A stretch of 64,000 bases of DNA from Gracilinema caldarium (lineage in GTDB: Bacteria; Spirochaetota; Spirochaetia; Treponematales; Breznakiellaceae). The position numbers and the translations under genes are program-made. Numbering within the stretch: position 1 is the first letter of the stretch; each line of letters begins with the position of its first letter. The stretch covers positions 1 through 64,000 of the forward strand of contig NZ_JAJUHW010000007.1 in assembly GCF_029265695.1 (NCBI RefSeq), given 5' to 3'. This document shows, piece after piece, positions 1 to 64,000 of the stretch. The notes under the pieces were generated by a model. The model was given only the letters and a program-made list of their open reading frames with translations, was not told where the DNA came from and made no database searches.

Positions 1-168
1 AATGCAGGAGAACTTGAACAGGCTGCAAAAATCGGCCTTTTGGATTGTATTGAATGCGGGGCCTGTACCTATGTATGTCCCGCCAGAATTCAGTTAGTCC
101 AGCGGTTCCGGGTTGGCAAACAGTTGCTCAGGAACAAACGGGCCAGTCAGCCCAAAGCAAACGCTTAG
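1..168 (+). CDS. rnfC: RnfC, C-terminal end (partial)
   Basis: This is the last 55 codons of the peripheral subunit of the Rnf complex; the gene begins before the window. A cysteine cluster reading CIECGACTYVCP (bases 46-81) is a [4Fe-4S] ferredoxin-type site. The tail is basic and ends at TAG 166-168. RnfC is known to carry the NADH/FMN site and to pass electrons between NAD(H) and the membrane subunits. The assignment rests on this cluster plus the rnfDGEAB genes that follow at once, 21 bp downstream, in the order C-D-G-E-A-B usual for clostridial and spirochaete Rnf operons. Confidence 0.85.
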   Translation, partial: NAGELEQAAKIGLLDCIECGACTYVCPARIQLVQRFRVGKQLLRNKRASQPKANA

Positions 169-189
169 CAAAGCTTAAGGAGAATCGGT

Positions 190-1188
190 ATGATACTGGC
201 TTCCAGTCCCCATTTCAGTTCCCCTGTCACAACCCGGCGCCTCATGGCAAATGTATTGCTTGCCCTGGCCCCGGTAACAGTGTTCGGGATCTACTTATAT
301 GGCTGGCCGGCCCTGCTCACCATTGTGGTGTCCGTGGCCGCCGCCCTCGCGTCCGATGCGGGCTTTAGGCTGCTCATCGGGCAAAAACCCCGGGTCGATG
401 ACCTCTCAGCGGCGGTAAGCGGCCTCCTTTTAGCACTGGTCCTGCCCCCCTCTACTCCCCTTTGGATGACCGCCCTGGGCTCTATTTTTGCTGTTGTGGT
501 TGCAAAAGAATTCTTTGGCGGTATCGGTGCTAACGTGTTCAATCCTGCACTGATCGGCCGGGCCTTTCTTATCATGAGTTTTCCCGCAGCCATTACTACC
601 TGGCACAAACCAGTGGGCTTTTCCGCAGCCCTGACCGATGCGGTAACCACAGCAACTCCCCTTAATATTATTAAGCTTGGGGGAACCATGACCGATGTGG
701 GTAAGAGTTTTGTAGATTCCGGCGTTGCATCCAGCATCGATTACGCTTCGGTACTTCAAACCCTCTTTATAGGCACACGCTCTGGCTGTATCGGCGAATC
801 ATCGATCCTGCTTATACTTATTGGTGGTATTTTCCTGATTCTAACGAGGACCATGGATTGGCGGGCACCGGTTACCATGATTTCTACCGCCTTTGTAGCA
901 TCCTGGGCCCTCGGTATGGATCCCGTATTCGGCGTTCTCTCAGGTGGTCTCGTATTCGGCGCGGTCTTTATGGCCACTGACTATGTGACCGCTCCCCTTA
1001 CCGCTAAGGGTAAACTGATTTTTGGTTTCGGCGCTGGTCTTATAACTGTTTTGATCCGCAAATGGGGAGGGTATCCTGAAGGGACCAGTTACGGCATTCT
1101 CATTATGAACGCCGCTACACCATTTTTGAACCGGCTTATCCAGAAAAAGTACGGTTTCGTGGCTCCGCAGAAGGGGGCTTCCAAATGA
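190..1188 (+). CDS. rnfD: Rnf electron transport complex subunit RnfD
   Basis: Integral membrane subunit of the ferredoxin:NAD+ oxidoreductase that couples electron flow to Na+ or H+ transport. The 332 residues are mostly hydrophobic helices. The stretch TTATPL near residues 153-158 matches the covalent FMN-threonine site of RnfD/NqrB, and FGGIGANVFNPAL near 109-121 is a family signature. The ATG at 190 has AAGGAG 8 bp upstream. Its stop overlaps the rnfG start (ATGA), so the two are probably translationally coupled. The length is normal for the family. Confidence 0.93.
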   Translation: MILASSPHFSSPVTTRRLMANVLLALAPVTVFGIYLYGWPALLTIVVSVAAALASDAGFRLLIGQKPRVDDLSAAVSGLLLALVLPPSTPLWMTALGSIFAVVVAKEFFGGIGANVFNPALIGRAFLIMSFPAAITTWHKPVGFSAALTDAVTTATPLNIIKLGGTMTDVGKSFVDSGVASSIDYASVLQTLFIGTRSGCIGESSILLILIGGIFLILTRTMDWRAPVTMISTAFVASWALGMDPVFGVLSGGLVFGAVFMATDYVTAPLTAKGKLIFGFGAGLITVLIRKWGGYPEGTSYGILIMNAATPFLNRLIQKKYGFVAPQKGASK

Positions 1189-1784
1189 AAAACATGGTAA
1201 AACTCGGCTTCATTATGGCCATCTACGCCACAGTAGCCTGTGTGAGCCTCGCTTTTGTCTATACGGGGACCCAGAAGGTTATTGCCGAACGGCAGAAAGC
1301 GGATCTTGAAGCAGCCCTTAAGGACCTTTTCCCCCAGGGGGAAACCTTTGAAGAAGTAACCGGCACATTGAACAGCCCTGATAACTCGGTTGGTTTTAAG
1401 AACGAATATGTGATTAAACAGGCTGAAAGTCCAATCGGTATGGCGGTTCGAGCGGTGGGAGCCAGTTACGGCGGCCCGGTGACTGTCCTCGTCGGTGTTG
1501 GCGCGGACGGTAAAATAGCCGGAGTAAAGGTCCTTGAAAACAAGGACACTCCCGGACTCGGGGCAAATGCGGCTAATCCCAGCTATTTTGTAGACCGCGC
1601 TTCGGGTATTACCTTTTACGGACAGTTTAAGGGTAAATCTTTAAGCGACCCCTTTGAAGTAAAAGGCGATGTGGCGGCTATTACCGCTTCGACCATCACC
1701 AGTAAGGCCGTGACCAAGGTAGTAAAAACCGCAGGACAGGCCGCCGGCGCATGGCTGGCTTCCCAGACAGGAGGATCCAAGTGA
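1185..1784 (+). CDS. rnfG: Rnf complex FMN-binding subunit RnfG
   Basis: Membrane-anchored flavoprotein subunit of Rnf. It has one N-terminal membrane segment (about residues 5-28) followed by an FMN-binding domain. The motif ENKDTPGLG (118-126) and the region ITASTITSKAVT (166-177) correspond to the segment that carries the phosphoester-linked FMN on threonine. The family usually reads SGAT here; this copy reads ASTITS, so the exact acceptor threonine cannot be fixed by eye. It overlaps rnfD by 4 bp and its stop codon overlaps the GTG start of rnfE. Confidence 0.92.
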   Translation: MKNMVKLGFIMAIYATVACVSLAFVYTGTQKVIAERQKADLEAALKDLFPQGETFEEVTGTLNSPDNSVGFKNEYVIKQAESPIGMAVRAVGASYGGPVTVLVGVGADGKIAGVKVLENKDTPGLGANAANPSYFVDRASGITFYGQFKGKSLSDPFEVKGDVAAITASTITSKAVTKVVKTAGQAAGAWLASQTGGSK

Positions 1785-2398
1785 AACGCTTTATCCGCAT
1801 CTTTTCCAACGGGATTATCCGGGAAAATCCCCTGCTCATGCTGATGATCGGCCTTTGTTCTGCCCTGGCGGTTACAACCGCCACCGCCAACGGCCTCGGC
1901 ATGGGACTTTCCATGACCTTTGTACTTCTAATGTCGGAAATCGTTATTAGCAGCTTCCGAAAGCTCATTCCTGAATCTATCCGTATTCCCATATTTATTA
2001 TTGTCATCGCAGCCTTTACCACGATTATCGACTATGTGCTCAAGGCCTACTTCCCGGATCTTTCCAAGGCTATGGGGGTTTTTATTCCCCTTATCGTTGT
2101 TAACTGTATCATCATGGGCCGGGTAGAAGGCTTTGCTTCCAAAAAACCCCTCCGGGATGCCATCCCCGATGCATTAGGCATGGGTCTCGGTTACACCTGG
2201 GTGTTAACAGGCATATCTGCTATACGGGAACTTTTGGGCAACGGTACCATTCTGAATATCCGGATCATGCCTGACAGCTATCAGCCCATACTATTCTTTG
2301 TACTTTCTCCGGGGGGCTTCTTTGTGTTTGCCCTCTTTATCGCCTTTAATCTCTGGCTTAAATCCCGTCTTAAGCCCGCCGAGGAGGAACAGGCATGA
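1781..2398 (+). CDS. rnfE: Rnf complex membrane subunit RnfE
   Basis: Integral membrane subunit of Rnf (RnfE/NqrD family), 205 residues with about six hydrophobic helices and the motif GLCSALAVTTAT in the first helices. I chose GTG at 1781 rather than the upstream in-frame ATG at 1751: AGGAGG lies at 1769-1774, a good distance from the GTG, and the product then has the usual length. The GTG overlaps the rnfG stop. Its own stop overlaps the rnfA start as ATGA at 2395-2398. RnfE and RnfA are paralogues that together hold a [2Fe-2S] cluster in the membrane. Confidence 0.92.
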   Translation: MKRFIRIFSNGIIRENPLLMLMIGLCSALAVTTATANGLGMGLSMTFVLLMSEIVISSFRKLIPESIRIPIFIIVIAAFTTIIDYVLKAYFPDLSKAMGVFIPLIVVNCIIMGRVEGFASKKPLRDAIPDALGMGLGYTWVLTGISAIRELLGNGTILNIRIMPDSYQPILFFVLSPGGFFVFALFIAFNLWLKSRLKPAEEEQA

Positions 2399-2970
2399 CC
2401 TTGTTCAAAATATTCATTTCAGCCTTTTTAATTGACAATGTTATATTGATGCGCTTCCTTGCCCTCTGTCCCTTTATCGGGATGAGCAGCGATGAAGACA
2501 AATCGGTGGGCATGGGCCTGGCGGTTATTTTCGTTACCCTGCTTGCAACCTCGGCAACCTGGCCTCTCTACCATTTTGTACTGAAGCCGCTAGGGCTGGA
2601 ATTCCTTCAGATCTTGGTGTTCATATTGATCATCGCAGCCCTGGTACAGCTCGTGGAATTTTACCTTAAAAAGTCGGCCCCGGCCCTTTATGCTTCCATG
2701 GGTATTTATCTGGCTTTGATTACCACAAACTGTGCCATTCTTGCAGTTACCTTCGACAACATCAGCAAGGGCTATAATTTCGCCGAATCTTTAGTCTACG
2801 CATTCGGTGTAGCCTCGGGCTTTATGCTGTCCCTGCTCCTCCTTGCGGGAGTCCGGAACAGGATTAGAACCAGTCCGATTCCTGCCTTTTTGAAGGGAAC
2901 GCCCATTCTCTTTGTGGCTGCATCCCTCCTTTCCATGGCCTTTATGGGCTTTTCCGGTCTGGTTAAATAG
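2395..2970 (+). CDS. rnfA: Rnf complex membrane subunit RnfA
   Basis: Integral membrane subunit (RnfA/NqrE family), 191 residues with six predicted helices. LIDNVILMRFLALCPFIGMS near the N-terminus and TTNCAILAV in the middle are family signatures; the cysteine of each half helps to bind the intramembrane [2Fe-2S] cluster shared with RnfE. It starts inside the rnfE stop (ATGA) and ends 11 bp before rnfB. A GGGAG ribosome site for rnfB lies just after its stop. Confidence 0.93.
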   Translation: MTLFKIFISAFLIDNVILMRFLALCPFIGMSSDEDKSVGMGLAVIFVTLLATSATWPLYHFVLKPLGLEFLQILVFILIIAALVQLVEFYLKKSAPALYASMGIYLALITTNCAILAVTFDNISKGYNFAESLVYAFGVASGFMLSLLLLAGVRNRIRTSPIPAFLKGTPILFVAASLLSMAFMGFSGLVK

Positions 2971-2981
2971 GGAGTGCTGCC

Positions 2982-3848
2982 ATGAGTATTGTATTGATCA
3001 CCGCCATATTCGCTTTGGTTTTGGCTTTTACAGTTGGGCTCCTCCTGGGCTTCTTTAAACAGGTCTTTGCCGTTGAGGTAGATCCCCTGGTAGCACAGGT
3101 GAGGGAGGCCCTTCCCGGCGCTAACTGCGGCGCCTGCGGCTTTCCCGGCTGCGACGGCTATGCTGCTGCGGTAGCTGGGCGGACCACCGAAGTAACCCGC
3201 TGCGCTCCCGGTGGAAAATCGGTAGCAGAAGCCCTGGCAAAATTGATGGGCGTAAATGCCTCTGCTGAAGATGTAGTAGCGGTCCTCGCCTGCCAGGGCT
3301 CCAAAGACCATGCACCTTTAAAGGGCGAATATGTGGGAGTTAAAACCTGCCGGGCTGCAAAGCTTTCTGCTGGCGGGACCAAGCTCTGTGCCTGGGGCTG
3401 TCTCGGTTATGGAGACTGTGTAGCGGTTTGCCAATTTGACGCCCTCCATATGGGCGAAGACGGACTACCCCATGTGGACTACGACAAATGCACTGGCTGT
3501 GGTAAGTGTATAGCCGAATGTCCCCAGCAGATACTAAAAAAGGTACCAAAAGATCGACTTGGCTCCATGGTTATCTGTTCCAACCGGAATCCTATAAAAC
3601 CAATGGTAAAGAAAACCTGCGATGTGGGCTGCATTAAGTGCGAAATCTGCGTGAAAAACTGTCCCGAAAAGTGCATCACCATGGTGAACGGCATACCCGA
3701 AGTAGATTACAGCAAGTGTACCTCATGCGGAGTCTGCGTAGAAAAATGCCCCACCAAAGTATTCAAAATGCTCCAGTATGATGTCATCGTAGGGGAAACT
3801 ATCGGCCAGATAAGGCCCGCAAAAGAGCCTGTTACTGCAGAAAAATAA
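2982..3848 (+). CDS. rnfB: Rnf complex ferredoxin-like subunit RnfB
   Basis: Entry point for electrons from reduced ferredoxin. An N-terminal membrane helix (about 1-28) is followed by the RnfB-type four-cysteine domain (GANCGACGFPGCDGY, Cys49/52/57 plus a Cys near 74). Then come several [4Fe-4S] ferredoxin motifs: CTGCGKCIAECP, CIKCEICVKNCP and CTSCGVCVEKCP. At 288 residues it is of the longer, multi-cluster type found in anaerobes. It is the last gene of the operon; a terminator hairpin follows 45 bp after the stop. Confidence 0.94.
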   Translation: MSIVLITAIFALVLAFTVGLLLGFFKQVFAVEVDPLVAQVREALPGANCGACGFPGCDGYAAAVAGRTTEVTRCAPGGKSVAEALAKLMGVNASAEDVVAVLACQGSKDHAPLKGEYVGVKTCRAAKLSAGGTKLCAWGCLGYGDCVAVCQFDALHMGEDGLPHVDYDKCTGCGKCIAECPQQILKKVPKDRLGSMVICSNRNPIKPMVKKTCDVGCIKCEICVKNCPEKCITMVNGIPEVDYSKCTSCGVCVEKCPTKVFKMLQYDVIVGETIGQIRPAKEPVTAEK

Positions 3849-3893
3849 CCCTGCAGCGACAAGCTGGGTAATCCTAGCCCTTAAATTCATGAG

Positions 3894-3937
3894 CCCTGCC
3901 GGAGTGTTCAAGATTCGCATTCCGGCGGGGTCTTTTA
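3894..3937 (+). terminator. Intrinsic terminator after the rnf operon
   Basis: CCCTGCCGGAGTG (3894-3906) can pair with CATTCCGGCGGGG (3918-3930, two G-U pairs allowed), followed by TCTTTT. Its position just after rnfB fits termination of the rnf operon. It also argues against long 5' extensions of the next gene. Confidence 0.75.
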
Positions 3938-3964
3938 TTATGCGCCATAATAGGGCTCAATCCC

Positions 3965-3993
3965 TTGTAGGGCCTTTTCCCCGTTGTTATACT
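3965..3993 (+). promoter_or_regulatory. Sigma-70-like promoter for the DUF815 ATPase gene
   Basis: TTGTAG (3965-3970), a 17-bp spacer and TATACT (3988-3993). The predicted transcript start is about 7 bp further on, only a few bases before the ATG at 4003, so the mRNA may be leaderless or nearly so; no Shine-Dalgarno sequence is visible. Confidence 0.45.
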
Positions 3994-4002
3994 GAAACCC
4001 TC

Positions 4003-5454
4003 ATGGTTACCATAGAACAATTGAGCCGCTGGCTTATCAGCATCGAAGGTCTGACACTTTTTGGCAACATACGAAAGCATTGGACCATACATAAGTTTAT
4101 TAATCTCTGCGAAACACTTCTTGGAATAGAAATAGAACAAAGCCCTGTTATAAGCCTGGCGCAACAGAGAAACCTTGCGCGGGCCTGGGCAGAATTTGCA
4201 GAAGCTCTGTTCCTAGATATTGATCCGAAACACCCTTTTATTGATTGGGAGACCCATATAGTGACCTTGGTCCTCGGAGACGAAAATCCCTTTACTCTTG
4301 CTTTGGAACACAACACTCCTGACAAGCTGCCGCAGGCAATGCTCGCCCTGGCAAAATCAGATCTGGATCGGCTCAAGGAGCTTGCAAGCATTGATACCAA
4401 TCTCCTTGCAGAAACGGTATCAGACCTAATCAATATAGTACATGAGGCAGCCTTGAGCCATGTAGCTATTATATCGGAACCTGCAGATATGAATAATAGT
4501 GACAGAAACTTCCGGGCTGTTAGTAATCCACACCATTTTTGGCAGCAGCTACTTGTACCCACTCAGCCATGGTCCGCTTCCATAGATGCTTTTGGCCAAT
4601 GGATTCATACCCACGGAGCAGGCATTCTCAGTCAGCACCATGCCTTTATCTGGAAACACCAGCATAAAATTTCAAAATCTTTAATGGCAGAAGATTATCT
4701 TTCTCCTGTAATAAACGCAGATACAGTATCTCTGAACGACCTTTCTGGATACGATGAGCAGAGGTCTGTGGTGCTGGAAAACACCCGCCGCTTTGTAGAA
4801 GGAAAAGCGGTGAATAATCTACTTCTCTACGGCGACCGAGGAACCGGTAAGTCAGCCACCGTAAAAGCGGTATGCCGGGCATTCGCAGACCGGGGCCTAA
4901 AACTTATCGAGGTCCGGAAGCGGGACCTTATGCATTTTGAGACCATTGCAGAAATCATTTCCAGCAGGGGCCTCAAGTTTGTCCTTTTTATCGATGACCT
5001 CTCCTTTGAGGAAACCGATGACACTTTTACAGGCCTTAAGGCGCTATTGGAAGGGGGTTTAGAGCGGCGGCCTTCCAACATGGTAATTTATGCCACCAGC
5101 AATCGCCGGCACCTGGTAAAAGAACACTTTGCTGACCGTCCAACAACAGCCATGGCGGCCGAAGCTCAAGCTACCGGAGACGTGCGGGCATTTGATACTA
5201 TGCAGGAACAGCTATCGCTCGCAGACCGTTTTGGGGTAACTGTAGTCTTTACCACCCCTACCCAGGAAGAGTATCTAGCTATCGCGGAAGCCATCGCAGC
5301 ACGGCGGGGCCTCTTACCACAGGGAGACCTGGCACGGCAGCAATTCAGGCAGAACGCACTTCGCTGGGAGCGGTGGTTCAATGGCCGATCCCCCAGAACT
5401 GCCCAGCAGTTTGTGGACTGGCTTTCAGGAGGCAAAGGATTCCCCTGGGAATAA
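4003..5454 (+). CDS. AAA+ ATPase, DUF815 family
   Basis: A 483-residue P-loop ATPase. The N-terminal half (about 1-240) is of unknown function. The ATPase core has Walker A GDRGTGKSA near residue 280 and Walker B VLFIDDLSFE near 325, followed by the DUF815-typical YATSNRRHLV segment. The reading frame is open back to 3889, but that would run through the rnf terminator and a promoter, so ATG 4003 is preferred; ATG 3943 is an alternative. The molecular substrate of DUF815 ATPases is not known to me. The gene stands alone between two terminator/promoter regions. Confidence 0.8.
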   Translation: MVTIEQLSRWLISIEGLTLFGNIRKHWTIHKFINLCETLLGIEIEQSPVISLAQQRNLARAWAEFAEALFLDIDPKHPFIDWETHIVTLVLGDENPFTLALEHNTPDKLPQAMLALAKSDLDRLKELASIDTNLLAETVSDLINIVHEAALSHVAIISEPADMNNSDRNFRAVSNPHHFWQQLLVPTQPWSASIDAFGQWIHTHGAGILSQHHAFIWKHQHKISKSLMAEDYLSPVINADTVSLNDLSGYDEQRSVVLENTRRFVEGKAVNNLLLYGDRGTGKSATVKAVCRAFADRGLKLIEVRKRDLMHFETIAEIISSRGLKFVLFIDDLSFEETDDTFTGLKALLEGGLERRPSNMVIYATSNRRHLVKEHFADRPTTAMAAEAQATGDVRAFDTMQEQLSLADRFGVTVVFTTPTQEEYLAIAEAIAARRGLLPQGDLARQQFRQNALRWERWFNGRSPRTAQQFVDWLSGGKGFPWE

Positions 5455-5475
5455 GATTACTCTATTGATAAAGTA

Positions 5476-5510
5476 TTGACAACCGATTGATTATTGCACA
5501 ATATTGCAAT
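5476..5510 (+). promoter_or_regulatory. Promoter with overlapping palindromic operator upstream of arsB
   Basis: TTGACA (5476-5481), a 17-bp spacer and CAATAT (5499-5504). The -10 box is exactly the 6-bp centre of a perfect inverted repeat ATTGCA-N6-TGCAAT (5493-5510). A repressor bound there would block RNA polymerase. The identity of the regulator is unknown; an ArsR-type regulator elsewhere in the genome is the natural guess. Confidence 0.6.
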
Positions 5511-5531
5511 ATCTGATTATCGAGGTGTGAA

Positions 5532-6608
5532 ATGTCAACCAAAAAAATCGGTTTTTTTGCTCAATATCTTTCTCTTTGGGTCACCCTTTGTATTGGAATA
5601 GGAGTGCTGATCGGAGTACTGTTTCCGGAATTTCCTCAAACTCTGGGACGCTTTGAATATGCCAGGGTATCTATTCCCGTAGCAATTTTAATTTGGCTCA
5701 TGATTTACCCCATGATGCTGAAAGTGGATTTTAAAAGCATTGTAAACGCAGGAAAGAAGCCGAAAGGACTATTCATAACGCTGGTAGTTAACTGGCTTGT
5801 GAAACCCTTTACCATGTATATATTTGCATGGTTTTTTTTAAAAATTATTTTTAAACCATTCATTCCAGAGGCTTTGAGTACCGAATATATTGCAGGGGCG
5901 GTCCTTCTGGGAGCTGCACCTTGTACAGCCATGGTTTTTGTCTGGAGCTATCTATCCGACGGAGATCCGGCTTATACAGTCGTGCAGGTTGCTATAAATG
6001 ATCTCATTATTTTGTTTGCCTTTGCTCCGATAGTAGCTTTTCTACTTGGAGTATCTAATGTCCAAGTACCTCTGGATACACTATTCCTCTCGGTGGTCCT
6101 CTTTGTGGTAATTCCTCTCGGCAGCGGGTATTTAACTCGGTCAATTTTAGTAAAAAGAAGGGGTCTTGTGTGGTTCGAAGGTAAATTCCTGAATTATTTT
6201 AACGGTCTTACCGAGGCAGGCTTACTCCTTACCCTGATTATTCTCTTTTCATTTCAGGGTAAGACTATATTGGCGAATCCGCTATCTATTCTTATGATTG
6301 CTGTTCCCCTTGTGGTTCAAACCTATTTTATCTTTTTTGTTGGTTTTGGTGCTTCAAAGCTTCTTAAAGTACCCTACGAAATTGCTGCTCCTTCGGGGAT
6401 GATCGGAGCATCAAATTTCTTTGAGCTCTCTGTTGCGGTAGCGGTAAGTCTTTTCGGTCTTTCTTCCGGTGCAGCGCTGGCTACCGTAGTTGGAGTTCTA
6501 GTGGAGGTACCAATCATGCTTAGTTTGGTCTCTATTGCCCGTTCTATGAGACCTTTATATATTCAGAATGATATTGAATCAACCGAAGAAGAGACAGTGG
6601 CGGTTTAA
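5532..6608 (+). CDS. arsB: ACR3-family arsenite efflux transporter
   Basis: Membrane exporter of arsenite (and possibly antimonite), 358 residues with about ten hydrophobic helices. The segment GAAPCTAMVFVWS (about 127-139) is the ACR3 signature and holds the conserved, function-critical cysteine; SYLSDGDPAYT follows it. The length is typical for ACR3. RBS-like GAGGTG lies 5' of the ATG. No arsR or arsC is adjacent, but an operator-like palindrome overlaps the promoter, so control in trans is likely. A strong terminator follows the stop codon. Confidence 0.9.
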   Translation: MSTKKIGFFAQYLSLWVTLCIGIGVLIGVLFPEFPQTLGRFEYARVSIPVAILIWLMIYPMMLKVDFKSIVNAGKKPKGLFITLVVNWLVKPFTMYIFAWFFLKIIFKPFIPEALSTEYIAGAVLLGAAPCTAMVFVWSYLSDGDPAYTVVQVAINDLIILFAFAPIVAFLLGVSNVQVPLDTLFLSVVLFVVIPLGSGYLTRSILVKRRGLVWFEGKFLNYFNGLTEAGLLLTLIILFSFQGKTILANPLSILMIAVPLVVQTYFIFFVGFGASKLLKVPYEIAAPSGMIGASNFFELSVAVAVSLFGLSSGAALATVVGVLVEVPIMLSLVSIARSMRPLYIQNDIESTEEETVAV

Positions 6609-6612
6609 AAAC

Positions 6613-6656
6613 AAAGGGGATGTCAAAGAAGTATTCATAGACATCCCCTTTATTAT
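6613..6656 (+). terminator. Intrinsic terminator after arsB
   Basis: Twelve-base arms AAAGGGGATGTC (6613-6624) and GACATCCCCTTT (6640-6651) pair perfectly around a 15-nt loop, followed by a T-rich stretch. Confidence 0.88.
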
Positions 6657-6726
6657 ATATTAAACGTTCCCGTCGGGAACGCACAAGGCTGCGGACAAAT
6701 TATGGTCCGCAACTGTTTATAATATA
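6656..6726. repeat. Nested inverted-repeat (three-way-junction-like) element
   Basis: Two hairpins sit side by side: CGTTCCC/GGGAACG (6665-6671/6675-6681, 3-nt loop) and TGCGGAC/GTCCGCA (6690-6696/6705-6711). They are enclosed by an imperfect AT-rich outer pairing of about 6656-6664 with 6716-6726. The element lies between convergent genes and may act as a two-way terminator or be a dispersed repeat. Confidence 0.45.
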
Positions 6727-6771
6727 AATCCTAATAACAGGGTATTCAAGACCTTCCTAATTCTAGATCCT

Positions 6772-7227
6772 TCATTTATTAGACTTGCCTGTCATTTCAT
6801 CAATTTTTATTTTTATGACCGCTGTTTTATCAACAACATGTTCTGGTAGTTTATCCGCAACTGATCCAAACTTTTTATTTAGCTCACATAGTATAGCATT
6901 TTTTTCATTGAAATCACCCACAACCTGGGCGGTCCCCCAGCCAATTACCGATTCATATCGGGTTGTGCAGTCCGCCCCGCCAGATCCACGTTCGATATGA
7001 TGCTCACCGGTAACCTCAAAACATACCCTGGGGTTGCTGCCCAGGATATCGATTTTTCTCCCTTCCAGAGCTGAATGAAAATAAAGAGATGCCCCGATCC
7101 GTACAAAATTTAGGGGAACCACATAGACTTCTTTGCCATCCCAAAGGCCGAGGTGCATCACCGGTGTTGTATCAAGGATGACTTCCATTTTCCGACGATC
7201 TAGGATCTCCCTATCCGTTCTTCTCAT
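6772..7227 (-). CDS. Pyridoxamine 5'-phosphate oxidase-fold protein (NimA-like)
   Basis: A 151-residue protein of the split-barrel flavin-binding family. The opening MRRTDREILDR, the central segment LYFHSALEGRKIDILGSNPRVCFEV and the later ESVIGWGTAQVVGD are typical of the NimA/YhhX-like subgroup, whose members bind FMN or heme and include nitroimidazole reductases. The substrate cannot be told from sequence. It is encoded on the minus strand, convergent with arsB. It lies just downstream of the interrupted TPR gene (same strand, 75 bp apart), with which it may once have been co-transcribed. Confidence 0.8.
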   Translation of the reverse strand: MRRTDREILDRRKMEVILDTTPVMHLGLWDGKEVYVVPLNFVRIGASLYFHSALEGRKIDILGSNPRVCFEVTGEHHIERGSGGADCTTRYESVIGWGTAQVVGDFNEKNAILCELNKKFGSVADKLPEHVVDKTAVIKIKIDEMTGKSNK

Positions 7228-7302
7228 AGCTGCTCCTTTTCGTCATGTAAACTGAGAATCATTAGGGAGACTATAAGCATGGGGCTAGATGCTGCAACGT
7301 CA

Positions 7303-7911
7303 TCATCGCCCCAGTTCTGAAAGTTTCCGTTTGGCATACTCTGCAGCATTTCTATCCGCTGATTTAGACATAAGGGTATAAAACTTCTGTGCGTTCTCCA
7401 TATCTTTGATCGATTCATAGAGATAGGCTAAGTTACCGATCAAGATATCATCGGTGGGATCCGCTTTATAACCCGCAAGAAAATAACGTTCCGCGGTCTT
7501 GAGATCCCCTGATATCGCATAATATAAACCACAGTCATTATATCCAATTGGGTTGTGTGGAAAATATGCAATAAGTGCTTCACTGACTGGTTTTGAACAT
7601 TCAAACGCAACTTGATTCCCGCTGTTCATCCATTCTGCAATATAATCATGAATTGCTTCAATAAAAACCTGTTCTCCGTTATCCAAAGATTGACCGTCAC
7701 TCCATTTCCACTGGTGTCCGTTTTTTTGTCCAAGAGTGAAAAGGGTGAGCAAATAATCTCGTTGTTCATTATATGCTTTTAGGCTCGCAAGAAATCTGGT
7801 CTTGCCAAAATGCATATCAAGCCGTTCAGGATAAAGCCCGATAGCCTTATTGATAACCTGAAATGCTTTTTCGGCATTAACTTTATCATAAGTTACTTCT
7901 CCATATACATA
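7303..7911 (-). pseudogene. 3' part of host TPR gene interrupted by the prophage
   Basis: This is the C-terminal 202 residues of a secreted tetratricopeptide-repeat protein. The helical repeat pattern is clear, for example AIGLYPERLDMHFGKTRF and AERYFLAGYKADPTDD. The natural reading frame enters directly from the 5-bp target duplication (7912-7916). The rest of the gene lies 30 kb away at 37859-38152 on the same strand. Inside the lysogen, translation could start at an ATG at 7929 supplied by the phage end, giving a truncated 208-residue protein without a signal peptide. It ends with KRKLSELGR before TGA at 7303. Confidence 0.9.
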
Positions 7912-7916
7912 CCCAA
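7912..7916. repeat. Target-site duplication, left copy (CCCAA)
   Basis: CCCAA directly precedes the TGTAA prophage end and is repeated exactly after the other end (37859-37863). Five bases is the duplication length made by Mu-type transposition. Confidence 0.9.
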
Positions 7917-8231
7917 TGTAATTTATCATTTAATTTGAGAATATTCGGACATGGGGTATGTGCTAGATAAGGCTATATAGAATAATGATTTAAGGCTGTT
8001 TTTTGGTTGTTTTTCCGTGTAAATTTTTATCGGACATTTTGCCAAATTCTTGAAATATTCGAATGCGTTCGAGAAGTGTTTTAATTATTATACTGCAATG
8101 AGTTAGAATAAATATAAATAAATCGCTATATAATCAAAGAGCCTGTTCTATCAGACATTTCACGGACATGAAAAATTTGAAAAATTAGCCGTTAGAAAGC
8201 TTTAAAAAGCCCTATCGAAAAGTGTAAAAAA
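7917..8231. other. Prophage left end, no gene; candidate transposase-binding sites
   Basis: This 315-bp AT-rich stretch has no credible gene. It holds CGGACAT three times (7946-7952, 8031-8037, 8163-8169) and a near copy CAGACAT (8152-8158). The 11-mer GACATGAAAAA (8165-8175) recurs in the same orientation near the right end (37771-37781). Repeated short sites at both ends are what MuA-type transposases bind. A small hairpin CGAA-TGCG-TTCG lies at 8060-8071. Confidence 0.55.
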
Positions 8232-8438
8232 CTATAAATTTGAATGTTTTGAAAGGTAGTTTATAAGGTCGCCACGGTAGATCATCCAGCCTTCTGGAGT
8301 GGAGAATGCCTTTAATTGGCCGCGCTTTATAAGCCTTCGAATAGTGGCTTTTGAGCATTTTAAAGTTGCTGCGGTATCACTAATTGATAGGATTGCAGGT
8401 ATGGATTTAAGCGCTTTTTTTGATAGTTCGCTGATCAT
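8232..8438 (-). CDS. Small helix-turn-helix protein (MerR/excisionase-like)
   Basis: A 68-residue protein. Residues 17-60 (SISDTAATLKCSKATIRRLI, then KRGQLKAF and GWMIYRGDL) match the winged HTH_17 type found in phage excisionases and small MerR-like regulators. It is the last gene of the leftward early operon, nearest the phage end. Its ATG lies inside the end of the upstream HTH gene (32-bp overlap), which suggests coupled translation. It may regulate early transcription or direct the transposase; no precise role can be assigned. Confidence 0.7.
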   Translation of the reverse strand: MISELSKKALKSIPAILSISDTAATLKCSKATIRRLIKRGQLKAFSTPEGWMIYRGDLINYLSKHSNL

Positions 8439-8586
8439 AAGCCTCTACCGATATAAGAGAAATTCTCCAGGTCTGGGCAATTTTCCAGCCTTCTATGTAC
8501 CCCATGTACAGTAAGTAATATACATTTTTTGGCCGTATTCCGAGGATCGCGGCGGCTTCACGAACGGTCAATACAACCCCCTTCAT
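8407..8586 (-). CDS. Second small HTH_17 protein
   Basis: A 59-residue protein that starts MKGVVLTVREAAAILG and continues with RPKNVYYLLYMGYIEGWKI. This is the same HTH_17 pattern as its downstream neighbour. Its ATG overlaps the stop of the GemA gene (ATGA at 8583-8586), and its own end overlaps the next gene. Two tandem excisionase-like proteins suggest a heteromeric or duplicated regulator. Confidence 0.65.
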   Translation of the reverse strand: MKGVVLTVREAAAILGIRPKNVYYLLYMGYIEGWKIAQTWRISLISVEAYDQRTIKKSA

Positions 8587-8999
8587 TCCGCCTCCTTGCT
8601 GGCTTTTTTGAGTATATCTTCTAGAGCGAGAATGACCGCGCTTGCCTGCTGCTTGGTAAGAAAATTCACATCATCCACATGTCCAATTCGGCGCAAAAAT
8701 TGCCGTAGTCCGCTTTCTGTTTTTGACCGGCTCCCTAAGTCCCACAGCCTTTTGATATAAGCAATTTGGGCCTTAGAGGCCCGATTTGGCAGGATGATTT
8801 CTTTCTTTTTTTGATATTTAAAACCAAGATTTTTAAAAGCCTGCATAATTTCATCAAATTGCTTTTCTGAGGAGAGTTCTTTTGAGCTCTCTATTCCGGC
8901 GGCACCAAGAATAGTTCTATACGCTTCGTCGTCCAGGGCTAGCTGCCTGCGAGCAGTGTGGATGAGTTTTATCCAGGTTTGTTTTTTAAGGTTATCCAT
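8583..8999 (-). CDS. gemA: GemA-like protein (Mu gp16 family, DUF1018)
   Basis: A 138-residue protein beginning MDNLKKQTWIKLIHTARRQL and containing LALDDEAYRTILGAAGI, the pattern of the Mu gp16/GemA family. It ends with a helical segment that includes VNFLTKQQASAVILALEDI. The start at 8999 has GGGGAGTGA upstream and matches the family; a longer frame from 9047 would run through the terminator-like hairpin at 9020-9044. GemA of Mu is reported to modulate host gene expression and DNA topology; its biochemical role is unclear. Confidence 0.8.
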   Translation of the reverse strand: MDNLKKQTWIKLIHTARRQLALDDEAYRTILGAAGIESSKELSSEKQFDEIMQAFKNLGFKYQKKKEIILPNRASKAQIAYIKRLWDLGSRSKTESGLRQFLRRIGHVDDVNFLTKQQASAVILALEDILKKASKEAE

Positions 9000-9019
9000 T
9001 TCACTCCCCTGTATATACG

Positions 9020-9044
9020 AAAAGCCCCGGAGGTTTTCCGGGGC
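9020..9044 (-). terminator. Terminator/attenuator between gam and gemA
   Basis: In the leftward direction GCCCCGGA (9044-9037) pairs with TCCGGGGC (9031-9024), followed by TTTT (9023-9020). A second dyad, ATCGCCG/CGGCGAT, lies just upstream (9046-9070). This probably lowers expression of the three distal early genes. Confidence 0.7.
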
Positions 9045-9072
9045 CATCGCCGGACGTCCAGGTCGGCGATTC

Positions 9073-9582
9073 TTATGCGCTGGCGAGCAGCTCTTTATTC
9101 ACCTGTTCCCGTTTTGGCTGAATAAAGAACTCGTTTTTCTGCTTTTTAACTGCCTCAATTTGGGCAAGGATATCGTCATCGAGCGTAAGTAGAGCCTCCT
9201 TATCAACCTCCTCTTTTATGCGAATATATCCAGCCATCCCGAGCTGCTTCATAAGCGGCAATGTCTGTTTGGAAATAGATATTGAAGGTGGTGTAAGGCG
9301 GTACCCGATGGTGCCAAATGCAAGGTCGATACTCTTTTTGTCTTTAAAGTATTCCCCCTTATGGTAGTCGCAAAACGCCTTGATGGTGGCGCTGATTTCC
9401 TTTACTCGTTCTCGCAAATCCTTGCCCGCCTCTGCAGTCTTTGCTTTTATCGCTGCTATCTGTTTTTCCCCTTCCGAATCGATGCGTTCGATTTCCGCTT
9501 CCAGTGCGCAGAGCTCTTTTAAAGCCTTGTCCACGTCCGCTAAACTTTGCAGTTCTCCGGTAGTCGGTTTATACCGTGCCAT
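9073..9582 (-). CDS. gam: Mu Gam-like host-nuclease inhibitor
   Basis: A 169-residue protein with a long N-terminal coiled coil (about 15-75) and the segment FGTIGYRLTPPSISI (about 89-103), typical of the Mu Gam family. Mu Gam binds double-stranded DNA ends and protects them from RecBCD and other exonucleases; it is related to bacterial Ku. Its place in the early operon, downstream of the transposition genes, is as in Mu. An RBS (AGGAGG) precedes the ATG at 9582. Confidence 0.88.
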   Translation of the reverse strand: MARYKPTTGELQSLADVDKALKELCALEAEIERIDSEGEKQIAAIKAKTAEAGKDLRERVKEISATIKAFCDYHKGEYFKDKKSIDLAFGTIGYRLTPPSISISKQTLPLMKQLGMAGYIRIKEEVDKEALLTLDDDILAQIEAVKKQKNEFFIQPKREQVNKELLASA

Positions 9583-9594
9583 GATCGCCTCCTA

Positions 9595-9804
9595 TTATGC
9601 TGCTTCCGGGGCGTCAGGCCCCGGATTGTCAATAACGACTTCATTCTTTAAAATCTGGCGGAGTAGAAAGAGTTCCGCCCGAGCCTCACGGATATAGCGC
9701 AGAGCGGTCTCAGGGTTTAAAAGCCCCTTATCCAGCGCAATCTGAATATCCGTAATTTTTTGATCGAGTAGCTCAAAAGCGCCGTTGTTCAGTGTAAGCT
9801 TCAT
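9595..9804 (-). CDS. Small early phage protein of unknown function
   Basis: A 69-residue, mainly helical protein starting MKLTLNNGAFELLDQK and ending with a Pro/Ala-rich tail. I do not recognise a family. It overlaps the upstream gene by 4 bp (ATGA) and is followed 12 bp later by gam, so it is a genuine member of the early operon. RBS GGAGG is visible. Confidence 0.65.
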   Translation of the reverse strand: MKLTLNNGAFELLDQKITDIQIALDKGLLNPETALRYIREARAELFLLRQILKNEVVIDNPGPDAPEAA

Positions 9805-10508
9805 ACAGCCTCCTCGCTAACGATTCCGCGTTCTTCAAACTCTTCGATGGTCTGCAAATATAACTCTGTCGCCACCACATACGCATCGATAGCCTTTTGC
9901 CAGGCAGGTTCCGGGAGCCCCGCTGGGCGGGGGAGATATAGATCTAATGCGGGAGATGCCATGTTGGTATCTTTGCGGTAGATGTATACCTGCCCATTAA
10001 CGGCCTGCACCCGGTGCTTTTTAAGAGCGACACCAGATCTAGTCGGCTGGCGAAAGAGCCAGACCAGCTGGCTCCGGTCGGTAAGCGCAGCCGGAATGGT
10101 CTGCAACACAGCACTGGATCTGCCGCTTTCTTGTTCGCCCTCTTGCTCGCTCGCCGGTAGCGCTTTTTTTATCCCCGCCTCTATGTAAGCTTCCCGAATA
10201 GATTTACTCTGGATGAGCTCCAACGGAGCGTCCTTGTAGGTCTTGAAGATGCGGATATATCTGTTTGCAGTCCGGTAAGTAAGCACAAAATTCTGCTCTA
10301 GCCACGGAATGAATTGCCCATGGTCGAGTATCTCCTTTACTGCTGCCAAGCGCTTCCCCGTCTCAAAGATGTACCAGAGGGTTTTCTTTGAGTTTTCCTC
10401 CAGCTTCCCAAGCAGCCACTGGATTTCTCCGACTACAACAGCAAGAGACTTCCCTTGATAGGGAGCAGCTAAAGCCGCCTCAGTCATCGGCACAAGATCG
10501 GTTTCCAT
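9801..10508 (-). CDS. DUF3102-like early phage protein
   Basis: A 235-residue protein. Residues about 25-115 (GKLEENSKKTLWYIFETGKRLAAVK, then FIPWLEQNF and RTANRYIRI) match the DUF3102/ParB-like region seen in phage and plasmid proteins. The remainder has no clear family, though a segment with LVWLFRQPTR and YIYRKDTN looks like a small beta domain. Function unknown; the position between MuB and Gam suggests a role in replication or transposition. (The first named span is longer than a motif and is given only to locate the domain.). Confidence 0.65.
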   Translation of the reverse strand: METDLVPMTEAALAAPYQGKSLAVVVGEIQWLLGKLEENSKKTLWYIFETGKRLAAVKEILDHGQFIPWLEQNFVLTYRTANRYIRIFKTYKDAPLELIQSKSIREAYIEAGIKKALPASEQEGEQESGRSSAVLQTIPAALTDRSQLVWLFRQPTRSGVALKKHRVQAVNGQVYIYRKDTNMASPALDLYLPRPAGLPEPAWQKAIDAYVVATELYLQTIEEFEERGIVSEEAV

Positions 10509-10517
10509 TACGTCCTC

Positions 10518-11408
10518 CTATTTTAAGATGAGAGACCCCGCAATCCTAACCGCTTCCGGCGTTGGATTGGCAAGGTCGTTTGCTACCGCGGTTCGGTGTG
10601 CCCGGTCTATAAGCTTGGCGAGGGCTCTGGCGGATCCGGCGGCGGTTTTGATAAAGGTTTGAACAGTTTCTTTGTCGAGATCTGGCCATACAGAAGCGAT
10701 CATTTTCTCTGCATCGCCAGGGCTTAAGTCGCTTACTTCAAGCAGGACCCCTACGCGACTGGCAAGCTGTTGGTGGTCGTTTTTAAGGTTCTTAATACGG
10801 AATACCAGGCGCTGAAGGCCGCAGAGCACAAGACCGCTCTGGCCTTTGTCGTTCACCACCCGGCGTACCAGTTCCAGGGCCCCATCATTGAGGTAATCCG
10901 CTTCGTCGATAATGACAATCAAGTCCCGGTCGGCCAGGGTGGCAGCAACCCGGCGCACGAGTTCTACGTGGGAACCGTTTCGATCAATGCCGAGCTTTTC
11001 GGCGATTTCTCTGATAAGGGCAATCTTGCCCATAGATTCATCTACTTCAATAAGGATTGACCCGTTGGGGTTTTCGGCTACATATTTGCGGAGGGCGGTT
11101 GTCTTTCCAACCCCGGCAGGACCTGCGATGACCGCAATATCCCGCTCTTCGTGGGCAATCTGGATCGCGTTTAGGATCCTGCGGAGATTTTCTGTTTCCA
11201 CAAGCGGGACTGATCGCCGGGACCTGCGGCTTTTTTCCCGTTCCATCCAGGAAAGCAGAGCTGACTCAACAGCCCCCGCGTCCCCTTTGTAAGTCCCGTT
11301 AAGCCATTGGCTTATGACAGAGCCTGCATAACCTGCCGACTCAGCAGCTTTGTTCTGGCTTATCTTGTATTTATCAAGAAACTCTTTAAATTCTTCTTTG
11401 AATGTCAT
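10518..11408 (-). CDS. MuB-like transposition ATPase
   Basis: A 296-residue AAA+ ATPase that should deliver target DNA to the transposase and stimulate strand transfer. An N-terminal HTH (about 14-40, ISQNKAAESAGYAGSVISQW) precedes the ATPase core with Walker A GPAGVGKTT (96-104) and Walker B LIVIIDEAD (about 158-166). A C-terminal helical region follows, as in Mu B. It lies 15 bp downstream of the transposase gene, the A-B order of Mu. RBS AAGGAG precedes the ATG. Confidence 0.9.
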   Translation of the reverse strand: MTFKEEFKEFLDKYKISQNKAAESAGYAGSVISQWLNGTYKGDAGAVESALLSWMEREKSRRSRRSVPLVETENLRRILNAIQIAHEERDIAVIAGPAGVGKTTALRKYVAENPNGSILIEVDESMGKIALIREIAEKLGIDRNGSHVELVRRVAATLADRDLIVIIDEADYLNDGALELVRRVVNDKGQSGLVLCGLQRLVFRIKNLKNDHQQLASRVGVLLEVSDLSPGDAEKMIASVWPDLDKETVQTFIKTAAGSARALAKLIDRAHRTAVANDLANPTPEAVRIAGSLILK

Positions 11409-11423
11409 ACAAATCTCCTTTGA

Positions 11424-13255
11424 TTAGATGTCGAGAGGGCTTTTTAATAGAGGTTTTTGCTCCCGCTGACGCACCGGCTCAGCTCCCGCTGCGAGCGGCA
11501 AGGCGCTGAGATCGGGGAGCTCCTGTTTTGGCTTGGCTGGGAGGTCCAAAAAGGTTTTTAGGCCCTTTGTTTGCTTAAGCCGTTCTGAACGATGCCGAAC
11601 CAGTTCAAGATTAGATTTCCGGGCTGCATTCACCTTTTCATTATCCCCCGCCACATCGCCGGTTGCCATAAAGTAGTCGGCCCAGGCGGTGCAGATGGTT
11701 TGCCCCTGGATCGTCTGGATAAGGGCAGTTTCAGGCTTTACAATGGGGATACGCACCACAACCTCTTGGCTGGCATATTCAAGCAGTTCTGGAGCCCAAT
11801 ACTGGACGCCCATAACGCTTACACCGTTACGGGTAACCTTGCGGATTTCAGGGCGGGTAAGGGCTAGTGCCAGGGTTTGCATATCCGCCTTTCGCGGTTC
11901 CGGGGCATACCGGGCAAATACTTCGTCAGGGGTCAGCCCGTTCATGCCTTTTCCTTCACCGTGCCAGTTTGCGTTCCAGAAGTCGATAAAGGCATCGAGT
12001 TTATGGCAAAACTCCTCCCAGGAGAGCAAGACCTGTTTTTTTGCCTTTTTGTTTATAGCCCGGTAGTACAGGGTTACATCCTCAGGGCGGCTTACCGTAT
12101 TAGAACCAATGTAGTAGCCTGAGTCTTTTGCGATGTATTCCGCAAAGGTTCCAAAGGTGCGTTCGAGCCGGCCCTTACTCTGGCCATAGTAGGCCCGGGC
12201 GTAGGTAGTTTGTACGCCGAGCATTTGGAAGGTCCCTTGCAGGTGCAAGAGATCTTCATCGCTTACCCCTTGGGCGTTTATAGTGGTGACTTTCAGATTC
12301 GCCCCCATGAGCACCTTAGAGCGGTAATCTTTTCCGTTATCCATATGGCACATCTCGGGGAGCCCGTAGCGCATCACCATCATGTAGAACGCCTGAAGAA
12401 TAGTAAGACTTGAAGGATACACTGAAGGGGCCCAGCCGAGGATTTTCCCCGACCGGTAGTCCTGCCAAGCGGTAATCCAGGGCCGGAAAATCCTACTATC
12501 CTTGGTGACAAGGAGGTCAAATCGGTGATGGTCTGATACCACCTGCTGCATCGGAAGGAATATAGAAGGATCACGGTCGATGAAAGGCTGGTACAGGGCT
12601 TCAAATTTGCTCTGCCCGAGGCGATGGTATGCTACCAGTGGCTTCGGTAGGCTCTGCAGATAGCGCCTGCAGGTTTGGTACGTTGCTGTGGTGCTTGGAA
12701 GATTGAACTTTAAAAGCTGGTAGCAATGCTGGATGGTCCGCCGCTCCGGGGAGAGGTAAAACTTTTCGAGTATCTGCTGTTCGAGGTCGGTGAGCTTGGT
12801 TGTTTTTTTGTCTCCCCCCAGCGAGGTATGACTCCGGCTGTTCCGCTACTCCTGCGCTTTGCGTCCCAGCGGTAGAGCGTTGCAAGGCTTACCTCACCGA
12901 GTTTTCGACGCAGGGTAGGGTTCAACGCCCCGGAATTATAGGCAGCGATAAAGTCAGCCGCCTTCAATCCAGAGCTGTCGTAGAGGGCAAGGAAAGCAAG
13001 CCGGAGCCTACCAATCTCTCGCGCTTTCTCACTCGCCTTATGAATTACCTCAGCCCCGATTATGGGAGCAATGGCTGGTACTGGTCTCAGCTTCGATGCT
13101 ATGGCTACCTGCACATCTGGTGCGAGGCTCGAGACATCCCAGACCTTTGCTTTTCCAGTTTTTAGATACTTCCACCCCTCTTCTGCGGCCCGGCGCAATA
13201 CCTGCCGTTCGCTAAGATTCAGGGCTTTGGCAATATCTTTAGTTGAGATTGTCAT
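11424..13255 (-). CDS. MuA-like DDE transposase, read in two frames (-1 shift)
   Basis: The coding runs in one frame from ATG 13255 to about 12803 and then in the -1 frame to TGA 11424, for a joined product of about 610 residues (Mu A is 663). The N-terminal part has an HTH (MTISTKDIAKALNLSERQVL) and a helical DNA-binding region. The second frame holds the integrase-fold catalytic core: D in VVSDHHRFD, D in CHMDNGKDYR and E in GRLERTFGTF, followed by the Mu-type C-terminal barrel. The shift occurs at A_AAA_AAA (12809-12803), a slippery heptamer in the correct register. Without the shift, 0-frame translation ends near 12710 with no catalytic domain. It may be programmed or a recent mutation. 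An internal ATG at 12551 could yield a catalytic fragment. Confidence 0.85.
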
Positions 13256-13440
13256 GGTCGATACCCCCGCTTAAGATCCGCAATTTGTTGTTCTAGGTAG
13301 GTTTTAAGCGTCTCGAGCTGGTCGATATAGCGGCCCATAGATGCAATAGCGGCCTCCCGCCGCTCAGATTCCTTTTCAAGCCGGATAACCCGCTCTTCCA
13401 ATTCCTTTACATATGGATGGAGACGGATAAGCGACTTCAT
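13252..13440 (-). CDS. Small coiled-coil early protein
   Basis: A 62-residue protein that is almost entirely heptad-patterned and highly charged (LEERVIRLEKESERREAAIA, then YIDQLETLKTYLEQQIADL). It overlaps the BRO gene upstream and the transposase gene downstream by 4 bp each, so all three are probably coupled. I do not recognise a family. It could be an oligomerisation partner of the transposase or of the antirepressor. Confidence 0.6.
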   Translation of the reverse strand: MKSLIRLHPYVKELEERVIRLEKESERREAAIASMGRYIDQLETLKTYLEQQIADLKRGYRP

Positions 13441-14135
13441 GCCTCACCCTCCTTTTTCACACCGACACCGCGGGCTGCACGGGCAATAAAAGCATCTCGT
13501 TCTTCTTCAGTCATCGTTGCCCAATTGGCAAGGAATTCCTCTTCTTCTTCGGGAGTCACATACCAGGGATAGACCTTCCGATAGGTCTCGATGGGGAGCG
13601 GGAGCCCTTCCACATAGGTTTTGCCGTCGGGGCCGGTGGTGGGGACTACCTTTTTGGGGCGCCGGGTAAGGGGCTCGAAGTTTTCTGGTCCCAGGTACTG
13701 CTTACAGACCCGGCGGGCACTGCGGATACCAAAGGTCTGGCGGGCTTCCCGCATAAAAGCCGCCGCTTCGGCAAGGCTGGGCCGTCCGGGCTTTTCCGGT
13801 TTTCCGGATCCGACCGCGTAGCTTCCGGTTTTGCGGATAGCAGGCAGTACCTCGTGGGTAATCCAGCGCTTGAACGCCTTTGCATCGGGCTTGTTTGAGG
13901 TAAGAACCAGGCTATAGAGCCCGGGCTCATTCACAAGCCAGACGTTCCGCATTTTTGATGATACAAATAATTTTTGTATCATCTTCTCATCATCATCAAG
14001 CCGCTGGAGGCTCATGGATACGTCGGAAAGCCCGAGTATGTCGCACACATAGCGGGCAACCCACCATGGTTCATTCTTCTGGTCCATCAGGACAGGGCAG
14101 TCGTGGCCGTTAAAGGAGAATTTCACTTCGTTCAT
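13437..14135 (-). CDS. BRO-family phage antirepressor
   Basis: A 232-residue protein with an N-terminal BRO-N domain (about 5-110): PWWVARYVCDILGLSD, LVNEPGLYSLVLTSNKP and FKRWITHEVLPAIRKTGSY are the characteristic segments. The C-terminal half contains a second helical region (about 115-160) with FGIRSARRVCKQYLG. BRO-type proteins often antagonise a phage repressor or alter host transcription. It lies immediately after the Ner-like gene in the leftward operon, opposite the repressor gene. Confidence 0.82.
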   Translation of the reverse strand: MNEVKFSFNGHDCPVLMDQKNEPWWVARYVCDILGLSDVSMSLQRLDDDEKMIQKLFVSSKMRNVWLVNEPGLYSLVLTSNKPDAKAFKRWITHEVLPAIRKTGSYAVGSGKPEKPGRPSLAEAAAFMREARQTFGIRSARRVCKQYLGPENFEPLTRRPKKVVPTTGPDGKTYVEGLPLPIETYRKVYPWYVTPEEEEEFLANWATMTEEERDAFIARAARGVGVKKEGEA

Positions 14136-14392
14136 GCCGCTACCCTCTTTCCAATAATGAGTACTTCCTGCCAGGAGCTGTACCCTAGTGCTTCCGCGAT
14201 TGCTTTCTGTACTTTATGACTGGTTCGCAACCCGTATAACACCTTTTGCACCATGTGCCGGCTTACGCCGCACATATCTGCCACATCCTGCTGGCTATAT
14301 CCGTGAGTTCTCAGCAGATAATTGAGCCAGATACCCTGTTCCATATTTGGAACAGCCAATTTCACGTTGCGCTTTTTCTGTAAATACTTCAT
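14132..14392 (-). CDS. Ner/Nlp-like HTH regulator, first early gene
   Basis: An 86-residue protein with a helix-turn-helix (about 25-60: YLLRTHGYSQQDVADMCGVS, then HMVQKVLYGLRT). In Mu, the Ner protein is the first early gene and shuts down the repressor promoter. Here the gene has the same relative place, first in the early operon and divergent from the repressor, so a Cro/Ner role is likely. An AGGAGGT-like RBS lies just before the ATG. Confidence 0.72.
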   Translation of the reverse strand: MKYLQKKRNVKLAVPNMEQGIWLNYLLRTHGYSQQDVADMCGVSRHMVQKVLYGLRTSHKVQKAIAEALGYSSWQEVLIIGKRVAA

Positions 14393-14575
14393 AATAGAAG
14401 TACCTCCTTGCCCCTCCGGGCGGGTGATGTTAGCTAGAAAGGGGCCGGTGGGTGGCTCCTTTCTTTTTTTAGCCTAAAGGTCGCACAAGCGACATCCGAT
14501 AGTTTGATTATCGTTGGATTTTCCAAATTTGTCAAGCAAAAAAGTTCTAGAAATACAAACTTTTTAGGAGAATGT
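14393..14575. promoter_or_regulatory. Divergent early/repressor control region
   Basis: This 183-bp region separates the leftward early operon from the rightward repressor gene. It contains dyads CGATA...TATCG (about 14498-14514) and AAAAAGT...ACTTTTT (about 14539-14565), which are candidate operators. A weak rightward promoter TTGTCA (14529-14534), 17-bp spacer, AATACA (14552-14557) could drive the repressor. Confidence 0.5.
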
Positions 14576-15523
14576 ATGGAATATGCAAACAGAATTGAAA
14601 AGATTTTGGATTATATGAACATTAATCAGACAGAATTAGCTAGGATTCTAGGTGTTTCCAGAGGAATAATTTCCGAATTTTCTAGTGGGGCTCGTGAGCC
14701 GTCAAAGGATTTTTTGTTTGCAATATCCAAAGTATTAGGGGTAAGTATCGACTGGTTCCTCACCGGCGAGGGGGAGATGTTCCTCCCAGGGCGGGATCCC
14801 CGCAAAAAGGAAGCGCCGACAGAAAGCGCCGAAGCGGAGAAATGTAACACTGTGTTACATTTGCCGACGGATGCTCATCAGCTCAAAAACGACACCGTGT
14901 CGCATTTGCCGGCAGAGCCCAAATATGACACTGTGTCATATTTGCCGCCCGAATCCACTGCCCTTACGGCGAGCCGAGGCTTGGACATTATGGGCGGCGG
15001 TGGCGGCGAGATTGCGGATCCCCGTGAAATTGTGGTCTACCGGTTCCAGAGGGGGCACCCGGTACCCATGGAAGTGCGGGAGCCAGACCCTGAAGGGGCG
15101 GTGTTGCTCCCTCTCTGGTCCCAGCCAACCGCCGCGGGCCCCGGACAGATGCCCACCCAGCTAGCCGAGACCGAGCGGAGCATCCCGGTACTGTACACTC
15201 TCCTTGGGTACCGCCGACCCGAAAACTGCGCCCTGGTGCGGGTGGTCGGCGACAGCATGAGCGACGTGGGCCTCTTTAACGGCGACTACGTCCTCTTTGA
15301 CCGATCCGACCGTTCAGGTGACGGCATCTTTGTCATCAGCCTCTTTGGGGAAACCCGGGTAAAACGCCTCCAGTACCGCCTGGCGGATAAGCGGATAATT
15401 ATCGCCAGCGAAAACACAAAGCGCTATCCCGAGCCGGAAATCGTCCCCTTTGACTTTATCCAGGAAGGAAGCCTGCTTATCCATGGCCGAGTCTTTGCGT
15501 GGCTCCACCGGCATCCGTATTAG
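14576..15523 (+). CDS. Phage repressor, XRE-type HTH plus LexA/S24 peptidase
   Basis: A 315-residue lysogeny repressor. Residues 1-70 are a Cro/C1-type HTH (NQTELARILGVSRGIISEFS). Residues about 190-315 are the S24 self-cleavage domain with the catalytic serine in VVGDSMSDVGLFNGD and lysine in ETRVKRLQ, so induction by the SOS response is likely. The linker contains three near-repeats of (N/D)TVxxLP, each written in DNA as an almost perfect palindrome (14840-14943). ATG 14576 is preferred because TTTAGGAG precedes it and the HTH begins there; the frame is open further upstream. It is divergent from the early operon. Confidence 0.9.
   Translation: MEYANRIEKILDYMNINQTELARILGVSRGIISEFSSGAREPSKDFLFAISKVLGVSIDWFLTGEGEMFLPGRDPRKKEAPTESAEAEKCNTVLHLPTDAHQLKNDTVSHLPAEPKYDTVSYLPPESTALTASRGLDIMGGGGGEIADPREIVVYRFQRGHPVPMEVREPDPEGAVLLPLWSQPTAAGPGQMPTQLAETERSIPVLYTLLGYRRPENCALVRVVGDSMSDVGLFNGDYVLFDRSDRSGDGIFVISLFGETRVKRLQYRLADKRIIIASENTKRYPEPEIVPFDFIQEGSLLIHGRVFAWLHRHPY
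14840..14949. repeat. Three in-frame DNA palindromes inside the repressor gene
   Basis: AAATGTAACAC-T-GTGTTACATTT (centre 14851), AAAaaCGACAC-C-GTGTCGcaTTT (centre 14896) and AAATATGACAC-T-GTGTCATATTT (centre 14932). Two are perfect over 11-bp arms and one over the inner 6 bp plus the outer 3 bp. Arm differences are compensated on the other arm. Each is followed by GCCG. Centre spacings are 45 and 36 bp, both multiples of three. Confidence 0.85.
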
Positions 15524-15540
15524 GGGATAGGGAGGTAAAG

Positions 15541-16449
15541 ATGAAAGAGATCATAAGCAATATTGATGACCTTGAAGAATTAGTCGAAAAGATTATTAAG
15601 AATTCAGAAGAACTCCGAGAAGCCAATATCACCATTGACCAAAACATGAAGGTGATTAATATTAAAATTAGCGGGTCGAAATACAACCAATCTCTTACAC
15701 CAGCGATAATGAGGTCTATTTTATCAATACAGAGTACGCTTAATAGTATATATAAATGCTATTCAGGAAGTCTGTCGAAAAAAGAGAAAAATGGGCTTGA
15801 AATAAATGTTCAGGTTAAAGAAGGATCTTCTGATTTATATATTAAAATTGCAGAACAGCTTGATTTGATAAAGGAGTCTGTACAAAAAATGACTGGGGAT
15901 CAGGTTTTTTCGCTAGGAATTACTGCTCTTATTACATATGGTTTAGTAACGTTAGGTAAAAAAGCTTTTGACAGCTTTGATAAAAAGGTAGAGAGAGAAA
16001 TTTCCTCAACAAAAGATGCGAAAAATGCAGAGCTATTGAAGGACGTTGTAAGAATTATGATGCTAGGAAGAAAAAAAGCTCTCCGTTACCTTAAAGACGA
16101 ACAAGATATATCCTCTATTTCATTTAATGGCATTGCAACAACTATTCCAGAAATAAAAGAGCGAGTAAAATCATCAAAAGAAAAAGAAGAAAAGGTCTTA
16201 ACCACTCTCAAAGATGATTTTCGAGTAATGCAATTAGAGGTCAACTATGACAAATCTTTTGCTCGAATGGATATCCGTTCATCCGATGATACTGAATACA
16301 AATGTGTTATTTTGCAACCAGGGACAATGTCAAATGAAGATTATAAACTGCTTAAGAACGCTCAAAATAGCAAGCCAATAACGCTTCAATTGATACTCAT
16401 AAAACAAGGGGAAAAAATAATCGAGTCAAGGCTCGATAAGATATTGTAA
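15541..16449 (+). CDS. AT-rich cargo gene of unknown function
   Basis: A 302-residue protein I do not recognise. It is charged and helical at the N-terminus (IDDLEELVEKIIKNSEELRE). It has one likely membrane segment near residues 122-140 (VFSLGITALITYGLVTLG), and the C-terminal domain is rich in Lys/Glu and beta strands. The ATG at 15541 has GGGAGG upstream. Its base composition is clearly more AT-rich than the surrounding phage genes, which, with its place between repressor and lysis genes, suggests a lysogenic-conversion 'moron'. Superinfection exclusion or defence is a reasonable guess from position only. Confidence 0.65.
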   Translation: MKEIISNIDDLEELVEKIIKNSEELREANITIDQNMKVINIKISGSKYNQSLTPAIMRSILSIQSTLNSIYKCYSGSLSKKEKNGLEINVQVKEGSSDLYIKIAEQLDLIKESVQKMTGDQVFSLGITALITYGLVTLGKKAFDSFDKKVEREISSTKDAKNAELLKDVVRIMMLGRKKALRYLKDEQDISSISFNGIATTIPEIKERVKSSKEKEEKVLTTLKDDFRVMQLEVNYDKSFARMDIRSSDDTEYKCVILQPGTMSNEDYKLLKNAQNSKPITLQLILIKQGEKIIESRLDKIL

Positions 16450-16456
16450 AGAAAAA

Positions 16457-16472
16457 ACTGCGATATCGCAGT
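16457..16472. repeat. Perfect 16-bp palindrome ACTGCGATATCGCAGT
   Basis: It lies 8 bp after the cargo gene. It is flanked by A-runs, so the leftward transcript would read a hairpin followed by T6, while the rightward one has no T-tract. It may be a terminator against leftward read-through or an operator. Confidence 0.5.
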
Positions 16473-16572
16473 AAAAATAAAAAGCAGTTTAATATGAAAA
16501 GAGGCTGTTTATTTAATCTCTTATGGATTGTGTTTGTTTTCGCTATCATTACTAAAGATAAACTTGACTCAA

Positions 16573-16839
16573 ATGAGATTCTATATAGGAGCATGCATCC
16601 TATATGGAATAATTCTGCAGAATAACTGGCAGACAATACGTGAAATAAAAGAAGAGCTTGACGATCTTGAGAATGATTTAAAAGACAGGCATCTTTCAAT
16701 CTTTAAAGGAAAATTAGAAAAATATTTTACGAAATTAAAAATTAAGGTAAAAAGTCAAAAATGCAAGCTCAGATTGTTCTGGGTTATTCTTTTCCTGAGT
16801 CTTGGCTGTTCTCTATATATGTTCTTGCAGAGCAACTAA
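16573..16839 (+). CDS. Small membrane protein with coiled coil (cargo region)
   Basis: A protein of 88 residues from ATG 16573 (the frame is open from 16528). It has a hydrophobic start (FYIGACILYGIIL), a charged coiled-coil middle (IREIKEELDDLENDLKD) and a C-terminal membrane segment (LFWVILFLSLGCSLYMFL). It is AT-rich like its upstream neighbour and probably part of the same acquired cassette. No family is recognised and the start is uncertain. Confidence 0.45.
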   Translation: MRFYIGACILYGIILQNNWQTIREIKEELDDLENDLKDRHLSIFKGKLEKYFTKLKIKVKSQKCKLRLFWVILFLSLGCSLYMFLQSN

Positions 16840-16908
16840 TCCCATCCCTTATTCCCCGTTCAAGCGGCCGCCTCCGGGAATTGCTAGGCTAGTAGCAAGG
16901 AGGCGGAC

Positions 16909-17550
16909 GTGCTATACAAGCTTACAAATCCCTATCGGACCCAGCGAAACAACCGCATTGACCCGGCACAGACCTGCCAGGTTACGAGCATGATTATGGC
17001 CCTCGAGGCGAGCGGAATTCCTTTTGATTACCCACAAGACGAACAGCCTGAAGATTACCTCGCCCGGCTGCTTGACGAGCCAGACGCCTGGGCAAAGCTA
17101 AAGAAAGAATATCCTGCTATGGCGGGCCGGCCTCCTCGAGAAGTTCATGCAATCCTCTCCTGGGCGGTGAATGAAAAACTCTGCAAACGCCGGGTAACCA
17201 CCTTTACGACCAAAGTCTCCATGCAAGAGATCCTCTGGCGTATTGTCAGGCATAAATGCGCCTCCGTTGTCTCGGGGCGCTTTACGTCCTATGGCCACCT
17301 TGTGGCCGTTATTGGTTTTGAGACAAAACAGGATCGTACCGAAGACCTGGGGAGTCCGGGACTGCTTGACCTTGATAAGGTGCAGTCGGTCATTGTGGAT
17401 GACCCCTGGGGAAGCGGCAAAACCGGCTACCGGGACCAGGATGGAAACGATGTTGTCTATACTCTGCAGGAATTTGCCCATCTAACCCGGGTCTTTGACA
17501 GTCTAGACGCAAAGTGGGCCCACCTATTTAGCCGGGATGGGAAATTTTAA
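16909..17550 (+). CDS. C39-like cysteine peptidase, candidate endolysin
   Basis: A 213-residue protein with a papain-like fold of the C39/BtrH type. A putative catalytic Cys23 lies in DPAQTCQVTSM, His130 in SYGHLVAVIGF and an Asp in VIVDDPWG (about 165). The opening YRTQRNNRIDPAQTC is typical of phage and bacterial peptidoglycan-directed C39 members. It is followed at once by a holin-like protein and spanin-like genes, so it is probably the cell-wall lysis enzyme. No signal peptide is visible, so export would depend on the holin. The start is at ATG 16909, with AGGAGG in the upstream region. Confidence 0.75.
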   Translation: MLYKLTNPYRTQRNNRIDPAQTCQVTSMIMALEASGIPFDYPQDEQPEDYLARLLDEPDAWAKLKKEYPAMAGRPPREVHAILSWAVNEKLCKRRVTTFTTKVSMQEILWRIVRHKCASVVSGRFTSYGHLVAVIGFETKQDRTEDLGSPGLLDLDKVQSVIVDDPWGSGKTGYRDQDGNDVVYTLQEFAHLTRVFDSLDAKWAHLFSRDGKF

Positions 17551-17560
17551 GGAGGAATCG

Positions 17561-17764
17561 ATGGAACTAAAAGGAAAGCCCCTTACCCTCGGGGCAAAAA
17601 TAATCGCCGCTCTGCTTGCTATTGGCGGCCTTGTGATTAAGGCCTTCTGGTCGCCCGCCCTCGATATTGATGCGGTCATCAAAGTAGCCGCCTTTGTGGC
17701 GCTCGTCTTTGCACCCATCGATCTGTCGCTCCTTGCAACCAATATTTTTGGGGGCAAAAAATGA
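17561..17764 (+). CDS. Holin-like small membrane protein
   Basis: A 67-residue protein with two hydrophobic helices (about 12-30 and 38-58) and a basic end (FGGKK). AAGGAGG lies 6 bp before ATG 17561; the frame extends to 17537 but that start has no better RBS. Size, topology and position directly after the lysin fit a holin. Its stop overlaps the start of the next gene. Confidence 0.65.
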   Translation: MELKGKPLTLGAKIIAALLAIGGLVIKAFWSPALDIDAVIKVAAFVALVFAPIDLSLLATNIFGGKK

Positions 17765-18096
17765 CAGCCTGTGCGCTTGGAAGTCTTTTTATGGCGGCCT
17801 TGATTTTATTTGGTCTCGGAGCGGCGTTTCTTAATCTGTCCCGCAGACAAAAAATTTACACCACTCAATCTGCCGAGTCTACCGAAAGCGAACCACTAAC
17901 CAAACTAGAAAAATTGCAAAAGGAGGCCAATCTTGAAAACCAAAGCCCTGCTGACATTGTTGCTGCTAGCCCTGACCCTGCCGGCCATGAGCAGCGAAAA
18001 CAAGAGCTTGCCGATGCAGTCCGAAAACGAATACGGGATAGAGTCCGGGAGGCTGTATCCAGGGGATCTGGTGCTGGAACTCCTGGCAATAGCTGA
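17761..18096 (+). CDS. Spanin-like membrane protein with coiled coil
   Basis: A 111-residue protein: N-terminal membrane anchor (about 5-26), then a hydrophilic, partly coiled-coil tail rich in Glu, Lys and Arg. This is the topology of an inner-membrane spanin (Rz). The 3' half of the gene overlaps a second gene in another frame (17933-18304), which recalls the nested Rz/Rz1 arrangement. Sequence identity to known spanins cannot be judged here. Confidence 0.5.
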   Translation: MTACALGSLFMAALILFGLGAAFLNLSRRQKIYTTQSAESTESEPLTKLEKLQKEANLENQSPADIVAASPDPAGHEQRKQELADAVRKRIRDRVREAVSRGSGAGTPGNS

Positions 18097-18304
18097 GGAG
18101 GAGGCAGCCGCCGCGGCGCGTGATGCCTACGATGCGGGCTACAAGGCTGGTCGTATTGATGGAGCCGCCCTCTGGGGCGAAGAATATAAAAAGCTCCAGG
18201 CCGAAAATGCACGGCTTAAAAAGCGCCCCGGATGGGAGACTGTTTTAAGTATTGGTGTTGGGGCCCTGGGAGTGGGGATTGTAATTGGAATGGTGGTTCG
18301 GTGA
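17933..18304 (+). CDS. Nested lysis-region protein with signal peptide
   Basis: A 123-residue protein starting at TTG 17933, with a strong AGGAGG (17921-17926). It has an N-terminal signal-like segment (KALLTLLLLALTLPAMS), an Ala/Glu-rich helical middle (about 50-90) and a C-terminal membrane helix (SIGVGALGVGIVIGMVV). It overlaps the previous gene by 164 bp in a different frame. The pair could be a spanin complex, although no lipobox cysteine is present. Its stop overlaps the next ATG. Confidence 0.55.
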   Translation: MKTKALLTLLLLALTLPAMSSENKSLPMQSENEYGIESGRLYPGDLVLELLAIAEEEAAAAARDAYDAGYKAGRIDGAALWGEEYKKLQAENARLKKRPGWETVLSIGVGALGVGIVIGMVVR

Positions 18305-18657
18305 TGGAAGGACTACTAACGAGCCTTTTACAATATGGAACAACCCCTTCACTCATTGTGCTGGCCTTTGTGGTGGGGCTCCTGGTTAAAAAGCTCGAAG
18401 AAAACGCCAAAAAGGACGATGAGCGGGCAAAAATACTCCGCGAGGAGCTTTCAAAGAGCATTAACAGCCTTGAGGAGAAATTCGAAGAGCGCTTTGTTGT
18501 CCATGCAAAGCGGATGGAAGAGCTATCAAACAGAATTTCCTGCGTGGAAAGGGATTACCTCCCCCGGGAGGATCACTATAAAGACACCGCCGGCTGGCGG
18601 GCCGAGTTGAATCGGATTTTTGATGTAATTATTCGGCAAATGGAGAAAAAGCAATGA
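18304..18657 (+). CDS. Membrane-anchored coiled-coil phage protein (DUF2730-like)
   Basis: A 117-residue protein with an N-terminal membrane helix (about 14-28) and a long charged coiled coil (KKLEENAKKDDERAKILREE onward). Its size, topology and place just before the Mu gp26/gp27/gp28-type genes fit the Mu gp25 (DUF2730) position; the family assignment is by context. It overlaps the upstream stop by 1 bp and the downstream gene by 4 bp. Confidence 0.5.
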   Translation: MEGLLTSLLQYGTTPSLIVLAFVVGLLVKKLEENAKKDDERAKILREELSKSINSLEEKFEERFVVHAKRMEELSNRISCVERDYLPREDHYKDTAGWRAELNRIFDVIIRQMEKKQ

Positions 18658-18950
18658 AGCTAAAAGAAGCCCCCTTGCGGGGTGCCGTATTAACCTTTCT
18701 GAGGGACATATACCCGGAAGGTGCTGAGCGGAGGACAATTATTTCCGTGCTCTACCAGTACCATGACTACGAACCCATTAAGCAAGCTTTGGAGTACCTG
18801 GTAGACAAGGAGTATGTGAGCCGCAAGGATGTGCCGCACCCCTATCGCGCAGGGGATAATATCTCTATATACCGCATTACCGCACGGGGCATTGACCTTC
18901 TAGATGGTCTTATTGCCGATCCTGCGGTGCTTATTCCCCGGGAGGAGTGA
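18654..18950 (+). CDS. Winged-helix phage protein (Mu gp26 position)
   Basis: A 98-residue protein with a winged-helix pattern (AVLTFLRDIYPEGAERRTII, then IKQALEYLVDKEYVSR and IYRITARGIDLLDGL). Proteins of this type occur directly upstream of the DUF3486/terminase pair in Mu-like phages. It is likely to bind DNA and may help packaging or late control; the exact function is not known. Confidence 0.6.
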   Translation: MKLKEAPLRGAVLTFLRDIYPEGAERRTIISVLYQYHDYEPIKQALEYLVDKEYVSRKDVPHPYRAGDNISIYRITARGIDLLDGLIADPAVLIPREE

Positions 18951-18951
18951 C

Positions 18952-19473
18952 ATGGGCCGGCGGAGTAAGATTGAGCTCCAGAGTCTCTCTGAGCGGGTGG
19001 TGCGGCTGTACCAGGAAGGCAAAACGATTGTCCAAATTGCAGAAATTCTCCGCGCTGAGGGCTATGATACGAGCCGCGAAGGCGTGCGCCGGGCGGTAAA
19101 AAACGCAAAAGAGCTTGCTTTAGATCTCAAGCGAGCTACCGAAGAAGCCCGGGTTATGATGGATGCGGTGCGGAATAGCCCCAATACGGATCTTGCAGAA
19201 GCAGTGCTCACCAGGTTTGCAAGTTTGCTCTTACAGGAATCCTCTGCTATAGAAGAACTTGGCTCCGAGGATCCCCTTGCCTATATCGACGCTATTAGCA
19301 AAGTGGCCAATGCCCAGGCAAAACTGGGACAGGTGCGCATGAAGTACCAAAACGGCTTTGAGGCTGCAAAGCACGCGGTACTCGAAGCCCTCCGAAATGA
19401 GCTTAAACATTACCCGGATATTCTCGACCGGCTTGAAACGATTGTGATTGGTCTGGAGGCGCCGGCGGCATGA
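18952..19473 (+). CDS. DUF3486-family protein, Mu gp27-like (probable small terminase)
   Basis: A 173-residue protein starting MGRRSKIELQSLSERVVRLY, with a DNA-binding HTH (about 8-50) and a helical C-terminal part. In Mu, gp27 lies immediately before the large terminase and is taken to be the small terminase subunit; the same order and a 4-bp overlap are seen here. The start at 18952 has GGGAGGAG upstream and matches the family better than the longer frame from 18904. Confidence 0.8.
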   Translation: MGRRSKIELQSLSERVVRLYQEGKTIVQIAEILRAEGYDTSREGVRRAVKNAKELALDLKRATEEARVMMDAVRNSPNTDLAEAVLTRFASLLLQESSAIEELGSEDPLAYIDAISKVANAQAKLGQVRMKYQNGFEAAKHAVLEALRNELKHYPDILDRLETIVIGLEAPAA

Positions 19474-21014
19474 ACCGGATAGTGGACAGCCTCGTCGGCG
19501 GGGCTGAGGAGGTACAGACTGAGCGGGAGCGAAACCGCAGGCTTGAGCGGGCAAAGCGAGATTTTGGTTACTTTTGCCGCACGTATCTCGCGGACTACTT
19601 CTATACCGAACCTGCAGAGTACCAGCGACTCCTTTATGAAGTGGCCGATACTCGGAGCCTGTCCACAGATCTTGCAGAAAAACTGAGAGGCTTTATACGA
19701 GAAAAGTATTGGCCACTGGTAAAACCAATCAAAGATCTTGCCGGTGCGATGTTCATTGAGCCCCGTGAGCACGGGAAAACCGTCCGCTGGAGCTTTGCGT
19801 ATCCTCTCTGGCAGGTGCTCTCCGGGAAAAGCCGCTATGTGCTCCTTATCGGGGCAAGCCAAAACGCTGCGCAGGAAAACCTTATCAATATCAGGACGGA
19901 ACTTGAAGAGAACGACCTTCTCCTTGAAGACTTTGGGGATCTCCGGGGCGACCGCTGGAGCGATGCCCGCATCGAACTAAAGAATGGCACCTGCATACAG
20001 GCAAAAGGCGCCGGGGCGAGCATGCGCGGTACCCGATTCCGGCAGTACCGGCCGGACCTCATCGTCCTCGACGATATCCTTAAAGACGACGCGGTCGATT
20101 CCCCGGCTACCCGGAGTAAGATTCACCGCTGGCTCAAGCGGGTTGTGTTTAACTTGGGAAAGACCGCCTTTATCGTGTGGGTCAACACAATTTTCCATAG
20201 CGACGACCCCATAAGCCGCCTCTTACGGGAACTGGAAGACGGATCCCTTAAACGCTGGATTGCGGTGCGCCTTTCCTGCTTTAAGCCCGACGGAACGCCC
20301 CTCTGGCCAGAGAACTGGCCGCAGACAGTGCTCGAAGAAAAGCGGCAGGTTCTGGGGAGCGACGTGTTTAGCACCGAGTACGAGAATGAGCCGCTTTCCG
20401 ACGAGGAGCGGATTATAAAGCCCGAATGGATCCAAGCGCACATATACTTGCCTGCAGAGCTCCCTGCAGGGCTCCGGTACTTTGCCGGGGTAGACCCCGC
20501 GGCAGGAAAGCATGACCACACGGCCATTGTCTCAGTAGGTGTCGACCGATCGGGCGTTATTTGGGAAGTAGACTCCTGGGCGGCTACCTGCTCAGAGGAC
20601 GAGACGGTGACCCAGCTTATCACGAAGCACAAGCGGTTTAAGTACGCGCTTATCGCCTGGGAAGAGGTGTCCTTCACGAATATCTATGCCCGCTACGTTA
20701 TGCGGATGGCCGCAGCAGAGAATGTGTATCTACCCATAAAGACCGTAAAGGCCGGCACCGAAAGCAAGGTACTCCGGGTACGCTCCATATCGCCTTTAAT
20801 CGAAAACGGGCTTATCCGGTTCCGGGACCGGGGAAACCGGGAGCTTATCGAAGAACTTACAAGCTTTCCCAAAGGCCGATTCGACGATTTGCCGGATGCG
20901 CTGGCTTACGCGGTCGGTATAATCACCCGGGCGGCGGAAGTCCCCCAGGTAGCACCAATAAGGCGCATAGCACCATCCTTAGCACAGCAAACCTTACGAG
21001 GGTATAGACAATGA
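19470..21014 (+). CDS. Terminase large subunit (Mu gp28-like)
   Basis: The 514-residue DNA-packaging motor. The ATPase half has a Walker A-like PREHGKT (about 93-99) and Walker B DLIVLDDI (about 193-200). The C-terminal nuclease half has FAGVDPAAGKHDHTAIVS (about 336-353) and the acidic RFDDLPDALAYAVG (about 470-484). Mu packages by the headful mechanism starting from the left end, so a pac-like site near 7.9 kb is expected. It overlaps neighbouring genes by 4 bp on both sides. Confidence 0.9.
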   Translation: MNRIVDSLVGGAEEVQTERERNRRLERAKRDFGYFCRTYLADYFYTEPAEYQRLLYEVADTRSLSTDLAEKLRGFIREKYWPLVKPIKDLAGAMFIEPREHGKTVRWSFAYPLWQVLSGKSRYVLLIGASQNAAQENLINIRTELEENDLLLEDFGDLRGDRWSDARIELKNGTCIQAKGAGASMRGTRFRQYRPDLIVLDDILKDDAVDSPATRSKIHRWLKRVVFNLGKTAFIVWVNTIFHSDDPISRLLRELEDGSLKRWIAVRLSCFKPDGTPLWPENWPQTVLEEKRQVLGSDVFSTEYENEPLSDEERIIKPEWIQAHIYLPAELPAGLRYFAGVDPAAGKHDHTAIVSVGVDRSGVIWEVDSWAATCSEDETVTQLITKHKRFKYALIAWEEVSFTNIYARYVMRMAAAENVYLPIKTVKAGTESKVLRVRSISPLIENGLIRFRDRGNRELIEELTSFPKGRFDDLPDALAYAVGIITRAAEVPQVAPIRRIAPSLAQQTLRGYRQ

Positions 21015-22255
21015 AACAGACAAGTAAACCAAAAACCGAACAGCTTTCCCTGCGAATTATTTCCTCTACAGATCTTTTCACTTCATTTATTGGCTACATG
21101 CCTAACCCCGACGAGGTACTCCGGGATACGGGCGAGCGGATTACCGTGTATCGGGAGATGCGCACCGATCCCAGAATTAAGAGCCTCTTAGCCCTGGTAA
21201 AAAGCTCGGTACTGGAATATACGCCCCGGATTGAACAGGGAGATGCCCGGACTGCGGTATTTGAATTTATCAATAAGACTGTGGATCAAGCCCTGCTCTA
21301 TGGTCTTGAAAAGCGGTTGTTATCAGCCGTCGATTATGGCTATAGCGTCGTGGAACTGGTGTGGAAAAACGAGAACGGATGGTGGCTCCCTGACGATGTG
21401 GTGCTTCGGAAGCCCGAACGCTTTGTCTTTGATGCAGAGGGGCGTCTTAAATACAAAGACGTCTCTACCGGAGCGCTTATAGACCTCTATGACCAGGCCT
21501 ATAAATGGCTCGTCTATCGCTATGATAAAGACGCGGAAAACCCTTATGGGACCAGTGCGCTCAAATCTTGCTACTGGGCATGGAAGTTTAAGAAGGCTGG
21601 GAGCCAGTTCTGGATCATGGCAGCGGAAAAGTTTTCTGTGCCCTCAATTCTCGCCCTTTTTGATACTTCAGAACCGGAGGATAAAATTCGGGAGCGGGCC
21701 CTGCATCTTTCAGAGCTCCTTTCAACGGTGCAATCCGGCTCCGGGGCAGCACTTGCTAACATTAAAGACGTCAAGCTTCTCACGAGCCCCGAAAAGGTAA
21801 GCGAGTTCCGTTCACTCATGGAGTGGTGCGACCAGCAGATTAGCTATGGCATTACTGGGCAGAGCCTTGCCACTCAGGAGGCAGAGTTCGGAAGCCGGGC
21901 CCAGGCCTCGGTACATAGCGATGTATTAAAGACCCTTGCGAAAGGGGTTTGCAGGGAACTCTCTGAGGTGCTCCAGCGGCTCGTTTCCTATGTAGTGGAA
22001 CTCAACTATGGCCCTGGCGAAGCGGATCCCCTTATTCGCTTTGACCTCGATGAACACGCTACCTGGGATGAACTTGTCCAGGCCATTGACCGGGGAATTC
22101 CCGTATCAAAGAACGCTCTCTATAACCGCTACGGCGTCCCCAAGCCCGCAAGCGACGAGGACGCTTTTGTGCGTCAAACAAGTGCAGCTTTAGATCCGCT
22201 TGCCCTAGCCATGGCCGATGAGAGTAAAAAAAAAGTCCGCAGGACAATATTTTAG
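21011..22255 (+). CDS. Portal protein (DUF935, Mu gp29-like), short 0-frame product
   Basis: A 414-residue portal, the ring through which DNA enters the capsid. The opening region with FIGYMPNPDEVLRDTGERIT and the middle EPEDKIRERALHLSELLSTV are DUF935 features. Relatives are usually about 500 residues, and the missing C-terminal helices are encoded downstream in the -1 frame. The junction is a run of nine A (22226-22234) just before the stop. A -1 slip would join the portal to its lost tail and to the following MuF-type domain in one product of about 880 residues. Confidence 0.85.
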   Translation: MKQTSKPKTEQLSLRIISSTDLFTSFIGYMPNPDEVLRDTGERITVYREMRTDPRIKSLLALVKSSVLEYTPRIEQGDARTAVFEFINKTVDQALLYGLEKRLLSAVDYGYSVVELVWKNENGWWLPDDVVLRKPERFVFDAEGRLKYKDVSTGALIDLYDQAYKWLVYRYDKDAENPYGTSALKSCYWAWKFKKAGSQFWIMAAEKFSVPSILALFDTSEPEDKIRERALHLSELLSTVQSGSGAALANIKDVKLLTSPEKVSEFRSLMEWCDQQISYGITGQSLATQEAEFGSRAQASVHSDVLKTLAKGVCRELSEVLQRLVSYVVELNYGPGEADPLIRFDLDEHATWDELVQAIDRGIPVSKNALYNRYGVPKPASDEDAFVRQTSAALDPLALAMADESKKKVRRTIF

Positions 22256-22461
22256 ACCTTGAGGAAGACGAACGTAAAAAGCTGTCAGAACTGGACCGCC
22301 TGGCTCTCCGGGCCCGGGAAGCAACACTGCCCCGGATAGGAAAAGCACTGGCCGAATGGGTCCACGCTCTCTCGCCAGACGGATCCCTGCCGTCGCTTGA
22401 AGCCCTCAAGGCTGCTTCATTCCCCGACGCTGCGAAAGGCTTGATTCAGGAGACTGAGCGG

Positions 22462-23658
22462 ATGCTCGCCGGGGCAATTTTGCTTGGCATGGACCATGCG
22501 GAGCGGGGACTCCGTTTGGCAGACCCGGACCCGGAATATACCCCTATTCCCTTTGAAGAAGCTATTAAATTCCTAAAAGCCCGTGTGAGCCTTACCAAGG
22601 CGGAGTGGGTGGCCCTGGAGCCAAAGCTTGCTTTCCGCGCTTTCACTTTGGCAAAGCTTACCCAGTGCGACTGCATCGAAGCGGTCCGCGGCAGGCTCGT
22701 CACGGCACTGGAAAAAGGAGATGGCTTTGAGCAACTTTGGAACGACGTAAAAACCATTGCCGAATCGGATGGAGCGACCATCAAACCCGGCTACTGGGAA
22801 ACGGTGTATCGCACTAATATTCAGACCTCCTACAACGCCGGGCGCCGTATGCAGTTTGACCGCTCCCCTCCCGCAGCGCTTGCCCTTATGGTGCTGGAAG
22901 ACGAGCGCACAAGCGATATCTGCCGCCCCCTTGCCGGGCTTGTCCTCCCCTACAATCATCCCTTCTGGGAAGACCACTGGCCGCCATTTCACTTCAACTG
23001 CCGAACCACTGTGCGTGGAATCTATGAAGATGAATTGGGCCAGGTTCCAGTGCAGAACATTCCCATGAAAAAGCTCCGTAAGGAGTTTAAACCCCAGAGT
23101 GGGTTTGGGGAGAATCCGCTTCAAAAACAGACCTTTTGGAAATTGACGCAACCAATGGTTGATAGAATTAAAAAATATGGCATTGTGGAAGAGTTGCGTG
23201 CTTTTGCTAAAACCCTTGGGTTTAATTATGATCCGGTCATTGGCTCTGCATTAGTGCAACAAGGGATTATTGTTCAGGTTGCACCAATCAAAGGCAATAT
23301 CGTAGAAGAGCGTCAAAAGATTAGAGCGTATTTAAATTCTCTTAAGGGAAGTATTTTCTATAATGAGCATATACAGGGGCCTATTAGGATTACCAATAAT
23401 GGTATTAGAAAAGCTATATCCTTATCGGGAGATCCTAAAAAGCTAGCTGCTCTTGGTAATTTACCTGCACTGCTTGAAAATATGAGCCTCATATCAACCG
23501 AGCCTGATAAGAGTAATAGCCCAGATATAATCGAGATTATAAAAGCTAAGGCTATTGTAGAAATTGGACAAGAGAAGCATGTGTTCAATCTTGTTCTTAA
23601 GCGTTTAAAATCAAAAGAATTGCAATTTTATGATATAGCAACGTATGTTATAAAATAA
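22462..23658 (+). CDS. MuF/gp30-like head morphogenesis protein with C-terminal LPD-like domain
   Basis: About 398 residues from ATG 22462, which has AGGAG at 22448-22452. The frame is open further back to about 22228 and there encodes the portal C-terminal helices. Residues after about 25 form the SPP1 gp7/Mu F head domain (HFNCRTTVRGIYEDELG with the upstream DERTSDICRPLAG). The last about 120 residues (IRITNNGIRKAISLSG onward) look like a large polyvalent-protein-associated domain of the kind fused to MuF proteins. The 3' third is more AT-rich than the rest, suggesting a swapped module. A 10-bp hairpin follows the stop. Confidence 0.75.
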   Translation: MLAGAILLGMDHAERGLRLADPDPEYTPIPFEEAIKFLKARVSLTKAEWVALEPKLAFRAFTLAKLTQCDCIEAVRGRLVTALEKGDGFEQLWNDVKTIAESDGATIKPGYWETVYRTNIQTSYNAGRRMQFDRSPPAALALMVLEDERTSDICRPLAGLVLPYNHPFWEDHWPPFHFNCRTTVRGIYEDELGQVPVQNIPMKKLRKEFKPQSGFGENPLQKQTFWKLTQPMVDRIKKYGIVEELRAFAKTLGFNYDPVIGSALVQQGIIVQVAPIKGNIVEERQKIRAYLNSLKGSIFYNEHIQGPIRITNNGIRKAISLSGDPKKLAALGNLPALLENMSLISTEPDKSNSPDIIEIIKAKAIVEIGQEKHVFNLVLKRLKSKELQFYDIATYVIK

Positions 23659-23685
23659 AGGGTCAGGGGTTGTTGCCCTGGCCCT
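23659..23685 (+). terminator. Stem-loop directly after the MuF gene
   Basis: AGGGTCAGGG (23659-23668) pairs with CCCTGGCCCT (23676-23685) around a 7-nt loop. A second option pairs GGGTCAG with CTGACCC at 23699-23705. There is no clear T-tract, so it may be an RNA-processing or pausing element rather than a complete terminator. Confidence 0.5.
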
Positions 23686-24146
23686 AAACCAGTATTGGCT
23701 GACCCTGGTTAACAAATCCGGGAGTCTGCTGGCCTCAACGGGAGCATGCACGCACGTTGATTTAATAAAAATATCGTACTTCTCTCCCGATTTGTCAATA
23801 ACCCCAAAAAACAATACGCCCTACATCCGAGACCATCTCAAAATACCCCCATTCGAACGAAATTCTAACAGCTAAAATCAATCGAATAGGCATGGGGAGT
23901 ATAATTTCACCTCCCCGCAAAAACACCCCCTTTTTTGGCCGTTTTTTGCGTTGTGCCTGATTTAAGCTTGATCGCGCGGAAGTCGTATACACTCTTTTCG
24001 AGCGCCCTGCACGCCATGTGTGAGCCCTATTTCCCGGGCGGCAGGTGCCAGCCGGTGCAAGCCCGGCGGGGCGCTCTTCTTTCTCCTAACCCGCCCCTTA
24101 TGCCAGGTTCAAGCGGGCCTGGAATTGCCTCTGTAAACTTTTGCTT
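23686..24146. other. 461-bp gene-free region with structured GC-rich element
   Basis: I see no convincing gene. The short frames on the minus strand lack ribosome sites and family features. The distal part can fold strongly: GAGCGCCC (24000-24007) pairs with GGGCGCTC (24069-24076), enclosing CCGGGC (24034-24039) with GCCCGG (24061-24066), and a T-rich tail follows. It may be a structured RNA, an attenuator for the head genes, or the scar of a lost gene. Confidence 0.45.
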
Positions 24147-25025
24147 ATGAAAACCAGAACAAGAGAACTGGCAAGGCCAGGCATCTTCGGTTCGGTAGAT
24201 AACCCGCAGATTGTTACGGAAAAAGACCTGCAGGAAATCGCCGAGACCTTTCCAGATGTACAGAAGGCACCGGTCACCTTCGGACATTGGCCGGATCCGA
24301 CTCGGCCCAGGCTGGGAAATGTTATTGCAGTGCAGTGGGACCCCAAGGCAAAGGTGCTGACCGGCACCATCGAGGAGCAGGATGAGTTAGCCAAAGCGGT
24401 CGACGAGGGCTATTACCCTGACGTTTCTATCGGCGCCAAGCGTCGCGCCGTGGATGGCAAAATGTACTTGCATCACCTCGCCTATCTCGGCGAGGAGCCC
24501 CCTGCTATTAAGGATCTCGTCGCATCCATCAACAAGGAACTTATGCCCGACATCGCCGCTAGCGACTTTGACGGGGCTATCTCATTCCCGAGCCCGAATG
24601 CGGTATTGGTAGAACAGCGGACTGCACAAAAAGCGCCTGAGTCCACATCTGGTAAGCCAGATGTAGGCGAAGCAGATGCGCCAGCAGCTACCATCAATCT
24701 TGCCGACGCATCAAAATCCGCCGACGCGGCCCGGCGTTTAGAGGCGCAATTGCGGGCGATTAAAAAAGACGCGCTCCTTAAAGCCGCCGCAGGGCGGATA
24801 CCTAAGGCAAAGGAACCGCTCCTCATTACCCTCTCGGATAGCCTTGGTGTGTCGGCATCCCTTGAGCTCTCTGATGAGGCGGGCAACAAGCGAACAGTAT
24901 CGCCCATCGACCTACTCGAAGAGCTTATTCAGAGCCTCCCGCTGCCGGTGCAAGAAGGGCGGCTTGCACTTTCTGAATCAGATACAAAACCCATTGACCT
25001 TCGAGGTCTGTTAAAACACGTATAG
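24147..25025 (+). CDS. Head maturation protease/scaffold (Mu gpI-like)
   Basis: A 292-residue protein. The N-terminal half contains VTFGHWPDPTRPRLG and YYPDVSIGAKRR, typical of the Mu gpI protease/scaffold family. The C-terminal half is an Ala/Lys-rich helical region, which fits an internal scaffold. It precedes the decoration and capsid genes, the usual head order (protease, decoration, major capsid). ATG 24147 is taken as start; no strong RBS is visible, and a TTG lies 6 bp upstream. Confidence 0.72.
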   Translation: MKTRTRELARPGIFGSVDNPQIVTEKDLQEIAETFPDVQKAPVTFGHWPDPTRPRLGNVIAVQWDPKAKVLTGTIEEQDELAKAVDEGYYPDVSIGAKRRAVDGKMYLHHLAYLGEEPPAIKDLVASINKELMPDIAASDFDGAISFPSPNAVLVEQRTAQKAPESTSGKPDVGEADAPAATINLADASKSADAARRLEAQLRAIKKDALLKAAAGRIPKAKEPLLITLSDSLGVSASLELSDEAGNKRTVSPIDLLEELIQSLPLPVQEGRLALSESDTKPIDLRGLLKHV

Positions 25026-25034
25026 GAGGAACCA

Positions 25035-25394
25035 ATGAACGCAGTATTAGGCACCATTGAATATGGTGCAAATGGAGTAGTAAGTCAGGTACATCCCCCA
25101 GTGCTGAAGACCATGAAAGCAAAAGCCAATAATGGGATCCTGGCGGCGGGCCTTGTAGTCGCGAAGGATAGTAACGGCGACCTCGTTGCGTACAACCCGG
25201 GGGGCACTGCGCCAGTAAACGCCGCAGTCGGCGTACTTGTGCAGGATTGCGATACCGCCACCGACAACGCTGCGGTGGTACTCCGGCACGGCACCGTGGT
25301 GCTGAATAAGCTCAAGGTTGGATCCGGCACTCCTGGGGAAACCGATCTTGCCGCCCTCGAAGCGCTTGGTATCTTTGCCGTAGCAGGCAACTAA
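25035..25394 (+). CDS. Capsid decoration protein
   Basis: A 119-residue protein with the all-beta, Gly/Ala-rich make-up of lambda D/DUF2190-type decoration proteins (NNGILAAGLVVAKDSNGDLV, then PVNAAVGVLVQD). It has AGGAGG before the ATG. It lies between the protease and the major capsid protein, as in lambda-like heads, and should stabilise the capsid after expansion. Confidence 0.75.
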   Translation: MNAVLGTIEYGANGVVSQVHPPVLKTMKAKANNGILAAGLVVAKDSNGDLVAYNPGGTAPVNAAVGVLVQDCDTATDNAAVVLRHGTVVLNKLKVGSGTPGETDLAALEALGIFAVAGN

Positions 25395-25409
25395 AAGAAG
25401 GAGACAACT

Positions 25410-26381
25410 ATGGACCTTAAAAAATTTTTTACCCGTGAAGCGATTGTCGAAAGCCTTTCACGGCTTCCAGAACTGAAAACCCCTGTTATGGACCTGCTCT
25501 ACATCGATCGGAGAAATCATCCCTTTCCGGTGGTTGGGTATAAGGATATGAACCTTCCTGCGGGCAATATCCCTGTTGTGCGCCGCGGGAGCCAGTCTTA
25601 TTCCCTCGCACCTACCGGCGGCAACGTGTCAATGATTGAAGTACAGCCGGTAAATCCAAGTGTCTTTTTAAGCGCCGCAGACCTGAACAACCTCAAGCTT
25701 CTTGATCCTTCCGGGCAGCAGACTTATATCGATAACCAGATCGATAACCTTCGCCGAGCCTGTCGCGCCACTGCGGAAGCCCTTGCGGCCCAGTCTCTTA
25801 CGGGCAAAATTTCTTATCCTCTCCAGGCAGACGGCGGAGCGTTCCTTACCTACGACGTTGACTACGGAACCCCCGCATCGGTGACCGTAGCAAAGAAGTG
25901 GGACGCCTCCGACGCGAAAGTCGCTGATATTATCAAGTCTCTGGGGCAGATGGTCGACGCCCTTAAGAAAACTGCCCCTGCCATGGACGTGGTATTCCTC
26001 TGCGGCTTTGACGTATACGCTACTCTGGTGGATAAAATCGGCGCACTGCCCAACAGCGCCATTGCGCAGGTGGGGGCCGACTACATCAGCATCGGCGGCG
26101 TCGCAAAGGTGCAGCTCCTCTCAGCAAACTACATCGACATCCCGACCGGCAATGCGGTAAGCGCCATCCCTGCGAAAACTATTCTCGCCATCGACCGCTC
26201 AAGCGGCTTTAAACTCATGTATGCGGCTCTGGACAACATGGACGCTGGCCTTGTCGCCATGCCCTTCTTTGCCCAGCCGGTTACCACTCAGGATCCAAGC
26301 GGTGTGAAGATCATCGGCGAATCGAAGCCACTCCCCGTGCCCAATGTAAAGGGCATCGTAAAAGCGGTTGTACTGACCTAA
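25410..26381 (+). CDS. Major capsid protein (lambda E type)
   Basis: A 323-residue HK97-fold coat protein of the gpE family. The opening MDLKKFFTREAIVESLSRLP and the segments RRGSQSYSLAPTGG, VVFLCGFDVYATLVDKIG and the C-terminal TQDPSGVKIIGESKPLPV are as in that family. Purified virions should be dominated by this protein. RBS AAGGAG precedes the ATG. Mu itself uses a different coat protein (gpT), so the head is a mosaic of Mu-type packaging genes and a lambda-type shell. Confidence 0.85.
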   Translation: MDLKKFFTREAIVESLSRLPELKTPVMDLLYIDRRNHPFPVVGYKDMNLPAGNIPVVRRGSQSYSLAPTGGNVSMIEVQPVNPSVFLSAADLNNLKLLDPSGQQTYIDNQIDNLRRACRATAEALAAQSLTGKISYPLQADGGAFLTYDVDYGTPASVTVAKKWDASDAKVADIIKSLGQMVDALKKTAPAMDVVFLCGFDVYATLVDKIGALPNSAIAQVGADYISIGGVAKVQLLSANYIDIPTGNAVSAIPAKTILAIDRSSGFKLMYAALDNMDAGLVAMPFFAQPVTTQDPSGVKIIGESKPLPVPNVKGIVKAVVLT

Positions 26382-26397
26382 TAAAAAGGAGTAAGTG

Positions 26398-26853
26398 ATG
26401 GAGCTTACCGGATTTGACGACCTGCTTGAAAGCCGCGGCAGCGCGGCCACAAAAGCATACACCGCGAGCCAAGCTGTATCCGGCGCTCCCATCACTGCAG
26501 ATGAGATAAAGAACCGGCTTGCTCCCAGGCTCTACGACCAACTGTCTGACGGAACCGATGAAACGGTCGTTCGGGCGAGTGAGCGGGCGGTGCTCCATGT
26601 GGCGGCTATCTATAGCCGCCTGGGGCGTACCCTCAACCTCGATGACCCGGTAAGCCGCGAAGTGGCAACCCTCTTTACGGTGTATGAACTGCACCTGGCT
26701 CTGGGAAACGAAGAAGCGGGCCGGGAATATCGGCTTAAAGCAAAAGACATGATTAATGCCGCCTACGGGGACTATCCTGAGGCAGAGAAGCCCGTGAGCG
26801 ACAAGCCTGCTATTGGGGCCATCACGGTACCCGGTAAAAAGGACTGGCCATGA
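26398..26853 (+). CDS. Head-tail connector (gp36/DUF1320-like)
   Basis: A 151-residue, mainly helical protein (ITADEIKNRLAPRLYDQLSD, then AAIYSRLGRTLNLDDPVSRE) that resembles head completion/adaptor proteins. It sits between the capsid and the tail-completion genes, where Mu-like phages have gp36. ATG 26398 follows AAGGAG; the in-frame GTG 3 bp upstream is less likely. Its stop overlaps the next gene by 4 bp. Confidence 0.65.
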   Translation: MELTGFDDLLESRGSAATKAYTASQAVSGAPITADEIKNRLAPRLYDQLSDGTDETVVRASERAVLHVAAIYSRLGRTLNLDDPVSREVATLFTVYELHLALGNEEAGREYRLKAKDMINAAYGDYPEAEKPVSDKPAIGAITVPGKKDWP

Positions 26854-27413
26854 TCGTTGATGAACTTGAAGGACGGCTAAAGAACCCGGCAATCCTCGAT
26901 CGTATCGGGGGTATCGCAGTTTCATTGGTGCAAAAGAACATCGAACAAGGTTCCTGGGCGCCGAATGCGGGCCTTACTGCGGCAGTTAAGCAGGGCAACA
27001 AGCCGCTGCGAGACCGAGGACAACTCTTGTCCTCTATCACCTACAGAGCTGAGGGAAGCAAAGTCGTTGTTGGAACAAACCACCCGGCGGCGGAGCTCCT
27101 CCATAATGGCGGTACCGTGCGGCCGGTGAAAAGCAAGGCCCTGGCGATCCCTGCGGGTCCCTGGGTACGGACGATGATGCGCGGAACTGACCTGAGCCCC
27201 CGCATTTTGCTCGATCAGCTCCGTGGGTCTGGTTGGTCAATTTGGCGGCAAGGGAATGTTATCCTCGGGCGCAAGCAGAGGAGCAAAGAACCGCTCCCAC
27301 TCTTTATCCTGCGGACCACCGTTACGGTTCCCGCGCGGCCCTTTATGCGACTCCCCCCGGAGTCGGTGCGGCAGTTAAGCGATGTCCTGAACCGGGAGCT
27401 TTTGGAGGGCTAA
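26850..27413 (+). CDS. Virion morphogenesis/tail completion protein (Mu gpG-like)
   Basis: A 187-residue protein with the pattern of the phage virion morphogenesis family (P2 gpS/Mu gpG): KPLRDRGQLLSSITYRAEG, then VVVGTNHPAAELLHNGGTVR and a C-terminal FMRLPPESVRQLSDVL. It should close the head-tail interface. It overlaps upstream by 4 bp and is followed at once by the next gene. Confidence 0.78.
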   Translation: MIVDELEGRLKNPAILDRIGGIAVSLVQKNIEQGSWAPNAGLTAAVKQGNKPLRDRGQLLSSITYRAEGSKVVVGTNHPAAELLHNGGTVRPVKSKALAIPAGPWVRTMMRGTDLSPRILLDQLRGSGWSIWRQGNVILGRKQRSKEPLPLFILRTTVTVPARPFMRLPPESVRQLSDVLNRELLEG

Positions 27414-27414
27414 G

Positions 27415-27849
27415 GTGACTACGGCGGAAGCGCTTAATTTATTCGAGGCGCAACTTAAAGCAGCTTGCGCTCCTTTGGGTGTAAAGGTACTCCGGGCCCC
27501 GCTAGCAATAAAGGAGCCGGGGCTTGTAGTGCGGATCGTGCCCCGAAAGCCCTTTCCGCTTGTGCGCACCACAGGAGAGCGGGCTCAGGCTCGCAAGGCC
27601 TTATCCGTTGCCGTCCTGATCCAGAACCGCATCGACAGTGACCGGGCAATGGTTAAGTACCTGGCCCTGGCGGATCTTTTGGTTGATGTGAGCAACGAGA
27701 TGACGCGGCTTGTAGAAACTACGAGCACCGTATCTGGCAGCCGTATTGTCTGGGCCACAAGCCCAGAAGAGGCGATCTTTGACGACCCCGCTGACGATAG
27801 CGTGGTATGGCTCCGTGATGAGTGGCGAGTAACAATTTACATCCCGTAA
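27415..27849 (+). CDS. Tail terminator-like protein (gp37 position)
   Basis: A 144-residue protein that starts with GTG at 27415, after GGAGGG. It has an alpha/beta pattern (LVVRIVPRKPFPLV, then SVAVLIQNRIDSDRAM and WLRDEWRVTIYIP) consistent with tail terminator proteins that cap the tail tube. The function is inferred mainly from position between the completion protein and the tail tube. Confidence 0.55.
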   Translation: MTTAEALNLFEAQLKAACAPLGVKVLRAPLAIKEPGLVVRIVPRKPFPLVRTTGERAQARKALSVAVLIQNRIDSDRAMVKYLALADLLVDVSNEMTRLVETTSTVSGSRIVWATSPEEAIFDDPADDSVVWLRDEWRVTIYIP

Positions 27850-27858
27850 GGAGGGGAT

Positions 27859-28056
27859 ATGACAAGGCTCGATGAAATAAAAAACGCCACCGACGTCGTG
27901 GCGACGCACCGTTACGAGAACGGGCGGCTTGTGGCAACTGTATACAAGAGCTCCCTGGGCGAAGCGGAAGAGCGCTATACCCAGCGAGAGGAATCACTAT
28001 ACGCCGAGGGCAGCGAAGTAAGCTCCCCAGCGGAAGACAAACCTAAACGGAGGTAA
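27859..28056 (+). CDS. Small tail-region protein (gp38/DUF2635 position)
   Basis: A 65-residue basic protein (MTRLDEIKNATDVVATHRYE at the start, PKRR at the end) with GGAGGGG before the ATG. In Mu-like phages a protein of this size separates the tail terminator from the tube/sheath gene. No motif beyond that is visible. Confidence 0.5.
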   Translation: MTRLDEIKNATDVVATHRYENGRLVATVYKSSLGEAEERYTQREESLYAEGSEVSSPAEDKPKRR

Positions 28057-28058
28057 TT

Positions 28059-28733
28059 ATGGCGGCGGAAATGCTTACCCTAATCGGGGACGACGCAACC
28101 ATCGAAAAAGTAGAGTTTGGCACCGAACAAGTCGGTGATGGGACCAAAACCTTCGACACCCTCGCCGGAGGCACCGGCAAAGGAAAAGGAGAATGGCTTA
28201 TCACCGCTAAAGCGGCAACAGGATCAATATTTGGAAGCCTTAAAGTCGGCGATCTTTTCCCCGCCGATGGGACCGAGATCCCCGCGGTAGGCGACAAGGC
28301 AAAACTCGTAACCGCGACCCCATTCCTGGATGCCACGAGTTGGACTGCGAGTTTTTCTGCAAAAGAGGTAGAGACTACTCGGCTTATCAATACCATGCAG
28401 ACCTACCGCAAGGGCAAGGCTGATGCGGAGGGCGCCGTAAAAGGTATATTTACTCTCGGTGTAACCGGAGAGCCCGGCGGTCTCCTCAATCAGTTCGTTA
28501 AGATCGTAAAAAAAGACAGCAGCTCCGTGACGGTGAGCGAGATCAACTCCGCTCCGATCTACATCCGGGGTGTTATCCGCAACACCAACAAGAGCGGCGA
28601 GACCCTGGCTTTCCTCTTTGCCCAGATTGAGCTGTATGGCGTCAACCTCGGAGCAGAATCTGGCAACAAGCAGGAGTACAGCTCCAAGTTCCGCTTTGTA
28701 TCGGATCCTGTCTACTACGAACGAACCATTTAA
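28059..28733 (+). CDS. Major tail tube protein
   Basis: A 224-residue, Gly/Thr/Ala-rich beta protein (AAEMLTLIGDDATIEKVEFG at the start, SKFRFVSDPVYYERTI at the end). It is placed directly before the frameshifted tail chaperone and tape-measure genes, which marks it as the siphovirus tail tube subunit. There is no sheath gene anywhere in the module. RBS GGAGG precedes the ATG at 28059. Confidence 0.72.
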   Translation: MAAEMLTLIGDDATIEKVEFGTEQVGDGTKTFDTLAGGTGKGKGEWLITAKAATGSIFGSLKVGDLFPADGTEIPAVGDKAKLVTATPFLDATSWTASFSAKEVETTRLINTMQTYRKGKADAEGAVKGIFTLGVTGEPGGLLNQFVKIVKKDSSSVTVSEINSAPIYIRGVIRNTNKSGETLAFLFAQIELYGVNLGAESGNKQEYSSKFRFVSDPVYYERTI

Positions 28734-28746
28734 CTAAGGAGTAGCT

Positions 28747-29139
28747 ATGGAACTTGATTTTAGCTCTAAACTAACCTACGTTCCCAAATTTAATGGCAAT
28801 AGAGAAGCCTCGGCCGCTGAACAATTTACCGTCGTGTATCGAAATCCAACCCCAGCACTAAAGTCCCGCCTCCTTCCGCGACCTGAGCTCCGCTTCCGTA
28901 TCGACAACGAGGGCCGGGTTGCAGGTGGCGAGACCATTGTATCTCAAGACCGCAAAGCAATTATCGACGGCATGCTTGTACGCATCGATGGCCTCTCCTA
29001 CAAGCTTGACGGCGAAACAAAACTGATTACCGACGCCAAGACGCTCTGGGAGGCTCCTATCGTGTTCGACGAGCTTATCGATGAGCTCGCTGATCACTTT
29101 AGAAACGAACTTGAAAAGAAGGTAGATCAAAAAAACTGA
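28747..29139 (+). CDS. Tail assembly chaperone G
   Basis: A 130-residue protein (MELDFSSKLTYVPKFNGNRE at the start) made when ribosomes do not shift. It ends at TGA 29137-29139, directly after the slippery sequence A_AAA_AAC (29130-29136). With the -1 frame protein below it forms the G/GT pair that coats the tape measure during tail assembly in lambda-like phages. The functional assignment rests on the frameshift and on the position before the tape measure; sequence similarity to lambda G is not apparent by eye. Confidence 0.8.
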   Translation: MELDFSSKLTYVPKFNGNREASAAEQFTVVYRNPTPALKSRLLPRPELRFRIDNEGRVAGGETIVSQDRKAIIDGMLVRIDGLSYKLDGETKLITDAKTLWEAPIVFDELIDELADHFRNELEKKVDQKN

Positions 29140-29172
29140 GAATCGCTTACCGTCTCTTCAGGGACGGTAAGC
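29130..29172 (+). promoter_or_regulatory. Programmed -1 frameshift signal
   Basis: Heptamer A_AAA_AAC in the 0-frame (29130-29136), stop TGA directly after it and an 8-nt spacer. A 12-bp stem follows (29145-29156 with 29161-29172: ten Watson-Crick pairs GCTTACCGTC/GACGGTAAGC plus U-G and C-G) closed by a UUCA loop. All elements match known -1 shift sites. Confidence 0.92.
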
Positions 29173-29456
29173 ATCAAGCAAAAGTGCGGCCGGAACGGCT
29201 CGACGCTCCGCTTTCTACCGGCGTCACCGATCCGGCTACCGGGGAGCCCGTGTTTATCACCTACCGGGAGATCCCTAAATATGTAAACGATGAGTTTTTC
29301 CAGGCCTATAGCTGGTATGCGCTGGTAAAACTCCTTGAGTATCCGCCCTATCCCGGCGGATGGATGGACTGGCCGGCAGTGGCGGTCGATGTGCTTGCGG
29401 CCTTTACCCTTGAGCAGAATCTTATGGAGCAGGAAGCCCTGGCAGAAAAGAAATGA
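29136..29456 (+). CDS. T domain of the G-T frameshift product
   Basis: Reached by a -1 slip on A_AAA_AAC, this frame continues KKLRIAYRLFRDGKHQAKVR and then RPERLDAPLSTGV to TGA 29456, adding 106 residues to G (total about 236). An internal ATG at 29184 exists but has no ribosome site, in line with expression only by shifting. It overlaps the tape-measure start by 4 bp. In lambda the T part binds the tape measure/tube, and only a small fraction of ribosomes shift. Confidence 0.82.
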   Translation: MRIAYRLFRDGKHQAKVRPERLDAPLSTGVTDPATGEPVFITYREIPKYVNDEFFQAYSWYALVKLLEYPPYPGGWMDWPAVAVDVLAAFTLEQNLMEQEALAEKK

Positions 29457-32400
29457 CCGAAGAAAAACTCCGACTTGAAATACAAATCGAAGTCCAGAAA
29501 GCCCTGGCCAGTCTCAAGCAAACGCAGACAGACATTAAAAAACTGTCCCAGGACGTTAAAAGCCTGGGACCTTCTACCGAACAGACCAAGGCAATAATTG
29601 CCAATCTTAATAAAGAAATTCAGTCATCCGCCCAGTTTGCCCGTCTTATGGGAAACGAAGCACAGGGTCTTAAAGAAAAACAGCAAGCCCTGCAGGCAGC
29701 GATGCGTCAGCTTATCGACCAGGGCCTGGATCCCCAATCTGAACAGCTCCAAGACTTAAAGCGCCAGTATGATGAAACTGGCGAAAAGCTTGAAAATATG
29801 GGGGAAGGGGCTAACGCACTAGAAGCAAAACTCATGAAGCTTGCCGAATCGGGGACCTTTGCCATCATGGCAAAGCAGGTTGCCCAGTTTGCGGCAGCGT
29901 CTGTCACCGCCTTTGCAGAAGCCGAGCAGTCCGCTAAGCGCCTCGAGATGGCCATGGCAATGCGTGGCTCCGCTGACGGCGCAGAACGGATTGCTAAGTT
30001 TGCCTCAGAGCTGCAAACCCTCACAGGAGCAAGCGACGATTACGTAAAGCAGCTCGCCGCCGAGCTTGCTATGCAGGGCAAAAGCGAATCGCAGATAAAG
30101 CAGATCCTTACCGTTGCGGCAGACCTATCAGCGGTGACGGGACAAGACCTCGCATCCAGCGTCCAGGAACTCACCGGCACCCTCTCTGGTATGGTTGGCC
30201 ACATAGGCAGGTCTATTCCGCAACTTAAAGACCTCACCGAGGAAGAGCTCAAGGCGGGCAAGGCTATTGAAATTGTAGGGCGGCTCTATGCCGGCTCCGC
30301 ACAGACCATGAGCAGCACCAGCGCCGTTGCATTTAAGCGCATGAAGGAAACAGTAGGAGACCTATCAGAGGCGATCGGCGAAGTGCTTGCCCCAGTCTTT
30401 ACCCTTGCTGCAAATGCGGTTACCACCCTCGCAGGAGCAATGGCCAATGCGGGGCCTGTAGTAAAGATGGTCATGGGAGGAGCAGTAGCAGCTTTGGCTG
30501 CGGGTCTTGCAGCATTGGCCATAAAAGCGGGCATCGCTGCCGCTGCTCAGTGGACCCACTTTGCAGCACTCCAGGCTGTAAATGCCGCAATGGCCGTTAC
30601 CAACCCTCTGCTTATCGCTGGTATCGCTGCTGCTACCGCTGCGGCTGTCGCCGTTACCGCGTACGCCGTATCGCAGGCTAATGCTGCCAAGGCAACCTCC
30701 TCCGGGATTGATGCCCACAATACCGCCGCAAAAAGTTTTGACGCCACCGCCACTGCCGTAGACCGGGCAAAAAAAGCCCTCGAAGCATACAAGAACAGCC
30801 TTAAGGATAAATCTATTGCCGAGCTCCAGGCAACCATGGCCACCCTCCAGGGCCAGCTTGTGGATTATCACTCCAAAGCCGCTTACTCCCGCTACTACAT
30901 GGAGGCCATAGCGGATACCCAGAACCAAATCAAAGTCGTCGAAGCCCTCTTGCAGCAGAAGAAGGATGAGGTTGCCAGCAAGTGGAAGCAGCAATGGGCC
31001 GAAACCTATCAACAGTTCCAGGCCCAGCAGAGCGGCGACCCCTATGCAGAAATCGAGCTGGAGCGGAAGAAAAAGCTCGAAGACGCTGCCCAAGCCTATA
31101 TCGGTAAGGCAAACAAGGAAACCATCGACCAGATAAACACCTACTACGATGCCGAGCGTCGTAAAGTAGCCCAGTCCATTGCCCTTGCAGAACGGGAGCA
31201 ACTCGCAAAAATCACCGAGACCCGAATTGACGACCTCGAGCTTGAGCGGGATAAGACTCTTGCATCCTTCCGGGGCACCGAAGAAGCCCGCTCACAAATT
31301 GCTGCATACTATGAACGCCTTATTACCCAGACAAAACAGGATGAGGCAAAGAAAGCCGCTCAGGCAGCACAAGAAAGTACACTGAAAAACGCAGAATTTG
31401 AAGCGTCACTTACTGAGAGTCGTGTTGATGATCTTAAAGTAGAGATGCAACGGAGGCTCGCGTCTTTTGAAGGAACGGAAGAGCAAAAAGCACAACTTGC
31501 CGCTTGGTATGCTAAAAAAATCAGTGAAACTGAGCAAGACGAGGCCAAAAAAGCTGCCGATGCCCGCATCAAAGCGATGAAAGAAGCCTTTGAGCAACAA
31601 AAAGCCATGGCGCTCCAGAATAAGGATTGGTTTGGCTATGCCAGCGCCGTGGTGCAGGAAAAGGCCGCTAGCGCGGAAGTTGGAAAAATGGCGGGCTTTG
31701 CAGGCGGGTTTGCCGCAAACCCAGTACTAATACTCATCGAAGCGGCCGCTGACTTCGTGCTTTCTATCGAGAATGTAACAAAAGTTCTTAATCCCTTCAA
31801 AACTATTTTTGAAGGCGCTCGAACACTTTTGGAGCCCCTTATAAACGATGCATTACAGCCCCTGGTGGATCTCCTTACCGATGTGGGCGAGATACTCGCA
31901 CAGGTGCTCGCCCCTATCATCAGCAGTCTCGCCATAGGCCTGCGGCTCTTTGCAGCGGTTTTGCAGGTAGCGCAATTGCCGATTAAGTTTCTGGGACAGG
32001 CCCTTGCCTGGCTCAATGATAGGGTCATTGTCCCGGTTGGGAACGCTATCATCGACCTCATCAATGGGGTTATTGGGGCCATAAACTGGGCCCTTGGCTG
32101 GGCAGGGGTTAATATCAGCTACATTGAGCGCCTCAAAACAACCACAGAAATTGCTGAGCAAGAAGCGATTATAAAAAAGAAAATGGAGGAAATCTCCGAC
32201 CAGATGCAGGCCCTCCGGGACGACTTTTCCCGCCGACGGCAGGAAATAAACGACGCATACCAGAAAAACCTGTCGAGTCTGCGAAAACTCCTTGAAATTG
32301 GCGCCTTAGGAGAAGAGGAGTACGCCCGCCGGGTAACGACCCTCAATGTCCAGAAAGAACAGGCAATCGCGTTACTCGATCAAACCGAAAAGAGCCAGCT

Positions 32401-32929
32401 CACGGAGCTTCAGAAAATCTACGACCAGCTCAGCAAGGGAATCAATGTATACACCCAGAACGGCAGTGCCCCATCCTCATCAAGCAGTGCCCCGAATCCT
32501 AATAATACGAGTGCTCTCCAGGATGCCGCAATTGGTGCGGTCTCTGGAGCCGCAGTAGGGGCAGGCATTGGAAGTATCATTCCGGGTATTGGAACGGCAA
32601 TTGGCGCGGCTGTTGGCGGCGTCGTTGGTACCATCGGTGGGGCTATTGGTGGTCTCTTTGGCTGGTGGGACGTTGGAGCTGTCGAGTTGCCACAGGATAT
32701 GGCCGGTGTAGTGCACAAAGGCGAAATGATCGTCCCCGCAACCTTTGCTGAGGGTATCCGCTCTGGAAAACTCACGCTCGGATCAGGGGTATCCTCAGGG
32801 AGAGCTGAGGTCTACAACATCACCGTCAACGTAGAAGGCTCTGTAAAAACCGAATCAGACCTTGTGGACTCTATTGCCCTTGCGCTGGCTAAAAAACGAT
32901 CTCGCAACTTACTACCCGCAGGAGTCTAG
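29453..32929 (+). CDS. Tail tape-measure protein
   Basis: An 1158-residue protein whose length should set the tail length. The N-terminal about 130 residues are coiled coil, followed by a tail-family core (TGASDDYVKQLAAELAMQGK region) and an Ala-rich hydrophobic segment (about 335-400). Next is a coiled coil with internal near-repeats (TRIDDLELERDKTLASFRGTE and SRVDDLKVEMQRRLASFEGTE-like units, each shortened here). A Gly/Ala-rich membrane-active region lies near 1030-1080. The length suggests a long flexible, non-contractile tail. It overlaps the T frame by 4 bp. Confidence 0.92.
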   Translation: MTEEKLRLEIQIEVQKALASLKQTQTDIKKLSQDVKSLGPSTEQTKAIIANLNKEIQSSAQFARLMGNEAQGLKEKQQALQAAMRQLIDQGLDPQSEQLQDLKRQYDETGEKLENMGEGANALEAKLMKLAESGTFAIMAKQVAQFAAASVTAFAEAEQSAKRLEMAMAMRGSADGAERIAKFASELQTLTGASDDYVKQLAAELAMQGKSESQIKQILTVAADLSAVTGQDLASSVQELTGTLSGMVGHIGRSIPQLKDLTEEELKAGKAIEIVGRLYAGSAQTMSSTSAVAFKRMKETVGDLSEAIGEVLAPVFTLAANAVTTLAGAMANAGPVVKMVMGGAVAALAAGLAALAIKAGIAAAAQWTHFAALQAVNAAMAVTNPLLIAGIAAATAAAVAVTAYAVSQANAAKATSSGIDAHNTAAKSFDATATAVDRAKKALEAYKNSLKDKSIAELQATMATLQGQLVDYHSKAAYSRYYMEAIADTQNQIKVVEALLQQKKDEVASKWKQQWAETYQQFQAQQSGDPYAEIELERKKKLEDAAQAYIGKANKETIDQINTYYDAERRKVAQSIALAEREQLAKITETRIDDLELERDKTLASFRGTEEARSQIAAYYERLITQTKQDEAKKAAQAAQESTLKNAEFEASLTESRVDDLKVEMQRRLASFEGTEEQKAQLAAWYAKKISETEQDEAKKAADARIKAMKEAFEQQKAMALQNKDWFGYASAVVQEKAASAEVGKMAGFAGGFAANPVLILIEAAADFVLSIENVTKVLNPFKTIFEGARTLLEPLINDALQPLVDLLTDVGEILAQVLAPIISSLAIGLRLFAAVLQVAQLPIKFLGQALAWLNDRVIVPVGNAIIDLINGVIGAINWALGWAGVNISYIERLKTTTEIAEQEAIIKKKMEEISDQMQALRDDFSRRRQEINDAYQKNLSSLRKLLEIGALGEEEYARRVTTLNVQKEQAIALLDQTEKSQLTELQKIYDQLSKGINVYTQNGSAPSSSSSAPNPNNTSALQDAAIGAVSGAAVGAGIGSIIPGIGTAIGAAVGGVVGTIGGAIGGLFGWWDVGAVELPQDMAGVVHKGEMIVPATFAEGIRSGKLTLGSGVSSGRAEVYNITVNVEGSVKTESDLVDSIALALAKKRSRNLLPAGV

Positions 32930-32930
32930 C

Positions 32931-35279
32931 ATGACCACTGTAGCGCTCAATCTAATAACCAACGGTCAAAGTTACGATTTTTCCAACCTCGTCCGCACTT
33001 ACGAGTCCTTTGATAGGGCCTGCAGCGAAGACTTCCGTCATGCCGTGAGCACCAGATCGCTCACTCTGGTATATACTCCTCAGCTCCTATCTATCTTGAG
33101 CCAGGGTAATGTCCTTGCAGAAATCGACGTGAACGGACAACGGGATTTCACAGGCCGGCTTGCTCCATCCTCATTGCAAACCAGGTCATATGGCGCAGCC
33201 TTGAGTGGTGCTGATATCGAAGATATCTCGGTTGAGTTTGAAGACAAAACCTATCTGCTTGAGCGTCAGCTGACAAGCGCCGATGGCCTTGTTGTCGAGA
33301 ACGCTATCGTATGCGATGCATCCCAGCCAGAAAAGAGCTGCGTGCACTGCCTCTTAAACCTTGCTGGTCTTGAGGCAATAAATCCTCCTCCCATTGCCAC
33401 GACGCTGCTCGCCTTTGCCCCGGACCCAGGCCAGACTATCCTTGATATACTCGATACGTTTCTCTATGAATATGGCTATACTTTTACTTTTGATCCTTAC
33501 GGACGAATTAAGATAATCAAAATCATATACGATAACCCTGCCCCGGAGCTAACGCTTACTGAACACGACATCAAAGCCCCACTGGAAATCGAAAAACTCT
33601 ATTCCGAATACGATAGCGTCGAGGTTTCGTACTACCCGCTCAAATACAAAGAGCGGGTACTTCTCTACATGGCAGATCTTCCATTCAGCGACAACGGACT
33701 ACGTTCAGGGTGGCCAATCCAGCCTGGGTACCTCTGGCCAGAAGAAGCAAACGTCCAGGATACCTGGTTCGAATACACCGACAAAGCCATCGGCAGCAAG
33801 CTCGACCTCAAGGGTAACGTGGTCGTCAACAAAGACTTTACCTCGATCGTGATGACAAAGAATCATGCGGTAGAGGAAAAAACCGATCCTGGAGTTCAAA
33901 AAATTTTACAGGTATTCGAAAACAAACGGTGTCGTTTGGCATATAGAAACAATTCGAACTACTCAAAAAATATTTATTATTGCAATGTATACGGGGATGT
34001 GGTTTATCGTGGAGCGAAAATAACCGTATCTGATTTAGATCCAAGTTCAAAGACCTATAAATACGATGCAGAATATGTCCATGATAGCCAAATAGCCCGC
34101 GTTTTTTTTGCGTTTATAAAAACAAAACTAAAAGCCCAATGCTGGCGGTTTAAATTTAAGTCCGATTGTAATTACTCGGTAGGAGCTATTATAGAAATAA
34201 ACGACCCCTATTCAGAAATCTACCCTGTTTTACTACTCACCGAGAAAACATTCAATGCAGAGACCGAGGAGTTTTCTTACAAATGCATAGCGATATCAGT
34301 GCCAATTATTGGAACCATTACTGAAAGTGCAAATCAAACACAAGAGCCGCCATCATATACACAGAATGAAGAAACCGCAATAAGCAGCGCAAGGATTGAA
34401 GTATCAAAAGAATCGTTTTCGGTGTTAAGCGATTGGAATGGTAACGTCCAAGAGTGGAATGACCTGGAATTTACTTTTTATGTAAAGGTTAATAATGCTG
34501 ACGATACGCAAAACTGGGATTTGTTAATCTCAAGTTCTGGGGTTTTATTTGATTTAATAGAAAAAAAGGTTGTTGTAACCGCATTGACCGAATTTGTCGG
34601 GAAAATTGAAATCATAGCGCAATATAAATACACCTACACGCTGTCTCCCCTCTATAAACGATTCGGAGAAGGGAAATTTGGCGAAGGGAAGTTTTATAAA
34701 CCATATCGCCTATATAAAGCAGTAAATTTTACCAAAGTCGCACCAATCGATAAACTTGAATTTAAAGATATATTAAACAGGACTGTCGCGGTAAATCCAC
34801 AAAAAGGATTGTTAGTATTAGATGCTCAAGGTAAAATTATACATGACATTCCCGATCAGCAGATCGCTGAAGGTGAATACTACATGGGCCACATGGTCTG
34901 GTGGCAAGATCCCGCTGTGACCTTGTTTAATGGCGCTGTCCAGGCAGACCAGTGGTATACTGTAAATATCGCAAAACGGTCTTATACAAACATCAAGGGT
35001 GTTATATTAGATGTTTACGGATCTTATAATCCTGACGTATTGGCCGCTTATGCATCAACGAGAGTTGCGTTTAGGCCATATGGGTCAAACCTTGGAATAG
35101 ACGATTGCTTTACTCCTTACGTATCTATGCAGTTTCATACAAACTATCTTGATTTTTTAAGGTCGAGCATGATGATTATCATTCCGGTCGGTTTTAATCT
35201 TGGCAATTTATCGTTTCAATTCTATCCTGGTGTTGCGCTTGGTTTATTATATATAGGCCAGAGAGGAATTTTAATATGA
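32931..35279 (+). CDS. Large tail-tip/baseplate protein
   Basis: A 782-residue structural protein next after the tape measure, where siphoviruses encode distal tail and tail-lysin/hub proteins. The N-terminal 450 residues have a mixed beta pattern (TVALNLITNGQSYDFSNLVR at the start). Base composition changes from GC-rich to AT-rich at about 33.9 kb, suggesting a recombined distal domain. ATG 32931 has CAGGAG upstream; the frame is open to 32862 but overlaps the tape measure there. It overlaps the following peptidase gene by 4 bp. Confidence 0.65.
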   Translation: MTTVALNLITNGQSYDFSNLVRTYESFDRACSEDFRHAVSTRSLTLVYTPQLLSILSQGNVLAEIDVNGQRDFTGRLAPSSLQTRSYGAALSGADIEDISVEFEDKTYLLERQLTSADGLVVENAIVCDASQPEKSCVHCLLNLAGLEAINPPPIATTLLAFAPDPGQTILDILDTFLYEYGYTFTFDPYGRIKIIKIIYDNPAPELTLTEHDIKAPLEIEKLYSEYDSVEVSYYPLKYKERVLLYMADLPFSDNGLRSGWPIQPGYLWPEEANVQDTWFEYTDKAIGSKLDLKGNVVVNKDFTSIVMTKNHAVEEKTDPGVQKILQVFENKRCRLAYRNNSNYSKNIYYCNVYGDVVYRGAKITVSDLDPSSKTYKYDAEYVHDSQIARVFFAFIKTKLKAQCWRFKFKSDCNYSVGAIIEINDPYSEIYPVLLLTEKTFNAETEEFSYKCIAISVPIIGTITESANQTQEPPSYTQNEETAISSARIEVSKESFSVLSDWNGNVQEWNDLEFTFYVKVNNADDTQNWDLLISSSGVLFDLIEKKVVVTALTEFVGKIEIIAQYKYTYTLSPLYKRFGEGKFGEGKFYKPYRLYKAVNFTKVAPIDKLEFKDILNRTVAVNPQKGLLVLDAQGKIIHDIPDQQIAEGEYYMGHMVWWQDPAVTLFNGAVQADQWYTVNIAKRSYTNIKGVILDVYGSYNPDVLAAYASTRVAFRPYGSNLGIDDCFTPYVSMQFHTNYLDFLRSSMMIIIPVGFNLGNLSFQFYPGVALGLLYIGQRGILI

Positions 35280-35800
35280 CTTTAGCCGTTATCATGTTAG
35301 CGTTTATATTTGCATCTTGCAACATTGCGCCCATGACTGCGCCAGAGCGGATCCCTGCGCCAGAAGAGGTTCGGTTGCAGGCTCTTGATTATGCTCGACA
35401 ATACATCAGCCTTGGTGCAGAATACGAGTGGGGCGGCCAGGATCCCCTACCGCGCAAGATTGTTGTTGACTGTTCCGGTCTTGTTATTCGTTGCTATGCA
35501 TATGCTACATCAGATTATGGATATTCATTGTCGTTTACAGATACTACCGCAGCAGGGATGCGGCAATATTCTATTGGCCTCAGTAAGCAAGATTTGCAGC
35601 CCGGCGATTTATTATTCATGGGGACTGATGGGGCTGTATCCCACATAGCATTGTTTGTTAAGATTGAAAACGGGAATATCTATTTTATAGATTCGACGTA
35701 CAAGCCAGAAGAAGGTATAAACGGAGTTACAGAACGATTCTACAGTGAGACCGATTCTCATTTTATTGCTTTTGGGAGAATGTTGGTGCAGAAGCTATGA
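35276..35800 (+). CDS. NlpC/P60 peptidase, predicted lipoprotein, tail module
   Basis: A 174-residue protein with the NlpC/P60 triad region: catalytic Cys in VVDCSGLVIRCY, His in AVSHIALFV and a third polar residue near IYFIDST. The N-terminus (LAVIMLAFIFASCN) looks like a lipoprotein signal with lipobox FASC. A phage tail peptidase normally cuts peptidoglycan during DNA entry; a lipid anchor is unusual and may instead place it in the host envelope. It sits between the tail-tip protein and the receptor-binding genes and overlaps both neighbours by 4 bp. Confidence 0.8.
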   Translation: MTLAVIMLAFIFASCNIAPMTAPERIPAPEEVRLQALDYARQYISLGAEYEWGGQDPLPRKIVVDCSGLVIRCYAYATSDYGYSLSFTDTTAAGMRQYSIGLSKQDLQPGDLLFMGTDGAVSHIALFVKIENGNIYFIDSTYKPEEGINGVTERFYSETDSHFIAFGRMLVQKL

Positions 35801-36195
35801 GAAAGCCTGTTTACAAAATTGATACAAAAGAAATAAATGGGAAAAAGTATCTAATAGGCTACCAGTTGGTTGGAGAAGCGGACGAACCAAAGTCGGAGAT
35901 TGCCGGAGAAAATTTATTCGGTGGCGAACTTCCGCGCGAGCTGTTTGATAATTATTTGCAGCCGATGCATTGTTTTGATGATTTTGGAGCTATCGTTAAA
36001 AACCCGCTACCTGCCCCGGAAAAAGTCTTGCTTGAAAGAGAGCTAAAGTCTTTAAACGATTTTCTTAATAGTACCGATTGGTACATTATTCGTCTAATTG
36101 AAAGGGGGGGGCCTGTCCCCGAAGAGGTATCAAAAAATCGTTCCCGCGCAATAAACAGAATAAATGAAATCAAAGCCTTGTTAGAAAAACTATAA
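35797..36195 (+). CDS. Tail-module protein of unknown function
   Basis: A 132-residue, AT-rich gene product (KPVYKIDTKEINGKKYLIGY at the start) ending in a helical segment NRINEIKALLEKL. It overlaps the peptidase gene by 4 bp. The end (LLEKL) resembles that of the following small protein (SMLEKL), hinting at related C-termini. A role in tail fibre assembly is possible from position only. Confidence 0.55.
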   Translation: MRKPVYKIDTKEINGKKYLIGYQLVGEADEPKSEIAGENLFGGELPRELFDNYLQPMHCFDDFGAIVKNPLPAPEKVLLERELKSLNDFLNSTDWYIIRLIERGGPVPEEVSKNRSRAINRINEIKALLEKL

Positions 36196-36259
36196 CGCGC
36201 CTGTCCTGGTTTCAAGCGCCAGCTATGTTTTAAATATATCCTTTCACCAGGAGGAAAAG

Positions 36260-36532
36260 ATGAAAGGAATACCTGAGAATCTGCAAACAAGGCAGGATTG
36301 GCTCAATGCGTATCAGTACGCATTAGACCACTTCGAAGCTAAACGTAATTTTAAACATCGCCTTGAGATGCTTTTACAAAGCAGGTCTGTAAAAGTGTTA
36401 AAAAACGATGTTCGAAAAAGCCCAGAAGAACTTTCTCCCAAAGATTTTGAAGACCAAGAGGACCCCCGCTCCCCGTTTTTTCTTTCCGGCCTTTCTGAGT
36501 CGGAAATAAAATCTATGTTAGAAAAACTATAA
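36260..36532 (+). CDS. Small tail-module protein of unknown function
   Basis: A 90-residue protein (MKGIPENLQTRQDWLNAYQY at the start) with CAGGAGG before the ATG. It is helical and charged and ends SEIKSMLEKL, similar to the end of the upstream gene. It directly precedes the variable tail protein, so it could be a fibre chaperone. No family is recognised. Confidence 0.55.
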   Translation: MKGIPENLQTRQDWLNAYQYALDHFEAKRNFKHRLEMLLQSRSVKVLKNDVRKSPEELSPKDFEDQEDPRSPFFLSGLSESEIKSMLEKL

Positions 36533-36542
36533 AGGAGCTCAT

Positions 36543-37733
36543 ATGTCATTATATCGCGTAAAAGATTATGTAGATGACGCCTCTGTTTCCTGGTTTGCTT
36601 TGTTTCATGACGTTAAATCTCCTGGCAAGAGCTTTCTTGAAAAGAAAAACCCATTCTCTTATGACGAAAACAAAATTGTTGTTAAAAAAGATACGGTCAT
36701 ATCCCTTCTTAATGACGAATGGAAGATCTTTACTGTAAAGCAAGATGTTGAATTAAGCGCTGCAGATCTTGATGAAGGAACGTTTCAGGTTGGAGTTGAT
36801 TATTATGTATATCTCTGTGACAATAACGGTGATGGTATCTTTTTGATTAGTGCTAATGCAACTTGCCCATCTGGCTATAATGCTTCCTCGTCCAGAAAAA
36901 TTGGCGGTTTCCATTATGGCCACATTCGCAAAGTTTCCTCAGACGGGCTATGGATCCCGATTGATGGCGCAGGGGTAAAATTTGGGTCTGGATCGCCTAA
37001 TTGGAAAGACAATGTGACTGTCGGCATAATTCCAAATAGCGTCTGGGATCTAAAAAACAGACCGCTCTGTAGCCCCGAAGGAATGGTAAAGGTTGGCCGC
37101 ATCTGGGTTGATATCTATTTGTCGAGTGCTGCAGAGCCAATATCTTTAGAAAGCGGAACGGCGGGGCTGCACATTGCATCTGGCCGATTGCAATCAAAAT
37201 ATGGGCAAGTCCCTGTTTCTGGAACCGAAGGCTTGAACTGGTACTGTTTTCAGGAACTTGCTAGTCGTGCAGGGAAAAGACTCTTGACTTATGGAGAGTG
37301 GATACAGGCCGCGTTTGGCAATCCGCAGGGGCTCGATGGAGCGGATACATATGGATGGACAAAAACGAGTAATAATGGCAGGACTCGGACGGGGTGTCAG
37401 ATAAACACGTCTAATGGCGCTTTCGATCCATCAGGAGGCGTAAAGCCTGCAGCAATCAGCGCGTACAACTGCGTGGACTGCGTGGGAAACCTAGAGGAGT
37501 GGCTGGACGAAATGTCCATCCGGCAAGACTCTACATCTTGGGCCTTGCAGAATGTGTTAGGATCCGGGAAAGGCCAGGCGTATTTGCCGAATGGTTTTGG
37601 GTGCGTTGCATTTATTGCTGGCGCGGACTTGGGCGGTGGCGTCCGTGCGGGGGCTCGGGCGGTGAACGTGTTCCACTCTCCGTGGAACTTGAACACGCGC
37701 ATAGGGTCGCGCCTGGCCTGTGACAGTCTGTAA
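36543..37733 (+). CDS. Receptor-binding tail protein with FGE/C-type-lectin fold (DGR target-like)
   Basis: A 396-residue protein. The C-terminal half has formylglycine-generating-enzyme-like marks: GKRLLTYGEWIQAA (FGE: RLPTEAEWE-type), CVDCVGNLEEWLDE (MxGNVWEW-type) and a final RAGARAVNVF, SPWN, IGSRLACDSL block. This fold and ending are typical of proteins varied by diversity-generating retroelements, including Treponema TvpA. The last about 40 codons are distinctly GC-rich compared with the upstream AT-rich half and would be the variable region. It is the last phage gene, 125 bp from the right end. No reverse transcriptase or template repeat was found in the window. Confidence 0.75.
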   Translation: MSLYRVKDYVDDASVSWFALFHDVKSPGKSFLEKKNPFSYDENKIVVKKDTVISLLNDEWKIFTVKQDVELSAADLDEGTFQVGVDYYVYLCDNNGDGIFLISANATCPSGYNASSSRKIGGFHYGHIRKVSSDGLWIPIDGAGVKFGSGSPNWKDNVTVGIIPNSVWDLKNRPLCSPEGMVKVGRIWVDIYLSSAAEPISLESGTAGLHIASGRLQSKYGQVPVSGTEGLNWYCFQELASRAGKRLLTYGEWIQAAFGNPQGLDGADTYGWTKTSNNGRTRTGCQINTSNGAFDPSGGVKPAAISAYNCVDCVGNLEEWLDEMSIRQDSTSWALQNVLGSGKGQAYLPNGFGCVAFIAGADLGGGVRAGARAVNVFHSPWNLNTRIGSRLACDSL

Positions 37734-37739
37734 TCTGTT

Positions 37740-37858
37740 ATCTGGAGATCTGTTTTGTCTGGTACAGATAGACATGAAAAAACAGCTAAAAACACAATAA
37801 AACACTGTTTATTCTCATTTCATGTGTATATTTTTCTCAATTCGGTTGTATTGTTACA
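37740..37858. other. Prophage right end
   Basis: 119 bp without a gene. A dyad ATCTG/CAGAT follows the tail gene, then GACATGAAAAA (37771-37781), shared with the left end, then the terminal sequence. Read inwards, the end begins TGTAACAATAC and carries GAATTGAGAA ending at base 25, matching the left end. Confidence 0.7.
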
Positions 37859-37863
37859 CCCAA
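37859..37863. repeat. Target-site duplication, right copy (CCCAA)
   Basis: Exact copy of the 5 bp at 7912-7916, directly outside the TTACA phage end. Confidence 0.9.
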
Positions 37864-38152
37864 CCTTTTCTCCTGTTGTCGGATCGGTAATGAGCATAGT
37901 AGTCTCCCCAGGGGGCGGATTTTTACCGCCAAACACTATGGTTTCCTTGCTTGCCATACGGATGTAGTAATTAAAGTAACCAATAAGTAATTCCGGATCC
38001 TGAGGACTCTTTTTTTCCCATTGTTCTAAATGTTTTTTTAGTTCCTGAATTTTGTTAGCCTGCAGTAATTGCAGATAGGTACTTTTATCATCTGCAAAAA
38101 GAGATACCATAGAGAGAACGATAAGAAACGCAATCAAACATTTTTGCTTCAT
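37859..38152 (-). pseudogene. 5' part of host TPR gene interrupted by the prophage
   Basis: The first 98 codons of the split TPR protein: signal peptide (KQKCLIAFLIVLSMVSLFA, about 2-20) and a helical repeat region, ending TDPTTGEKVG at the duplication. Reading through into the phage adds 12 foreign codons and stops. Joined to 7303-7911, the frame continues VG|YVYGEVTYDK without a break, giving a 300-residue periplasmic or outer-surface TPR protein. AGGAG precedes the ATG. Confidence 0.9.
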
Positions 38153-38216
38153 TTTATTGCTCCTAAGTACATTTATAACTCAATTTTTCAAAAAAAAAAC
38201 ATGAAAAATCATAATA

Positions 38217-39668
38217 TTAATGCTCTGAAAGATCAAAAAGAGTAGTATTGAATTTGTAGTCTGCTACATAGGCTGCAAGCCGTTCTCGTCTATCTTTCCT
38301 GACACTGAGTACAAGTTCATAGGGACTGCCAGCAGCGGCAATGTATTCCACAAAACCCATCAACTGGGTAAAAAGGGGCCATAATCCCCGGTTTTCATCC
38401 AGTTCCAGTTTGCCCATTTCATCAACATATACATAAATTGATTGGTAAGGTTCATGATTTTTCAATGCTGGTACCAGCCAATGAGCAAGGTTTTCAAAGG
38501 CCCCAGGATCGAATAGGTAAGGACCAAGCAGTATAGGATCTGATACCTTAAAGTCGCAAGACGACGCAGGCTCGCCCCTTTCGAGACTCGGCGAATCAGC
38601 CGAATGAAGCAGCTCGCTCGATCTGCAGAGGGCCTGTCTAAAAAAAGATGGCCCCGTCGCTTTAGTCCAATAAAAGGCTTCCAGGTCAAAGCCCAGCGCC
38701 CTGCCGTCATGCTTCCGGCCAGTCTGGACCTGGGACACCATAATAAATAGGGAAAAGACGAAAGCAGGCGATTCCATCAGGTTGATGAACGAACGGAAGG
38801 CGTTCTGCCTGAGCTGTGTCGTTTTTCCAGAACCGGGGCTGCCAGTGATAAGCCGGACGGAAGAAGGCCTGGCCCCTGGTGCAGGTTGTGGGGCAGGTTC
38901 TGGTGCAGCTGTTGGCGCAGCATCCTGTGCTGCCGTTTGCTGAATAACTTGTTGCTGTGACTTTTTTCCAAGATACGCGAGGGCGCTTATATATGATTCC
39001 AGGGTGTCCACATCAAAAACAACTGCCTGATCTTCAGTATCAACACTGAAGACCTGACATTGGTGAAGCACAGGCTTAAGAGAATCTCCATCAGAGGCTG
39101 ACTGTATAAGGGGAATTGCCGCTTGAGAAAACAGCACCGGATGGCCCGGCTGGTTTGGCGGGAGATAGATGGGACGTATGGCAATGGCATCCTTGGGGCA
39201 GTGTTCTAAGGGCCTATGAGTAAAGATAGTTTTATACCACTGGGGGCCAATGAGGGGCATGTCTGCATGGGCAACAAAAAACCAGGGGCTTTTAACATAG
39301 GGAAGCCCCGCCTTAATCGATGAAACCATGCCTTGATCCCACTGTTCATTACGAACAACGCGGACATACGGCCATCCTGCAAAACGTTTTTTCAATTCTT
39401 CGCCCCGAAAACCGGCGACCAGGATGACCCGGCATCCGGCAGCAAGGGCAGAGAAAACCGCTGCGTCAGCCAGCCAGCTTTCCTGAGGCTGGCCAGCCGG
39501 CAACACCGGCAGTTGGGTTACACCAGAGTAAACGCCAGAGTCAACAGAGGGCTGGCTAGAGCGGAACCAGGGGAGGCTGAGCTTCCATTCTCCAATACGA
39601 CGGGAAGCCCCGGCGGCGCAGATAATACAGTCCGCAAATTGGTTGCCTTTTTCAAATTCGTCATTCAT
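38217..39668 (-). CDS. MocA-like nucleotidyltransferase fused to THEP1-like NTPase
   Basis: A 483-residue two-domain protein. Residues about 10-230 are a molybdenum-cofactor cytidylyltransferase-like domain (IICAAGASRRIGEWK for the nucleotide loop, VAHADMPLIGPQWY for the metal-binding acidic site). After a Pro/Ala/Gln-rich linker (about 243-272), residues 273-483 form a P-loop NTPase (LITGSPGSGKTTQLRQ) with YVYVDEMGKLEL as its Walker B-like element. MocA makes the dinucleotide form of the cofactor used by xanthine dehydrogenase-type enzymes, which are encoded 3 kb away. The NTPase may act in cofactor insertion. The gene is divergent from the cupin gene. Confidence 0.82.
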   Translation of the reverse strand: MNDEFEKGNQFADCIICAAGASRRIGEWKLSLPWFRSSQPSVDSGVYSGVTQLPVLPAGQPQESWLADAAVFSALAAGCRVILVAGFRGEELKKRFAGWPYVRVVRNEQWDQGMVSSIKAGLPYVKSPWFFVAHADMPLIGPQWYKTIFTHRPLEHCPKDAIAIRPIYLPPNQPGHPVLFSQAAIPLIQSASDGDSLKPVLHQCQVFSVDTEDQAVVFDVDTLESYISALAYLGKKSQQQVIQQTAAQDAAPTAAPEPAPQPAPGARPSSVRLITGSPGSGKTTQLRQNAFRSFINLMESPAFVFSLFIMVSQVQTGRKHDGRALGFDLEAFYWTKATGPSFFRQALCRSSELLHSADSPSLERGEPASSCDFKVSDPILLGPYLFDPGAFENLAHWLVPALKNHEPYQSIYVYVDEMGKLELDENRGLWPLFTQLMGFVEYIAAAGSPYELVLSVRKDRRERLAAYVADYKFNTTLFDLSEH

Positions 39669-39708
39669 ACTGGTAGTTCCACTGTATCATAGGAGAGGAG
39701 TAAAAACC

Positions 39709-40059
39709 ATGAAAATAGCACGAATATACAACGACGCCGCAGGGGAGTCCCACTACGAAGACATCGAGGTACCCTATACGACATCGAACCAATTAGGGAA
39801 AATGTCGGACCCTATAGTGGTTACTTCTATGATTTTACGGGAAAATGAACCTGGCTACGATTATGACTGGCACACTGCGCCTCGCAGGCAATACATTGTC
39901 ATGCTTACAGGCCTCGTTGAAATTCAGGTTTCCGACGGTGAAACACGGACCTTCGGGCCTGGAGAAATAGTGCTGGTGGAAGACACCACCGGCAAGGGCC
40001 ACAAGTCTCGTTCACCCGATGGCAAGCCCCGAAAGTCGATTTTCCTCCCCCTGCCATAA
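39709..40059 (+). CDS. Single-domain cupin protein
   Basis: A 116-residue beta-barrel protein. DWHTAPRRQYIVMLTG (about 52-67) and TFGPGEIVLVEDTTGKGH (about 81-98) are the two cupin motifs, with the histidines placed to bind metal. AGGAG precedes ATG 39709. It could be a small enzyme or ligand sensor; similar cupins occur widely beside catabolic genes. It is the only plus-strand gene in this part of the region, divergent from the MocA fusion gene. Confidence 0.78.
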   Translation: MKIARIYNDAAGESHYEDIEVPYTTSNQLGKMSDPIVVTSMILRENEPGYDYDWHTAPRRQYIVMLTGLVEIQVSDGETRTFGPGEIVLVEDTTGKGHKSRSPDGKPRKSIFLPLP

Positions 40060-40122
40060 TAAGGCGCCGCTGCCCTTGTGTTACGAGACAGCCCAGCAGT
40101 CAAGATCTCAAAAACAAGAAAA

Positions 40123-40167
40123 GGGACTGTACTGCCTTACGGCAACCGTAAGTGTGGAGTACAGCCC
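40123..40167 (-). terminator. Terminator downstream of the NCS2 permease gene
   Basis: Outer stem GGG.CTGTACT (40123-40133) with AGTACAG.CCC (40158-40167) and an inner hairpin TTACGG-CAA-CCGTAA (40137-40151). Read leftwards, the stem is followed by TTTTCTT, so it mainly serves the minus-strand permease gene. It may also stop transcripts from the cupin gene. Confidence 0.75.
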
Positions 40168-40213
40168 CCTAGGCATCACGACGTTCTGTCAGACAAGCTA
40201 GCGCTGTCCGACA

Positions 40214-41467
40214 TCAGCCCTCTGAACCAGTTGCATCCTTCGGGCGGAGAATCAGGTTTAATACAACGCCGAAAATAGCAGACAAGCCCAGGCCGGAGAG
40301 GTTGATCGGGCCGAGCTTGAAGGTAGCGCCGCCGAGACCAAGGACGAGCATGGTGGCGGTAATAATCAGCACCTTGGGATTGGAAAGGTTAACCTTCGCA
40401 TCTACCATGTTCTTGATACCGATGGAGGAAATCATACCGAAGAGCAGGATAGAAATGCCGCCAATTACCGGAGCGGGAATCGTACCGATAAGAGCGGTAA
40501 ATTTGGGAACCAAGGAGAGGAGAATTGCGAAGATCGCGGCTATTCTCATGATGATGGGGTTGAACGCACCGGTAAGAGCTACTGCACCGGTATTTTCCGA
40601 ATAGGTGGTATTTGCAGGACCGCCGATTAGGGCAGCGAGGGATGTTGCAAGTCCGTCACCGATCAGGGTCCGATGAATGCCGGGATCCTTTATAAAGTCC
40701 TTGCCGACCACATTGCCGATAGCTAGGATATCCCCGAAATGCTCGACCATGGTTACTATCGCGATAGGCACCATAATAGAAATGGCTGAGGCGGAGAATT
40801 TGGGCAAGCTGAATTTCGGAATACCGATCCATGCAGCTTCGCCGACCGACTTAAAGTCTACAATACCGATAATGATAGACAGAATGTAACCCGCAATAAG
40901 CGCAATGAGAACCGGGAGGTTTGATGCAAATTTCCATCCAAATTTCGGGAATGCGATTTTTACAAATACGCCGACCGCAAAGGTAAAGAGCGATATAGCC
41001 CAGCAGCCATTGGTTCCAATTGCATCGGCGATAGCCTTGGCATTGGTGCCATTGGCATTCTGTACAGCCACCGGAGCAAGAATCATACCGATGAGTATGA
41101 TCATTGGACCGGTCACATGGGGTGGCAGAATCTTGTGGAGATTATCATAGGAGACAAACTTAAAGATAATTGCCACTACCACATAGAGCAAACCGGCGAT
41201 AACAATACCCCCAAGGGCATAGGGAATCCCTTCGCTTGCTCCGACTGCAATAATGCCAGGAATAAAAGCAAAGGAGCTTCCGAGGAATACCGGTACCTTA
41301 AAGCCGGTTACGATATGGAACAGCAAGGTTCCGATACCGGCGGCAAAGAGGGTTACGCCAACATCCAGCCCCGTCAAAATAGGGACCAAAACTGTTGCGC
41401 CAAACATTACGAACGTGTGCTGCAAGCCGAGAATCACGTTCCTTCCGGAGAGGTCTTTTTCTGCCAT
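40214..41467 (-). CDS. uraA: NCS2 uracil/xanthine permease
   Basis: A 417-residue permease of the nucleobase:cation symporter-2 family with about 12-14 membrane helices. LGLQHTFVMFGATVLVPILT at the start and GGPANTTYSENTGAVALTG (about 280-300) with its Glu are UraA-type signatures. Uracil and xanthine carriers cannot be separated safely by eye; the neighbouring xanthine dehydrogenase genes favour a purine substrate, while closest resemblance in motif is to uracil carriers. It has its own promoter in the 139-bp gap after the xdhA stop and a terminator after its end. Confidence 0.85.
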   Translation of the reverse strand: MAEKDLSGRNVILGLQHTFVMFGATVLVPILTGLDVGVTLFAAGIGTLLFHIVTGFKVPVFLGSSFAFIPGIIAVGASEGIPYALGGIVIAGLLYVVVAIIFKFVSYDNLHKILPPHVTGPMIILIGMILAPVAVQNANGTNAKAIADAIGTNGCWAISLFTFAVGVFVKIAFPKFGWKFASNLPVLIALIAGYILSIIIGIVDFKSVGEAAWIGIPKFSLPKFSASAISIMVPIAIVTMVEHFGDILAIGNVVGKDFIKDPGIHRTLIGDGLATSLAALIGGPANTTYSENTGAVALTGAFNPIIMRIAAIFAILLSLVPKFTALIGTIPAPVIGGISILLFGMISSIGIKNMVDAKVNLSNPKVLIITATMLVLGLGGATFKLGPINLSGLGLSAIFGVVLNLILRPKDATGSEG

Positions 41468-41564
41468 ATAGCCTCCTTTTTACCATGTTTCCCGGTTCAC
41501 CTTCTCCGAAGGCATCCGGGATACAATGCACCAATGTTGTACTGTGCTCAGCGTTATGTATAGT

Positions 41565-41592
41565 AGTATACGTTACGCTACACAGACTGTAA
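41565..41592 (-). promoter_or_regulatory. Promoter of the NCS2 permease gene
   Basis: Leftward TTACAG (41592-41587), 16-bp spacer, TATACT (41570-41565). A GTATAC core lies within the -10 region, the same core as the TTGTATACAA site before the main operon, so co-regulation by the operon's GntR protein is possible. Confidence 0.45.
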
Positions 41593-41606
41593 CCAATTTT
41601 TTTTGA

Positions 41607-44063
41607 CTACGGCGTAATTGCCGCGTCGGGACTGTGCCGCCGGGTGGCCGGATCGGACCGGCAGGAACCGGAAGGCGTCTTGGTAATCCAGTTATCGATG
41701 GGCTCCTTGTTCTGTAAAGCCCGCCAGACATCTTCTGCCCGTATGGGCATATGGGTCAGTTCAGCGCCGACCGCCGCATCGATGGCGTTGGCCAGGGCCG
41801 GGGCGACGGATATCATGGGGTGTTCACCGACTCCACGGGCACCGTAGGGACCGTCTAGCTGGGGGGTCTCCACCGCAATGGTTTCTATCGCTTCCGGCAG
41901 ATCCTTGGCGGTGGGTATCTTGTTGTCCGTAAAGGAGGGGTTAAGAAGGTGCCCCTGCTTATCGTAGATATAGCCTTCGCAAATAGCGGTCCCGAGGCCC
42001 TGGATCATTCCGCCGATAGCCTGGCCGCGCACCATGTCCTCGTTAATCACCTTGCCGACATCAAAGGCGCTCGCTATTTTCAGTATCTTGTATTCACCCG
42101 TTTCAGGATCCACTTCCACGGTAATGCCGTGGGCTCCATAGGTCCAGTCCAGTGCAGGATTTCCCTCGCCTGTTTCCTTGTTCAGGTTGCTGAGGCCCTG
42201 GGCTATGTACTGGCCCACCCCAATAAGCGGACCGCCCACACCGTTGCCGTTGGGGTACGCATAACCGATAGAAATGCTTGCCCAGCTTACCGCTTCCGAA
42301 GGATGGTGTTTTACATAGATCTTATCCCCGTCGTGGGCAAGGTCCGCAGGGTTTGCTCGTAGAATCTGGGCTGCCACTTCATAACCCTTTTTCAGGAGAT
42401 CCTCCGCGGCAAGAATACAGGCGTTTCCGGAAAGAATGAGTCCCTTGGAAGCCACGGTTTGCCAGTCGTAGGGATCCCGATCTGTGTCCTTTTCTACTGT
42501 AACCTTTACTTTTTCCAGGGGGAATCCTAAGCGCTCCGCCACAATTTGCTGGAAGGCGGTAGTGGAACCTTGGCCGATTTCCATGAGCCCTACGTTGACA
42601 TTCACCGTACCGTCACTGTTCATTTTAATGACAGCCGAAGTTGCCGTGAAGGACGGCATAGCTGGGGCCTTGTGCAAAGCTGCAATGCCCTTACCTATCT
42701 TTCTACCCGTCTTCCTCTCCCGCTCCTTTTCTTCTTCGGTCAGGGTGCCGTAGTTAATTGCGTTTGCAACCGCATCAATACACTTGAGGACGTTTCCCGT
42801 ATGTTCCTGGATAACTTCCCCCGTTAGGGTTGTTGATCCGGGTCGCAGGGCATTTTTTCGGCGGAATTCCAGGGGATCCATGCCAATAGCCTTGGCAACC
42901 AGTTCCATATGCCGTTCAAGACCCCAGTGGAATTCTACATGTCCGAAACCACGATATGCAGTCCCATAGGGCTTATTGGTATAGACCGTGTAGGCATCGA
43001 CCCAGGCATTGGGAATATCGTAGGGGCCATTAGCAGAATAGCAAGAAGCCCTAGTTACGTTCACCGCATAGTCAGCATAAGCTCCTGCATCCCAGTACAT
43101 GGTCATTTTCTGGGCAAGAATACGACCGTCTTTAGCAACACCGGTCTTGATACGATAAGTCAGAGCACTGCGGCATGGAAGGAGGGTAAATTCCTCTTCA
43201 CGGCTGGCCTGGAATTTTACCGGCCGGCCTCCGGCCTTTCTAGACAGCACCGCTGTCAAAGGTTCGATATGAATTCCTGCCTTTCCGCCGAAACCTCCAC
43301 CCACATGGGGTACCAGAACCCGCACCTTGTTTAATGGAAGCTTAAAGGCATAACAGAACAGGTTCCGCACCGTAAAGGGAGACTGGGCACTAGACCAAAT
43401 CGTAATTTCATCATCCTTACCCCACTGAACAATTGCGACATGGGTTTCCATGGGAACGTGTTGGACCGACGGATTGGTATATTCCCGTTCGATAATCCAC
43501 TCCGATTCGGAAAACCCCTTTTCCACATCACCCTTGCGCATCTTATTCCATGTGGCAATATTTGTCCCCGGCTGGGGAGAAAAAGCGGGCTTAAAATAAT
43601 CATATTTTCCCAGATCCGGATGGATGAGGGGAGCGCCCTCTTTGATGGCATCCATGTGGTTTAGGATCGGCTCCAGGACCTCGTATTCCACCTCGATAAG
43701 GTCTACCGCTTTTTTGGCGATTTCCAGCGTGTCCGCTGCAACCGCTGCAACCGCTTCCCCATAATGGCGGACCTCTTTTTTAGCCAGGATATCCTTATCT
43801 ACAATATATAAACCAAGCTTGTAATTAAGCTCCTCGCCGGTCAGCACCGCCCGAACCCCCGGCAGAGCCTGGGCCTTGGATACATCAATATGCTTAATTC
43901 GTGCCCGGGCATGGGGACTTTTTTTCACCTGAGCATAAAGCATACCCGGCAGCACTATATCGCTCACATACCTGGCAGCTCCGGTAATTTTTTCCACCGC
44001 CTCTTCCCGGCGGACCGCCTTGCCGACATATTTAAGAGTTTTGGGATCGCTATTTTCCAGCAT
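41607..44063 (-). CDS. xdhA: Xanthine dehydrogenase-family molybdopterin subunit
   Basis: The 818-residue catalytic subunit of a molybdenum hydroxylase. VPHVGGGFGGKAG (about 255-267), GTAYRGFGHVEFHW and the near-C-terminal GARGVGEHPM (with the base glutamate) are cofactor and active-site segments. The loop reads AYRGFG and not the AYRCSFR of CO dehydrogenase, so this is not a Cox enzyme. QHVPMETHVA replaces the usual substrate-pocket glutamate region, so the substrate may be a purine or another N-heterocycle. It is the last gene of the operon and overlaps xdhC by 14 bp. Confidence 0.88.
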   Translation of the reverse strand: MLENSDPKTLKYVGKAVRREEAVEKITGAARYVSDIVLPGMLYAQVKKSPHARARIKHIDVSKAQALPGVRAVLTGEELNYKLGLYIVDKDILAKKEVRHYGEAVAAVAADTLEIAKKAVDLIEVEYEVLEPILNHMDAIKEGAPLIHPDLGKYDYFKPAFSPQPGTNIATWNKMRKGDVEKGFSESEWIIEREYTNPSVQHVPMETHVAIVQWGKDDEITIWSSAQSPFTVRNLFCYAFKLPLNKVRVLVPHVGGGFGGKAGIHIEPLTAVLSRKAGGRPVKFQASREEEFTLLPCRSALTYRIKTGVAKDGRILAQKMTMYWDAGAYADYAVNVTRASCYSANGPYDIPNAWVDAYTVYTNKPYGTAYRGFGHVEFHWGLERHMELVAKAIGMDPLEFRRKNALRPGSTTLTGEVIQEHTGNVLKCIDAVANAINYGTLTEEEKERERKTGRKIGKGIAALHKAPAMPSFTATSAVIKMNSDGTVNVNVGLMEIGQGSTTAFQQIVAERLGFPLEKVKVTVEKDTDRDPYDWQTVASKGLILSGNACILAAEDLLKKGYEVAAQILRANPADLAHDGDKIYVKHHPSEAVSWASISIGYAYPNGNGVGGPLIGVGQYIAQGLSNLNKETGEGNPALDWTYGAHGITVEVDPETGEYKILKIASAFDVGKVINEDMVRGQAIGGMIQGLGTAICEGYIYDKQGHLLNPSFTDNKIPTAKDLPEAIETIAVETPQLDGPYGARGVGEHPMISVAPALANAIDAAVGAELTHMPIRAEDVWRALQNKEPIDNWITKTPSGSCRSDPATRRHSPDAAITP

Positions 44064-44541
44064 ATTTCAATCCCTCCTTCTTTTCTAACTGTCCTGTGGC
44101 ATCGAGAACCGCTTCTATTATCTGTTGGTAGCCTGTACAGCGGCAAAAGTTGCCCTCCAGACCTTCCTTTATTTCTTCCACCGTTGGTTTCGGATGATTG
44201 CGGATAAGCTCCCGGGCAGACATGATCATACCGGAGGTGCAGAAACCGCACTGTACCGCATTGTTTCTATCAAAGGCTTCCTGCAGCTTCGAAAGGGTTC
44301 CGTCCTTAGCTTCGCCTTCGATGGTTTCTATTTCTGCGCCATCGGCCTCGACTGCCAAGACCATACAGGAATTAACGGTTTTTCCGTTCATAAAGACCGT
44401 ACAGGCACCGCACTCTCCTGCCCCGCAGCCTTCTTTGGTACCCGTAAGGCCCAGATCTTCCCGCAGGAACCTCAAGAGGGTTCGATTTTCCGCCACATCC
44501 CGTTCATAAAGTTCACCGTTAATTTTTACTGAGATTTTCAT
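44050..44541 (-). CDS. xdhC: Xanthine dehydrogenase-family iron-sulfur subunit
   Basis: A 163-residue protein with two [2Fe-2S] clusters: the plant-type ferredoxin site CGAGECGACTV (about 43-53, with a fourth Cys downstream) and the helical site CGFCTSGMIM plus CRCTGYQ. It moves electrons from the molybdenum centre to FAD. Start ATG 44541 overlaps the stop of xdhB (ATGA); the longer frame from 44610 lies wholly inside xdhB and is not used. Confidence 0.92.
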   Translation of the reverse strand: MKISVKINGELYERDVAENRTLLRFLREDLGLTGTKEGCGAGECGACTVFMNGKTVNSCMVLAVEADGAEIETIEGEAKDGTLSKLQEAFDRNNAVQCGFCTSGMIMSARELIRNHPKPTVEEIKEGLEGNFCRCTGYQQIIEAVLDATGQLEKKEGLKYAGK

Positions 44542-45356
44542 TTCCGCACCTCCGTAAGCAGCCGTTTTACAAATACTTCTACCATAAATTCCCGGTATTC
44601 CTTGCTGCACCGCACATCGCTAATGGGACTGATTATTTTTCGAGTCGCCGCAACCGCATCTTCTACCGAAATGGAAGCCGGCAGATCCGGCGTTACCACC
44701 GGAGTCGGAGCGGCGGAACTTACGGCAATTCGGAGTACATCGCCCTTAATACTCACGGCAACTCCAATAATGCCCAGATCATGCCCGTTGATGCGTTTTA
44801 GTTTGCGGTAGGCGCCCTTTGCCCCTGCAGTTGTCGGCGGGATAATGATTGATTCCAGCACCTCTGCTGGACTCAATACGGTCTTTTTTACCCCCGTAAA
44901 AAACTCTGTAAAGGGCACCACCCTTGTTCCCTTGCTGGATGCGATGACCGCCTGGGCCCCTAGACAGAGCAGAGCCGGTGCCATGTCCGAACAGGGAGAG
45001 GCGTTGACCACATTGCCCATAATGGTTGCCCGGTTCCGTACCTGGTAACTTGCCAGGTCATGGCCGCATTCCTGGAGGAGCGGATAATGATCCCGCACGG
45101 CCTGGTTCTTTAGTATTTCGTTGATGGTTACCGCGGGCCTAAAAACAAGTCCTTCAGTGGGACTGTAGGTAATCCCCTCGTAGCCAGATACCTTTTTTAT
45201 ATCCACCACAAGCTGGGGCTTCATAACCCCGTTTCTAATATTAACCAGCAAATCGGTCCCCCCCGCCAGGACCTTTGCATTGCCTTCATGGTCATCCAGA
45301 ATCTTAAAAAGCTCCTGTTTTGACCTTGGCCCTGCATAAGAAAATTGATGCAGCAT
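44538..45356 (-). CDS. xdhB: Xanthine dehydrogenase-family FAD subunit
   Basis: A 272-residue FAD-binding subunit. KVLAGGTDLLVNIRNG (about 27-42) and the TIMGNVVNASPCSDMAPAL region are the FAD-binding motifs of the CO dehydrogenase-flavoprotein family. It should reduce NAD+ or another acceptor. ATG 45356 with AAAGGAGG upstream is taken as start. It lies 14 bp downstream of the preceding carbamate kinase gene's TAA region. Confidence 0.9.
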   Translation of the reverse strand: MLHQFSYAGPRSKQELFKILDDHEGNAKVLAGGTDLLVNIRNGVMKPQLVVDIKKVSGYEGITYSPTEGLVFRPAVTINEILKNQAVRDHYPLLQECGHDLASYQVRNRATIMGNVVNASPCSDMAPALLCLGAQAVIASSKGTRVVPFTEFFTGVKKTVLSPAEVLESIIIPPTTAGAKGAYRKLKRINGHDLGIIGVAVSIKGDVLRIAVSSAAPTPVVTPDLPASISVEDAVAATRKIISPISDVRCSKEYREFMVEVFVKRLLTEVRK

Positions 45357-45369
45357 AGCGCCTCCTTTT

Positions 45370-46314
45370 TTATAGTACAAATCTCGTACCCGACTCTCCC
45401 CGCAGAGAGCGGATTATATTTTCCGAATTGGTTATAATTGCTTCCTTGCCTCCGTTCTTAAGGTAATCGATGACAGCCTTCACCTTGGGCTCCATGCTGC
45501 CCTTGCCAAACTGACCCTCTTTCAGGTATTGCTCTGCCTCCGCTATGGTGAGCTTATCGAGCCAGCGGCGGGTAGGTTTGGTAAAGTCTAGGGCAACCTT
45601 TTCCACCTCTGTGGAGATGATAAAAAGGTCAGCTCCGATAGACGAAGCTAGCACGCTGGATGCAAGGTCCTTGTCGATAACCGCTTCCAAGCCAGAAATA
45701 GTGCCGTCCTCGGCTTCTGCAACAGGCACTCCGCCGCCACCAACGGCGATGACCGTCTCGCCCTGTTCCAGAAGTTCCCGGATTATGCTTTCCTGGATTA
45801 TACGTTTGGGCCGGGGGCTCGGCACGACCCGCCGCCAGCCGCGGCCAGAGTCTTCCACCACGGACCAGCCGTCCTGTTCCTGCCGCATTTTGGCGGTGGC
45901 CTCGTCCATAAAGGAACCAATAGGCTTGGTCGGATTCTTAAAAGCCGGATCATTGGCGTCCACCACCGTTTCGGTGACCAGGGCCACCGCCCGGTTGGGC
46001 ATGCCCCGGCGGCGGAACTCGTTATACAGGGAGGTCTCAAACATGTAACCGATCGAACCCTGGGTATTACTGCCGATATAATCAAGCGGCGCAGGAGGCA
46101 CCTCCTTGGCACTGATTTCGTTTTTCCGGAGTAAAAAACCTACCTGAGGACCGTTTCCGTGGGTTATCGCCACCGAATACCCAGCCTGTATAAGATCGAC
46201 AATATAGGGAACCGTGAACCGAACCGATTCAAACTGGTCCTGAAGACCTGTCTTTTTTGGATCCCGGATCAGGGCATTTCCGCCCACGGCAACTATTGCA
46301 ATTTTTCGTGCCAT
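45370..46314 (-). CDS. allK: Carbamate kinase (AllK/ArcC-type)
   Basis: A 314-residue amino-acid-kinase-fold enzyme: carbamoyl phosphate + ADP to carbamate + ATP. IVAVGGNALI at the start, ITHGNGPQVGFLL (about 48-60), VIAVGGGGVPV and AVIDKDLASS are carbamate-kinase motifs. ATG 46314 has AAGGAGG upstream and overlaps the stop of the DUF2877 gene. In E. coli the allantoin pathway ends with such a kinase taking carbamoyl phosphate from oxamate carbamoyltransferase. The same partnership is expected here because all the subunits lie in the same operon. Confidence 0.92.
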   Translation of the reverse strand: MARKIAIVAVGGNALIRDPKKTGLQDQFESVRFTVPYIVDLIQAGYSVAITHGNGPQVGFLLRKNEISAKEVPPAPLDYIGSNTQGSIGYMFETSLYNEFRRRGMPNRAVALVTETVVDANDPAFKNPTKPIGSFMDEATAKMRQEQDGWSVVEDSGRGWRRVVPSPRPKRIIQESIIRELLEQGETVIAVGGGGVPVAEAEDGTISGLEAVIDKDLASSVLASSIGADLFIISTEVEKVALDFTKPTRRWLDKLTIAEAEQYLKEGQFGKGSMEPKVKAVIDYLKNGGKEAIITNSENIIRSLRGESGTRFVL

Positions 46315-47339
46315 CAAGACCTCCTTTGTTCCACCGAGGCAATTCCAAACAGGAAACCGGTGGCACTGTCCAAACCGGAACTGTGCCCGTATTGGGCAAG
46401 CTGGACAATTTCTTGGCGGATATCCTGGGATGGGTCAACAAAGGCTTTCGCAAAGCGCACCAGAATGCTGCTGAATCGGCCCAGGCTTGCCATATATAGA
46501 AAACTTTTAGAAACAATACCGGTCCTGTCTCTCGGATCCGTGATTGTGGAGGGGACAGTCCCCAATGTGGCCGCAATCCCCCATAACCAGGTCTCTACTG
46601 CTAAAGCACTTATCTGCTCTTCATAATCAGGATGGGCTGCGTACATGAGGAGGGCTATGGCAAGGCCGCAGAGAAAATCGTCCCCCGAAGGAGTTAAGCC
46701 CTGGCCGAGGCCAAGCAGCTTAAGCGAAGCCGTCAAAGCTACAGAGGGTGAACCGGCGACTAGAGAATTGCAAAGTGTATTTGCAACAGATTCAAACCGG
46801 CCGCTATACCCACTCGTTTCTTCAGGAAGAAAATTCACCAGGTGCTCTTTGGAAAGCCAGCGAAGCTCCGTATTTTGTTCCGCCTGGAGTGCTTCCAGGG
46901 CTATTCCGGCTTCCTCCAGCCGCTGCTCCAGCATTCCTGCACTAAGCGCCAGTGGGGGCGGACATTCATCAACCTGTGAATTCTTCTTAATATGATCAAA
47001 GCTTATTGAAATATGAGAACCGAACGAGAGGGTTTGTCCGTTAAATCTGCCGGCAATCCCAGGTTCTAGACTTAAGGCGTTGAAACGAACCGCTTGGCTC
47101 CCAGAACCGGCAACAAGGACCGATAGGGGATGCAGAAGAGCAGGCTGTGTAACCAGGGTATAGAGAATCGGTTTATCAGGTACAATAAGATTCAGCGCAT
47201 TGGTATATACAGAATGTACCGTGCATTCAAAGGGTTCCGAGGGGAATAGGGAACCTGCAATGTAGGCATCTATTCTGCTCACTGGACCGGACCAGCATTC
47301 AGTACTTTCCGATCCCTGGCTATACCAAACCGTGCGCAC
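46314..47339 (-). CDS. allH: DUF2877 protein, AllH-like subunit of carbamoyltransferase
   Basis: A 341-residue DUF2877 protein. SVALTASLKLLGLGQGLTPS and GDDFLCGLAIALLMY (about 205-240) form the family signature; a separate, more variable N-terminal half precedes it. E. coli AllH (YlbF) is one of three proteins required for oxamate carbamoyltransferase activity, together with FdrA and YlbE; all three are represented in this operon. It overlaps the GntR gene by 20 bp and the kinase gene by 1 bp. Confidence 0.85.
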   Translation of the reverse strand: MRTVWYSQGSESTECWSGPVSRIDAYIAGSLFPSEPFECTVHSVYTNALNLIVPDKPILYTLVTQPALLHPLSVLVAGSGSQAVRFNALSLEPGIAGRFNGQTLSFGSHISISFDHIKKNSQVDECPPPLALSAGMLEQRLEEAGIALEALQAEQNTELRWLSKEHLVNFLPEETSGYSGRFESVANTLCNSLVAGSPSVALTASLKLLGLGQGLTPSGDDFLCGLAIALLMYAAHPDYEEQISALAVETWLWGIAATLGTVPSTITDPRDRTGIVSKSFLYMASLGRFSSILVRFAKAFVDPSQDIRQEIVQLAQYGHSSGLDSATGFLFGIASVEQRRS

Positions 47340-48000
47340 GGATAAGCGCTTCCTTTAGGGCGTTAGATACCTTGTCCTTGCCCCATAGTATGTTCTCCCG
47401 GGTTAATTCCTTCGCCCTCTGCACATCGCAGTGCTCTAGAGCAGCAAGGATCTCCAAATGGTCCTGGCAAGTTTTTTTAAGCCGCTCAGGATCGGTAATG
47501 TCCGAAAGCCGTACAAAATGTATGCTCCGGTCTATATCTTTTAAAATTTTCTGCATTACCCTGTTTCCCGCTTCCGCAGCCAGGGCTTCGTGAAAGTGTT
47601 CGTCTTCTAATGCTGCTTCATGGGCCATGGCCGGCAGGGCGTCCAGCAGTTCCTTCCAGCGCTTTCTGAGCTGCCTAAGAATTCCAGAGCTCATACCGCG
47701 TTCACAGATTTGCTCAATAACCGCCAGTTCCAGTACGAGCCGGGTATCGTAGAGGTCCTCCAGTTCCTGCAGGTCAATCTTGCGAACCCGGTACCCCTTT
47801 CGTTCTGCCTTGTCCACAAGACCCGCCTCCGCAAGCATGTTCAGAGCCTCGCGGATAGGACTGCGGCTTACCCCGAATTCCACACAGAGTTCTTCCTCGG
47901 TAAGCCGATGGCCAGGCGGATAGAGCCATGTGCGGATCCGTTCAGATAATGATTCATACACTTCTGCACTAAGATTCCTTCCGCTCCGTCCGTCTGCCAT
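47320..48000 (-). CDS. GntR-family regulator (FadR/FCD subgroup)
   Basis: A 226-residue regulator. The N-terminal winged HTH (RIRTWLYPPGHRLTEEELCV, then SRSPIREALNMLAEAGLV) and the C-terminal FCD ligand domain (about 80-215, with DEHFHEALAAEAGN and the metal-binding His/Asp set) are clear. It is encoded within the operon, so it is probably an autoregulator responding to a pathway intermediate. The TTGTATACAA palindrome at the operon promoter is a typical FCD-type operator. Confidence 0.9.
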   Translation of the reverse strand: MADGRSGRNLSAEVYESLSERIRTWLYPPGHRLTEEELCVEFGVSRSPIREALNMLAEAGLVDKAERKGYRVRKIDLQELEDLYDTRLVLELAVIEQICERGMSSGILRQLRKRWKELLDALPAMAHEAALEDEHFHEALAAEAGNRVMQKILKDIDRSIHFVRLSDITDPERLKKTCQDHLEILAALEHCDVQRAKELTRENILWGKDKVSNALKEALIRAHGLV

Positions 48001-48009
48001 CAGATCCTC

Positions 48010-48393
48010 CTATTTAAACACGAATACTTTAACCGGCTTGCCAGGCCGTTCGTCGGACTCCTCCACCGTGGCGGTGAGCTTCATCCCAATAACAGGATTT
48101 TCCACCTCAAGCCGTCCCGATGCCCGCAGTCCATTTTCGAACTGGACTATACCAAAGAGGAGATACTTTTTGGTATACCCTTCGGGCAAATTCCACGCCC
48201 TGGTCCAGGTAAGCAGTGTGCAGGGGCCTTCGAGATCGAAGGTTTCCCAGCCCTTACCGGTTACCGGATCCCGACGGGCGCTGCATTTTGAACAGATCAT
48301 CGGTGCCGGATAATAGATGGCCCCGCAACTTTGGCATTTATAGGCCTTTATTTTGGGGGCCTTTACTTCGTATTGGCTAAAATCGATAAACAT
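48010..48393 (-). CDS. DUF35 OB-fold/zinc-ribbon protein
   Basis: A 127-residue protein with a rubredoxin-like zinc ribbon (YKCQSCGAIYYP ... MICSKC, about 19-37) followed by an OB fold (about 50-125). DUF35 proteins are obligate partners of thiolase-fold enzymes, for example in archaeal thiolase/HMG-CoA synthase complexes and in the steroid aldolase Ltp2-ChsH2. It lies 9 bp downstream of the thiolase-fold gene, so a complex is almost certain. Confidence 0.88.
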   Translation of the reverse strand: MFIDFSQYEVKAPKIKAYKCQSCGAIYYPAPMICSKCSARRDPVTGKGWETFDLEGPCTLLTWTRAWNLPEGYTKKYLLFGIVQFENGLRASGRLEVENPVIGMKLTATVEESDERPGKPVKVFVFK

Positions 48394-48402
48394 ATCTGCC
48401 CC

Positions 48403-49602
48403 CTATTCCTTTGCGCAAATCACCGCTACGACGTTGTTGCCGAATCCGCCGAAATTGACGGACATGCCGTATTTGGGGTCCTTTACCTGGCGGCCCGGTT
48501 CAGCTTCGCCCCGGAGCTGGCGGACCAGTTCTACTACCTGGGAAACCCCGGTAGCGCCAACAGGATGACCCTTGGATTTAAGCCCTCCCGATGTGTTAAT
48601 GGGAAGCCGGCCGTCTATTTTTGTCTCTCCCTTCCGGACCGCAAGATAACTCTTGCCCCGCTCAAAGAAACCAACCTCTTCACTGATGGCCAGTTCCAGA
48701 ATGGAAAAGGCGTCATGGAGCTCGGCAAAAGAGATGTCCTGGGGGCCTACCCCAGCCATTTTGTAAGCCTTTTCGGCTGCAATCCGAACCGCATTAAGCT
48801 GGAGCGGATCCTTCCGGTTGTGGACACAGTGGGTGTCGGTAGCGCTGGCAATGCCCGCTATCCGGATGGGCTTTTTCTTAAAGTCCTTGACCCGGGGGCT
48901 GTCCATATTGACCAGCAAGACCGCCGCAGCACCGTCCGAAACGGGACAGGTGGAATACATTCGCAGGGGTTCAGCCACATAGTTGTTGACCACCTCTGCT
49001 TCGGGACCATCGGCAATGGCTTCGATATTAACCGGCGCCTGGATATGGGCATATTTGTTTTTGGCTCCGTTGTCATGGTTTTTAACCGCCAACAGCGCCA
49101 GGTCCCGTTCGGTAAGACCGTATTTTTCCATATAGAGCCGGGTAAACATACCGCCGAAGGCCGGCAAGGTAAGACCCATGTTGTACTCTGCTTCCTGGTG
49201 CAGCATGGTGGCCACAATATCGGTGGACATCCAGCCGCTTACTTTGCGCATGACTTCGCCGCCTACCACGAGCACCACATCGCACATACCGGAGGCAATG
49301 GCCATATAGCCGATTTTGATAGCGCTGGCCCCGGAAGCAGGCCCGTTTTCTACCAGTTCAGCGGGTACAGGCTCCATGTCCATACGGCTAATGAGAGAAG
49401 AGGCTACGGCAGATTGATGAACAAACAGGCCCGACGCCATGTTTCCCACAATGACCTGGTCAATTTCTTTTCTCTTTTCTAGATAACCCGCATCCTGGAG
49501 GGCGTCGGTGGCTGCATAGGCCATGACGTCCGCCAGATCGTATTCCGATGAATTTCCGAACCGGGTGTGCCCGATTCCAACAATACCGACTCTGGCGGCC
49601 AT
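48403..49602 (-). CDS. Thiolase-fold protein lacking the nucleophilic cysteine
   Basis: A 399-residue SCP-x/archaeal-type thiolase homologue (VGIVGIGHTRFGNSSEYDLA at the start). The late active-site motifs are kept: LHDAFSILE and GGLKSKGHPVGATG with its His. The position of the catalytic Cys (VEAACASG in ordinary enzymes) reads VENGPASG, so Cys is replaced by Pro, and the last motif is NFGGFGNN with no Cys. It therefore cannot use the normal acyl-enzyme mechanism. By analogy with Ltp2, which works as an aldolase with a DUF35 partner, a C-C lyase role is possible. It is encoded in the purine/ureide operon. Confidence 0.88.
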   Translation of the reverse strand: MAARVGIVGIGHTRFGNSSEYDLADVMAYAATDALQDAGYLEKRKEIDQVIVGNMASGLFVHQSAVASSLISRMDMEPVPAELVENGPASGASAIKIGYMAIASGMCDVVLVVGGEVMRKVSGWMSTDIVATMLHQEAEYNMGLTLPAFGGMFTRLYMEKYGLTERDLALLAVKNHDNGAKNKYAHIQAPVNIEAIADGPEAEVVNNYVAEPLRMYSTCPVSDGAAAVLLVNMDSPRVKDFKKKPIRIAGIASATDTHCVHNRKDPLQLNAVRIAAEKAYKMAGVGPQDISFAELHDAFSILELAISEEVGFFERGKSYLAVRKGETKIDGRLPINTSGGLKSKGHPVGATGVSQVVELVRQLRGEAEPGRQVKDPKYGMSVNFGGFGNNVVAVICAKE

Positions 49603-49605
49603 AGC

Positions 49606-50292
49606 TTACCTCTTAAATCCTGGAATTTGCGGATATTCGCTGGGCATAATGAGCTTTTCGGCGGACTTAAGGTCTTCTTCTGAGACAGGCCTTGTACCGG
49701 TGCATTTTACAGCCTTTACATCGTTCCAGAGCTTCCGGGTCAGCACATAGGTGGGAACACCACCCAATTCGTGCCGGACCTGGGGATACAGGTGGGACCG
49801 GTCTTCCAGCTGATATTCGATCATCCATCGCTTAAACCCATTGGGGCTTTCAGCCACAATGTACACCTCATCTTCCCCGAGGATATCGATATGATGTTCC
49901 ATTTTTGCCGCAAAAAGCTGGGCTCCGACCCTGAGACCCCGTTTAATGGTAAGGGTATGAAGGCTCATACCGAGCTTGTCATCCACATGGCGACTTGTGA
50001 CGATACCGGCAATGACGCCGTTAATTGCGCCGACAATGACAAATTCGTTGGCAACCCGGTAGCGGTACCAGCCAAGAATTTCCGAATACATACGGGCGGC
50101 TACAATGTCATAAAAGTCCGCAGCAACACCGATAAGGGGGGCTACGGTACCGAGCAGTACACCGACTTCGTCCCGGCGGGCCTCGCGGACTACCATTTTT
50201 TCGCCCGAAGCCAGGGTAATTACCTTGGGAGGATAGGGCTTAAGCTCTACCTCGGGGGGTCTCAGTTTTTTCTCCATCTCATCGATTGCCAT
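49606..50292 (-). CDS. Operon protein of unknown function (possibly GNAT-like)
   Basis: A 228-residue protein I do not recognise. After a Pro-rich start, residues about 30-190 have an alternating pattern that includes VREARRDEVGVLLGTVAPLI, EFVIVGAINGVIAGIVTSRH and GLRVGAQLFAAKMEHHI; this recalls an acetyltransferase-like (GNAT) fold without its clear acetyl-CoA loop. It lies 12 bp from the cyclase gene and 3 bp from the thiolase-fold gene, so it must belong to the same process. Confidence 0.7.
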   Translation of the reverse strand: MAIDEMEKKLRPPEVELKPYPPKVITLASGEKMVVREARRDEVGVLLGTVAPLIGVAADFYDIVAARMYSEILGWYRYRVANEFVIVGAINGVIAGIVTSRHVDDKLGMSLHTLTIKRGLRVGAQLFAAKMEHHIDILGEDEVYIVAESPNGFKRWMIEYQLEDRSHLYPQVRHELGGVPTYVLTRKLWNDVKAVKCTGTRPVSEEDLKSAEKLIMPSEYPQIPGFKR

Positions 50293-50303
50293 GATTTGCT
50301 CCT

Positions 50304-51182
50304 CTATTTATGGTTCTTTCGGGCTTCTTCATGAAGCCATGGGTTCTTTGCACCGGCCACATCGCCGAACCGGGTAAGTTCTGCCTTGGCCTTTTTCTTC
50401 ATCAGTTCTTCGTAGCGGTCGTCTTCCACATGGGCCACAATGCGGGCAATGGAAGATTCGCCGTCCACAAAGCGCCAGGGATAGCAGCCGATGACTGCCC
50501 GCTGGTTTAAAAGCAGGTCTATATCGCCGCCCACGCATTCGGCATGAATAATGCCCTTGTCGAACATCTCAATATGCATGAGCTGGTATTTGTCGTCGCT
50601 GAAAAATTCATCCAGGCTCTTGCCATATTTCTTTTGGAAATGCGCATCGCATTCTTTGGCTTGCCGGGGCATCCATTCCCTGATCTTGGTGTTCATAGGA
50701 TGGTCTGCGCTACCGCAGTCCACACCGATCCAGCGAAGCTTTTTCTTTTTTGCCCATTCGGCAAACTCACGGTCTGGTCCGGGATGTTTAATCATGTAGC
50801 GGATTTCGTCTCCCGTCGGCTGGTCCCAGCCGTAATGATGAAAGCCGGTATGGATAATAAGGATGTCTCCCTCTTTTACTTCCACCCGTTCCTCTACCAT
50901 TTTGGAGGTATACACATCGTAATCGCCGCAAACATCGGAAAGGTCTACGATGGCACCTTCGTGGACCAGGAAGTCCATATCGAGGCTCGCAATGTCCTTA
51001 CCGGGGGTATAGAAATGGATTTCGCCATCCAGATGGGTTCCGATATGATTGGAGTGGGTAACCACTTGTCCGTTTGCGCCGTTGGGAGCAAGGCGCTTAA
51101 AGTATTGAACCTGCAAGGGAATGTAGGTCGGCCATGGCGGGGTTCCTACACCTAGAGGTATGGTTAAATCGATTACTTTCAT
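50304..51182 (-). CDS. Cyclase-family metal-dependent hydrolase
   Basis: A 292-residue member of the kynurenine formamidase/isatin hydrolase (cyclase, PF04199) family. HIGTHLDGEIHF (about 46-57) is the metal-binding HxGTHxDxxxH motif and GVDCGSADHPMNT (about 150-162) supports the active site. Members open cyclic or formyl amides, so ring opening of a purine-derived or other N-heterocycle is a likely step. It is the second gene of the operon, after the FdrA-YlbE fusion; a GGAGG site precedes ATG 51182. Confidence 0.85.
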   Translation of the reverse strand: MKVIDLTIPLGVGTPPWPTYIPLQVQYFKRLAPNGANGQVVTHSNHIGTHLDGEIHFYTPGKDIASLDMDFLVHEGAIVDLSDVCGDYDVYTSKMVEERVEVKEGDILIIHTGFHHYGWDQPTGDEIRYMIKHPGPDREFAEWAKKKKLRWIGVDCGSADHPMNTKIREWMPRQAKECDAHFQKKYGKSLDEFFSDDKYQLMHIEMFDKGIIHAECVGGDIDLLLNQRAVIGCYPWRFVDGESSIARIVAHVEDDRYEELMKKKAKAELTRFGDVAGAKNPWLHEEARKNHK

Positions 51183-51232
51183 TGAACACCTCCTCGTTAC
51201 TTAGGTCCAGCCAGGCTGAACCCTGTCCTTAT

Positions 51233-54200
51233 TTAATGAGAATCTGCTGCTGCATAGGCAGCAGCTAAAGCTTTGAGTGCATCCTGGTAACAGTTGGCCG
51301 GCGGCTTTACGAGGCCTGCACCGACCATGCCGATGCCAGGTTTTTTATGGGCAATACCGGTATTGATGACGGGAAGGATTCCCTTTTCAACCACCTTTCG
51401 TACATCGATAGCTGTGGGAGTGCCCCGGAAATCCAGAATCGGGATCTTGTACTCCCGGTTTTCCGCCAGGGTAATTTCGTACATTTCCCGGGTAAAGCGC
51501 AGGGCGTCTTCGGGACTGCCTCCGACAAATTTCACGATAGCCGGGGCTGCCGCCATGGCAAAGCCGCCGATACCGCTCGTTTCGGTAATAACCGAGTCTC
51601 CAATATCCGGCGCGGCATCCTCGGGACCGAAGCCCGGCAAATACAGTCCTTTTACTATCCCCGCAGGGCCGGTAAACCAGCGGCCCTTGAGCCCCGCTAC
51701 CTGGATGCCAAATTCGGTACCGTTCCGACCCTGGGCGGTAATAACCGTGCTGCCAGGAATTCCCTCTGCGGCCATCAGGACCGCTTTAGCCGAAGGCATG
51801 GTAAGATTCAGGAAGAAGTGATCATTCTGGTGCATAAAGGTAAGAACCCGGGAAAGAGCTTCCTTTGGCTCGTCGAGCATGACAAGATAGGGGGCAAGTT
51901 CCCGGATTACTAGAGAGGTTCCTGCTCGGTTCCGGTTGTGTCCCTCGTCGCCCATTTGTAGGGCCTGAACAATCAGGCTCCGCATGTCTACCGGTCCGTG
52001 CTTTTCTATTGCCTTCTGGAGTATCGGCGCCAGTTCCCCCTCCATCCAGCGGAGCCGGTCCAGCACTTCCTGGGAATAGGCTCCATAGCGGAGAACCTTG
52101 CCGAGACCCTCATTCAAGGTTGCATAGGCCCGGTTACCATAGGTTTCATTTTCGATAATCCAGACCGGCATACGGCTCGTCATGATTCCCGCCATAGGGC
52201 CCACGGCTGCGTGTTCCTGACAGGGCTCAAAATCAATCTTACCCGAAGCCGCCAGGGCTTCCGCTTCTTCTTCTGTTTTAGCCAGCCCCTCGTAAAGGAT
52301 GCCGCCAATAACGGCTCCCCGCATGGGACCGCACATCTTATCCCAGGTAATAGGCGGCCCCGCATGGAGGAACAGGTTCGGCCGCATGCCCGGGACTACG
52401 TCCTTTGCAATCCCAAGTCCCTTTATAAGCGGCTTACCCGAAAGTATCCGTTCCACCGCTTCCCCATTAGCCTTATCAATATCTACGGTCGAACGACTTT
52501 CCAGCTGGTCCAGAACCTGGATTAGTTCGGAATTTCCCCCCGCAGGAGGCATCCAATCCACATGAACCACTGGCGTATCACAGGATGCCAGATTTTCCGC
52601 AAAGGATTCGAGCCCTAGATTGATGACCCTAAGGCCCTGGTTAAAGAGGGCAAGGATATGTTCAGGTCCCGGCCCGGCGTCAGATGCTGAAGGACCAGCA
52701 ACTCCCACTGCGGCTTGGGCAGCTTTTTTCGCCCCAGTCTGTCCGGCTGCCGCTTGGTTTTGGAATGCGGGACTCGTCTTACCGGTTACCTTTTCCATAA
52801 TTTTTAGTGCCAACAAGGAAGCCTGGTAGTTGGAGGGCATAACAATAACCCCCGCACTGCGTAGCTTTGCTACCTGTGAATCGAAACCCTGGAAATCCCC
52901 GGGAGTTCCCGTTACAGAGGCAATCACTGAAAGGTAGCCGCCCCGTTTTTCGGCGGCTTCTTTAGCCTTTTTAATAGAAGTAAGCATAGCACCCGCCGGA
53001 TCCGGATGGGAACCGTAGCCCAGGACACAGTCCAACAACATGACCGCAATTTCCGGGTCATCCCGTTCAGCATCGATCCGTTCAGTCCTTGTGCTTGGGT
53101 CAATCATGGGATGGGGCCGGCCCACCGTAAAGACGTCGTCCCCCAGGTCAACAATGGTGTGCCCGATAGATTTTTTGGGATTCGGAAGCACAAAGGCCGG
53201 ATCTGTGTGGTTGTTGGAATAGACTGCACCGGTAAGACCATGGAGCAGTATCCAGGCTTCGTCGGTAAGGGTGCCGCCGGTATAATAGCCCCGGATATAT
53301 TTTTGATTTTTCGCCATACGACGAGTTTCTTGCTCCACCAGGGCTTCTATGTCTTTCTTTGAAAGGTCAAAGGGCCAATTCCGGCGGCTATTTTCATCAA
53401 CCTGTTTCCCCTCTGCAAGGGATACGGCCCATCGGGCAGCTTCTTCCAAATTGGAAGCGAAATGAATTGAAGAACTAGCGGCAATCAGTTCATTAAGTCC
53501 TATAAAATGAACCACCGCGGGTTTTCCGGTTTTTTCAAGGGCCTGCACTACCTTAGCTGCCACATCGGAAGCAGGCGGCTTAGAAACAATAAGAATTGCC
53601 TTTGTGTTCGGATCCGCCCCGAGGGCTTCAATGCCCATGAGCATGGTGGCCCCCCCGACCTGGGCATTTTTAAGGTCCCGGCCACCGGTGCCGATGCCCT
53701 GGCTGACACCGCTTCCAAAACGGTCGATAAGGCAGGAAACTTCCTGGAGGCCTGTCCCTGCCGCGGCCACTATACCGACCGGTCCCCGGTCTACCACATT
53801 GGCAAAACAAATCGGCTTACCATCTATAATAGCTGTTCCACAATCGGGACCCATAACAAGGAGTCCCTTTTGGCGGGCTATTTTTTTTAAGGCAATTTCG
53901 TCTTCCAGTGAAACATTGTCAGAAAACAGCATGACATGAAGCCCCTTATTAAGGGCCTTACGGACTTCCCGGGGGGCATACATACCGGGTACTGATATGA
54001 CAGCCATATTTGCATCGGGTATGAGATCAAGGGCGCTGTCTAAGGTCTTGCTGCGGGGCAGCCCAGATCCCGCAACAGAAGTAGTGCTAGCCTTTTTTTT
54101 ACCGCCCAGCATCTCATCTACGATTTTGAGAGCTTCGTCAAAGACTTTCTGCGAAGCACAATCCAGGGCAACCACAAGGTCAGCGGGGCTGACTTCTTTC

Positions 54201-54367
54201 AGGGATTCAAGACTATAGCCCTGTTCTTTAAGGAGTTCCAGGTTCATGGGAGTACCCATGGTTACTGTGGCATCTATGATATCGGACCGTTCCTTAAGAT
54301 CCTTGCTCAGGAGCATTAAAAAAACCGAATCCACATAGGTGTCTTTGCGAACATGTATCCTTTTCAT
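51233..54367 (-). CDS. fdrA: FdrA-YlbE fusion, carbamoyltransferase of oxamate type
   Basis: A 1044-residue fusion. Residues 1-about 540 are FdrA-like (succinyl-CoA-synthetase-related): VISVPGMYAPREVRKAL, LLVMGPDCGTAII, VGIVAAAGTGLQE. An Ala/Gly-rich linker (about 545-580) joins a YlbE/DUF1116 domain (about 585-1044) with VHVDWMPPAGG, MCGPMRGAVIGGILYEGLA and GDEGHNRNRAGTSLV. In E. coli these are separate proteins (AllF and AllG) that with AllH convert carbamoylated oxamate (oxalurate) plus phosphate to oxamate and carbamoyl phosphate. The fusion fixes their stoichiometry. It is the first gene of the operon; AGGGGTGAG precedes the ATG. Confidence 0.88.
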   Translation of the reverse strand: MKRIHVRKDTYVDSVFLMLLSKDLKERSDIIDATVTMGTPMNLELLKEQGYSLESLKEVSPADLVVALDCASQKVFDEALKIVDEMLGGKKKASTTSVAGSGLPRSKTLDSALDLIPDANMAVISVPGMYAPREVRKALNKGLHVMLFSDNVSLEDEIALKKIARQKGLLVMGPDCGTAIIDGKPICFANVVDRGPVGIVAAAGTGLQEVSCLIDRFGSGVSQGIGTGGRDLKNAQVGGATMLMGIEALGADPNTKAILIVSKPPASDVAAKVVQALEKTGKPAVVHFIGLNELIAASSSIHFASNLEEAARWAVSLAEGKQVDENSRRNWPFDLSKKDIEALVEQETRRMAKNQKYIRGYYTGGTLTDEAWILLHGLTGAVYSNNHTDPAFVLPNPKKSIGHTIVDLGDDVFTVGRPHPMIDPSTRTERIDAERDDPEIAVMLLDCVLGYGSHPDPAGAMLTSIKKAKEAAEKRGGYLSVIASVTGTPGDFQGFDSQVAKLRSAGVIVMPSNYQASLLALKIMEKVTGKTSPAFQNQAAAGQTGAKKAAQAAVGVAGPSASDAGPGPEHILALFNQGLRVINLGLESFAENLASCDTPVVHVDWMPPAGGNSELIQVLDQLESRSTVDIDKANGEAVERILSGKPLIKGLGIAKDVVPGMRPNLFLHAGPPITWDKMCGPMRGAVIGGILYEGLAKTEEEAEALAASGKIDFEPCQEHAAVGPMAGIMTSRMPVWIIENETYGNRAYATLNEGLGKVLRYGAYSQEVLDRLRWMEGELAPILQKAIEKHGPVDMRSLIVQALQMGDEGHNRNRAGTSLVIRELAPYLVMLDEPKEALSRVLTFMHQNDHFFLNLTMPSAKAVLMAAEGIPGSTVITAQGRNGTEFGIQVAGLKGRWFTGPAGIVKGLYLPGFGPEDAAPDIGDSVITETSGIGGFAMAAAPAIVKFVGGSPEDALRFTREMYEITLAENREYKIPILDFRGTPTAIDVRKVVEKGILPVINTGIAHKKPGIGMVGAGLVKPPANCYQDALKALAAAYAAADSH

Positions 54368-54391
54368 CTCACCCCTCCCGCACCACTATTA

Positions 54392-54429
54392 GACGTGTTC
54401 TCATCGGACAAGTCCAATGAGAACACGTC
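54392..54429 (-). promoter_or_regulatory. Long perfect dyad in the operon leader
   Basis: GACGTGTTCTCAT (54392-54404) and ATGAGAACACGTC (54417-54429) are perfect 13-bp arms, and GGAC/GTCC continue the dyad inside with one mismatch. It lies in the roughly 107-nt untranslated leader, 25 bp before the start codon. It could be a hairpin controlling transcription or translation, or a repressor site. Confidence 0.65.
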
Positions 54430-54480
54430 CAATTAAGCCCAATTTGGCCAGACCAAATCCGGTCCATTCATGTAGACTTA

Positions 54481-54508
54481 ATTATATACCGGATTGTATA
54501 CAAGTCAA
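54481..54508 (-). promoter_or_regulatory. Main operon promoter overlapping a GntR-type operator
   Basis: Leftward TTGACT (54508-54503), 16-bp spacer and TATAAT (54486-54481). The perfect palindrome TTGTATACAA (54494-54503) begins at the end of the -35 box, so a bound regulator would exclude RNA polymerase. Another GTATAC-type site lies upstream of the GH79 gene at 56162-56169. Confidence 0.7.
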
Positions 54509-54560
54509 GAAAAAATTGTATGTTCAATTCCAGGGATACTTGGTAGATCCCCTAAGGCAT

Positions 54561-56141
54561 TCAAATCATGCTTTTCAGCGATGGTAGGGCAAAATGAACA
54601 AAAAGGGCTGAAAGGGGCGGGACCGAGAACAAAAGCCCGGTTTCTGCTTCGGATAGCTCCTGGATGCGATACTTTTGCAACATCTTTTTTTTGCCCCATT
54701 TATGGACCAGATCTTCCTCCAGAGGTACACCGTTGAGCAGCACCCGCGACGAAGTGACCCCTCCGGATCCTTCAAGAAGATAACGCTCCACATTAGTAGC
54801 GGAAAATTTTTCCTTAAGAAAAAGTCGTATAGAAGCAGGCTTTGCCCTCCCCCTCTTGGTTTTATCAATATTAATAGCAAGCAGCGATACCCGCTGGTTC
54901 TCATCAGAATGGAGGTACAGCCTGAGCTTGGCTGGTGCTTCAATAAGACAATGGGGACTATGGACCTGGGACCCCATCAGGCGTTTCCAAAGAAAACTGG
55001 CATAGTAATCGGGCCGCGGGGACAGGCTCTTTTCGTCCAGGAGGCCGTAATCGGAGCCTACCAGGGCCTGCCGGAACACCCGGGAAACACCGTTCCGGGC
55101 CAGAAGACCCAATTCATCGAGCCACCAGAGGGTAGAAACAAAGGTATCCGAAAGGCCCGGTTCCCCGCCATAAAGGGCGTGGCCTGTCTCGGTCATCCAG
55201 TTTTCTACGGGAGCTGATGCGGGCCTCATGGCTTTGGCGGCTTCGATGGCCGACTGGATAGGGGTATTCCGGCGGAGTACCTCGGTAAGGGTTCGCGGAG
55301 AAAGCAGCCTGTCCCACGCGGCCCGCCTGGTGGCTAGGCGCCCACGGGAAGACTGCTGGGGATAAAAATGCCAGGAAACCCCATCCAGATAGAGGGCCGC
55401 GGGGCTTTTACACAGTTTTTTAATTATGGGATAGGGTTCGCCAATGAGAGGCCACACAGCAGAAGCGGGACCTATGATTTTACTTTCCGGATACAGCCGT
55501 TTTACCAGGTGTCCAAAGCGGACAAAGTCACGTATATACTGGGCTGGCTTAACCCGATATTTCCATCCGTAAATAAAGGGGAATCCATTTACCTCGTTGC
55601 CGAATTCCCAAGCTGCCACCCGGTACCCTTTTTTCCGCGAATAGGCCATGAGCTTAAGGGCGTTTCCCTCCTGCCATCGGCCCTGGCTGTCCCGGTCCGC
55701 AGGCCCAGCACTGACGGTAAAGAGGAGTTCCATACCCGTCTTTTCCAGAAATGTATGGAGGGCTTTCCAGGTCTTTTTATCCAAGACATATTCGTGAATC
55801 TGGAGACCCTGCAGTGCATCCATCTTCATATCGGGGGCAAGCTGGGCCGCAGCCTTTTTCCCACCCTTATACCAGATGCGGTCCGCTTCGGTGCCTCCGA
55901 TCCGGATCATGGCGGGGGCTAAAAGCTGGGTCAAATTCACAAGCTGTGAATCTGAAAGATCAAGCGGCTGGGTCTGATCTGCCGCCACACCACGGACGAG
56001 GCGTCGGGTATTGCCCCACCAGTGGCCGCCCAGAAGCAGGGAAATATCAATGGTAAAGGACAGGAAATGGGGATGCAAGATCCTTTGGGTAGCCTGGATT
56101 GATGAATAGATATCAATTTCTGTATGCATGGTGTAATTCAC
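54561..56141 (-). CDS. Glycoside hydrolase family 79 (heparanase/beta-glucuronidase-like)
   Basis: A 526-residue GH79-type enzyme with no visible signal peptide. VAAWEFGNEVNGF (about 195-207) contains the acid/base glutamate and WMTETGHALYGG (about 328-339) the nucleophile; IRIGGTEADRIWY is an early family motif. Members release glucuronic acid residues from polysaccharides, which fits the alpha-glucuronidase/xylosidase genes nearby. The start at GTG 56141 has AGGAAAGG upstream; ATG 56129 is possible. It ends 193 bp from the fdrA start, divergent in position but on the same strand. Confidence 0.78.
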   Translation of the reverse strand: MNYTMHTEIDIYSSIQATQRILHPHFLSFTIDISLLLGGHWWGNTRRLVRGVAADQTQPLDLSDSQLVNLTQLLAPAMIRIGGTEADRIWYKGGKKAAAQLAPDMKMDALQGLQIHEYVLDKKTWKALHTFLEKTGMELLFTVSAGPADRDSQGRWQEGNALKLMAYSRKKGYRVAAWEFGNEVNGFPFIYGWKYRVKPAQYIRDFVRFGHLVKRLYPESKIIGPASAVWPLIGEPYPIIKKLCKSPAALYLDGVSWHFYPQQSSRGRLATRRAAWDRLLSPRTLTEVLRRNTPIQSAIEAAKAMRPASAPVENWMTETGHALYGGEPGLSDTFVSTLWWLDELGLLARNGVSRVFRQALVGSDYGLLDEKSLSPRPDYYASFLWKRLMGSQVHSPHCLIEAPAKLRLYLHSDENQRVSLLAINIDKTKRGRAKPASIRLFLKEKFSATNVERYLLEGSGGVTSSRVLLNGVPLEEDLVHKWGKKKMLQKYRIQELSEAETGLLFSVPPLSALFVHFALPSLKSMI

Positions 56142-56161
56142 ATCATACCTTTCCTCTGTTC

Positions 56162-56169
56162 TGTATACA
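56162..56169. promoter_or_regulatory. TGTATACA palindrome upstream of the GH79 gene
   Basis: CTGTATACAATC shares TGTATACAA with the operator at 54494-54503. It lies 21-28 bp before the GH79 start, so the same GntR-type regulator might act on both promoters, or the second GntR protein (58758-59486) may bind here. Confidence 0.4.
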
Positions 56170-56226
56170 ATCTTTTTTATGATTTTCTCGACAAATATAG
56201 TATTATAAAAGAAAGGGAAACATAGT

Positions 56227-56790
56227 ATGACTGTGATCGAACCGCTTTCAACAAATAGGAAGGAAACATTTTTAACCCTATTACAAGACCGCTTTACCGC
56301 CCATCCAGAACGGCATAACGATGTAAGCTGGGAGGGGATTCAAAACAAACTGGAACAGGATGAAAATAAGCTACAAATACTCTGGGCTATGGAACAAACA
56401 GGCGGAGAGCCTGATGTCATCGAATATGATCCTGACCGGAATGTCTACCTTTTTGTAGACTGCGCTCCAGAAAGCCCCGCAGGCAGACGGAGCCTCTGCT
56501 ATGACCGGGAAGGACTCGAATCCCGAAAAGAAAACAGACCTGAAACAAGCGCCCAGGACATGGCGGGAAACATGGGGATACGACTCTTAACCGAAGAGCT
56601 GTACAGGAAACTTCAGACTACCGGCCGATACGATACCAAGACATCAAGCTGGATACAGACCCCCGAAGCTATCAGAAAACTCGGCGGAGCCCTCTTTATG
56701 GAATACCGCTATGGAACAGTATTTGTATACCATAATGGGGCCCAGTCCTATTACGCCGTGCGGGGCTTCCGGGGATATCTTTGGATTTAA
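56227..56790 (+). CDS. DUF4256-family protein
   Basis: A 187-residue cytoplasmic protein with the DUF4256 pattern: FTAHPERHNDVSWEGIQNKL, then LWAMEQTGGEPDVIEYD and YLFVDCAPESPAGRRSLCYD, ending FRGYLWI. The biochemical role of this family is unknown to me. It is divergent from the GH79 gene, and GGGAAA precedes the ATG. It is followed by the ABC transporter gene after 47 bp. Confidence 0.82.
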   Translation: MTVIEPLSTNRKETFLTLLQDRFTAHPERHNDVSWEGIQNKLEQDENKLQILWAMEQTGGEPDVIEYDPDRNVYLFVDCAPESPAGRRSLCYDREGLESRKENRPETSAQDMAGNMGIRLLTEELYRKLQTTGRYDTKTSSWIQTPEAIRKLGGALFMEYRYGTVFVYHNGAQSYYAVRGFRGYLWI

Positions 56791-56837
56791 ACAGTTAAGC
56801 GGTTGAAAAGGATCGCCAATTTCCATACAATCGGCTC

Positions 56838-58643
56838 ATGAAAAATAAAATACGTTCCTCACTTACCCATGAATTTTACTTTAATAAGAAACATCCCTTC
56901 AAAACCTTTTACCATTTTTTTGACCGGGAACAGAAAAATCTTGCCCTGGCGGGTTTCTTTTTTATCATAAAGCACTCACCGGTCTGGGCCATGCCGGTGG
57001 TGACTGCCAATATTATTAATAACCTGAGCAATGCGGTCACCAATCCGGGGATGAGAGCCCAGACGGTCCAGCATATCATCATCAACCTGATCGTCATTGC
57101 CCTGCTCGCCCTGCAGAATATTCCGAACCAGAGTTTCTTTATTTACTTTCTAGCCAAGGCGGTTAGACAGATAGAAGGCTCATTACGGCTATCCCTGGTG
57201 AGGAAGCTGCAGCAGCTTTCATTGGCTTTCCATGACCGCAGCCATTCTGGGGCGGTGCAGTCCAAGATCCTCCGGGATGTGGAATCGATCCGCAACCTTA
57301 TTATGATCAGCATGAACAGTCTCCTTCCTGCGGTGGTCACCTTTATATTTGCCTTTACCATGACCTTGATGAAGGAGCCCCGAATAAGCCTCCTCTTTTT
57401 GCTTTCCATTCCTCTGGCGGTACTGCTTATTAAAATATTCCGCGAACGGATGCGGGAGACCAACGCGGTACTCCGGCAGGACATGGAGCGGATGAACGAA
57501 AATATTTCCGAGATGATCGAAATGCTCCCGGTCACAAAGGCCCATGGGTTAGAGGATACAGAGCTGAATCGGCTCGAAAAACAATTTTCTGTTATTCAGG
57601 TAAATGGTCTTAAGCTTGATGTACTGAGCGCCCTTTTTGGAGCCATTAACTGGGTGGGTTTTCAGATCCTGCAAATCCTTTGTCTTGCAGTTACCATTCC
57701 CTTTGCGCTGCAGGGGCGCATCGGTATTGGAGACGTAGTGCTGTTCCAGGGACTTTACGGCTCGGTACTGAACGCGGTGAGCACCATTTTGAATATTTAC
57801 CCGGACCTTGAACGGGGTCTTGAGGCAATAAACTCCATCGGCGAAGTCTTGACCGACGAAGAAATCGAAGAAAACGAAGGGAAAGAAATCGTAAGTCAGG
57901 TGATTGGTCACATTGAATTCCAAAATGTTTATTTTGCCTATCCGGGAACACGGGATCATGCGATAGAAAATTTCAGTCTTTCTATTCAGGCAGGCCAATC
58001 AGTAGCCTTTGTTGGGCCCAGCGGATCAGGTAAAACAACGCTTATGCAGCTTGTGCTCGGACTAAGGCGGCCTCAACAGGGCCACATAATCCTTGACGGC
58101 AAAGATCTTTCCAGCCTGGACATGCGCACCTTCCGCAGTTTTGTATCCGTAGTACCCCAGTCGGTTATTCTCTTTTCGGGCAGCATCCGGGAAAACATAA
58201 CCTACGGACTTAGGGAATACAAAGAAGACCAGGTCATCCAGGCAGCGAAAATGGCTAACGCCTATGATTTTATTATGGATCTCCCCCAGGGCTTTGATAC
58301 CCCCATCGGCGAATACGGCAGCAAATTATCCGGCGGCCAGCGGCAGCGAATCGCCATTGCCCGGGCGCTTATCCGCAATCCCCGCATTCTCATTCTGGAC
58401 GAAGCCACCAGCGCCCTGGACGTGGAATCCGAGCGGCATGTCCAGATTGCGATAGAGCAGGCCATGCAGGGACGAACTACCCTGATTGTAGCCCACAGGC
58501 TTTCTACCATCCGGAACGCGGACCGGATTGTCGTACTAGAGCGGGGAAACATTGCTGAGACCGGCAGCTACCGGGAACTTATACGCAACAACGGGCCCTT
58601 TAATCGCCTCGTGAGCCTGCAGGAGATGAACCGGGGGAGGTAA
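56838..58643 (+). CDS. ABC exporter, fused membrane and ATPase domains
   Basis: A 601-residue type-IV ABC half-transporter. Six membrane helices occupy about 30-325. The ATPase domain has Walker A VGPSGSGKTTLMQ (about 390-402), signature LSGGQRQRIAIARAL (about 497-511) and Walker B ILILDEATSALD (about 518-529). It should work as a homodimer or with a partner encoded elsewhere. The substrate is unknown; lipid, drug or peptide export are all possible. No linked accessory genes are present. Confidence 0.88.
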   Translation: MKNKIRSSLTHEFYFNKKHPFKTFYHFFDREQKNLALAGFFFIIKHSPVWAMPVVTANIINNLSNAVTNPGMRAQTVQHIIINLIVIALLALQNIPNQSFFIYFLAKAVRQIEGSLRLSLVRKLQQLSLAFHDRSHSGAVQSKILRDVESIRNLIMISMNSLLPAVVTFIFAFTMTLMKEPRISLLFLLSIPLAVLLIKIFRERMRETNAVLRQDMERMNENISEMIEMLPVTKAHGLEDTELNRLEKQFSVIQVNGLKLDVLSALFGAINWVGFQILQILCLAVTIPFALQGRIGIGDVVLFQGLYGSVLNAVSTILNIYPDLERGLEAINSIGEVLTDEEIEENEGKEIVSQVIGHIEFQNVYFAYPGTRDHAIENFSLSIQAGQSVAFVGPSGSGKTTLMQLVLGLRRPQQGHIILDGKDLSSLDMRTFRSFVSVVPQSVILFSGSIRENITYGLREYKEDQVIQAAKMANAYDFIMDLPQGFDTPIGEYGSKLSGGQRQRIAIARALIRNPRILILDEATSALDVESERHVQIAIEQAMQGRTTLIVAHRLSTIRNADRIVVLERGNIAETGSYRELIRNNGPFNRLVSLQEMNRGR

Positions 58644-58703
58644 AGCGATGGAGCAAACGTTCTTCTTGACCAAATCCTTATAACACCCTAAACTGATATA
58701 TTA

Positions 58704-58732
58704 GGATATTATTTAAAACTTTTATACTAGCA
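58704..58732 (+). promoter_or_regulatory. Promoter region of the second GntR gene
   Basis: TTAGGA, a 16-bp spacer and TATACT lie about 25-60 bp before the ATG at 58758. An inverted repeat CCTAA-N9-TTAGG overlaps the -35 region and could be an autoregulatory operator. AAGGAGC precedes the start codon. Confidence 0.4.
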
Positions 58733-58757
58733 TCGACTTTTAAGAAAGGAGCGCCCT

Positions 58758-59486
58758 ATGAAACAGCTTGCAAAGGCAACGGGACTTTCGATCAGCGACA
58801 ATGTGTACAACACCCTCAGAAAAAACATTGTGAACCTTAATTTTAAGCCCGGCCAGGAGCTGAATCTGCGGGAAATTACAGCCAAATTGGAAGTAAGCCG
58901 CACACCGGTCCGGGAGGCATTGATCCGCCTTGAACGGGAAGGCCTGGTGGACGTGATACCCCAGGTTGGTACCAGTGTTTCCAAGATTGACTTGGAACGG
59001 GTCGATGAAGAACAGTTCATTCGTTCCAGCCTTGAGGAAAAGGCCCTGGAACTCTGTCTTTCTAAGAAAATGCAGTTCATTTTGTTAGACCTGGAAAAGG
59101 CCCTGCTCCACCAGGAGACCTGCCTTAAAGAGGAAGACCCTTTAGCATTTCTTGAGTGGGATGACGAGTTCCATAAGTCTATCTTCTATCATGCAGGAAA
59201 GGCATTAAGCTGGGAACTTATTCAGAACAACTCAAGCCACTACCGGCGGATCCGAATCATGACCCTGTGGAACAGGGACCTGCGGACATCAGTATTTGAA
59301 CAGCACCAGGAAATTTTTTCATTTATGAAAAAGCAAGACAAAAATTTGGTTGCCACCCTCATTCATGACCATTTTAGCAGGATAACCTACCAAGAAAAGG
59401 AACTGCTCGACGCTTATCCTGATTATTTCAGGGTTCCTGTCCATACCGAAGATCCGCTTATATCAGGCTTTATCGGACAACATTAG
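58758..59486 (+). CDS. GntR-family regulator (FCD subgroup), sugar-locus
   Basis: A 242-residue regulator with an N-terminal winged HTH (LNLREITAKLEVSRTPVREA, then LIRLEREGLV) and a C-terminal FCD domain (about 95-230, with WDDEFHKSIFYHAGK). It is convergent with the GH4 gene; their stop codons overlap (TTAG, 59483-59486). Related regulators (UxuR/ExuR type) respond to hexuronates, which suits a glucuronoxylan locus, but the ligand is inferred from context only. Confidence 0.86.
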   Translation: MKQLAKATGLSISDNVYNTLRKNIVNLNFKPGQELNLREITAKLEVSRTPVREALIRLEREGLVDVIPQVGTSVSKIDLERVDEEQFIRSSLEEKALELCLSKKMQFILLDLEKALLHQETCLKEEDPLAFLEWDDEFHKSIFYHAGKALSWELIQNNSSHYRRIRIMTLWNRDLRTSVFEQHQEIFSFMKKQDKNLVATLIHDHFSRITYQEKELLDAYPDYFRVPVHTEDPLISGFIGQH

Positions 59487-60907
59487 GAGGCGCTGCCCGG
59501 TGTAAAGTATCGCCGCAAATCTTCGTGGTACGGCAGTGCAAAAATGGCATCCCACACATCCTTGACCTGCTTATAGGACCGGGTCCGCTGGTCGTGCAGT
59601 AATATTTCTTCAAGCACCCTCCGGTCCCGGCTAATAAATGCCTCCAAGGACCATTCCATTCTGAGAATCCGAGGCATGAGATACATATTGATGAGCCTCC
59701 GAGGCAGTTCCGGTTCTATGGTTTCCCGATGTATGCCACTACGATCAACCAGCACCGGTATTTCCACAACCACATCATCCGGTATTCCGTAGATAGTTCC
59801 TTGGTTCGGTAAATTAAGAACAAGCCGGCTGCTCCGATTTGTCTCCCGTGCTTGGATGTAAAGGATCTGCTGCTCCCCGCTGAGATCTCCCTTTGTAAAA
59901 ATATCCGGCCACCTTTCGGTAATCCGCAGCGTCTTATCCTGCCGTACTTCCTGGGCTATCGCCAGAAGCTGTTCCTTAACCTTCCGCAAGCCCCGATGCA
60001 GTTTTGGCCGCTCAATTTCATTATCTATGCTTCCAAAAGATCCAAACCACTGCCGTTTAGTTTCCAGGTTATAATTATATTTCCAACTTCCATTTCTGCA
60101 GGTATCTCCTATGGGCAATAGGCCATAAAAGCCATACATATCCATCACCGCGGGGCTCATCTGGATATCCCAGGGTCCGCTAGATTGCCAGGATGGAAGC
60201 TCTTGTGCTATCCAGCGGTCAAGGAGAGGATAAGCATCCATCCCATTATATCTGAAGCGGTTCAGCCATATTCCGTGATTTACCCCTGCCACTTGCCAGT
60301 CAACCTTATCAAATGGGAGGCCCAGGGGCTTACACACCTCATGAACTCCGCCATGGCCATGACAGAATCCAATTGTTTGTATAGATGTTATACGATTGAG
60401 CAGCTGGCTTATCTCAAAAACAGGGTTTCCTGTCTGCAATATGGTTCCCTGGGGGCTTAATCGTTCCATTGAGCGGGCAATATTTAAAGCAGCCTGCATA
60501 TCATAGTAGCTACACAGTCCGTATGTATAGGTGGACACCATGTTATATTCCTGGGAATCCACTCCGCGGTAGTATCCAAACTGTTCTCCCACCGCAGTCA
60601 TTGCTTCCCAGGAGGCAAAACCATCCTGATCTTTCCAGACAGGAAAAGCTAAAATGGTATTGATGACATAGTTGGCCCCATCTACAGCGGTATCAAGATT
60701 TTCGGTACTGTTAATCCTGACTGGGACATCCAGTTCTTCAAGATAGCGGCTTGCTAAAAGGTGAGCCGCTTCGAGCCGTTGGCTATGTATGTCCATAAGG
60801 CAAAGTTCAGGGCGCCCACCCACAAGGTCAGGGCTCTTTGCCAGATCTCCGATCAGTTTTAATGCGTACCGTACACTGCCTGCGCCAATAATGGTTATTT
60901 TCATCAA
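59483..60907 (-). CDS. Glycoside hydrolase family 4, probable alpha-glucuronidase
   Basis: A 474-residue NAD- and metal-dependent GH4 enzyme. ITIIGAGSVRYALKLIGDL at the start is the NAD-binding turn; GNPVFE and GFCHGHGGVHEV hold the metal-binding residues, and VAGVNHGIW is another core motif. In GH4 the Cys-His segment tracks specificity; CHG-type is, to my knowledge, that of alpha-glucuronidases (galactosidases have CHSV, phospho-glucosidases CN/CD types). The product would be glucuronic acid from xylan side chains. It overlaps the GH3 gene by 4 bp. Confidence 0.8.
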   Translation of the reverse strand: MMKITIIGAGSVRYALKLIGDLAKSPDLVGGRPELCLMDIHSQRLEAAHLLASRYLEELDVPVRINSTENLDTAVDGANYVINTILAFPVWKDQDGFASWEAMTAVGEQFGYYRGVDSQEYNMVSTYTYGLCSYYDMQAALNIARSMERLSPQGTILQTGNPVFEISQLLNRITSIQTIGFCHGHGGVHEVCKPLGLPFDKVDWQVAGVNHGIWLNRFRYNGMDAYPLLDRWIAQELPSWQSSGPWDIQMSPAVMDMYGFYGLLPIGDTCRNGSWKYNYNLETKRQWFGSFGSIDNEIERPKLHRGLRKVKEQLLAIAQEVRQDKTLRITERWPDIFTKGDLSGEQQILYIQARETNRSSRLVLNLPNQGTIYGIPDDVVVEIPVLVDRSGIHRETIEPELPRRLINMYLMPRILRMEWSLEAFISRDRRVLEEILLHDQRTRSYKQVKDVWDAIFALPYHEDLRRYFTPGSAS

Positions 60908-62991
60908 TTTCTCTTGAGACGTACCATTTTACCCGCAGGAGAGCCAAGTGCTTCAGCCCGGCCGCCGGGGGAAGCGAAACCTGCGTAGAGTTCCAGTGTT
61001 CCCTGGGGAAGTACGGGATGGCCTTCGGGATCTATACAGGCCAGGCGGTCTATGGGAAGCTTGAATTCTATTGGCTGCGAAGCTCCCGCAGCGATTTCGA
61101 GGGGCCGGAACTCTACCAAGGACCAACGGGGTACGGTAAAGGGAGCATCAGCCCAGCGATAATAGAGCTGCAGAACCTCCCGGCCTGCCTTGTCTCCGCT
61201 GTTGCGGACTTCGGCCCTTACCGTTACATGGCTATTACCATCACCGCTCAAGCTGCAGCCGAATCGCAATAGTTCCATTTTTGCATAGGTAAGCCCGAAG
61301 CCAAAGGGATACAGAGGTTCAGCCTCCATATACCGGTAGGTTCTGCCCTTCATGGCATAGTCATCGAAGGGAGGAAGCTGGCGGACGCTCGTGGGAAAGG
61401 TAACGGGCAGTTTTCCACAAGGGGCAGTCTTTCCAAAAAGGATGCGGGCAATGGCTTCGCCTCCGGCCTGCCCCGGATACCAGGCCATAATGATCGCATC
61501 GGCCAGGTCATGCAGTTCGGGCGAACAGATGGGAGCGCCGCCCATCAATATGACTACCAGGGGTTTTCCCCCCTCTTTAAGCCGCCTCAGGTACTCTAGC
61601 TGTTCCGCTGAAAGGTCCAGATCCTCAAAATCGCCGAAGGTGGGCGATAAAATAGCATCCCCCTCCTCTCCTTCCACACTGATGTCCCGCCCCATGACCG
61701 CGATGGTAACATCCGCATACTTGGTGACACCACTTGCCCAGTCGTTGGGATTGATGCGCCGTTCCGCCAGGGGGCAGCCTTTTTTGTAGGTAACGGTAAT
61801 TTCAGGCCCTGCTTCTGCAACGATGCCCTCTAGTACGGTTCTTAATTTTGATGATACCCCCGCATAGTTTCCAAGGAGGGCGTCGGTATTGGTCGCGTTG
61901 GGACCGGTCACAAACACATAGGATAGCTTTTCTTTTTTAAGGGGAAGAATGCCGTTATTTTTAAGAAGCACGAGGGACTTTTCAGCAGCCTCCAGGGCAA
62001 GGTTGTCGTGGCGTTTCCAATCTATGTTTTCTAGCGAAATTGACGCATAGGGGCCCTCATCGGAGAGGAGGCCAAGCTTGTCCATGGTACGCAAAAGCCG
62101 GGAGACAGAGCGGTTAATATCCGCTTCGGAAATGTAGCCTTTCTGGAGTGCCTCCACTAAATACTGGTAAGCATCGCCGCAGTTTAGATCACAGCCAGTT
62201 TTGAGGGCCAGAGCTACCGATTCAAGCACATCCTGGGTAACCTTGTGGTTTTTATGAAAGTCGCAAATTGCCCAGCAATCGGAAACCACATGCCCCTGAA
62301 AGCCCCATTCCTGCCTGAGTTTTTTTTGGATCAAAAAAGTGCTGCCGCAGGCGGGCTCCCCGTTTACTCGGTTATAGGCTCCCATAACGCTTTCTACTCC
62401 GGCTTTTACCAAAGCCTTAAAGGCAGGAAGATATGTTTCTTCCAGATCTTTGGGACTTACCTGGGCATCGAAGACGTGCCGGGAACCTTCGGGCCCCGAA
62501 TGGACCGCAAAATGCTTAGCGCAGGCAGCGGCCCGCAAGTAGTAGGGATCGTCACCTTGGAGCCCCCGGACATAGGCGGTACCAAGCCTGCTTGTAAGGA
62601 TTGGATCCTCGCCGTAAGTCTCCTGTCCCCGGCCCCAACGGGGATCCCTGAATATATTGATGTTCGGCGCCCAGAATGTCAGCCCACGGTGGTACCGGTC
62701 TGCTTCTTCCTTGCCGACACTGTTAAATTTAGCACGGGCTTCCAGGGAAATTGCCTCAGCAACCCTATAAATAAGGTTTTCATCAAAGGTAGCGCCTAAG
62801 GCAATTGCCTGGGGAAAGACCGTGGATTCCCCCTGATTAGCCACCCCGTGGAGCGCTTCGTTCCACCAATTGTAGGCGGGAATGCCTAATCTCGGAATTG
62901 CCTTGGCCCGGTGAATCATAAGGCCAGCTTTTTCTTCTATACTCATGGAAGAAAGCATCTGTTGGACTTTTTCATTATTTTTTTGACTCAT
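60904..62991 (-). CDS. Glycoside hydrolase family 3, probable beta-xylosidase
   Basis: A 695-residue GH3 enzyme without a visible signal peptide. The N-terminal TIM barrel includes YNWWNEALHGVA, DPRWGRGQETYGEDP, the KHFAVHSGPE substrate loop and the nucleophile Asp in HVVSDCWAI. An alpha/beta sandwich and a fibronectin III-like domain follow. The NWWNEALHG/ETYGEDP pattern is that of xylan 1,4-beta-xylosidases of the plant/bacterial GH3 type, rather than of beta-glucosidases. It lies between GH67 and GH4 genes, all reading leftwards. Confidence 0.85.
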   Translation of the reverse strand: MSQKNNEKVQQMLSSMSIEEKAGLMIHRAKAIPRLGIPAYNWWNEALHGVANQGESTVFPQAIALGATFDENLIYRVAEAISLEARAKFNSVGKEEADRYHRGLTFWAPNINIFRDPRWGRGQETYGEDPILTSRLGTAYVRGLQGDDPYYLRAAACAKHFAVHSGPEGSRHVFDAQVSPKDLEETYLPAFKALVKAGVESVMGAYNRVNGEPACGSTFLIQKKLRQEWGFQGHVVSDCWAICDFHKNHKVTQDVLESVALALKTGCDLNCGDAYQYLVEALQKGYISEADINRSVSRLLRTMDKLGLLSDEGPYASISLENIDWKRHDNLALEAAEKSLVLLKNNGILPLKKEKLSYVFVTGPNATNTDALLGNYAGVSSKLRTVLEGIVAEAGPEITVTYKKGCPLAERRINPNDWASGVTKYADVTIAVMGRDISVEGEEGDAILSPTFGDFEDLDLSAEQLEYLRRLKEGGKPLVVILMGGAPICSPELHDLADAIIMAWYPGQAGGEAIARILFGKTAPCGKLPVTFPTSVRQLPPFDDYAMKGRTYRYMEAEPLYPFGFGLTYAKMELLRFGCSLSGDGNSHVTVRAEVRNSGDKAGREVLQLYYRWADAPFTVPRWSLVEFRPLEIAAGASQPIEFKLPIDRLACIDPEGHPVLPQGTLELYAGFASPGGRAEALGSPAGKMVRLKRN

Positions 62992-63011
62992 GATGTGCTC
63001 CTATGACTATA

Positions 63012-63045
63012 ATGGGAAGCCTGAATCGGCTCCCCACTACTACCT
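63012..63045 (-). other. Weak hairpin between GH67 and GH3 genes
   Basis: In the leftward direction GGGGAGCC can pair with GGCTTCCC (one G-U) about 40 bp before the GH3 start. There is no T-run, so it may be an RNA-stability or attenuation element within a common transcript. Confidence 0.35.
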
Positions 63046-63093
63046 TACTTTATGGTATCCCTACCTTTCTATAGGTGTTTTTACCGATTTTGC

Positions 63094-64000
63094 TTAATAT
63101 AGAGTACGGCCTTCTTCGTCGGGGATTCCGGATTTCCTGTAGAAGTAACTATTAATTACATCCCGCCACTGCCGGGCATTTTCTTCCTGCTTGGTAAAGC
63201 GTTCAGCTACCTCCTGGTATACCTGGGGATCTATAGAATCCTTTAAGCTCAGCCATTGGTTTTGCATTTCTCGCATCGCCTCGTACCCCTTAAAATGGGC
63301 ATCATAATAGTTTTGGATAAGGGTTTTCCCGTTTTTCATGCGGTATGTATAGGGAAGCCGGTGGAAAAAGAGAATAAGATTTTCGGGACAAGTGTCGCGG
63401 CTGTCGTATATATGTGCCCATTCTTCATAATATTGGGCGGTATAGCCGGTCCCGTTTTTAGTACGGTCAACCCCTATTGCTTTTGTATCCGCCCGGTGAT
63501 AGGTACCCCAAATAGAATACTCATACCCTTCGGGACTGGGTCCATAGTGGGTCCCCGGTGTAACCATCCATCCTAAACCAAAGGGGGTGGTATACTGTTC
63601 GTAGATCTGCCAGGACTGTAAAAGGAGAGAAACAACCGAAGCTACGATCGATTCATCATTGCTCAGGCTGCCCAATACCCATTCACGGGCAATAGTCTCT
63701 GGGTTCAAAGAGGGATCCCAGGCAAGTCGTCCAAAGGCATACCAATTTGCCTGGGCAAGCCAGTGTCCTGTCCAATTATAATCTCTGCCGATATTAGAAA
63801 CGGCAGCCATACCGCCCCTCGGCCGATTCCACACAGAACCTTTTATAATAGAAGAAACTGTAACTTTTTTGCCTGGTATACGGGGATCGAAATCCAGGAT
63901 CTCCTTCCACTGAGGAGCCAAATAACAAAGATCTATTTGCTGCCCCGTATATTCCTGGGCAACCTGGAGTTCCAGCATCTGGTTTGTATGCTGCATTTTT
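63094..64000 (-). CDS. GH67 alpha-glucuronidase, C-terminal part
   Basis: The last about 302 residues of a GH67 enzyme; the gene starts beyond the window. Segments such as KGSVWNRPRGGMAAVSNIG, DYNWTGHWLAQANWYAFGRL and LGWMVTPGTHYGPSPEGYE are typical of the GH67 central and C-terminal domains. GH67 removes 4-O-methyl-glucuronic acid from the non-reducing end of xylo-oligosaccharides inside the cell. Together with GH4, GH3 and GH79 it points to use of glucuronoxylan. The stop is TAA at 63094-63096. The ATG at 63996 is internal. Confidence 0.9.
   Translation of the reverse strand, partial: KMQHTNQMLELQVAQEYTGQQIDLCYLAPQWKEILDFDPRIPGKKVTVSSIIKGSVWNRPRGGMAAVSNIGRDYNWTGHWLAQANWYAFGRLAWDPSLNPETIAREWVLGSLSNDESIVASVVSLLLQSWQIYEQYTTPFGLGWMVTPGTHYGPSPEGYEYSIWGTYHRADTKAIGVDRTKNGTGYTAQYYEEWAHIYDSRDTCPENLILFFHRLPYTYRMKNGKTLIQNYYDAHFKGYEAMREMQNQWLSLKDSIDPQVYQEVAERFTKQEENARQWRDVINSYFYRKSGIPDEEGRTLY

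Follow-up and report, generated by a model that had tools for sequence, protein, structure and literature searches.

In-frame palindromes with covarying arms in the linker of a Gracilinema caldarium prophage repressor and in the unrelated DUF3102 gene family

We propose, with moderate confidence, that the linker of a prophage repressor of Gracilinema caldarium is written by three copies of a coding hairpin, in which the self-complementarity of the DNA, rather than its sequence or the encoded peptide, would be maintained by selection for structure. The sequences show that pairing survives the divergence of the arms, both in two reading frames and across six repressors and the unrelated DUF3102 family. 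Constraint on coding DNA normally lies on the protein. Here a second code is superimposed on it in two unrelated gene families, with most units at the maximum of pairing that the protein permits and with arm codons changing in complementary pairs. This provides a clear test case, either for selection acting on structure alone in bacterial genes or for template switching holding a palindrome over long evolutionary times.

Three palindromes between the HTH and S24 code

The window (the whole 64-kb stretch of DNA that was analysed) contains the repressor gene and the three linker units as follows.

14576..15520, + strand: repressor gene, matching Pfam PF01381 (HTH_3), PF07022 (Phage_CI_repr) and PF00717 (Peptidase_S24), and PHROG_4 (transcriptional repressor)
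14840..14862, + strand: unit 1, 23-bp palindrome AAATGTAACAC-T-GTGTTACATTT, 11/11 pairs, peptide KCNTVLHL, read from the sequence
14885..14907, + strand: unit 2, AAAAACGACAC-C-GTGTCGCATTT, 9/11 pairs, which is the ceiling for its peptide KNDTVSHL, read from the sequence
14921..14943, + strand: unit 3, AAATATGACAC-T-GTGTCATATTT, 11/11 pairs, peptide KYDTVSYL, read from the sequence

The repressor has 315 residues (stop codon at 15521-15523), and in a Pfam scan the HTH (HTH_3, Phage_CI_repr) is N-terminal and the S24 peptidase C-terminal; the presence of both an HTH and a Peptidase_S24 domain places it among the LexA/CI-type S24 repressors. The genes around it match phage transposase, anti-repressor and large terminase, therefore the prophage is taken to be transposable and Mu-like. 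An AlphaFold model of the repressor has a mean pLDDT of 44.3 past residue 80 (three sequences) and no result rests on it.

Units 1 to 3 are odd 23-bp palindromes around a single centre base, read in frame between the HTH and the S24 code. An earlier note on this DNA had placed three palindromes here, in frame and with start-to-start distances of 45 and 36 bp, and position, frame and spacing are confirmed. Units 1 and 3 are complete (11/11), unit 2 is imperfect, its two mismatches being forced by its own amino acids. The TTTGCCG tail, which the same note had included in the repeat, turned out not to be general: it is missing from the units of two of the related repressors described below (G254 and G137) and from most units of two others (L139 and L140). 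Compared with 200 mononucleotide shuffles, the window holds two perfect 23-mer palindromes (0.02 expected) and three 23-mers with at least 10/11 pairs (0.44 expected), two of these three being located in the repressor linker.

The anti-repressor gene (- strand, 13437-14135) carries an in-frame inverted repeat of its own, GATGATACAAA-AATTA-TTTGTATCATC, at 13957-13983. This repeat is unchanged in the paralogous prophage on contig C74, in a surrounding region that is 88.7% identical between this one pair.

Related repressors with the same linker design

Five further repressors have a hairpin linker, making six in all with 18 units, one to six per gene and mostly 36 bp apart. The own genome (88 contigs, 3.04 Mb) supplies one of the five, a paralogue on contig C74. 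It shares 97-98% protein identity with the window repressor in the S24 domain and only 40% in the HTH, and the third codon positions of the S24 code differ between the two prophages at 65 of 183 codons. Its linker contains six palindromes with new arms, e.g. AAATCGGACAC/GTGTCCGATTT and AAATGGGAAAC/GTTTCCCATTT, which start 36, 36, 36, 48 and 36 bp apart. The repressor of a spirochaete MAG (G254, locus L068) has one unit, that of G137, from another family of the same order, has two (36 bp), and the viral contigs L139 and L140 have four (35, 36 and 37 bp) and two (36 bp), respectively; L141 has the same sequence as L140 in a second contig and was counted once.

More distant S24 repressors lack linker symmetry. 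No perfect palindrome with 8-bp arms was found before the GDSM motif in other S24 repressors in two of the three homologue scans, in which several loci repeat one gene or overlap. Isolated 23-mers with 9/11 pairs occur among them in L015, L148 (two) and L162. Loci L019, L021, L024, L029 and L142 yielded no ORF with an S24 motif in one homologue scan, and the homologues L012/L013 (the same as L066/L067) end at contig edges before the linker. Since most of its members are without it, the hairpin is dispensable for S24 repressors as a class. Near relatives with altered arms, on the other hand, stay symmetric, the reverse of the solitary copies amid asymmetric relatives that the earlier note had named as fatal to its reading.

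By eye, half sites resembling the left arm and without a right arm are seen in the linkers of L068 and L140 (e.g. CAAAAAGACAC and CAAAATGACAC in G254); these could be decayed or nascent units. Upstream of the L018 repressor stand three 23-bp palindromes, AGTGGCTATAATTTATAGCCGTT (the final copy ending in GAT), 41 bp apart, which are probably true operators of another treponemal repressor.

Pairing is kept while the arms change

Across the 18 repressor units 179 of 198 cells are paired, compared with 26-51% when the register is slid. Swapping whole right arms between units gives 134.9 ± 5.1 pairs (maximum 160 in 20,000 swaps). Cells in which both partners have changed number 32, vs 8.3 in shuffles (none of 500 reaching the observed value), a count that overstates the independent events, as the units share ancestry. 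In the nine units of the gene and its paralogue alone there are 14 such cells vs 4.0 in shuffles (0/500, with the same ancestry), which bears out the claim of the earlier note that differences in one arm are compensated in the other.

The peptide does not account for the pairing. Synonymous recoding of the first 12 units gives 76.0 ± 4.4 pairs (maximum 93 in 20,000), vs 120 of 132 observed. Pairing stands at the ceiling set by the peptide in 16 of the 18 units (the first 12, plus v1, v2, v3 and v4), and x1 and x2 fall one pair short of it. Pairs that join two third codon positions (columns 3, 6 and 9) are matched in all 14 units that share the common frame, while control windows elsewhere in the six repressor genes show 28% third-third pairing and none of the 1448 exceeds 7/11. 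The four remaining units, v1, v4, x1 and x2 of L139 and L140, are read in a different frame and retain the palindrome; therefore the constraint is on the DNA and not on the peptide. The earlier suggestion that the dyad is constrained beyond the protein is thus supported by the recoding, the double changes and the control windows, and also by the DUF3102 units (below).

If the loop is taken as 3 nt and the stem as 10 bp, the repressor units have 90.6% of their cells paired, again with 32 double-changed cells (subject to the same shared ancestry). The pair beside the centre is broken in x1 and x2, one-sided breaks occur in p1 and p4, and no G-U pair is found in 198 cells. Some sequence conservation is seen at the ends (AAA/TTT) and in the core (AC-N-GT). 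An excess of A.C over G.T mismatches in the repressor units (11 to 0), hinting at wobble on the other strand, was dropped as it is absent in DUF3102.

The same anatomy in DUF3102 genes

A DNA pattern made from the repressor units matched L073, a viral gene in which Pfam recognises a DUF3102 domain, and a protein search gave 14 further DUF3102 loci, on plasmids of alphaproteobacteria and cyanobacteria and on viral contigs; one DUF3102 search used two peptide patterns, one of them overlapping the hairpin, and both leave synonymous positions free while fixing amino acids. Measured against the first row of the alignment, many of these genes have 38-64% identity. The palindrome is again 23 nt long and in the same frame, and occupies one site after a conserved FM.VA..F helix, where it spans the codons from a Lys that never varies to a Leu, replaced by Phe in one case. 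The geometry is that of the repressor units: AAA...TTT ends, a 10-bp stem and a 3-nt loop. Three examples are given here.

Nostoc: DUF3102 unit AAATCGGTAAATTTTACCGATTT, peptide KSVNFTDL
L195: DUF3102 unit AAAAGTGAAATAATTTCACTTTT, peptide KSEIISLL
L197: DUF3102 unit AAATCCCGAAACTTTCGGGATTT, peptide KSRNFRDL

Eleven of the 15 loci have at least 9/11 pairs, the remainder being L186 (8), L196 and L199 (7) and L187 (6). In total, 139 of 165 cells are paired in the 15 units, vs 90.8 ± 5.4 on recoding (maximum 113 in 20,000), and 129 of 154 without L073, the locus retrieved by a DNA pattern. The peptide maximum is reached in 13 of 15 units. Third-third pairs are matched in 42 of 45 cases; the 1503 control windows taken from these loci reach 31%, and each of them stays at or below 8/11. 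Cells changed on both sides number 18, vs 5.1 in shuffles (0/500). When the units are treated as a stem of 10 bp closed by a 3-nt loop, pairing amounts to 89.3% of cells, with a single G-U among 150 stem cells. The pair adjoining the centre is matched in just 6 of 15 units, which implies a loop of three bases.

The earlier note had raised the possibility of a palindromic element residing in several genes. The recurrence of the same anatomy in an unrelated family agrees with this; dispersal of the Rickettsia type does not follow from it (see below). A common origin of the DUF3102 and repressor hairpins, by transfer, is possible. The near-identity of p3 to the L073 unit (21/23) was rejected as evidence of such an origin, since L073 was retrieved with a repressor-derived pattern and the null matches the left-arm identity in 1880 of 20,000 trials.

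Promoter region and possible module exchange

Two features upstream of the linker are relevant to the function of the units.

14514..14526, no strand assigned: likely operator palindrome TTGGATTTTCCAA, between the two boxes of the leftward lytic promoter (-35 at 14530-14535, -10 at 14507-14512), which was assigned by eye
14515..14741, no strand assigned: segment left unaligned by BLAST between the two prophages of the genome, comprising the operator and most of the HTH code, with flanks 83-89% identical

The palindromes in the upstream 130 bp, such as TTGGATTTTCCAA in the window, ACACCATCGGTGT in G254 and GTCTAGATGTAGAC in L139, are unlike the linker units. Phage operators repeat the same motif at the regulated promoter; in none of the six repressors do the inspected upstream palindromes match the gene's own linker units. 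It is very improbable that the units are sequence-specific binding sites, i.e. intragenic operators of the repressor or of a Ner-like protein as the earlier note had suggested. Repressors bind palindromes, and the ends and core of the units are partly conserved. However, the arms differ among units of one gene (six in C74), the upstream palindromes are of another kind, the units persist across a change of HTH class, and DUF3102 is a different kind of protein.

By amino acid identity there are three HTH classes (window/G137 69%, C74/L139 53% and G254/L140 48%; 25-41% between classes), the third being the weakest, as L140 is also 41% identical to C74. The two S24 classes are clearer (77-98% within, 28-45% between). 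All six combinations of HTH and S24 class exist, each with hairpins at the join. The hairpins might accordingly be thought of as a junction that promotes the exchange of operator-plus-HTH modules with S24 modules, changing phage immunity, yet this is hardly tenable: in the closest pair the unaligned segment stops some 100 bp short of unit 1 at its right breakpoint, and repressors without hairpins also combine different HTH with similar S24 domains, as seen by eye.

A short hairpin at 14480-14493, downstream of the leftward lytic promoter, has counterparts within the 130 bp upstream of the other repressors, with arms that differ yet pair across related phages: GTCGC/GCGAC (window and C74), GGTTG/CAACC (G137 and L139), CCCCCGT/ACGGGGG (G254) and GGTAAA/TTTACC (L140). 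From these arms it appears to be a covarying leader hairpin.

Searches for dispersed copies

Exact and loose motif searches of the own genome and its relatives gave no dispersed copies. With a covariance model, strong matches in the own genome were confined to the two repressors (150 of 414 first-look candidates scored), and nothing convincing was obtained in 195 genomes of the family, of which ten, the own included, match at E ≤ 0.1. Three of the nine other matching genomes were inspected, and L057 and L058 proved not to be the linker element. L059 (G176), a weak match, has a AAATGACAAA/TTTGTCATTT stem with a 6-nt loop, located between GCCGGC and TTTTGCCG. A dispersed element of the Rickettsia type in the host genome, another proposal of the earlier note, is therefore not supported, as strong matches among the candidates scored are limited to two repressor genes.

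In motif searches, the sole other match among 147 genomes (G006) is within or antisense to a long ORF and has no palindromic flanks; 15 of 392 genomes match, all but the own with two mismatches each (judged from the table of matches), and in a further search 51 of 390 genomes match (judged, apart from the own genome, from the matched letters). A DNA pattern fixing most of the arms led to the inspection of ten loci outside the known repressor contigs, which look like chance except L174, L178 and the intergenic L180. Two 10/11 palindromes have the form AAATGTA...TACATTT: L174:7289-7311, within the N6_N4 DNA methylase gene of a phage (KCNSVLHL), and L178:11085-11107, in the last part of a short ORF (KCTTLVHL); these two and L073 were recovered with palindrome-derived patterns and are biased accordingly. 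Weak phage and plasmid matches were taken as chance; among these, H37 is an integrase without a palindrome by eye.

A proposed coding hairpin and its alternatives

We consider self-complementarity to be the conserved property, because the arms vary within and between genes, pairing is kept and the frame may change. The proposed hairpin of 23 nt, with a 10-bp stem, an AAAT/ATTT foot, a 3-nt loop and a 36-bp period, would form in single-stranded DNA or as a cruciform. By analogy with DGR target hairpins, it might be used by a structure-reading factor of the mobile element; at a minimum, selection would act on its structure within a flexible segment. A triloop is expected to leave the pair beside the centre unmatched, as it is in most DUF3102 units (6 of 15 matched) and in x1 and x2. 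The one-sided breaks in p1 and p4, the four DUF3102 loci with 6-8 of 11 pairs and the absence of the hairpin from most S24 repressors count against this reading. The number of repeats may vary as 12-codon units are duplicated in tandem or lost. A wider reading, possible but more doubtful, is that unrelated phage and plasmid genes across phyla carry a new type of hairpin in their coding DNA, 23 nt long and in a fixed frame, with a 10-bp stem, a 3-nt loop and an AAAT...ATTT foot, which would stand next to DNA-binding domains and be read by its fold, not its sequence, through a mobile-element factor.

Repair of the arms by template switching is the main rival: fold-back synthesis (quasipalindrome correction) would keep the arms matched in a tolerant linker or loop, with the hairpin itself unselected. 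Such switching makes the arms of inverted repeats in coding DNA alike and produces multi-amino-acid changes (PMC8604942); it accounts for the double changes, the missing G-U pairs and the independence of frame, and the left-arm-like half sites seen by eye in G254 and L140 are in line with it. Nevertheless we regard it as somewhat unlikely. The rest of the window has only one other 23-mer with at least 10/11 pairs (expectation 0.44), hence no genome-wide mutational drive is visible, and the same length, position and ends across diverged DUF3102 genes are long-lived for an unselected, deletion-prone structure. Selection is modestly favoured over template switching because there is no general palindrome excess in the surrounding 64 kb and because length, ends and place are kept through deep divergence.

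Mobility as a palindromic coding cassette, exchanged horizontally among unrelated phage and plasmid genes in the manner of RPE or PARCEL, is improbable. It would fit the agreement of repressor linkers with DUF3102 genes in 23-nt geometry, frame and ends, the tandem number varying from 1 to 6, and the 10/11 palindromes in the L174 methylase gene and the L178 ORF tail, though these last, with L073, carry the bias of palindrome-derived patterns. Against it, strong matches in the own genome stay within the two repressors, the 195 family genomes hold nothing convincing, and one conserved site in most DUF3102 members denotes an old part of the gene rather than a fresh insertion. Hairpins had also been among the options of the earlier note, as RNA. 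A hairpin is supported as one option, whereas its RNA form is disfavoured by the scarcity of G-U, and a role in the repressor messenger (ribosome pausing, protection or exposure of the message) is quite improbable. RNA folding of the linkers does give the expected stems for most units, and the hairpins directly follow the code of the DNA-binding domain; no Rfam 15 family model matches the hairpin, however, and G-U pairs number 0/198 in repressors and 1/150 in DUF3102 even though a third-third G-U is often neutral for the protein. DNA is favoured over RNA because G-U pairs are nearly absent.

Comparison with known coding palindromes

Searches on phage repressor linkers with palindromes, on DUF3102 and on covarying coding inverted repeats, in literature lying mostly outside subscription journals, returned no description of the element. 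We place it as a variant beside the known coding palindromes, because it lacks a defining feature of RPE and of PARCEL each. Rickettsia RPEs are about 150 bp long, with 44 found in one genome, in unrelated genes (PMC10969869). They share with our units a palindromic DNA that is read in frame within genes (here in two frames), and differ in size, ours being a 23-bp unit with a 36-bp period, and in their dispersal over unrelated genes, compared with one gene type in the host genome here.

PARCELs are tandem coding repeats with dyad symmetry and variable number, linked to mobile elements (PMC2996958). Tandem coding repeats with dyad symmetry are also what the repressor linkers contain. However, PARCELs are 25-residue, amphipathic and of the DUF285 type, their dyads being imperfect and variable in length and phase, whereas here a fixed 23-nt hairpin recurs with a 12-residue (36-bp) period and a different peptide; the Pfam scan of the repressor gave no match to DUF285, the PARCEL marker (DUF285/TIGR02167).

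Template-switched inverted repeats in yeast coding genes (PMC8604942) resemble our units in the homogenisation of arms in coding DNA; they represent a mutational signature, in contrast to a conserved element at fixed gene positions. The nearest mechanistic precedent is the hairpin/cruciform of the DGR target in phage BPP-1, whose stem structure matters while the stem sequence is free to vary (PMC3240598); it too resides in phage DNA. The DGR hairpin has a conserved 4-nt GRNA loop and a GC-rich stem, and the units described here have a 3-nt loop and an AT-rich foot.

Follow-up and report, generated by a model that had tools for sequence, protein, structure and literature searches.

Upstream of the tape-measure gene of a Gracilinema caldarium prophage, in the 64,000-nucleotide stretch of DNA analysed here (the window), two short reading frames in different registers meet at a slippery heptamer. 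The features of this region, all on the forward strand, are:

28059..28733, + strand: ORF upstream of G, placed as the major tail protein by position only
28747..29139, + strand: probable gpG-like tail assembly chaperone, the 0-frame product (130 aa, ATG start; from the ORF and aligned relatives)
29130..29136, + strand: slippery heptamer A_AAA_AAC, in the correct X_XXY_YYZ register for the 0 frame of ORF 28747-29139
29137..29139, + strand: 0-frame UGA stop, abutting the heptamer (from sequence)
29136..29456, + strand: -1 frame extension T (106 aa, then a stop codon; from translation, with no conserved start codon)
29145..29172, + strand: putative stimulatory hairpin, arms 29145-29156 and 29161-29172, loop 29157-29160 (from folding and comparative tests)
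29453..32929, + strand: tape-measure protein (1158 aa; PHROG tail length tape measure, best E 6.9e-15)

Inspection of the junction shows that ORF 28747-29139 ends in the codons CAA AAA AAC TGA, and that an 8-nt spacer (TGAGAATC, 29137-29144) separates the heptamer from two complementary arms, GCTTACCGTCTC (29145-29156) and GGGACGGTAAGC (29161-29172), which pair over 12 bp around a TTCA (UUCA) loop. Folding of 29145-29172 yields -22.3 kcal/mol (z = -4.4), a stability equalled by none of 200 shuffled sequences. The T frame closes at a TGA (29454-29456) that overlaps the ATG of the tape-measure ORF at 29453. An initial annotation of this DNA had described an in-frame A_AAA_AAC, an immediate stop, an 8-nt spacer and a stem with a UUCA loop, followed by a 106-codon -1 frame ending at the tape-measure start; sequence and folding bear out each of these elements. 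The AAAAAAC motif by itself is frequent, occurring 38 times in the window. A scan of both strands for all X_XXY_YYZ sites with a stop close by and a long -1 frame returned nine loose candidates, only two of which (29130 and 22228) lie where a recognisable phage gene ends. AAAAAAC with a stop directly behind it and a long -1 frame makes site 29130 stand out within the window.

The proteins themselves offer few clues to their identity. Pfam and PHROG searches gave no match for the upstream ORF (28059-28733) and no family for G or T, a few single G or T members reaching marginal E-values to unnamed PHROGs; tblastn of G or T against phage records returned nothing informative. A structural model of G (mean pLDDT 72) retrieved a sole PDB entry, the HK97 tail assembly chaperone 2ob9, with a weak score (Z 3.2, rmsd 5.3 for 86 residues, 12% identity), and Foldseek with the same model listed several viral tail assembly chaperones, all among the low-scoring matches. 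A fold shared between G and the HK97 chaperone is thus a lead, not proof. T was modelled with confidence (pLDDT 94), yet a structure search with that model produced no convincing match. Mainly from gene order and the frameshift architecture, together with the weak HK97 fold match, we infer that the product of ORF 28747-29139 is a tail chaperone. Elsewhere in the window, 36543-37733 encodes a tail protein that combines an Mtd second domain with an FGE-sulfatase-like domain, resembling the targets of diversity-generating retroelements.

Conservation of the G-T junction

A second prophage in the same genome, with 76% DNA identity, carries a cassette of identical design. Searches of relatives, of the order and of viral contigs, with uncultured Spirochaeta among the genomes of close relatives, brought together 76 distinct junctions, drawn from spirochaete genomes and viral contigs; because inclusion required an X_XXY_YYZ site at the predicted position, a few distant homologues fall outside this count. 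The heptamer is A_AAA_AAC in 74 junctions, G_GGA_AAC in one and A_AAA_AAA in one. A 0-frame stop follows immediately in 61 of the 76, after one codon in 1, after two codons in 13 and after seven codons in 1, and therefore lies at most two codons past the heptamer in 75/76; all of the immediate stops and all of those two codons downstream belong to A_AAA_AAC junctions. The heptamer codons show a synonymous diversity of 0.0, T codon 12, which lies in the 3' arm of the hairpin, has a value of 0.02, and codons 14-18 reach about 0.9-1.0. Farther afield, distant G/T relatives retain the -1 arrangement at other shift sites, identified by eye: A9 runs (L099-L109), GGGGGAA (L096-L098) and CCCTTTG (L074, L075, L078).

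Gene finders could call a 90-aa ORF from a GTG at 29184, which would allow G and T to be separate overlapping genes, with T translated from that codon or by reinitiation past the UGA. Alignment of the relatives argues otherwise: the GTG is not conserved, and in several relatives one must go more than 120 nt downstream to reach a T-frame start, although T homology begins at residue 1, right at the shift site. No conserved T-frame start codon was found across the relatives, whereas the initial annotation had named a T frame conserved with its own start codon and ribosome site, along with the lack of a shifted peptide, as what would tell against frameshifting. An independent T start was rejected on these grounds, and as separate genes would also leave the invariant heptamer unexplained, we consider this arrangement extremely improbable.

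The downstream hairpin and the proposed frameshift

The hairpin lies within T coding sequence, and its repeat could in principle reflect the encoded protein. When codons were swapped among synonyms within each T gene, the core hairpin pairs formed in 394 +/- 8 cells (maximum 417 in 2000 runs), as compared with 540 of 608 cells in the natural sequences of the 76 junctions, an excess that is not to be read as a probability given that related sequences are non-independent. The pairing is thus not imposed by the amino-acid sequence of T, and protein constraint was ruled out as the source of the repeat. Thirty-seven sequences were also aligned without gaps; there the 12 pairs form in 82.9% of cases, a figure that is not free of bias because most members were picked from carriers of the hairpin, and for which the 76-member counts are the broader measure; sliding the partners by one to three columns lowers the value to 21-44%. 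The same alignment contains 17 pair cells changed on both sides, as against 7.7 +/- 2.1 after shuffling (none of 500 shuffles as high), among them changes of UA to CG, CG to UA and GC to UA.

Examination of individual relatives shows which parts of the element persist. The 12-bp stem of the initial annotation is present in this phage, but only its lower 8-9 bp are conserved, pairs 10-12 being mostly unpaired elsewhere. Relatives that lack the GKH codons pair through a different 3' arm, with the 5' arm fixed 8 nt from the heptamer, and some build the hairpin from alternative codons (GCCTTCC with GGAAGGC, GCGTTC with GAACGC); in three (L071, L120 and L017) the predicted hairpin is weak or absent. 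An RNA structure at a spacing of 8 nt, backed by covariation and by the synonymous shuffle, fits a structure-stimulated -1 signal, for which about 5-9 nt is expected. The hairpin is stable enough that one might instead see in the inverted repeat an attenuator, a terminator or a protein-binding site lying beside the heptamer by coincidence; yet no T run follows the stem, the hairpin begins 7-8 nt past the heptamer in nearly all relatives, and T keeps to the -1 frame, which together leave this account with hardly any credibility.

A more serious competitor is slippage by RNA polymerase, which could add or drop an A within the A7 run such that some mRNAs encode a G-T fusion and the ribosome itself does not slip. 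The A7 run is present in 69/76 relatives, some distant relatives have A9 at the G-T junction, nine As being known to slip efficiently (PMC5009743), and the portal gene of this phage seems to use an A9 run of its own. On the other side, the run is no longer than A6 in six relatives and gives way to GGGAAAC in one, poor polymerase sites that nonetheless obey the heptamer rule; the conserved hairpin lies downstream of the run and is hence untranscribed while the polymerase crosses it; and the A9/T9 sites of the portal-MuF junction, presumed to be of the polymerase type, have no conserved hairpin. The A6-only relatives, the GGGAAAC site and the position of the hairpin thus favour the ribosome over RNA polymerase, and we regard polymerase slippage at the G-T junction as unlikely.

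These data support the frameshift interpretation of the initial annotation, which passed every comparative test applied (how well heptamer, stop, spacer and hairpin are conserved, compensatory changes, and synonymous suppression). As in lambda-type gpG/gpGT pairs, the heptamer lies near the 3' end of G, T is a -1 frame with no conserved start, and the tape-measure gene adjoins downstream. We therefore put at roughly 95% the probability that the site at 29130-29172 is a programmed -1 ribosomal frameshift signal for such a pair, as judged from comparative sequence evidence. By this model, the majority of ribosomes would read CAA AAA AAC UGA in frame and release gpG (130 aa), while a minority would be held up by the hairpin 8 nt ahead, their tRNA-Lys and tRNA-Asn sitting on A_AAA_AAC, and would shift one base back, bypass the UGA and add 106 codons to give gpGT (236 aa). 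If lambda is a guide, the tape-measure protein would be coated by many gpG and few gpGT molecules, the T part recruiting tail-tube subunits.

Tandem slippage of tRNA-Lys and tRNA-Asn would produce a junction that reads mainly QKN-LRIAYR. The KKLRIAYR junction proposed in the initial annotation does not agree with this expectation, and would fit slippage in the P site only or an extra A in the mRNA. The Asp-N junction peptide expected is DQKNLRIAYRLFR, in which Asn would denote tandem ribosomal slippage and Lys would denote P-site or polymerase slippage. In E. coli, A_AAA_AAC is far less shift-prone than A_AAA_AAG (PMC5009743), and frameshift efficiency may accordingly be low; a low level would be enough for the gpG:gpGT ratio, and two other tail-chaperone frameshifts were measured at 6 and 7% (PMC3711429).

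The choice of heptamer may relate to the tRNAs of the host, which encodes both tRNA-Lys(CUU) and tRNA-Lys(UUU) (L140 and L141; G000:C10:14342-14415 and G000:C37:1683-1755). A_AAA_AAG is the shift-prone site in E. coli, which has one lysine tRNA, and a second lysine tRNA has been proposed to disfavour AAG slippage in Thermus (PMC5009743). The near-exclusive use of AAC over AAG appears consistent with this idea, and two lysine tRNAs may lie behind the phages' use of A_AAA_AAC in place of A_AAA_AAG. Loss of queuosine from tRNA-Asn, considered as another cause of the AAC preference, is unsupported: the host carries tgt (TIGR00430), with matches in 36 of the 40 genomes searched. The junctions collected here form a clean natural data set, from hosts that have two lysine tRNAs, for A_AAA_AAC, a weak site in E. 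coli.

The portal-MuF junction

A second candidate recoding site lies farther upstream, in the head module:

21011-22255: Mu-type portal ORF, with an A9 run near its 3' end (22226-22234)
22234-23658: MuF-LPD3 protein frame, -1 relative to the portal, in which about 200 nt pass without an ATG, GTG or TTG

The comparison covered 88 distinct portal-MuF loci. In 81 of them the MuF gene, in the -1 frame, overlaps the end of the portal gene at a homopolymer run (A9 in 48, T9 in 16, A10 in 11, T7 in 5 and T10 in 1), the run being called as the longest within the overlap; distances to the first start vary, and in some relatives a start lies within 10 codons. In two further loci, portal and MuF are fused in one frame. 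PHROG 35074 matches portal and MuF alike, which is consistent with natural portal-MuF fusions. One locus (L157, G010:C279) has a T10 junction with MuF in the +1 frame instead of -1, which may be genuine variation or a fault of the assembly. Apart from the portal run, the window has a single run of at least nine A or T, an A10 (38190-38199) directly beyond the last recognised prophage gene.

No conserved hairpin follows the portal-MuF run among the relatives, and nine As or Ts are a known efficient site of polymerase slippage (PMC5009743). The portal-MuF run thus looks like a second recoding site, at which RNA-polymerase slippage probably gives rise to a portal-MuF fusion. The two junctions provide an internal contrast, a homopolymer without a hairpin against a heptamer with one. 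A broader model, to which we would give even odds, has the late operon use two mechanisms, a ribosomal -1 shift at A_AAA_AAC plus hairpin for gpG/gpGT and RNA-polymerase slippage at bare A9/T9 runs for the portal-MuF fusion, with AAC over AAG as an adaptation to hosts that have a dedicated tRNA-Lys(CUU). We found no earlier report of portal-MuF slippage among open-licence papers, and regard this site as a lead of greater novelty than the G-T frameshift.

Comparison with known systems

In lambda, the slippery heptamer is G_GGA_AAG. The G-T junction described here resembles lambda in its gene order before the tape measure, in placing a -1 heptamer towards the 3' end of G, and in its predicted short G and longer G-T products; it departs from lambda in its A_AAA_AAC heptamer, in a stop that abuts the heptamer in most relatives, and in a strongly conserved hairpin, and no sequence similarity was detected between these G and T proteins and the described chaperone families. 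For lambda gpG/gpGT and the conserved tail-chaperone frameshift, the source is Xu, Hendrix and Duda (2004), as cited in PMC10885494 and PMC4378225, with a review in PMC5009743. Among open-licence papers, we found no report of such a cassette in spirochaete phages. With neither G nor T falling into a Pfam or PHROG family, gpGT will go on being overlooked by annotation in these phages.

Phage Mu and Pseudomonas Mu-like tail genes are also among the nearest known systems. The head module of this prophage is Mu-like (portal PF06074, MuF PF04233, Gp27 PF11985), and the tail chaperone of Mu is recoded as well, but the shift of Mu is described as an exceptional -2 (PMC4378225), whereas the shift proposed here is -1. 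The haloarchaeal virus HCTV-2 uses the same A_AAA_AAC for G-T expression (PMC5009743), in an archaeal virus as opposed to a spirochaete host with two lysine tRNAs. The gpG/gpGT frameshift device is one already known in phages and it is the lineage that is new, the tail-chaperone frameshift being extended here to spirochaete phages whose G and T proteins lie outside the Pfam and PHROG families.

Follow-up and report, generated by a model that had tools for sequence, protein, structure and literature searches.

Organization of the locus

The window analyzed here, a 64 kb stretch of a Gracilinema caldarium contig, contains eleven closely packed minus-strand genes and a permease gene (Table 1). 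The eleven genes had originally been predicted to form one unit with gaps of -20 to about 50 bp, and both their coordinates and their domain identities were confirmed (gaps of -20 to 50 bp from ORF coordinates). The sole larger overlap, also present in relatives, results from the longest xdhC ORF, which starts 73 bp within xdhB. A TTGACT-16-TATAAT element, located 114 bp upstream of fdrA, is the top promoter-like site across 18.6 kb. Together with the strong co-conservation described below, this bears out the idea of a single co-regulated operon, and the eleven genes plus the permease represent a genuine operon under one strong promoter.

Table 1. Features of the operon and neighboring sites (positions in the 64 kb window)
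Feature	Coordinates	Strand	Basis or remark
Promoter TTGACT-16-TATAAT	54481..54508	-	11/12 match, top of 23 sites; motif conserved in relatives
Palindromic operator TTGTATACAA	54494..54503	-	Overlaps -35/-10 spacer; probable GntR site
21-bp leader hairpin	54388..54433	-	Between promoter and fdrA; folding z -6.5
fdrA-ylbE (AllF-AllG) fusion, 1044 aa, carbamoyltransferase subunits F + G	51233..54367	-	NF004760, PF06545, PF00549
PF04199 "cyclase", metal-dependent amidohydrolase, candidate barbiturate ring opener	50304..51182	-	PF04199 E 5e-30
U228, GNAT-fold protein, 228 aa, first trio member	49606..50292	-	Predicted structure
Cys-less thiolase-fold subunit	48403..49602	-	PF22691/PF00108
DUF35 zinc ribbon, partner of thiolase fold	48010..48393	-	PF12172
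GntR/FCD regulator	47320..48000	-	PF00392 + PF07729
AllH-type (DUF2877) carbamoyltransferase subunit	46314..47339	-	PF11392 E 9e-21
Carbamate kinase (carbamoyl phosphate + ADP -> ATP)	45370..46317	-	TIGR00746 374 bits > cut-off 358
xdhB, FAD subunit of Mo hydroxylase	44538..45380	-	PF00941, PF03450
xdhC, 2x[2Fe-2S] subunit of Mo hydroxylase	44050..44610	-	PF01799, PF00111
xdhA, molybdopterin subunit, candidate uracil hydroxylase	41607..44063	-	PF02738, PF20256, PF01315
NCS2 permease, uracil/pyrimidine clade	40214..41467	-	UraA match; tree + binding-site residues
MocA/MobA-like Mo-cofactor nucleotidyltransferase	38217..39668	-	PF12804; TIGR03310 110 bits < cut-off 186

Conservation and modular structure

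Co-conservation of the operon gene set was well above chance expectation. The set recurs in Spirochaetota, Clostridia, Coriobacteriales, and Caldiserica (carriers include Clostridium ragsdalei, C. magnum, Anaerocolumna aminovalerica, and Sphaerochaeta halotolerans). Conservation of the set across genomes was evident in that all eight genomes carrying the trio of U228, thiolase fold, and DUF35 (among 197 genomes of the order) have the operon set around it, and in that the cyclase and FdrA/YlbE accompany the trio at 38 of 44 well-flanked loci from several phyla. Trio loci lacking cyclase and FdrA (5/44) count against our best explanation.

Judging from gene context, the operon is built from two modules, namely a core (xdhBCA, cyclase, AllFGH-type carbamoyltransferase, carbamate kinase, and permease) and the trio. 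The cyclase is a core member: 28 genomes keep it at no less than 84% identity, whether they carry the trio or not, and it accompanies Xdh/AllFGH also at loci lacking the thiolase fold and DUF35. Hence, the thiolase/DUF35/cyclase quartet of the original prediction does not hold as a unit, and its place is taken by thiolase fold, DUF35, and U228. In trio-less clusters, a CaiB CoA-transferase follows the cyclase in 10 loci and in G114, and an AS amidase is present in nine; CaiB was found in none of the eight trio genomes tested.

A predicted phosphorolytic carbamoyltransferase

AllF, AllG, AllH, and carbamate kinase are all present, with FdrA and ArcC over NCBIfam cut-offs (580 bits for the FdrA part against NF004760, cut-off 433) and AllG and AllH over Pfam cut-offs (331 bits for the AllG part against PF06545). 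The chemistry of AllFGH is established in E. coli, where oxalurate is converted to oxamate and carbamoyl phosphate (PMC11326118). AllF/FdrA, AllG/YlbE, AllH, carbamate kinase, and acyl-urea phosphorolysis are shared with this AllFGH-AllK oxamate branch, by which E. coli uses allantoin anaerobically (PMC11326118), but the operon lacks AllD and adds a Mo hydroxylase, a PF04199 hydrolase, a uracil-type permease, and the trio. AllF and AllG are also fused in the genus Gracilinema, unlike in E. coli; fdrA and ylbE are two separate genes in several relatives. The gene content supports the suggestion that the carbamoyl group yields ATP, although carbamate kinase is close to only 8 of the 44 well-flanked trio loci, which counts against our best explanation.

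The allantoin/oxalurate route was rejected because AllD had no match in the window genome and was over cut-off in 0/30 operon-bearing genomes (one control genome was over), in keeping with the predicted role outside allantoin use. Oxalate breakdown via oxalyl-CoA was likewise rejected, as oxalyl-CoA decarboxylase was over cut-off in none of the 30 operon-bearing genomes, window genome included (again, one control was over). Both absences weigh against an alternative in which a hydantoin-like heterocycle or purine fragment is converted to oxalurate, AllFGH forms oxamate, an amidase oxalate, and CaiB oxalyl-CoA, with the trio performing the equivalent step. Oxalurate is the sole proven AllFGH substrate (PMC11326118), which counts against our best explanation, and the CaiB of trio-less clusters has CoA:oxalate CoA-transferase as its top model (411 bits, below the cut-off of 522). 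Nonetheless, the linked permeases are mainly of uracil type and the related gene run in G003 holds pyrimidine genes, and we consider oxalurate an improbable intermediate. Gene context argues for ureidomalonate, rather than oxalurate, as the putative AllFGH substrate.

Pyrimidine versus purine substrates

The window permease matched UraA with an E value of about 1e-73, versus 4e-12 to 2e-14 for UapA. It scored 356 against the uracil permease equivalog cut-off of 477 and has four of seven UraA site residues (F73, E241, Y288, and E290; changed residues are H245D, G289S, and Y342F). Tree construction grouped nearly all locus-linked NCS2 proteins with UraA/RutG, not with XanQ/XanP/UacT, and Glu241/Glu290 are retained. 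Moreover, the permeases of several Clostridium species match UraA at all seven of its site residues, and that of C. ragsdalei is over the uracil permease equivalog (643 bits, cut-off 477). Two linked permeases (L019 and L065) fall outside the pyrimidine clade and count against our best explanation.

Further evidence comes from one relative, G003, in which one gene run holds fdrA-ylbE, the cyclase, a CoA-acylating MMSDH, a carbamoylase, PreT-like, PreA (500 bits, cut-off 335), and dihydropyrimidinase (503 bits, cut-off 393), together with a class III aminotransferase, NCS1, GntR, AllH, and xdhBCA. A full reductive pyrimidine pathway is contained within the same run. A pyrimidine such as uracil is preferred over a purine because of the permease phylogeny and binding residues and these reductive pyrimidine genes, and we regard a pyrimidine substrate as well supported at the level of gene content. 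The purine idea of the original prediction needs revision.

Catabolism of xanthine or urate would fit the nearest models of XdhA, which are of the xanthine dehydrogenase type, albeit with XdhA under every NCBIfam equivalog cut-off (538 bits versus a cut-off of 780). Similarly, PucR-type regulators, whose family is named for purine catabolism, occur in 19 loci, including many Clostridial clusters (counted against our best explanation), and L065 has a xanthine-like NCS2 with Gln290. However, the XdhA active-site signatures GGGFGGKAGI and TAYRGFGH differ from those of E. coli XdhA and XdhD, the permeases are mainly uracil-type, and a bicyclic purine requires more ring openings than the operon genes provide, making a purine route very improbable. 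It is also rather unlikely that the same pathway has thymine, a 5-substituted uracil, or barbiturate itself as its natural substrate. 5-Methylbarbiturate would suit the enzymes equally, and L125 has a CoA-acylating (methyl)malonate-semialdehyde dehydrogenase, but the Clostridium permease residues are an exact uracil-binding match, though still compatible with thymine.

An invariant three-gene module

U228 had no Pfam or NCBIfam family above cut-off, and no relatives were found among PHROGs or PDB sequences. Its AF2 model (pLDDT 91.9) returned 162 Foldseek matches at E <=1e-3, which among those listed were GNAT-type (a match at E 2e-6, prob 1.0), and comparison of the model with GNATs gave a VIA Z of 13.4 and an rmsd of 3.2 over 168 residues. 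The predicted structure thereby places U228 in the GNAT superfamily by fold. Residues His112, Glu148, and Ser149 are invariant, as are the four zinc cysteines of DUF35. In the thiolase fold, the nucleophilic Cys (CASG motif) is replaced by Pro88 in all 72 trio homologs, while His296 and His346 are invariant. Standard thiolase chemistry was rejected on account of this replacement, and thiolytic C-C chemistry of the usual kind is unlikely because the fold lacks its nucleophile, contrary to the C-C bond making or breaking first ascribed to the thiolase pair.

Pairing of a thiolase fold with a DUF35 zinc ribbon is shared with described complexes, including archaeal acetoacetyl-CoA thiolase/HMGCS, PhlABC, BbsAB, and Ltp2/Sal (PMC12329534). 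The trio differs in having Pro for the nucleophilic Cys, no YDHF/YDCY, and a GNAT-fold protein as a constant third partner. From its gene content, it appears to be an invariant, separable, and previously undescribed module. It may alternatively be a retro-aldolase or other lyase of a separate pathway that is in the operon for co-regulation only, given that aldolases are known among DUF35-paired thiolase folds lacking the Cys (Ltp2/Sal, PMC12329534), that the trio is also found on its own beside C-N hydrolases/nitrilases or an SSS symporter, and that the operator sits at the trio where trio and gntR stand separate (L034). We nevertheless judge this unlikely, as the trio shares its locus with cyclase and FdrA in 38/44 cases and trio genomes lack the alternative CaiB module. 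Retro-aldolase activity of the Ltp2/Sal type in particular was rejected, since the YDHF/YDCY catalytic motif (PMC12329534) is HDAF in 72/72.

A proposed route of anaerobic pyrimidine oxidation

Taken together, we read the operon as catabolic and as probably serving (probability roughly 0.6) to degrade uracil, or a closely related pyrimidine, oxidatively under anaerobic conditions. Uracil would be taken up by the NCS2 permease, XdhBCA would hydroxylate it to barbiturate, and the PF04199 hydrolase, whose HxGTHxD metal motif is invariant across 49 homologs, would open the ring to give ureidomalonate. FdrA-YlbE and AllH could then phosphorolyze this acyl-urea to malonamate and carbamoyl phosphate, a one-carbon-longer analogue of oxalurate conversion to oxamate and carbamoyl phosphate, after which carbamate kinase would produce ATP, CO2, and NH3. 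The C3 residue (malonamate or malonate) may be converted by the trio to an acyl-CoA, most simply acetyl-CoA plus CO2, with the trio taking the place of the CaiB CoA-transferase and amidase found in other lineages. We infer all intermediates, the direction of each reaction, and the trio chemistry. More tentatively, the operon may represent an undescribed, widespread form of anaerobic pyrimidine oxidation with energy conserved through ureidomalonate phosphorolysis, in which the trio, as a new enzyme complex and a new type of malonate/malonamate decarboxylase, converts malonamate or malonate and CoA directly to acetyl-CoA, CO2, and NH3; this fuller scheme is possible rather than probable. No description of the cluster or pathway was found in open-licence PMC papers on barbiturate/ureidomalonate, malonamate, pyrimidine breakdown, or thiolase/DUF35/GNAT.

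The oxidative pyrimidine pathway comprises uracil dehydrogenase, barbiturase, and ureidomalonase, is known mainly from aerobic actinobacteria, and has urea as its end product. The route proposed here would share its opening reactions, from uracil through barbiturate to ureidomalonate. However, a PF04199 hydrolase is proposed here instead of an AtzD/TrzD-type barbiturase (PF09663; no match in 30 genomes, nor in any control genome), and ureidomalonate would be phosphorolyzed, yielding ATP, rather than hydrolyzed to urea. Malonyl-CoA decarboxylase (PF05292) was likewise without a match in the 30 genomes or any control genome. The reductive (Pyd) pathway has the pyrimidine substrate in common, and its genes share the G003 run, but the proposed route has oxidation, not reduction, ahead of ring opening, and the window genome has no dihydropyrimidinase over cut-off. 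Anaerobic use of N-heterocycles, a Mo hydroxylase homolog, and carbamate kinase are also features of the E. coli urate pathway (XdhD/YgfK/SsnA/HyuA/YgeW/YgeY/YgeX), in which the carbamoyltransferase is the OTCase-type YgeW, and AllFGH-type, cyclase, and trio genes are not described (PMC12507026).

If correct, the phosphorolytic route would allow anaerobes living in sediments, digesters, and guts to gain ATP from RNA pyrimidines. It would also provide a second substrate for the recently identified AllFGH enzyme, a ring-opening role for a PF04199 protein, and a function for the invariant trio, with its cysteine-less thiolase fold, that is found in several phyla.

Regulatory and accessory features

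The palindrome TTGTATACAA occurs as a single copy within the window. The same site precedes fdrA in ten related genomes, counting the decayed copy in G012, and in L034 and L051 it lies ahead of the trio. A GntR/FCD gene is present at loci with TTGTATACAA in the fdrA or trio promoter, and this co-occurrence suggests that the palindrome is probably the GntR site. The GntR protein would repress the operon via this one operator inside the promoter. An Rfam search over the operon returned no matches; the leader hairpin is single-copy in the genome and missing from a same-genus relative (L009). The MocA/MobA-like nucleotidyltransferase is, from its domain content, a probable accessory gene of the Mo hydroxylase.

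Operon organization and putative regulation

The eleven minus-strand ORFs are spaced by -20 to 50 bp except at xdhC, whose longest ORF starts 73 bp within xdhB; an NCS2 permease gene and, further off, a MocA-like gene lie beyond them on the same strand. Gene names given in the original prediction were borne out by Pfam and NCBIfam. The region's best promoter-like site (TTGACT-16-TATAAT, 11/12 match) is located 114 bp 5' of fdrA and is overlapped by a palindrome, TTGTATACAA, of which the 64 kb window holds a single copy. The palindrome also precedes fdrA in ten related genomes, among them that of a decayed same-genus copy, and at two loci (L034 and L051) is found 5' of the genes for a 228-aa protein (U228), a thiolase fold and DUF35 (the trio). 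The promoter site, the palindrome and its placement in relatives fit a single operon that would be repressed by its own GntR/FCD protein; the prediction of one operon also agrees with the tight spacing. A 21-bp hairpin (folding z -6.5), single-copy in the genome and lacking in a same-genus relative (L009), sits within ~80 bp inserted between the promoter and the fdrA start. It could be either a minor insertion or a control element of the leader.

Conservation and modularity of the gene set

The predicted gene set was found to be co-conserved. Of the order's 197 genomes, 8 yielded U228, and in every one of these it is surrounded by genes for the cyclase, the thiolase fold, DUF35, GntR, FdrA/YlbE and Xdh to the extent of the fetched contigs, one of which stops inside the cyclase-fdrA junction. 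A one-genome-per-species scan for U228 gave 80 named loci (seven being contigs already counted in the order-level search) from Spirochaetota, Clostridia (C. ragsdalei, C. magnum, C. bowmanii, Anaerocolumna aminovalerica and Flavonifractor), Coriobacteriales, Caldiserica, Verrucomicrobia and single MAGs of other phyla. Among the 44 loci flanked by 5 kb or more in both directions, all carried the thiolase fold and DUF35, 38 also the cyclase and FdrA/YlbE, and 32 XdhA too; carbamate kinase adjoined the trio in only 8. The decayed copy of the entire operon (L129, in a complete genome, G012) has broken or truncated fdrA-ylbE, cyclase, thiolase, AllH, ArcC, XdhC and XdhA and has lost U228, while DUF35, GntR, XdhB and the permease are apparently intact.

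Treating the thiolase, DUF35 and cyclase genes as one quartet did not hold up: the cyclase (at least 84% identity) occurs in 28 of the 197 genomes, and U228 in just 8 of those 28. Because the cyclase mostly stays with FdrA/YlbE, permease and Xdh at the fetched trio-less loci, as far as contigs reach, it is a core member and the trio is separable. A CaiB/BaiF CoA-transferase gene follows the core at 10 trio-less loci and in genome G114, with an amidase-signature amidase also in nine. CaiB was found in none of the eight trio genomes tested; amidase and trio occur together in L048 and L013/L037. The simplest reading is that the trio and CaiB (plus amidase) are alternative routes from the same small amide acid to a CoA thioester. 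Where the trio occurs on its own, its neighbours are C-N hydrolases/nitrilases or an SSS symporter (named from sequence rather than by family search). At L069, L073 and L052 the trio lies beside an apparent SSS symporter and a small partner gene, without the uracil core, and might there act on a different substrate brought in by import; a PF00795 C-N hydrolase (nitrilase-type) is also nearby at L069. In four Clostridium loci (L059, L062, L066 and L071), a 3-hydroxyacyl-CoA dehydrogenase gene comes after the operon, which is consistent with a pathway ending in an acyl-CoA.

A proposed uracil pathway

Uracil is a six-membered cyclic acyl-urea. Barbiturate is a single hydroxylation away from it, and a single hydrolysis then yields ureidomalonate, an oxalurate homologue one CH2 longer. 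We propose that the operon would carry out both steps, uracil to barbiturate and barbiturate to ureidomalonate. AllFGH is known to convert oxalurate and phosphate to oxamate and carbamoyl phosphate (PMC11326118); by analogy, AllFGH-type phosphorolysis would turn ureidomalonate and phosphate into malonamate and carbamoyl phosphate, from which carbamate kinase would generate ATP. The core genes would thereby pair one-to-one with the proposed steps, assignments that we infer from family and context. XdhA retains the catalytic Glu region, and its signatures GGGFGGKAGI and TAYRGFGH differ from those of E. coli XdhA and XdhD. Searches for malonyl-CoA decarboxylase and barbiturase (AtzD) gave no hit in 30 genomes, and none in the control genomes either.

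The window permease is much nearer UraA than UapA, with 4/7 UraA site residues and a score below the uracil permease cut-off. When the linked permeases were placed in a tree alongside six E. coli NCS2 proteins, almost all of them fell with UraA/RutG, distributed over several distinct clades, and these keep Glu241 and Glu290; several from Clostridium have 7/7 site residues, and that of C. ragsdalei exceeds the cut-off. In genome G003, a CoA-acylating MMSDH, M20 carbamoylase, PreT-like and PreA subunits, dihydropyrimidinase, class III aminotransferase and NCS1 permease lie between the cyclase and GntR-AllH-xdhBCA; together these make up the known reductive pyrimidine pathway within the operon's gene run. 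The window genome had no AllD match and no dihydropyrimidinase above cut-off. PucR regulators in 19 loci (one representative tested), the best score of CaiB to oxalate CoA-transferase and two linked permeases outside the pyrimidine clade leave room for alternatives to uracil, including an oxalate version of the pathway, although the latter is weakened by the lack of any oxalyl-CoA decarboxylase over cut-off among 30 genomes.

Proposed chemistry of the trio

The least certain step of the proposed uracil pathway is the last, in which the trio would convert malonamate or malonate to acetyl-CoA and CO2, with release of NH3 as well should the amide itself be the substrate; we regard acetyl-CoA formation by the trio as a tentative assignment, somewhat short of even odds. 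In 72/72 trio sequences the thiolase fold has Pro88 at the nucleophilic Cys position of thiolases; the second Cys loop is missing, and His296 (HDAF) and His346 (GHP) are retained. Two active-site His without Cys are reminiscent of decarboxylating ketosynthase-like domains. A passage in PMC12329534 cites very slow malonyl-CoA decarboxylation by trypanosomal SLP, a related Cys-less protein. The structural model of U228 (pLDDT 91.9) has the fold of GNAT proteins: Foldseek matched it at E 2e-6, and its VIA comparison gave Z 13.4 and rmsd 3.2 over 168 residues. Acyl-CoA is the usual ligand of this fold.

Searches of open-licence PMC papers turned up AllFGH work, DUF35 aldolases, the reductive urate pathway (PMC12507026) and allFGHK clusters of nitrifiers (PMC12625717), but no description of either the operon or the trio. 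Oxidative pyrimidine catabolism is already known, and we rate the operon as a variant of it; the trio is potentially a new enzyme module.

Genomic surroundings

Coordinates of the operon, its decayed copy and neighbouring features
Feature	Position	Strand	Location
Eleven-ORF operon	41607-54367	-	Window
21-bp hairpin	54388-54433		Window
Mtd second domain + FGE-sulfatase-like domain protein	36543-37733	+	Window, just past operon
GH79 N-terminal-domain glycosidase	54561-56141	-	Window, directly upstream of operon
GH4 glycosidase	59483-60907	-	Window, past ABC transporter and second GntR/FCD regulator
Decayed operon copy (L129)	6578-16300		G012

The GH79 and GH4 surroundings are an apparent glycan-use region. 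The Mtd-domain protein has the domain layout of diversity-generating-retroelement variable proteins.

Follow-up and report, generated by a model that had tools for sequence, protein, structure and literature searches.

A conserved GNAT-thiolase-DUF35 triad with a thiolase-fold member lacking its nucleophilic cysteine, encoded in a Spirochaete operon most likely devoted to pyrimidine-type ring breakdown

A thiolase-fold protein with proline where the nucleophilic cysteine belongs raises the question of which reaction, if any, it performs. The protein is encoded in a 64,000-nucleotide stretch of the Gracilinema caldarium contig NZ_JAJUHW010000007.1 (GCF_029265695.1), referred to here as the window, which is part of a genome assembly of 3.04 Mb in 88 contigs (95% complete) with Treponema and Spirochaete assemblies as its nearest named relatives. 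Thiolase-fold proteins without this cysteine are usually annotated as thiolases, as here ('thiolase domain-containing protein'), and a few have turned out to be different enzymes. An initial annotation of the window gave the coordinates of the thiolase-fold and DUF35 reading frames correctly. It did not mention a GNAT-like gene at 49606-50292, an invariant Cys219, or the carbamoyltransferase operon and module swap described below. The triad consists of the following genes, the GNAT-like gene lying 3 bp upstream of the thiolase gene and the DUF35 gene being separated from it by 9 bp:

49606-50292, minus strand: GNAT-like protein, third triad member (228 aa; CoA-loop-like RGLRVGA, invariant S110/H112/T113)
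48403-49602, minus strand: thiolase-fold protein lacking the nucleophilic Cys (399 aa; nucleophile position occupied by P88, H296 and H346 kept, invariant C219)
48010-48393, minus strand: DUF35 protein (127 aa; invariant zinc ribbon C20/C23/C34/C37, OB domain)

The description of a thiolase fold with a genuine DUF35 partner was borne out by Pfam, by structure matching and by gene adjacency in the triad loci. Pfam matched Thiolase_N and Thiolase_C_1 in the 399-aa protein, and the nearest NCBIfam model, the unspecific PRK06064 'thiolase domain-containing protein', scored 409.5 bits, short of its cut-off of 420. The AlphaFold2 model (mean pLDDT 95.6) confirmed the fold, with the archaeal acetoacetyl-CoA thiolase 6esq_A as the closest structure (Z 63.2, 1.3 Å over 385 residues, 38% identity), followed by P. 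furiosus thiolase (Z 58.4) and then a Phl-type acyltransferase.

Residues were assigned by alignment with relatives and with the Zoogloea thiolase, the catalytic numbering 89/316/348/378/247 of which fits the sequence used. The nucleophile loop reads V84-E-N-G-P-A-S-G, and P88 falls on Zoogloea Cys89, confirming the exchange of Cys for Pro that had been read from the motif VENGPASG. Proline occupies this position in 44/44 orthologues from several phyla; among the non-orthologous relatives the residue is Cys in 45 and Ser in 3. Further aligned pairs are His296-Asn316, His346-His348 and Cys219-Ser247. H296 (in HDAF) and H346 (in GHP) are invariant in the Pro clade, HDAF occurring throughout except for a single HDPF. 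The second cysteine is missing from both of its known places, F384 (beside Zoogloea Leu377, i.e. at Cys378) and A298 (HDxF motif). The initial annotation was therefore right that the second cysteine is absent and the His motifs are kept, but the loss of the HDxF cysteine is not distinctive, being shared by Thermococcus thiolases (HDAF, L047-L049) and the P. furiosus thiolase 7yvy. Because HDAF is common to archaeal thiolases, the missing nucleophile is the defining change, and of the two losses it alone sets the window protein apart. Of the sequence and structure features of a thiolase, the fold and the GHP histidine are present and the nucleophilic cysteine is absent.

The nucleophile is truly missing, and its absence is biologically maintained. 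A quickly computed maximum-likelihood tree gave a single origin, with one change and a support of 100, for the Pro group, which was represented by 39 rows once the set had been thinned. The dN/dS of the thiolase gene was 0.011 against a relative with a 98% identical protein and 0.052 against a 91% relative, with synonymous sites close to saturation in these comparisons; the values argue for strong purifying selection on the gene rather than for a decaying copy. A sequencing error or local pseudogene was ruled out by the proline in all 44 orthologues together with dN/dS far below 1. A cysteine shifted within the nucleophile loop was ruled out as well: VENGPASG contains none. A plasmid origin was rejected, the best plasmid matches being haloarchaeal 'thiolase family' proteins that are 40-44% identical and non-orthologous. 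Among 295 genomes of Flavonifractor's order, the starting genome alone gave a match, indicating sparse spread there. Serine at the nucleophile position was seen in an Elusimicrobia relative (L043:1491-2672, ETASSSG), which is sister to the Pro clade and adjoins an FdrA/AllG/cyclase/cytosine-deaminase cluster with no GNAT or DUF35 neighbours. It was also seen in two distant Spirochaete thiolase relatives (L100 and L101, DATSASG), in which the Cys loss is apparently separate on the tree.

The initial annotation had taken the Ltp2-ChsH2 aldolase as the nearest precedent. Ltp2 (Z 48.9) and Sal (Z 48.4) are structurally farther from the model than the archaeal thiolase, and the first PDB match of the DUF35 profile was likewise from the archaeal complex (6esq_E, E 1.5e-13, positions 11-120, supporting an OB fold). 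Catalytic residues have been published for Sal (Tyr302/Cys304, YDCY) and for Ltp2 (Tyr294 of YDHF, and Tyr344; PMC12329534). The window protein has the DUF35 partner of this group but HDAF, and one orthologue HDPF, in place of YD(H/C)(F/Y), and it keeps GHP as thiolases do; membership in the Ltp2/Sal group thus fails on the catalytic motif, which makes the aldolase or lyase mechanism first suggested unlikely. Were the protein nonetheless a retro-aldolase of the Ltp2/Sal type, cleaving a beta-hydroxyacyl-CoA from a nitrogen-containing substrate, the common fold, the DUF35 partner and the missing nucleophilic cysteine would be accounted for; given the motif, the nearer archaeal thiolase and an operon in which no hydratase or acyl-CoA ligase was seen, we consider this very improbable.

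Pfam recognised a ChsH2-type zinc ribbon in the window DUF35 protein and PF12172 in 20/20 members, and PF01796 (OB domain) in 5/20, with the window protein below cut-off. The GNAT-like protein is 58-98% identical in 21 of the 22 aligned relatives and 31% identical in the remaining, archaeal one (L030), where its gene is divergently transcribed. Acetyltransf_1 (PF00583) matched only 1/23 members, and the loop reads RGLRVGA against the usual RxxGxG/A. The protein was modelled at a pLDDT of 89.5, and all the top PDB matches listed were GNAT acetyltransferases or proteins related to them (E 2e-6 for the best, TM about 0.5), placing it in the GNAT fold. The three genes are adjacent in every locus read through all of them, with the exceptions of L030 and a decayed locus in genome G194. 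In G194, which belongs to the same genus as the window (L085, L129), sequence matching window positions 49089-50587 is absent; the loss covers the GNAT gene and most of the N-terminal part of the thiolase. The cyclase is partial, and DUF35 and GntR remain. In a limited library of literature, no description was found of the triad, nor of genes for an anaerobic barbiturate route.

The triad is embedded in an operon that contains, together with probable support functions:

51233-54367, minus strand: FdrA(AllF)-AllG fusion, carbamoyltransferase subunits (1044 aa)
50304-51182, minus strand: cyclase-family (PF04199) hydrolase, a kynurenine formamidase relative; proposed ring-opening amidohydrolase
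47320-48000, minus strand: GntR/FCD transcriptional regulator
46314-47339, minus strand: AllH-type carbamoyltransferase subunit (PF11392)
45370-46317, minus strand: carbamate kinase (TIGR00746 above cut-off)
44538-45380, minus strand: molybdenum hydroxylase FAD subunit, XdhB-like
44050-44610, minus strand: molybdenum hydroxylase 2Fe-2S subunit, XdhC-like
41607-44063, minus strand: molybdenum hydroxylase large subunit, XdhA/4-HBCR-like, with no match at equivalog level
40214-41467, minus strand: NCS2 permease for nucleobases, closest to uracil permease though under that equivalog's cut-off
38217-39668, minus strand: MocA-like molybdenum cofactor cytidylyltransferase fusion, probable cofactor support (below cut-off)

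The AllFGH set is complete, with matches to FdrA (PRK06091), AllG and AllH and to arcC. FdrA and AllG, fused in the window, are separate genes in the related cassettes L136, L137, L141 and L144. Cyclases were of two kinds when that of the window (50304-51182) was compared with those of L028, L029, L043 and L145-L147, one of about 290 aa (79-100% identical) and one of about 270 aa (51-60%). The nearest solved chains to the hydroxylase were CO dehydrogenase, 4-hydroxybenzoyl-CoA reductase and similar enzymes, which are not decisive for its substrate, and none of the solved relatives, whether of cyclase or hydroxylase, fixes the ring substrate.

The operon most likely breaks down pyrimidine-type rings. 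A uracil-like base would enter via the NCS2 permease and be oxidised to barbiturate by the molybdenum hydroxylase; the cyclase-family hydrolase would open the ring to give ureidomalonate; AllF/G/H would phosphorolyse this to malonamate and carbamoyl phosphate, from which carbamate kinase would make ATP; and the triad would turn the resulting C3 compound, acid or amide, into acetyl-CoA. Since ureidomalonate is oxalurate with one additional CH2, an AllFGH-type reaction would be chemically parallel. A link to pyrimidines is suggested by the uracil-type permease and by the neighbours of two related clusters: in L140 the core is followed by MMSDH (methylmalonate-semialdehyde dehydrogenase), carbamoylase and dihydropyrimidinase genes (over cut-offs) plus an aminotransferase gene, and in L043 core genes are accompanied by a member of the uridine-phosphorylase family and by a gene resembling cytosine deaminase. 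No dihydropyrimidinase over cut-off was found in the window genome. Counting against the proposal, triads of Verrucomicrobia and Lentisphaerae (L008, L009, L010, L011 and L025) stand without a ring operon, beside a divergently transcribed nitrilase-family (PF00795) gene that is 78-86% identical to that of L009.

A C2 route is a serious rival to this pathway, although we assign it a low probability. A hydantoin- or parabanate-like ring would yield oxalurate and then oxamate and carbamoyl phosphate, and the downstream module would handle oxamate or oxalate. AllFGH is proven on these compounds, the E. coli enzyme converting oxalurate and phosphate to oxamate and carbamoyl phosphate (PMC11326118), and the CoA-transferase that replaces the triad (see below) is nearest to a CoA:oxalate model, though below cut-off. 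Against this, the operon showed no allantoin genes, among the genes of the CoA-transferase clusters no oxalyl-CoA decarboxylase was noticed, and related clusters have pyrimidine genes at their flanks.

What the triad contributes to the pyrimidine-type route is suggested by the genes found in its place. The cyclase was present in 27/392 Spirochaete-phylum genomes, 13 of which have the triad (or, in G194, its remains), 11 a class III CoA-transferase, 3 neither and none both; under random assignment such a lack of overlap has a P of about 3e-5, a value that exaggerates the significance as the genomes share ancestry. In the 11 genomes the CoA-transferase adjoins the cyclase, with an amidase beside it wherever the locus was read far enough, and the cyclase of the shared core is 82-91% identical. 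Genome G379 has the triad, although others of its family have the CoA-transferase. Genome-wide, PF02515 was detected in 0/11 triad genomes tested and in 6/6 CoA-transferase genomes. From this swap, the absence of PF02515 and the amidase pattern, the triad probably does the CoA-transferase's job and perhaps that of the amidase too. Its substrate could be malonate or malonamate: an amidase of the same type lies between cyclase and GNAT genes in the triad loci L146 and L147, whereas amidase (PF01425) was found nowhere in three triad genomes. The nitrogen-containing acyl substrate envisaged by the initial annotation agrees with the nitrogen-rich context of the pathway, but the GNAT-like gene, the carbamoyltransferase operon and the module swap point away from an aldol substrate and towards the processing of a small C3 acyl product.

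An acyl-CoA-forming step of this kind would also suit a relocated nucleophile: Cys219, on the opposite side of the pocket, would take over the acyl group, and the protein would act as a CoA-acyltransferase or in amide thiolysis (malonamate + CoA -> malonyl-CoA + NH3) rather than as a decarboxylase. Cys219 is invariant in the clade (44/44), whereas 38 of the 45 Cys-type relatives have Ser there, as does the Zoogloea enzyme, in which Ser247 is presumably a pocket residue. This reading is nevertheless unlikely, as three Cys-type relatives also have Cys at this position, so that Cys219 is not unique to the Pro clade, and we know of no thiolase with its nucleophile at the equivalent position.

Our favoured reading, held tentatively, is that the triad forms one complex ending pyrimidine-type catabolism, with the thiolase fold as a KSQ-like malonyl-CoA decarboxylase. 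KSQ proteins have a thiolase-superfamily fold in which the cysteine is replaced by Gln and two His are kept. They are ketosynthase-like decarboxylases (PMC10646177), and by analogy the window protein, with its two His and no nucleophile, would resemble them. DUF35 would dock the partners and shape the CoA tunnel, the GNAT-like subunit would transfer malonyl onto CoA or off it, and the thiolase-fold protein, which retains His296/His346 but has no nucleophile, would decarboxylate malonyl-CoA in the manner of Cys-to-Gln KSQ proteins. A GNAT-like domain, that of CurA, also decarboxylates malonyl-CoA (PMC3075265). The thiolase-like TbSLP decarboxylates malonyl-CoA weakly (kcat 0.005 per s), but the Cys-less thiolase-fold protein Sal does not (PMC12329534), which counts against such a role, as does the replacement of Cys by Pro and not Gln. 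A search for the malonyl-CoA decarboxylase (MCD) family gave no match, but the positive control was likewise silent, so that this is no evidence of the enzyme's absence.

The chemistry might instead lie in the GNAT-like enzyme, with the thiolase fold a dead scaffold that merely binds CoA and docks it. The lost nucleophile speaks for this; GNAT-like folds can themselves decarboxylate or transfer malonyl/acetyl groups (PMC3075265); and in the archaeal and Phl complexes DUF35 scaffolds keep thiolase joined to its partner enzymes (PMC12329534). Both catalytic histidines, His296 and His346, are invariant within conserved motifs, and the gene is under very strong constraint, which makes us regard a scaffold as rather unlikely. 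Broader than the KSQ-like reading, and more doubtful, is the proposal that the triad is a new complex converting malonamate or malonate directly to acetyl-CoA, without CoA-transferase or separate malonyl-CoA decarboxylase, through the His pair or a relocated Cys219 of the thiolase fold, and thereby completes an undescribed energy-conserving oxidative pyrimidine route.

The findings of greatest value here are the GNAT-thiolase-DUF35 triad and the fact that CoA-transferase and amidase stand in for it in related bacteria. The third partner is conserved, the operon is defined and the swap is a natural experiment, which makes the reaction testable with a short list of substrates; if the pathway is right, these are genes for oxidative pyrimidine breakdown that conserves ATP via carbamoyl phosphate.

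Among known systems, the archaeal thiolase/DUF35/HMG-CoA synthase complex (6ESQ) has the closest thiolase structure, the closest DUF35 and a partner gene upstream of the thiolase. It differs in having Cys where the window protein has Pro, and in Thermococcus L047 the gene before the thiolase reads, by eye, as HMG-CoA synthase, in contrast to the GNAT-like protein here. ST0096, a thiolase-like protein of Sulfolobus (4YZO; Z 55.5, 40% identity), lacks the cysteine as the window protein does, with Ser and not Pro aligned there. The steroid aldolases Ltp2-ChsH2(DUF35) and Sal-Shy(DUF35) share the fold without nucleophilic Cys and the DUF35 partner, but have YDHF/YDCY instead of HDAF and are structurally farther; no hydratase partner was seen here. 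The likeness to KSQ, in the replaced Cys and the two His, is an analogy: KSQ has Gln in a ketosynthase and works on carrier-protein thioesters inside polyketide synthases, whereas the window protein has Pro in a thiolase. The E. coli AllFGH and carbamate kinase system corresponds to the window operon in FdrA, AllG, AllH and carbamate kinase; here, FdrA and AllG are fused, allantoin genes were not seen, and the set is joined to a molybdenum hydroxylase, a cyclase and the triad.
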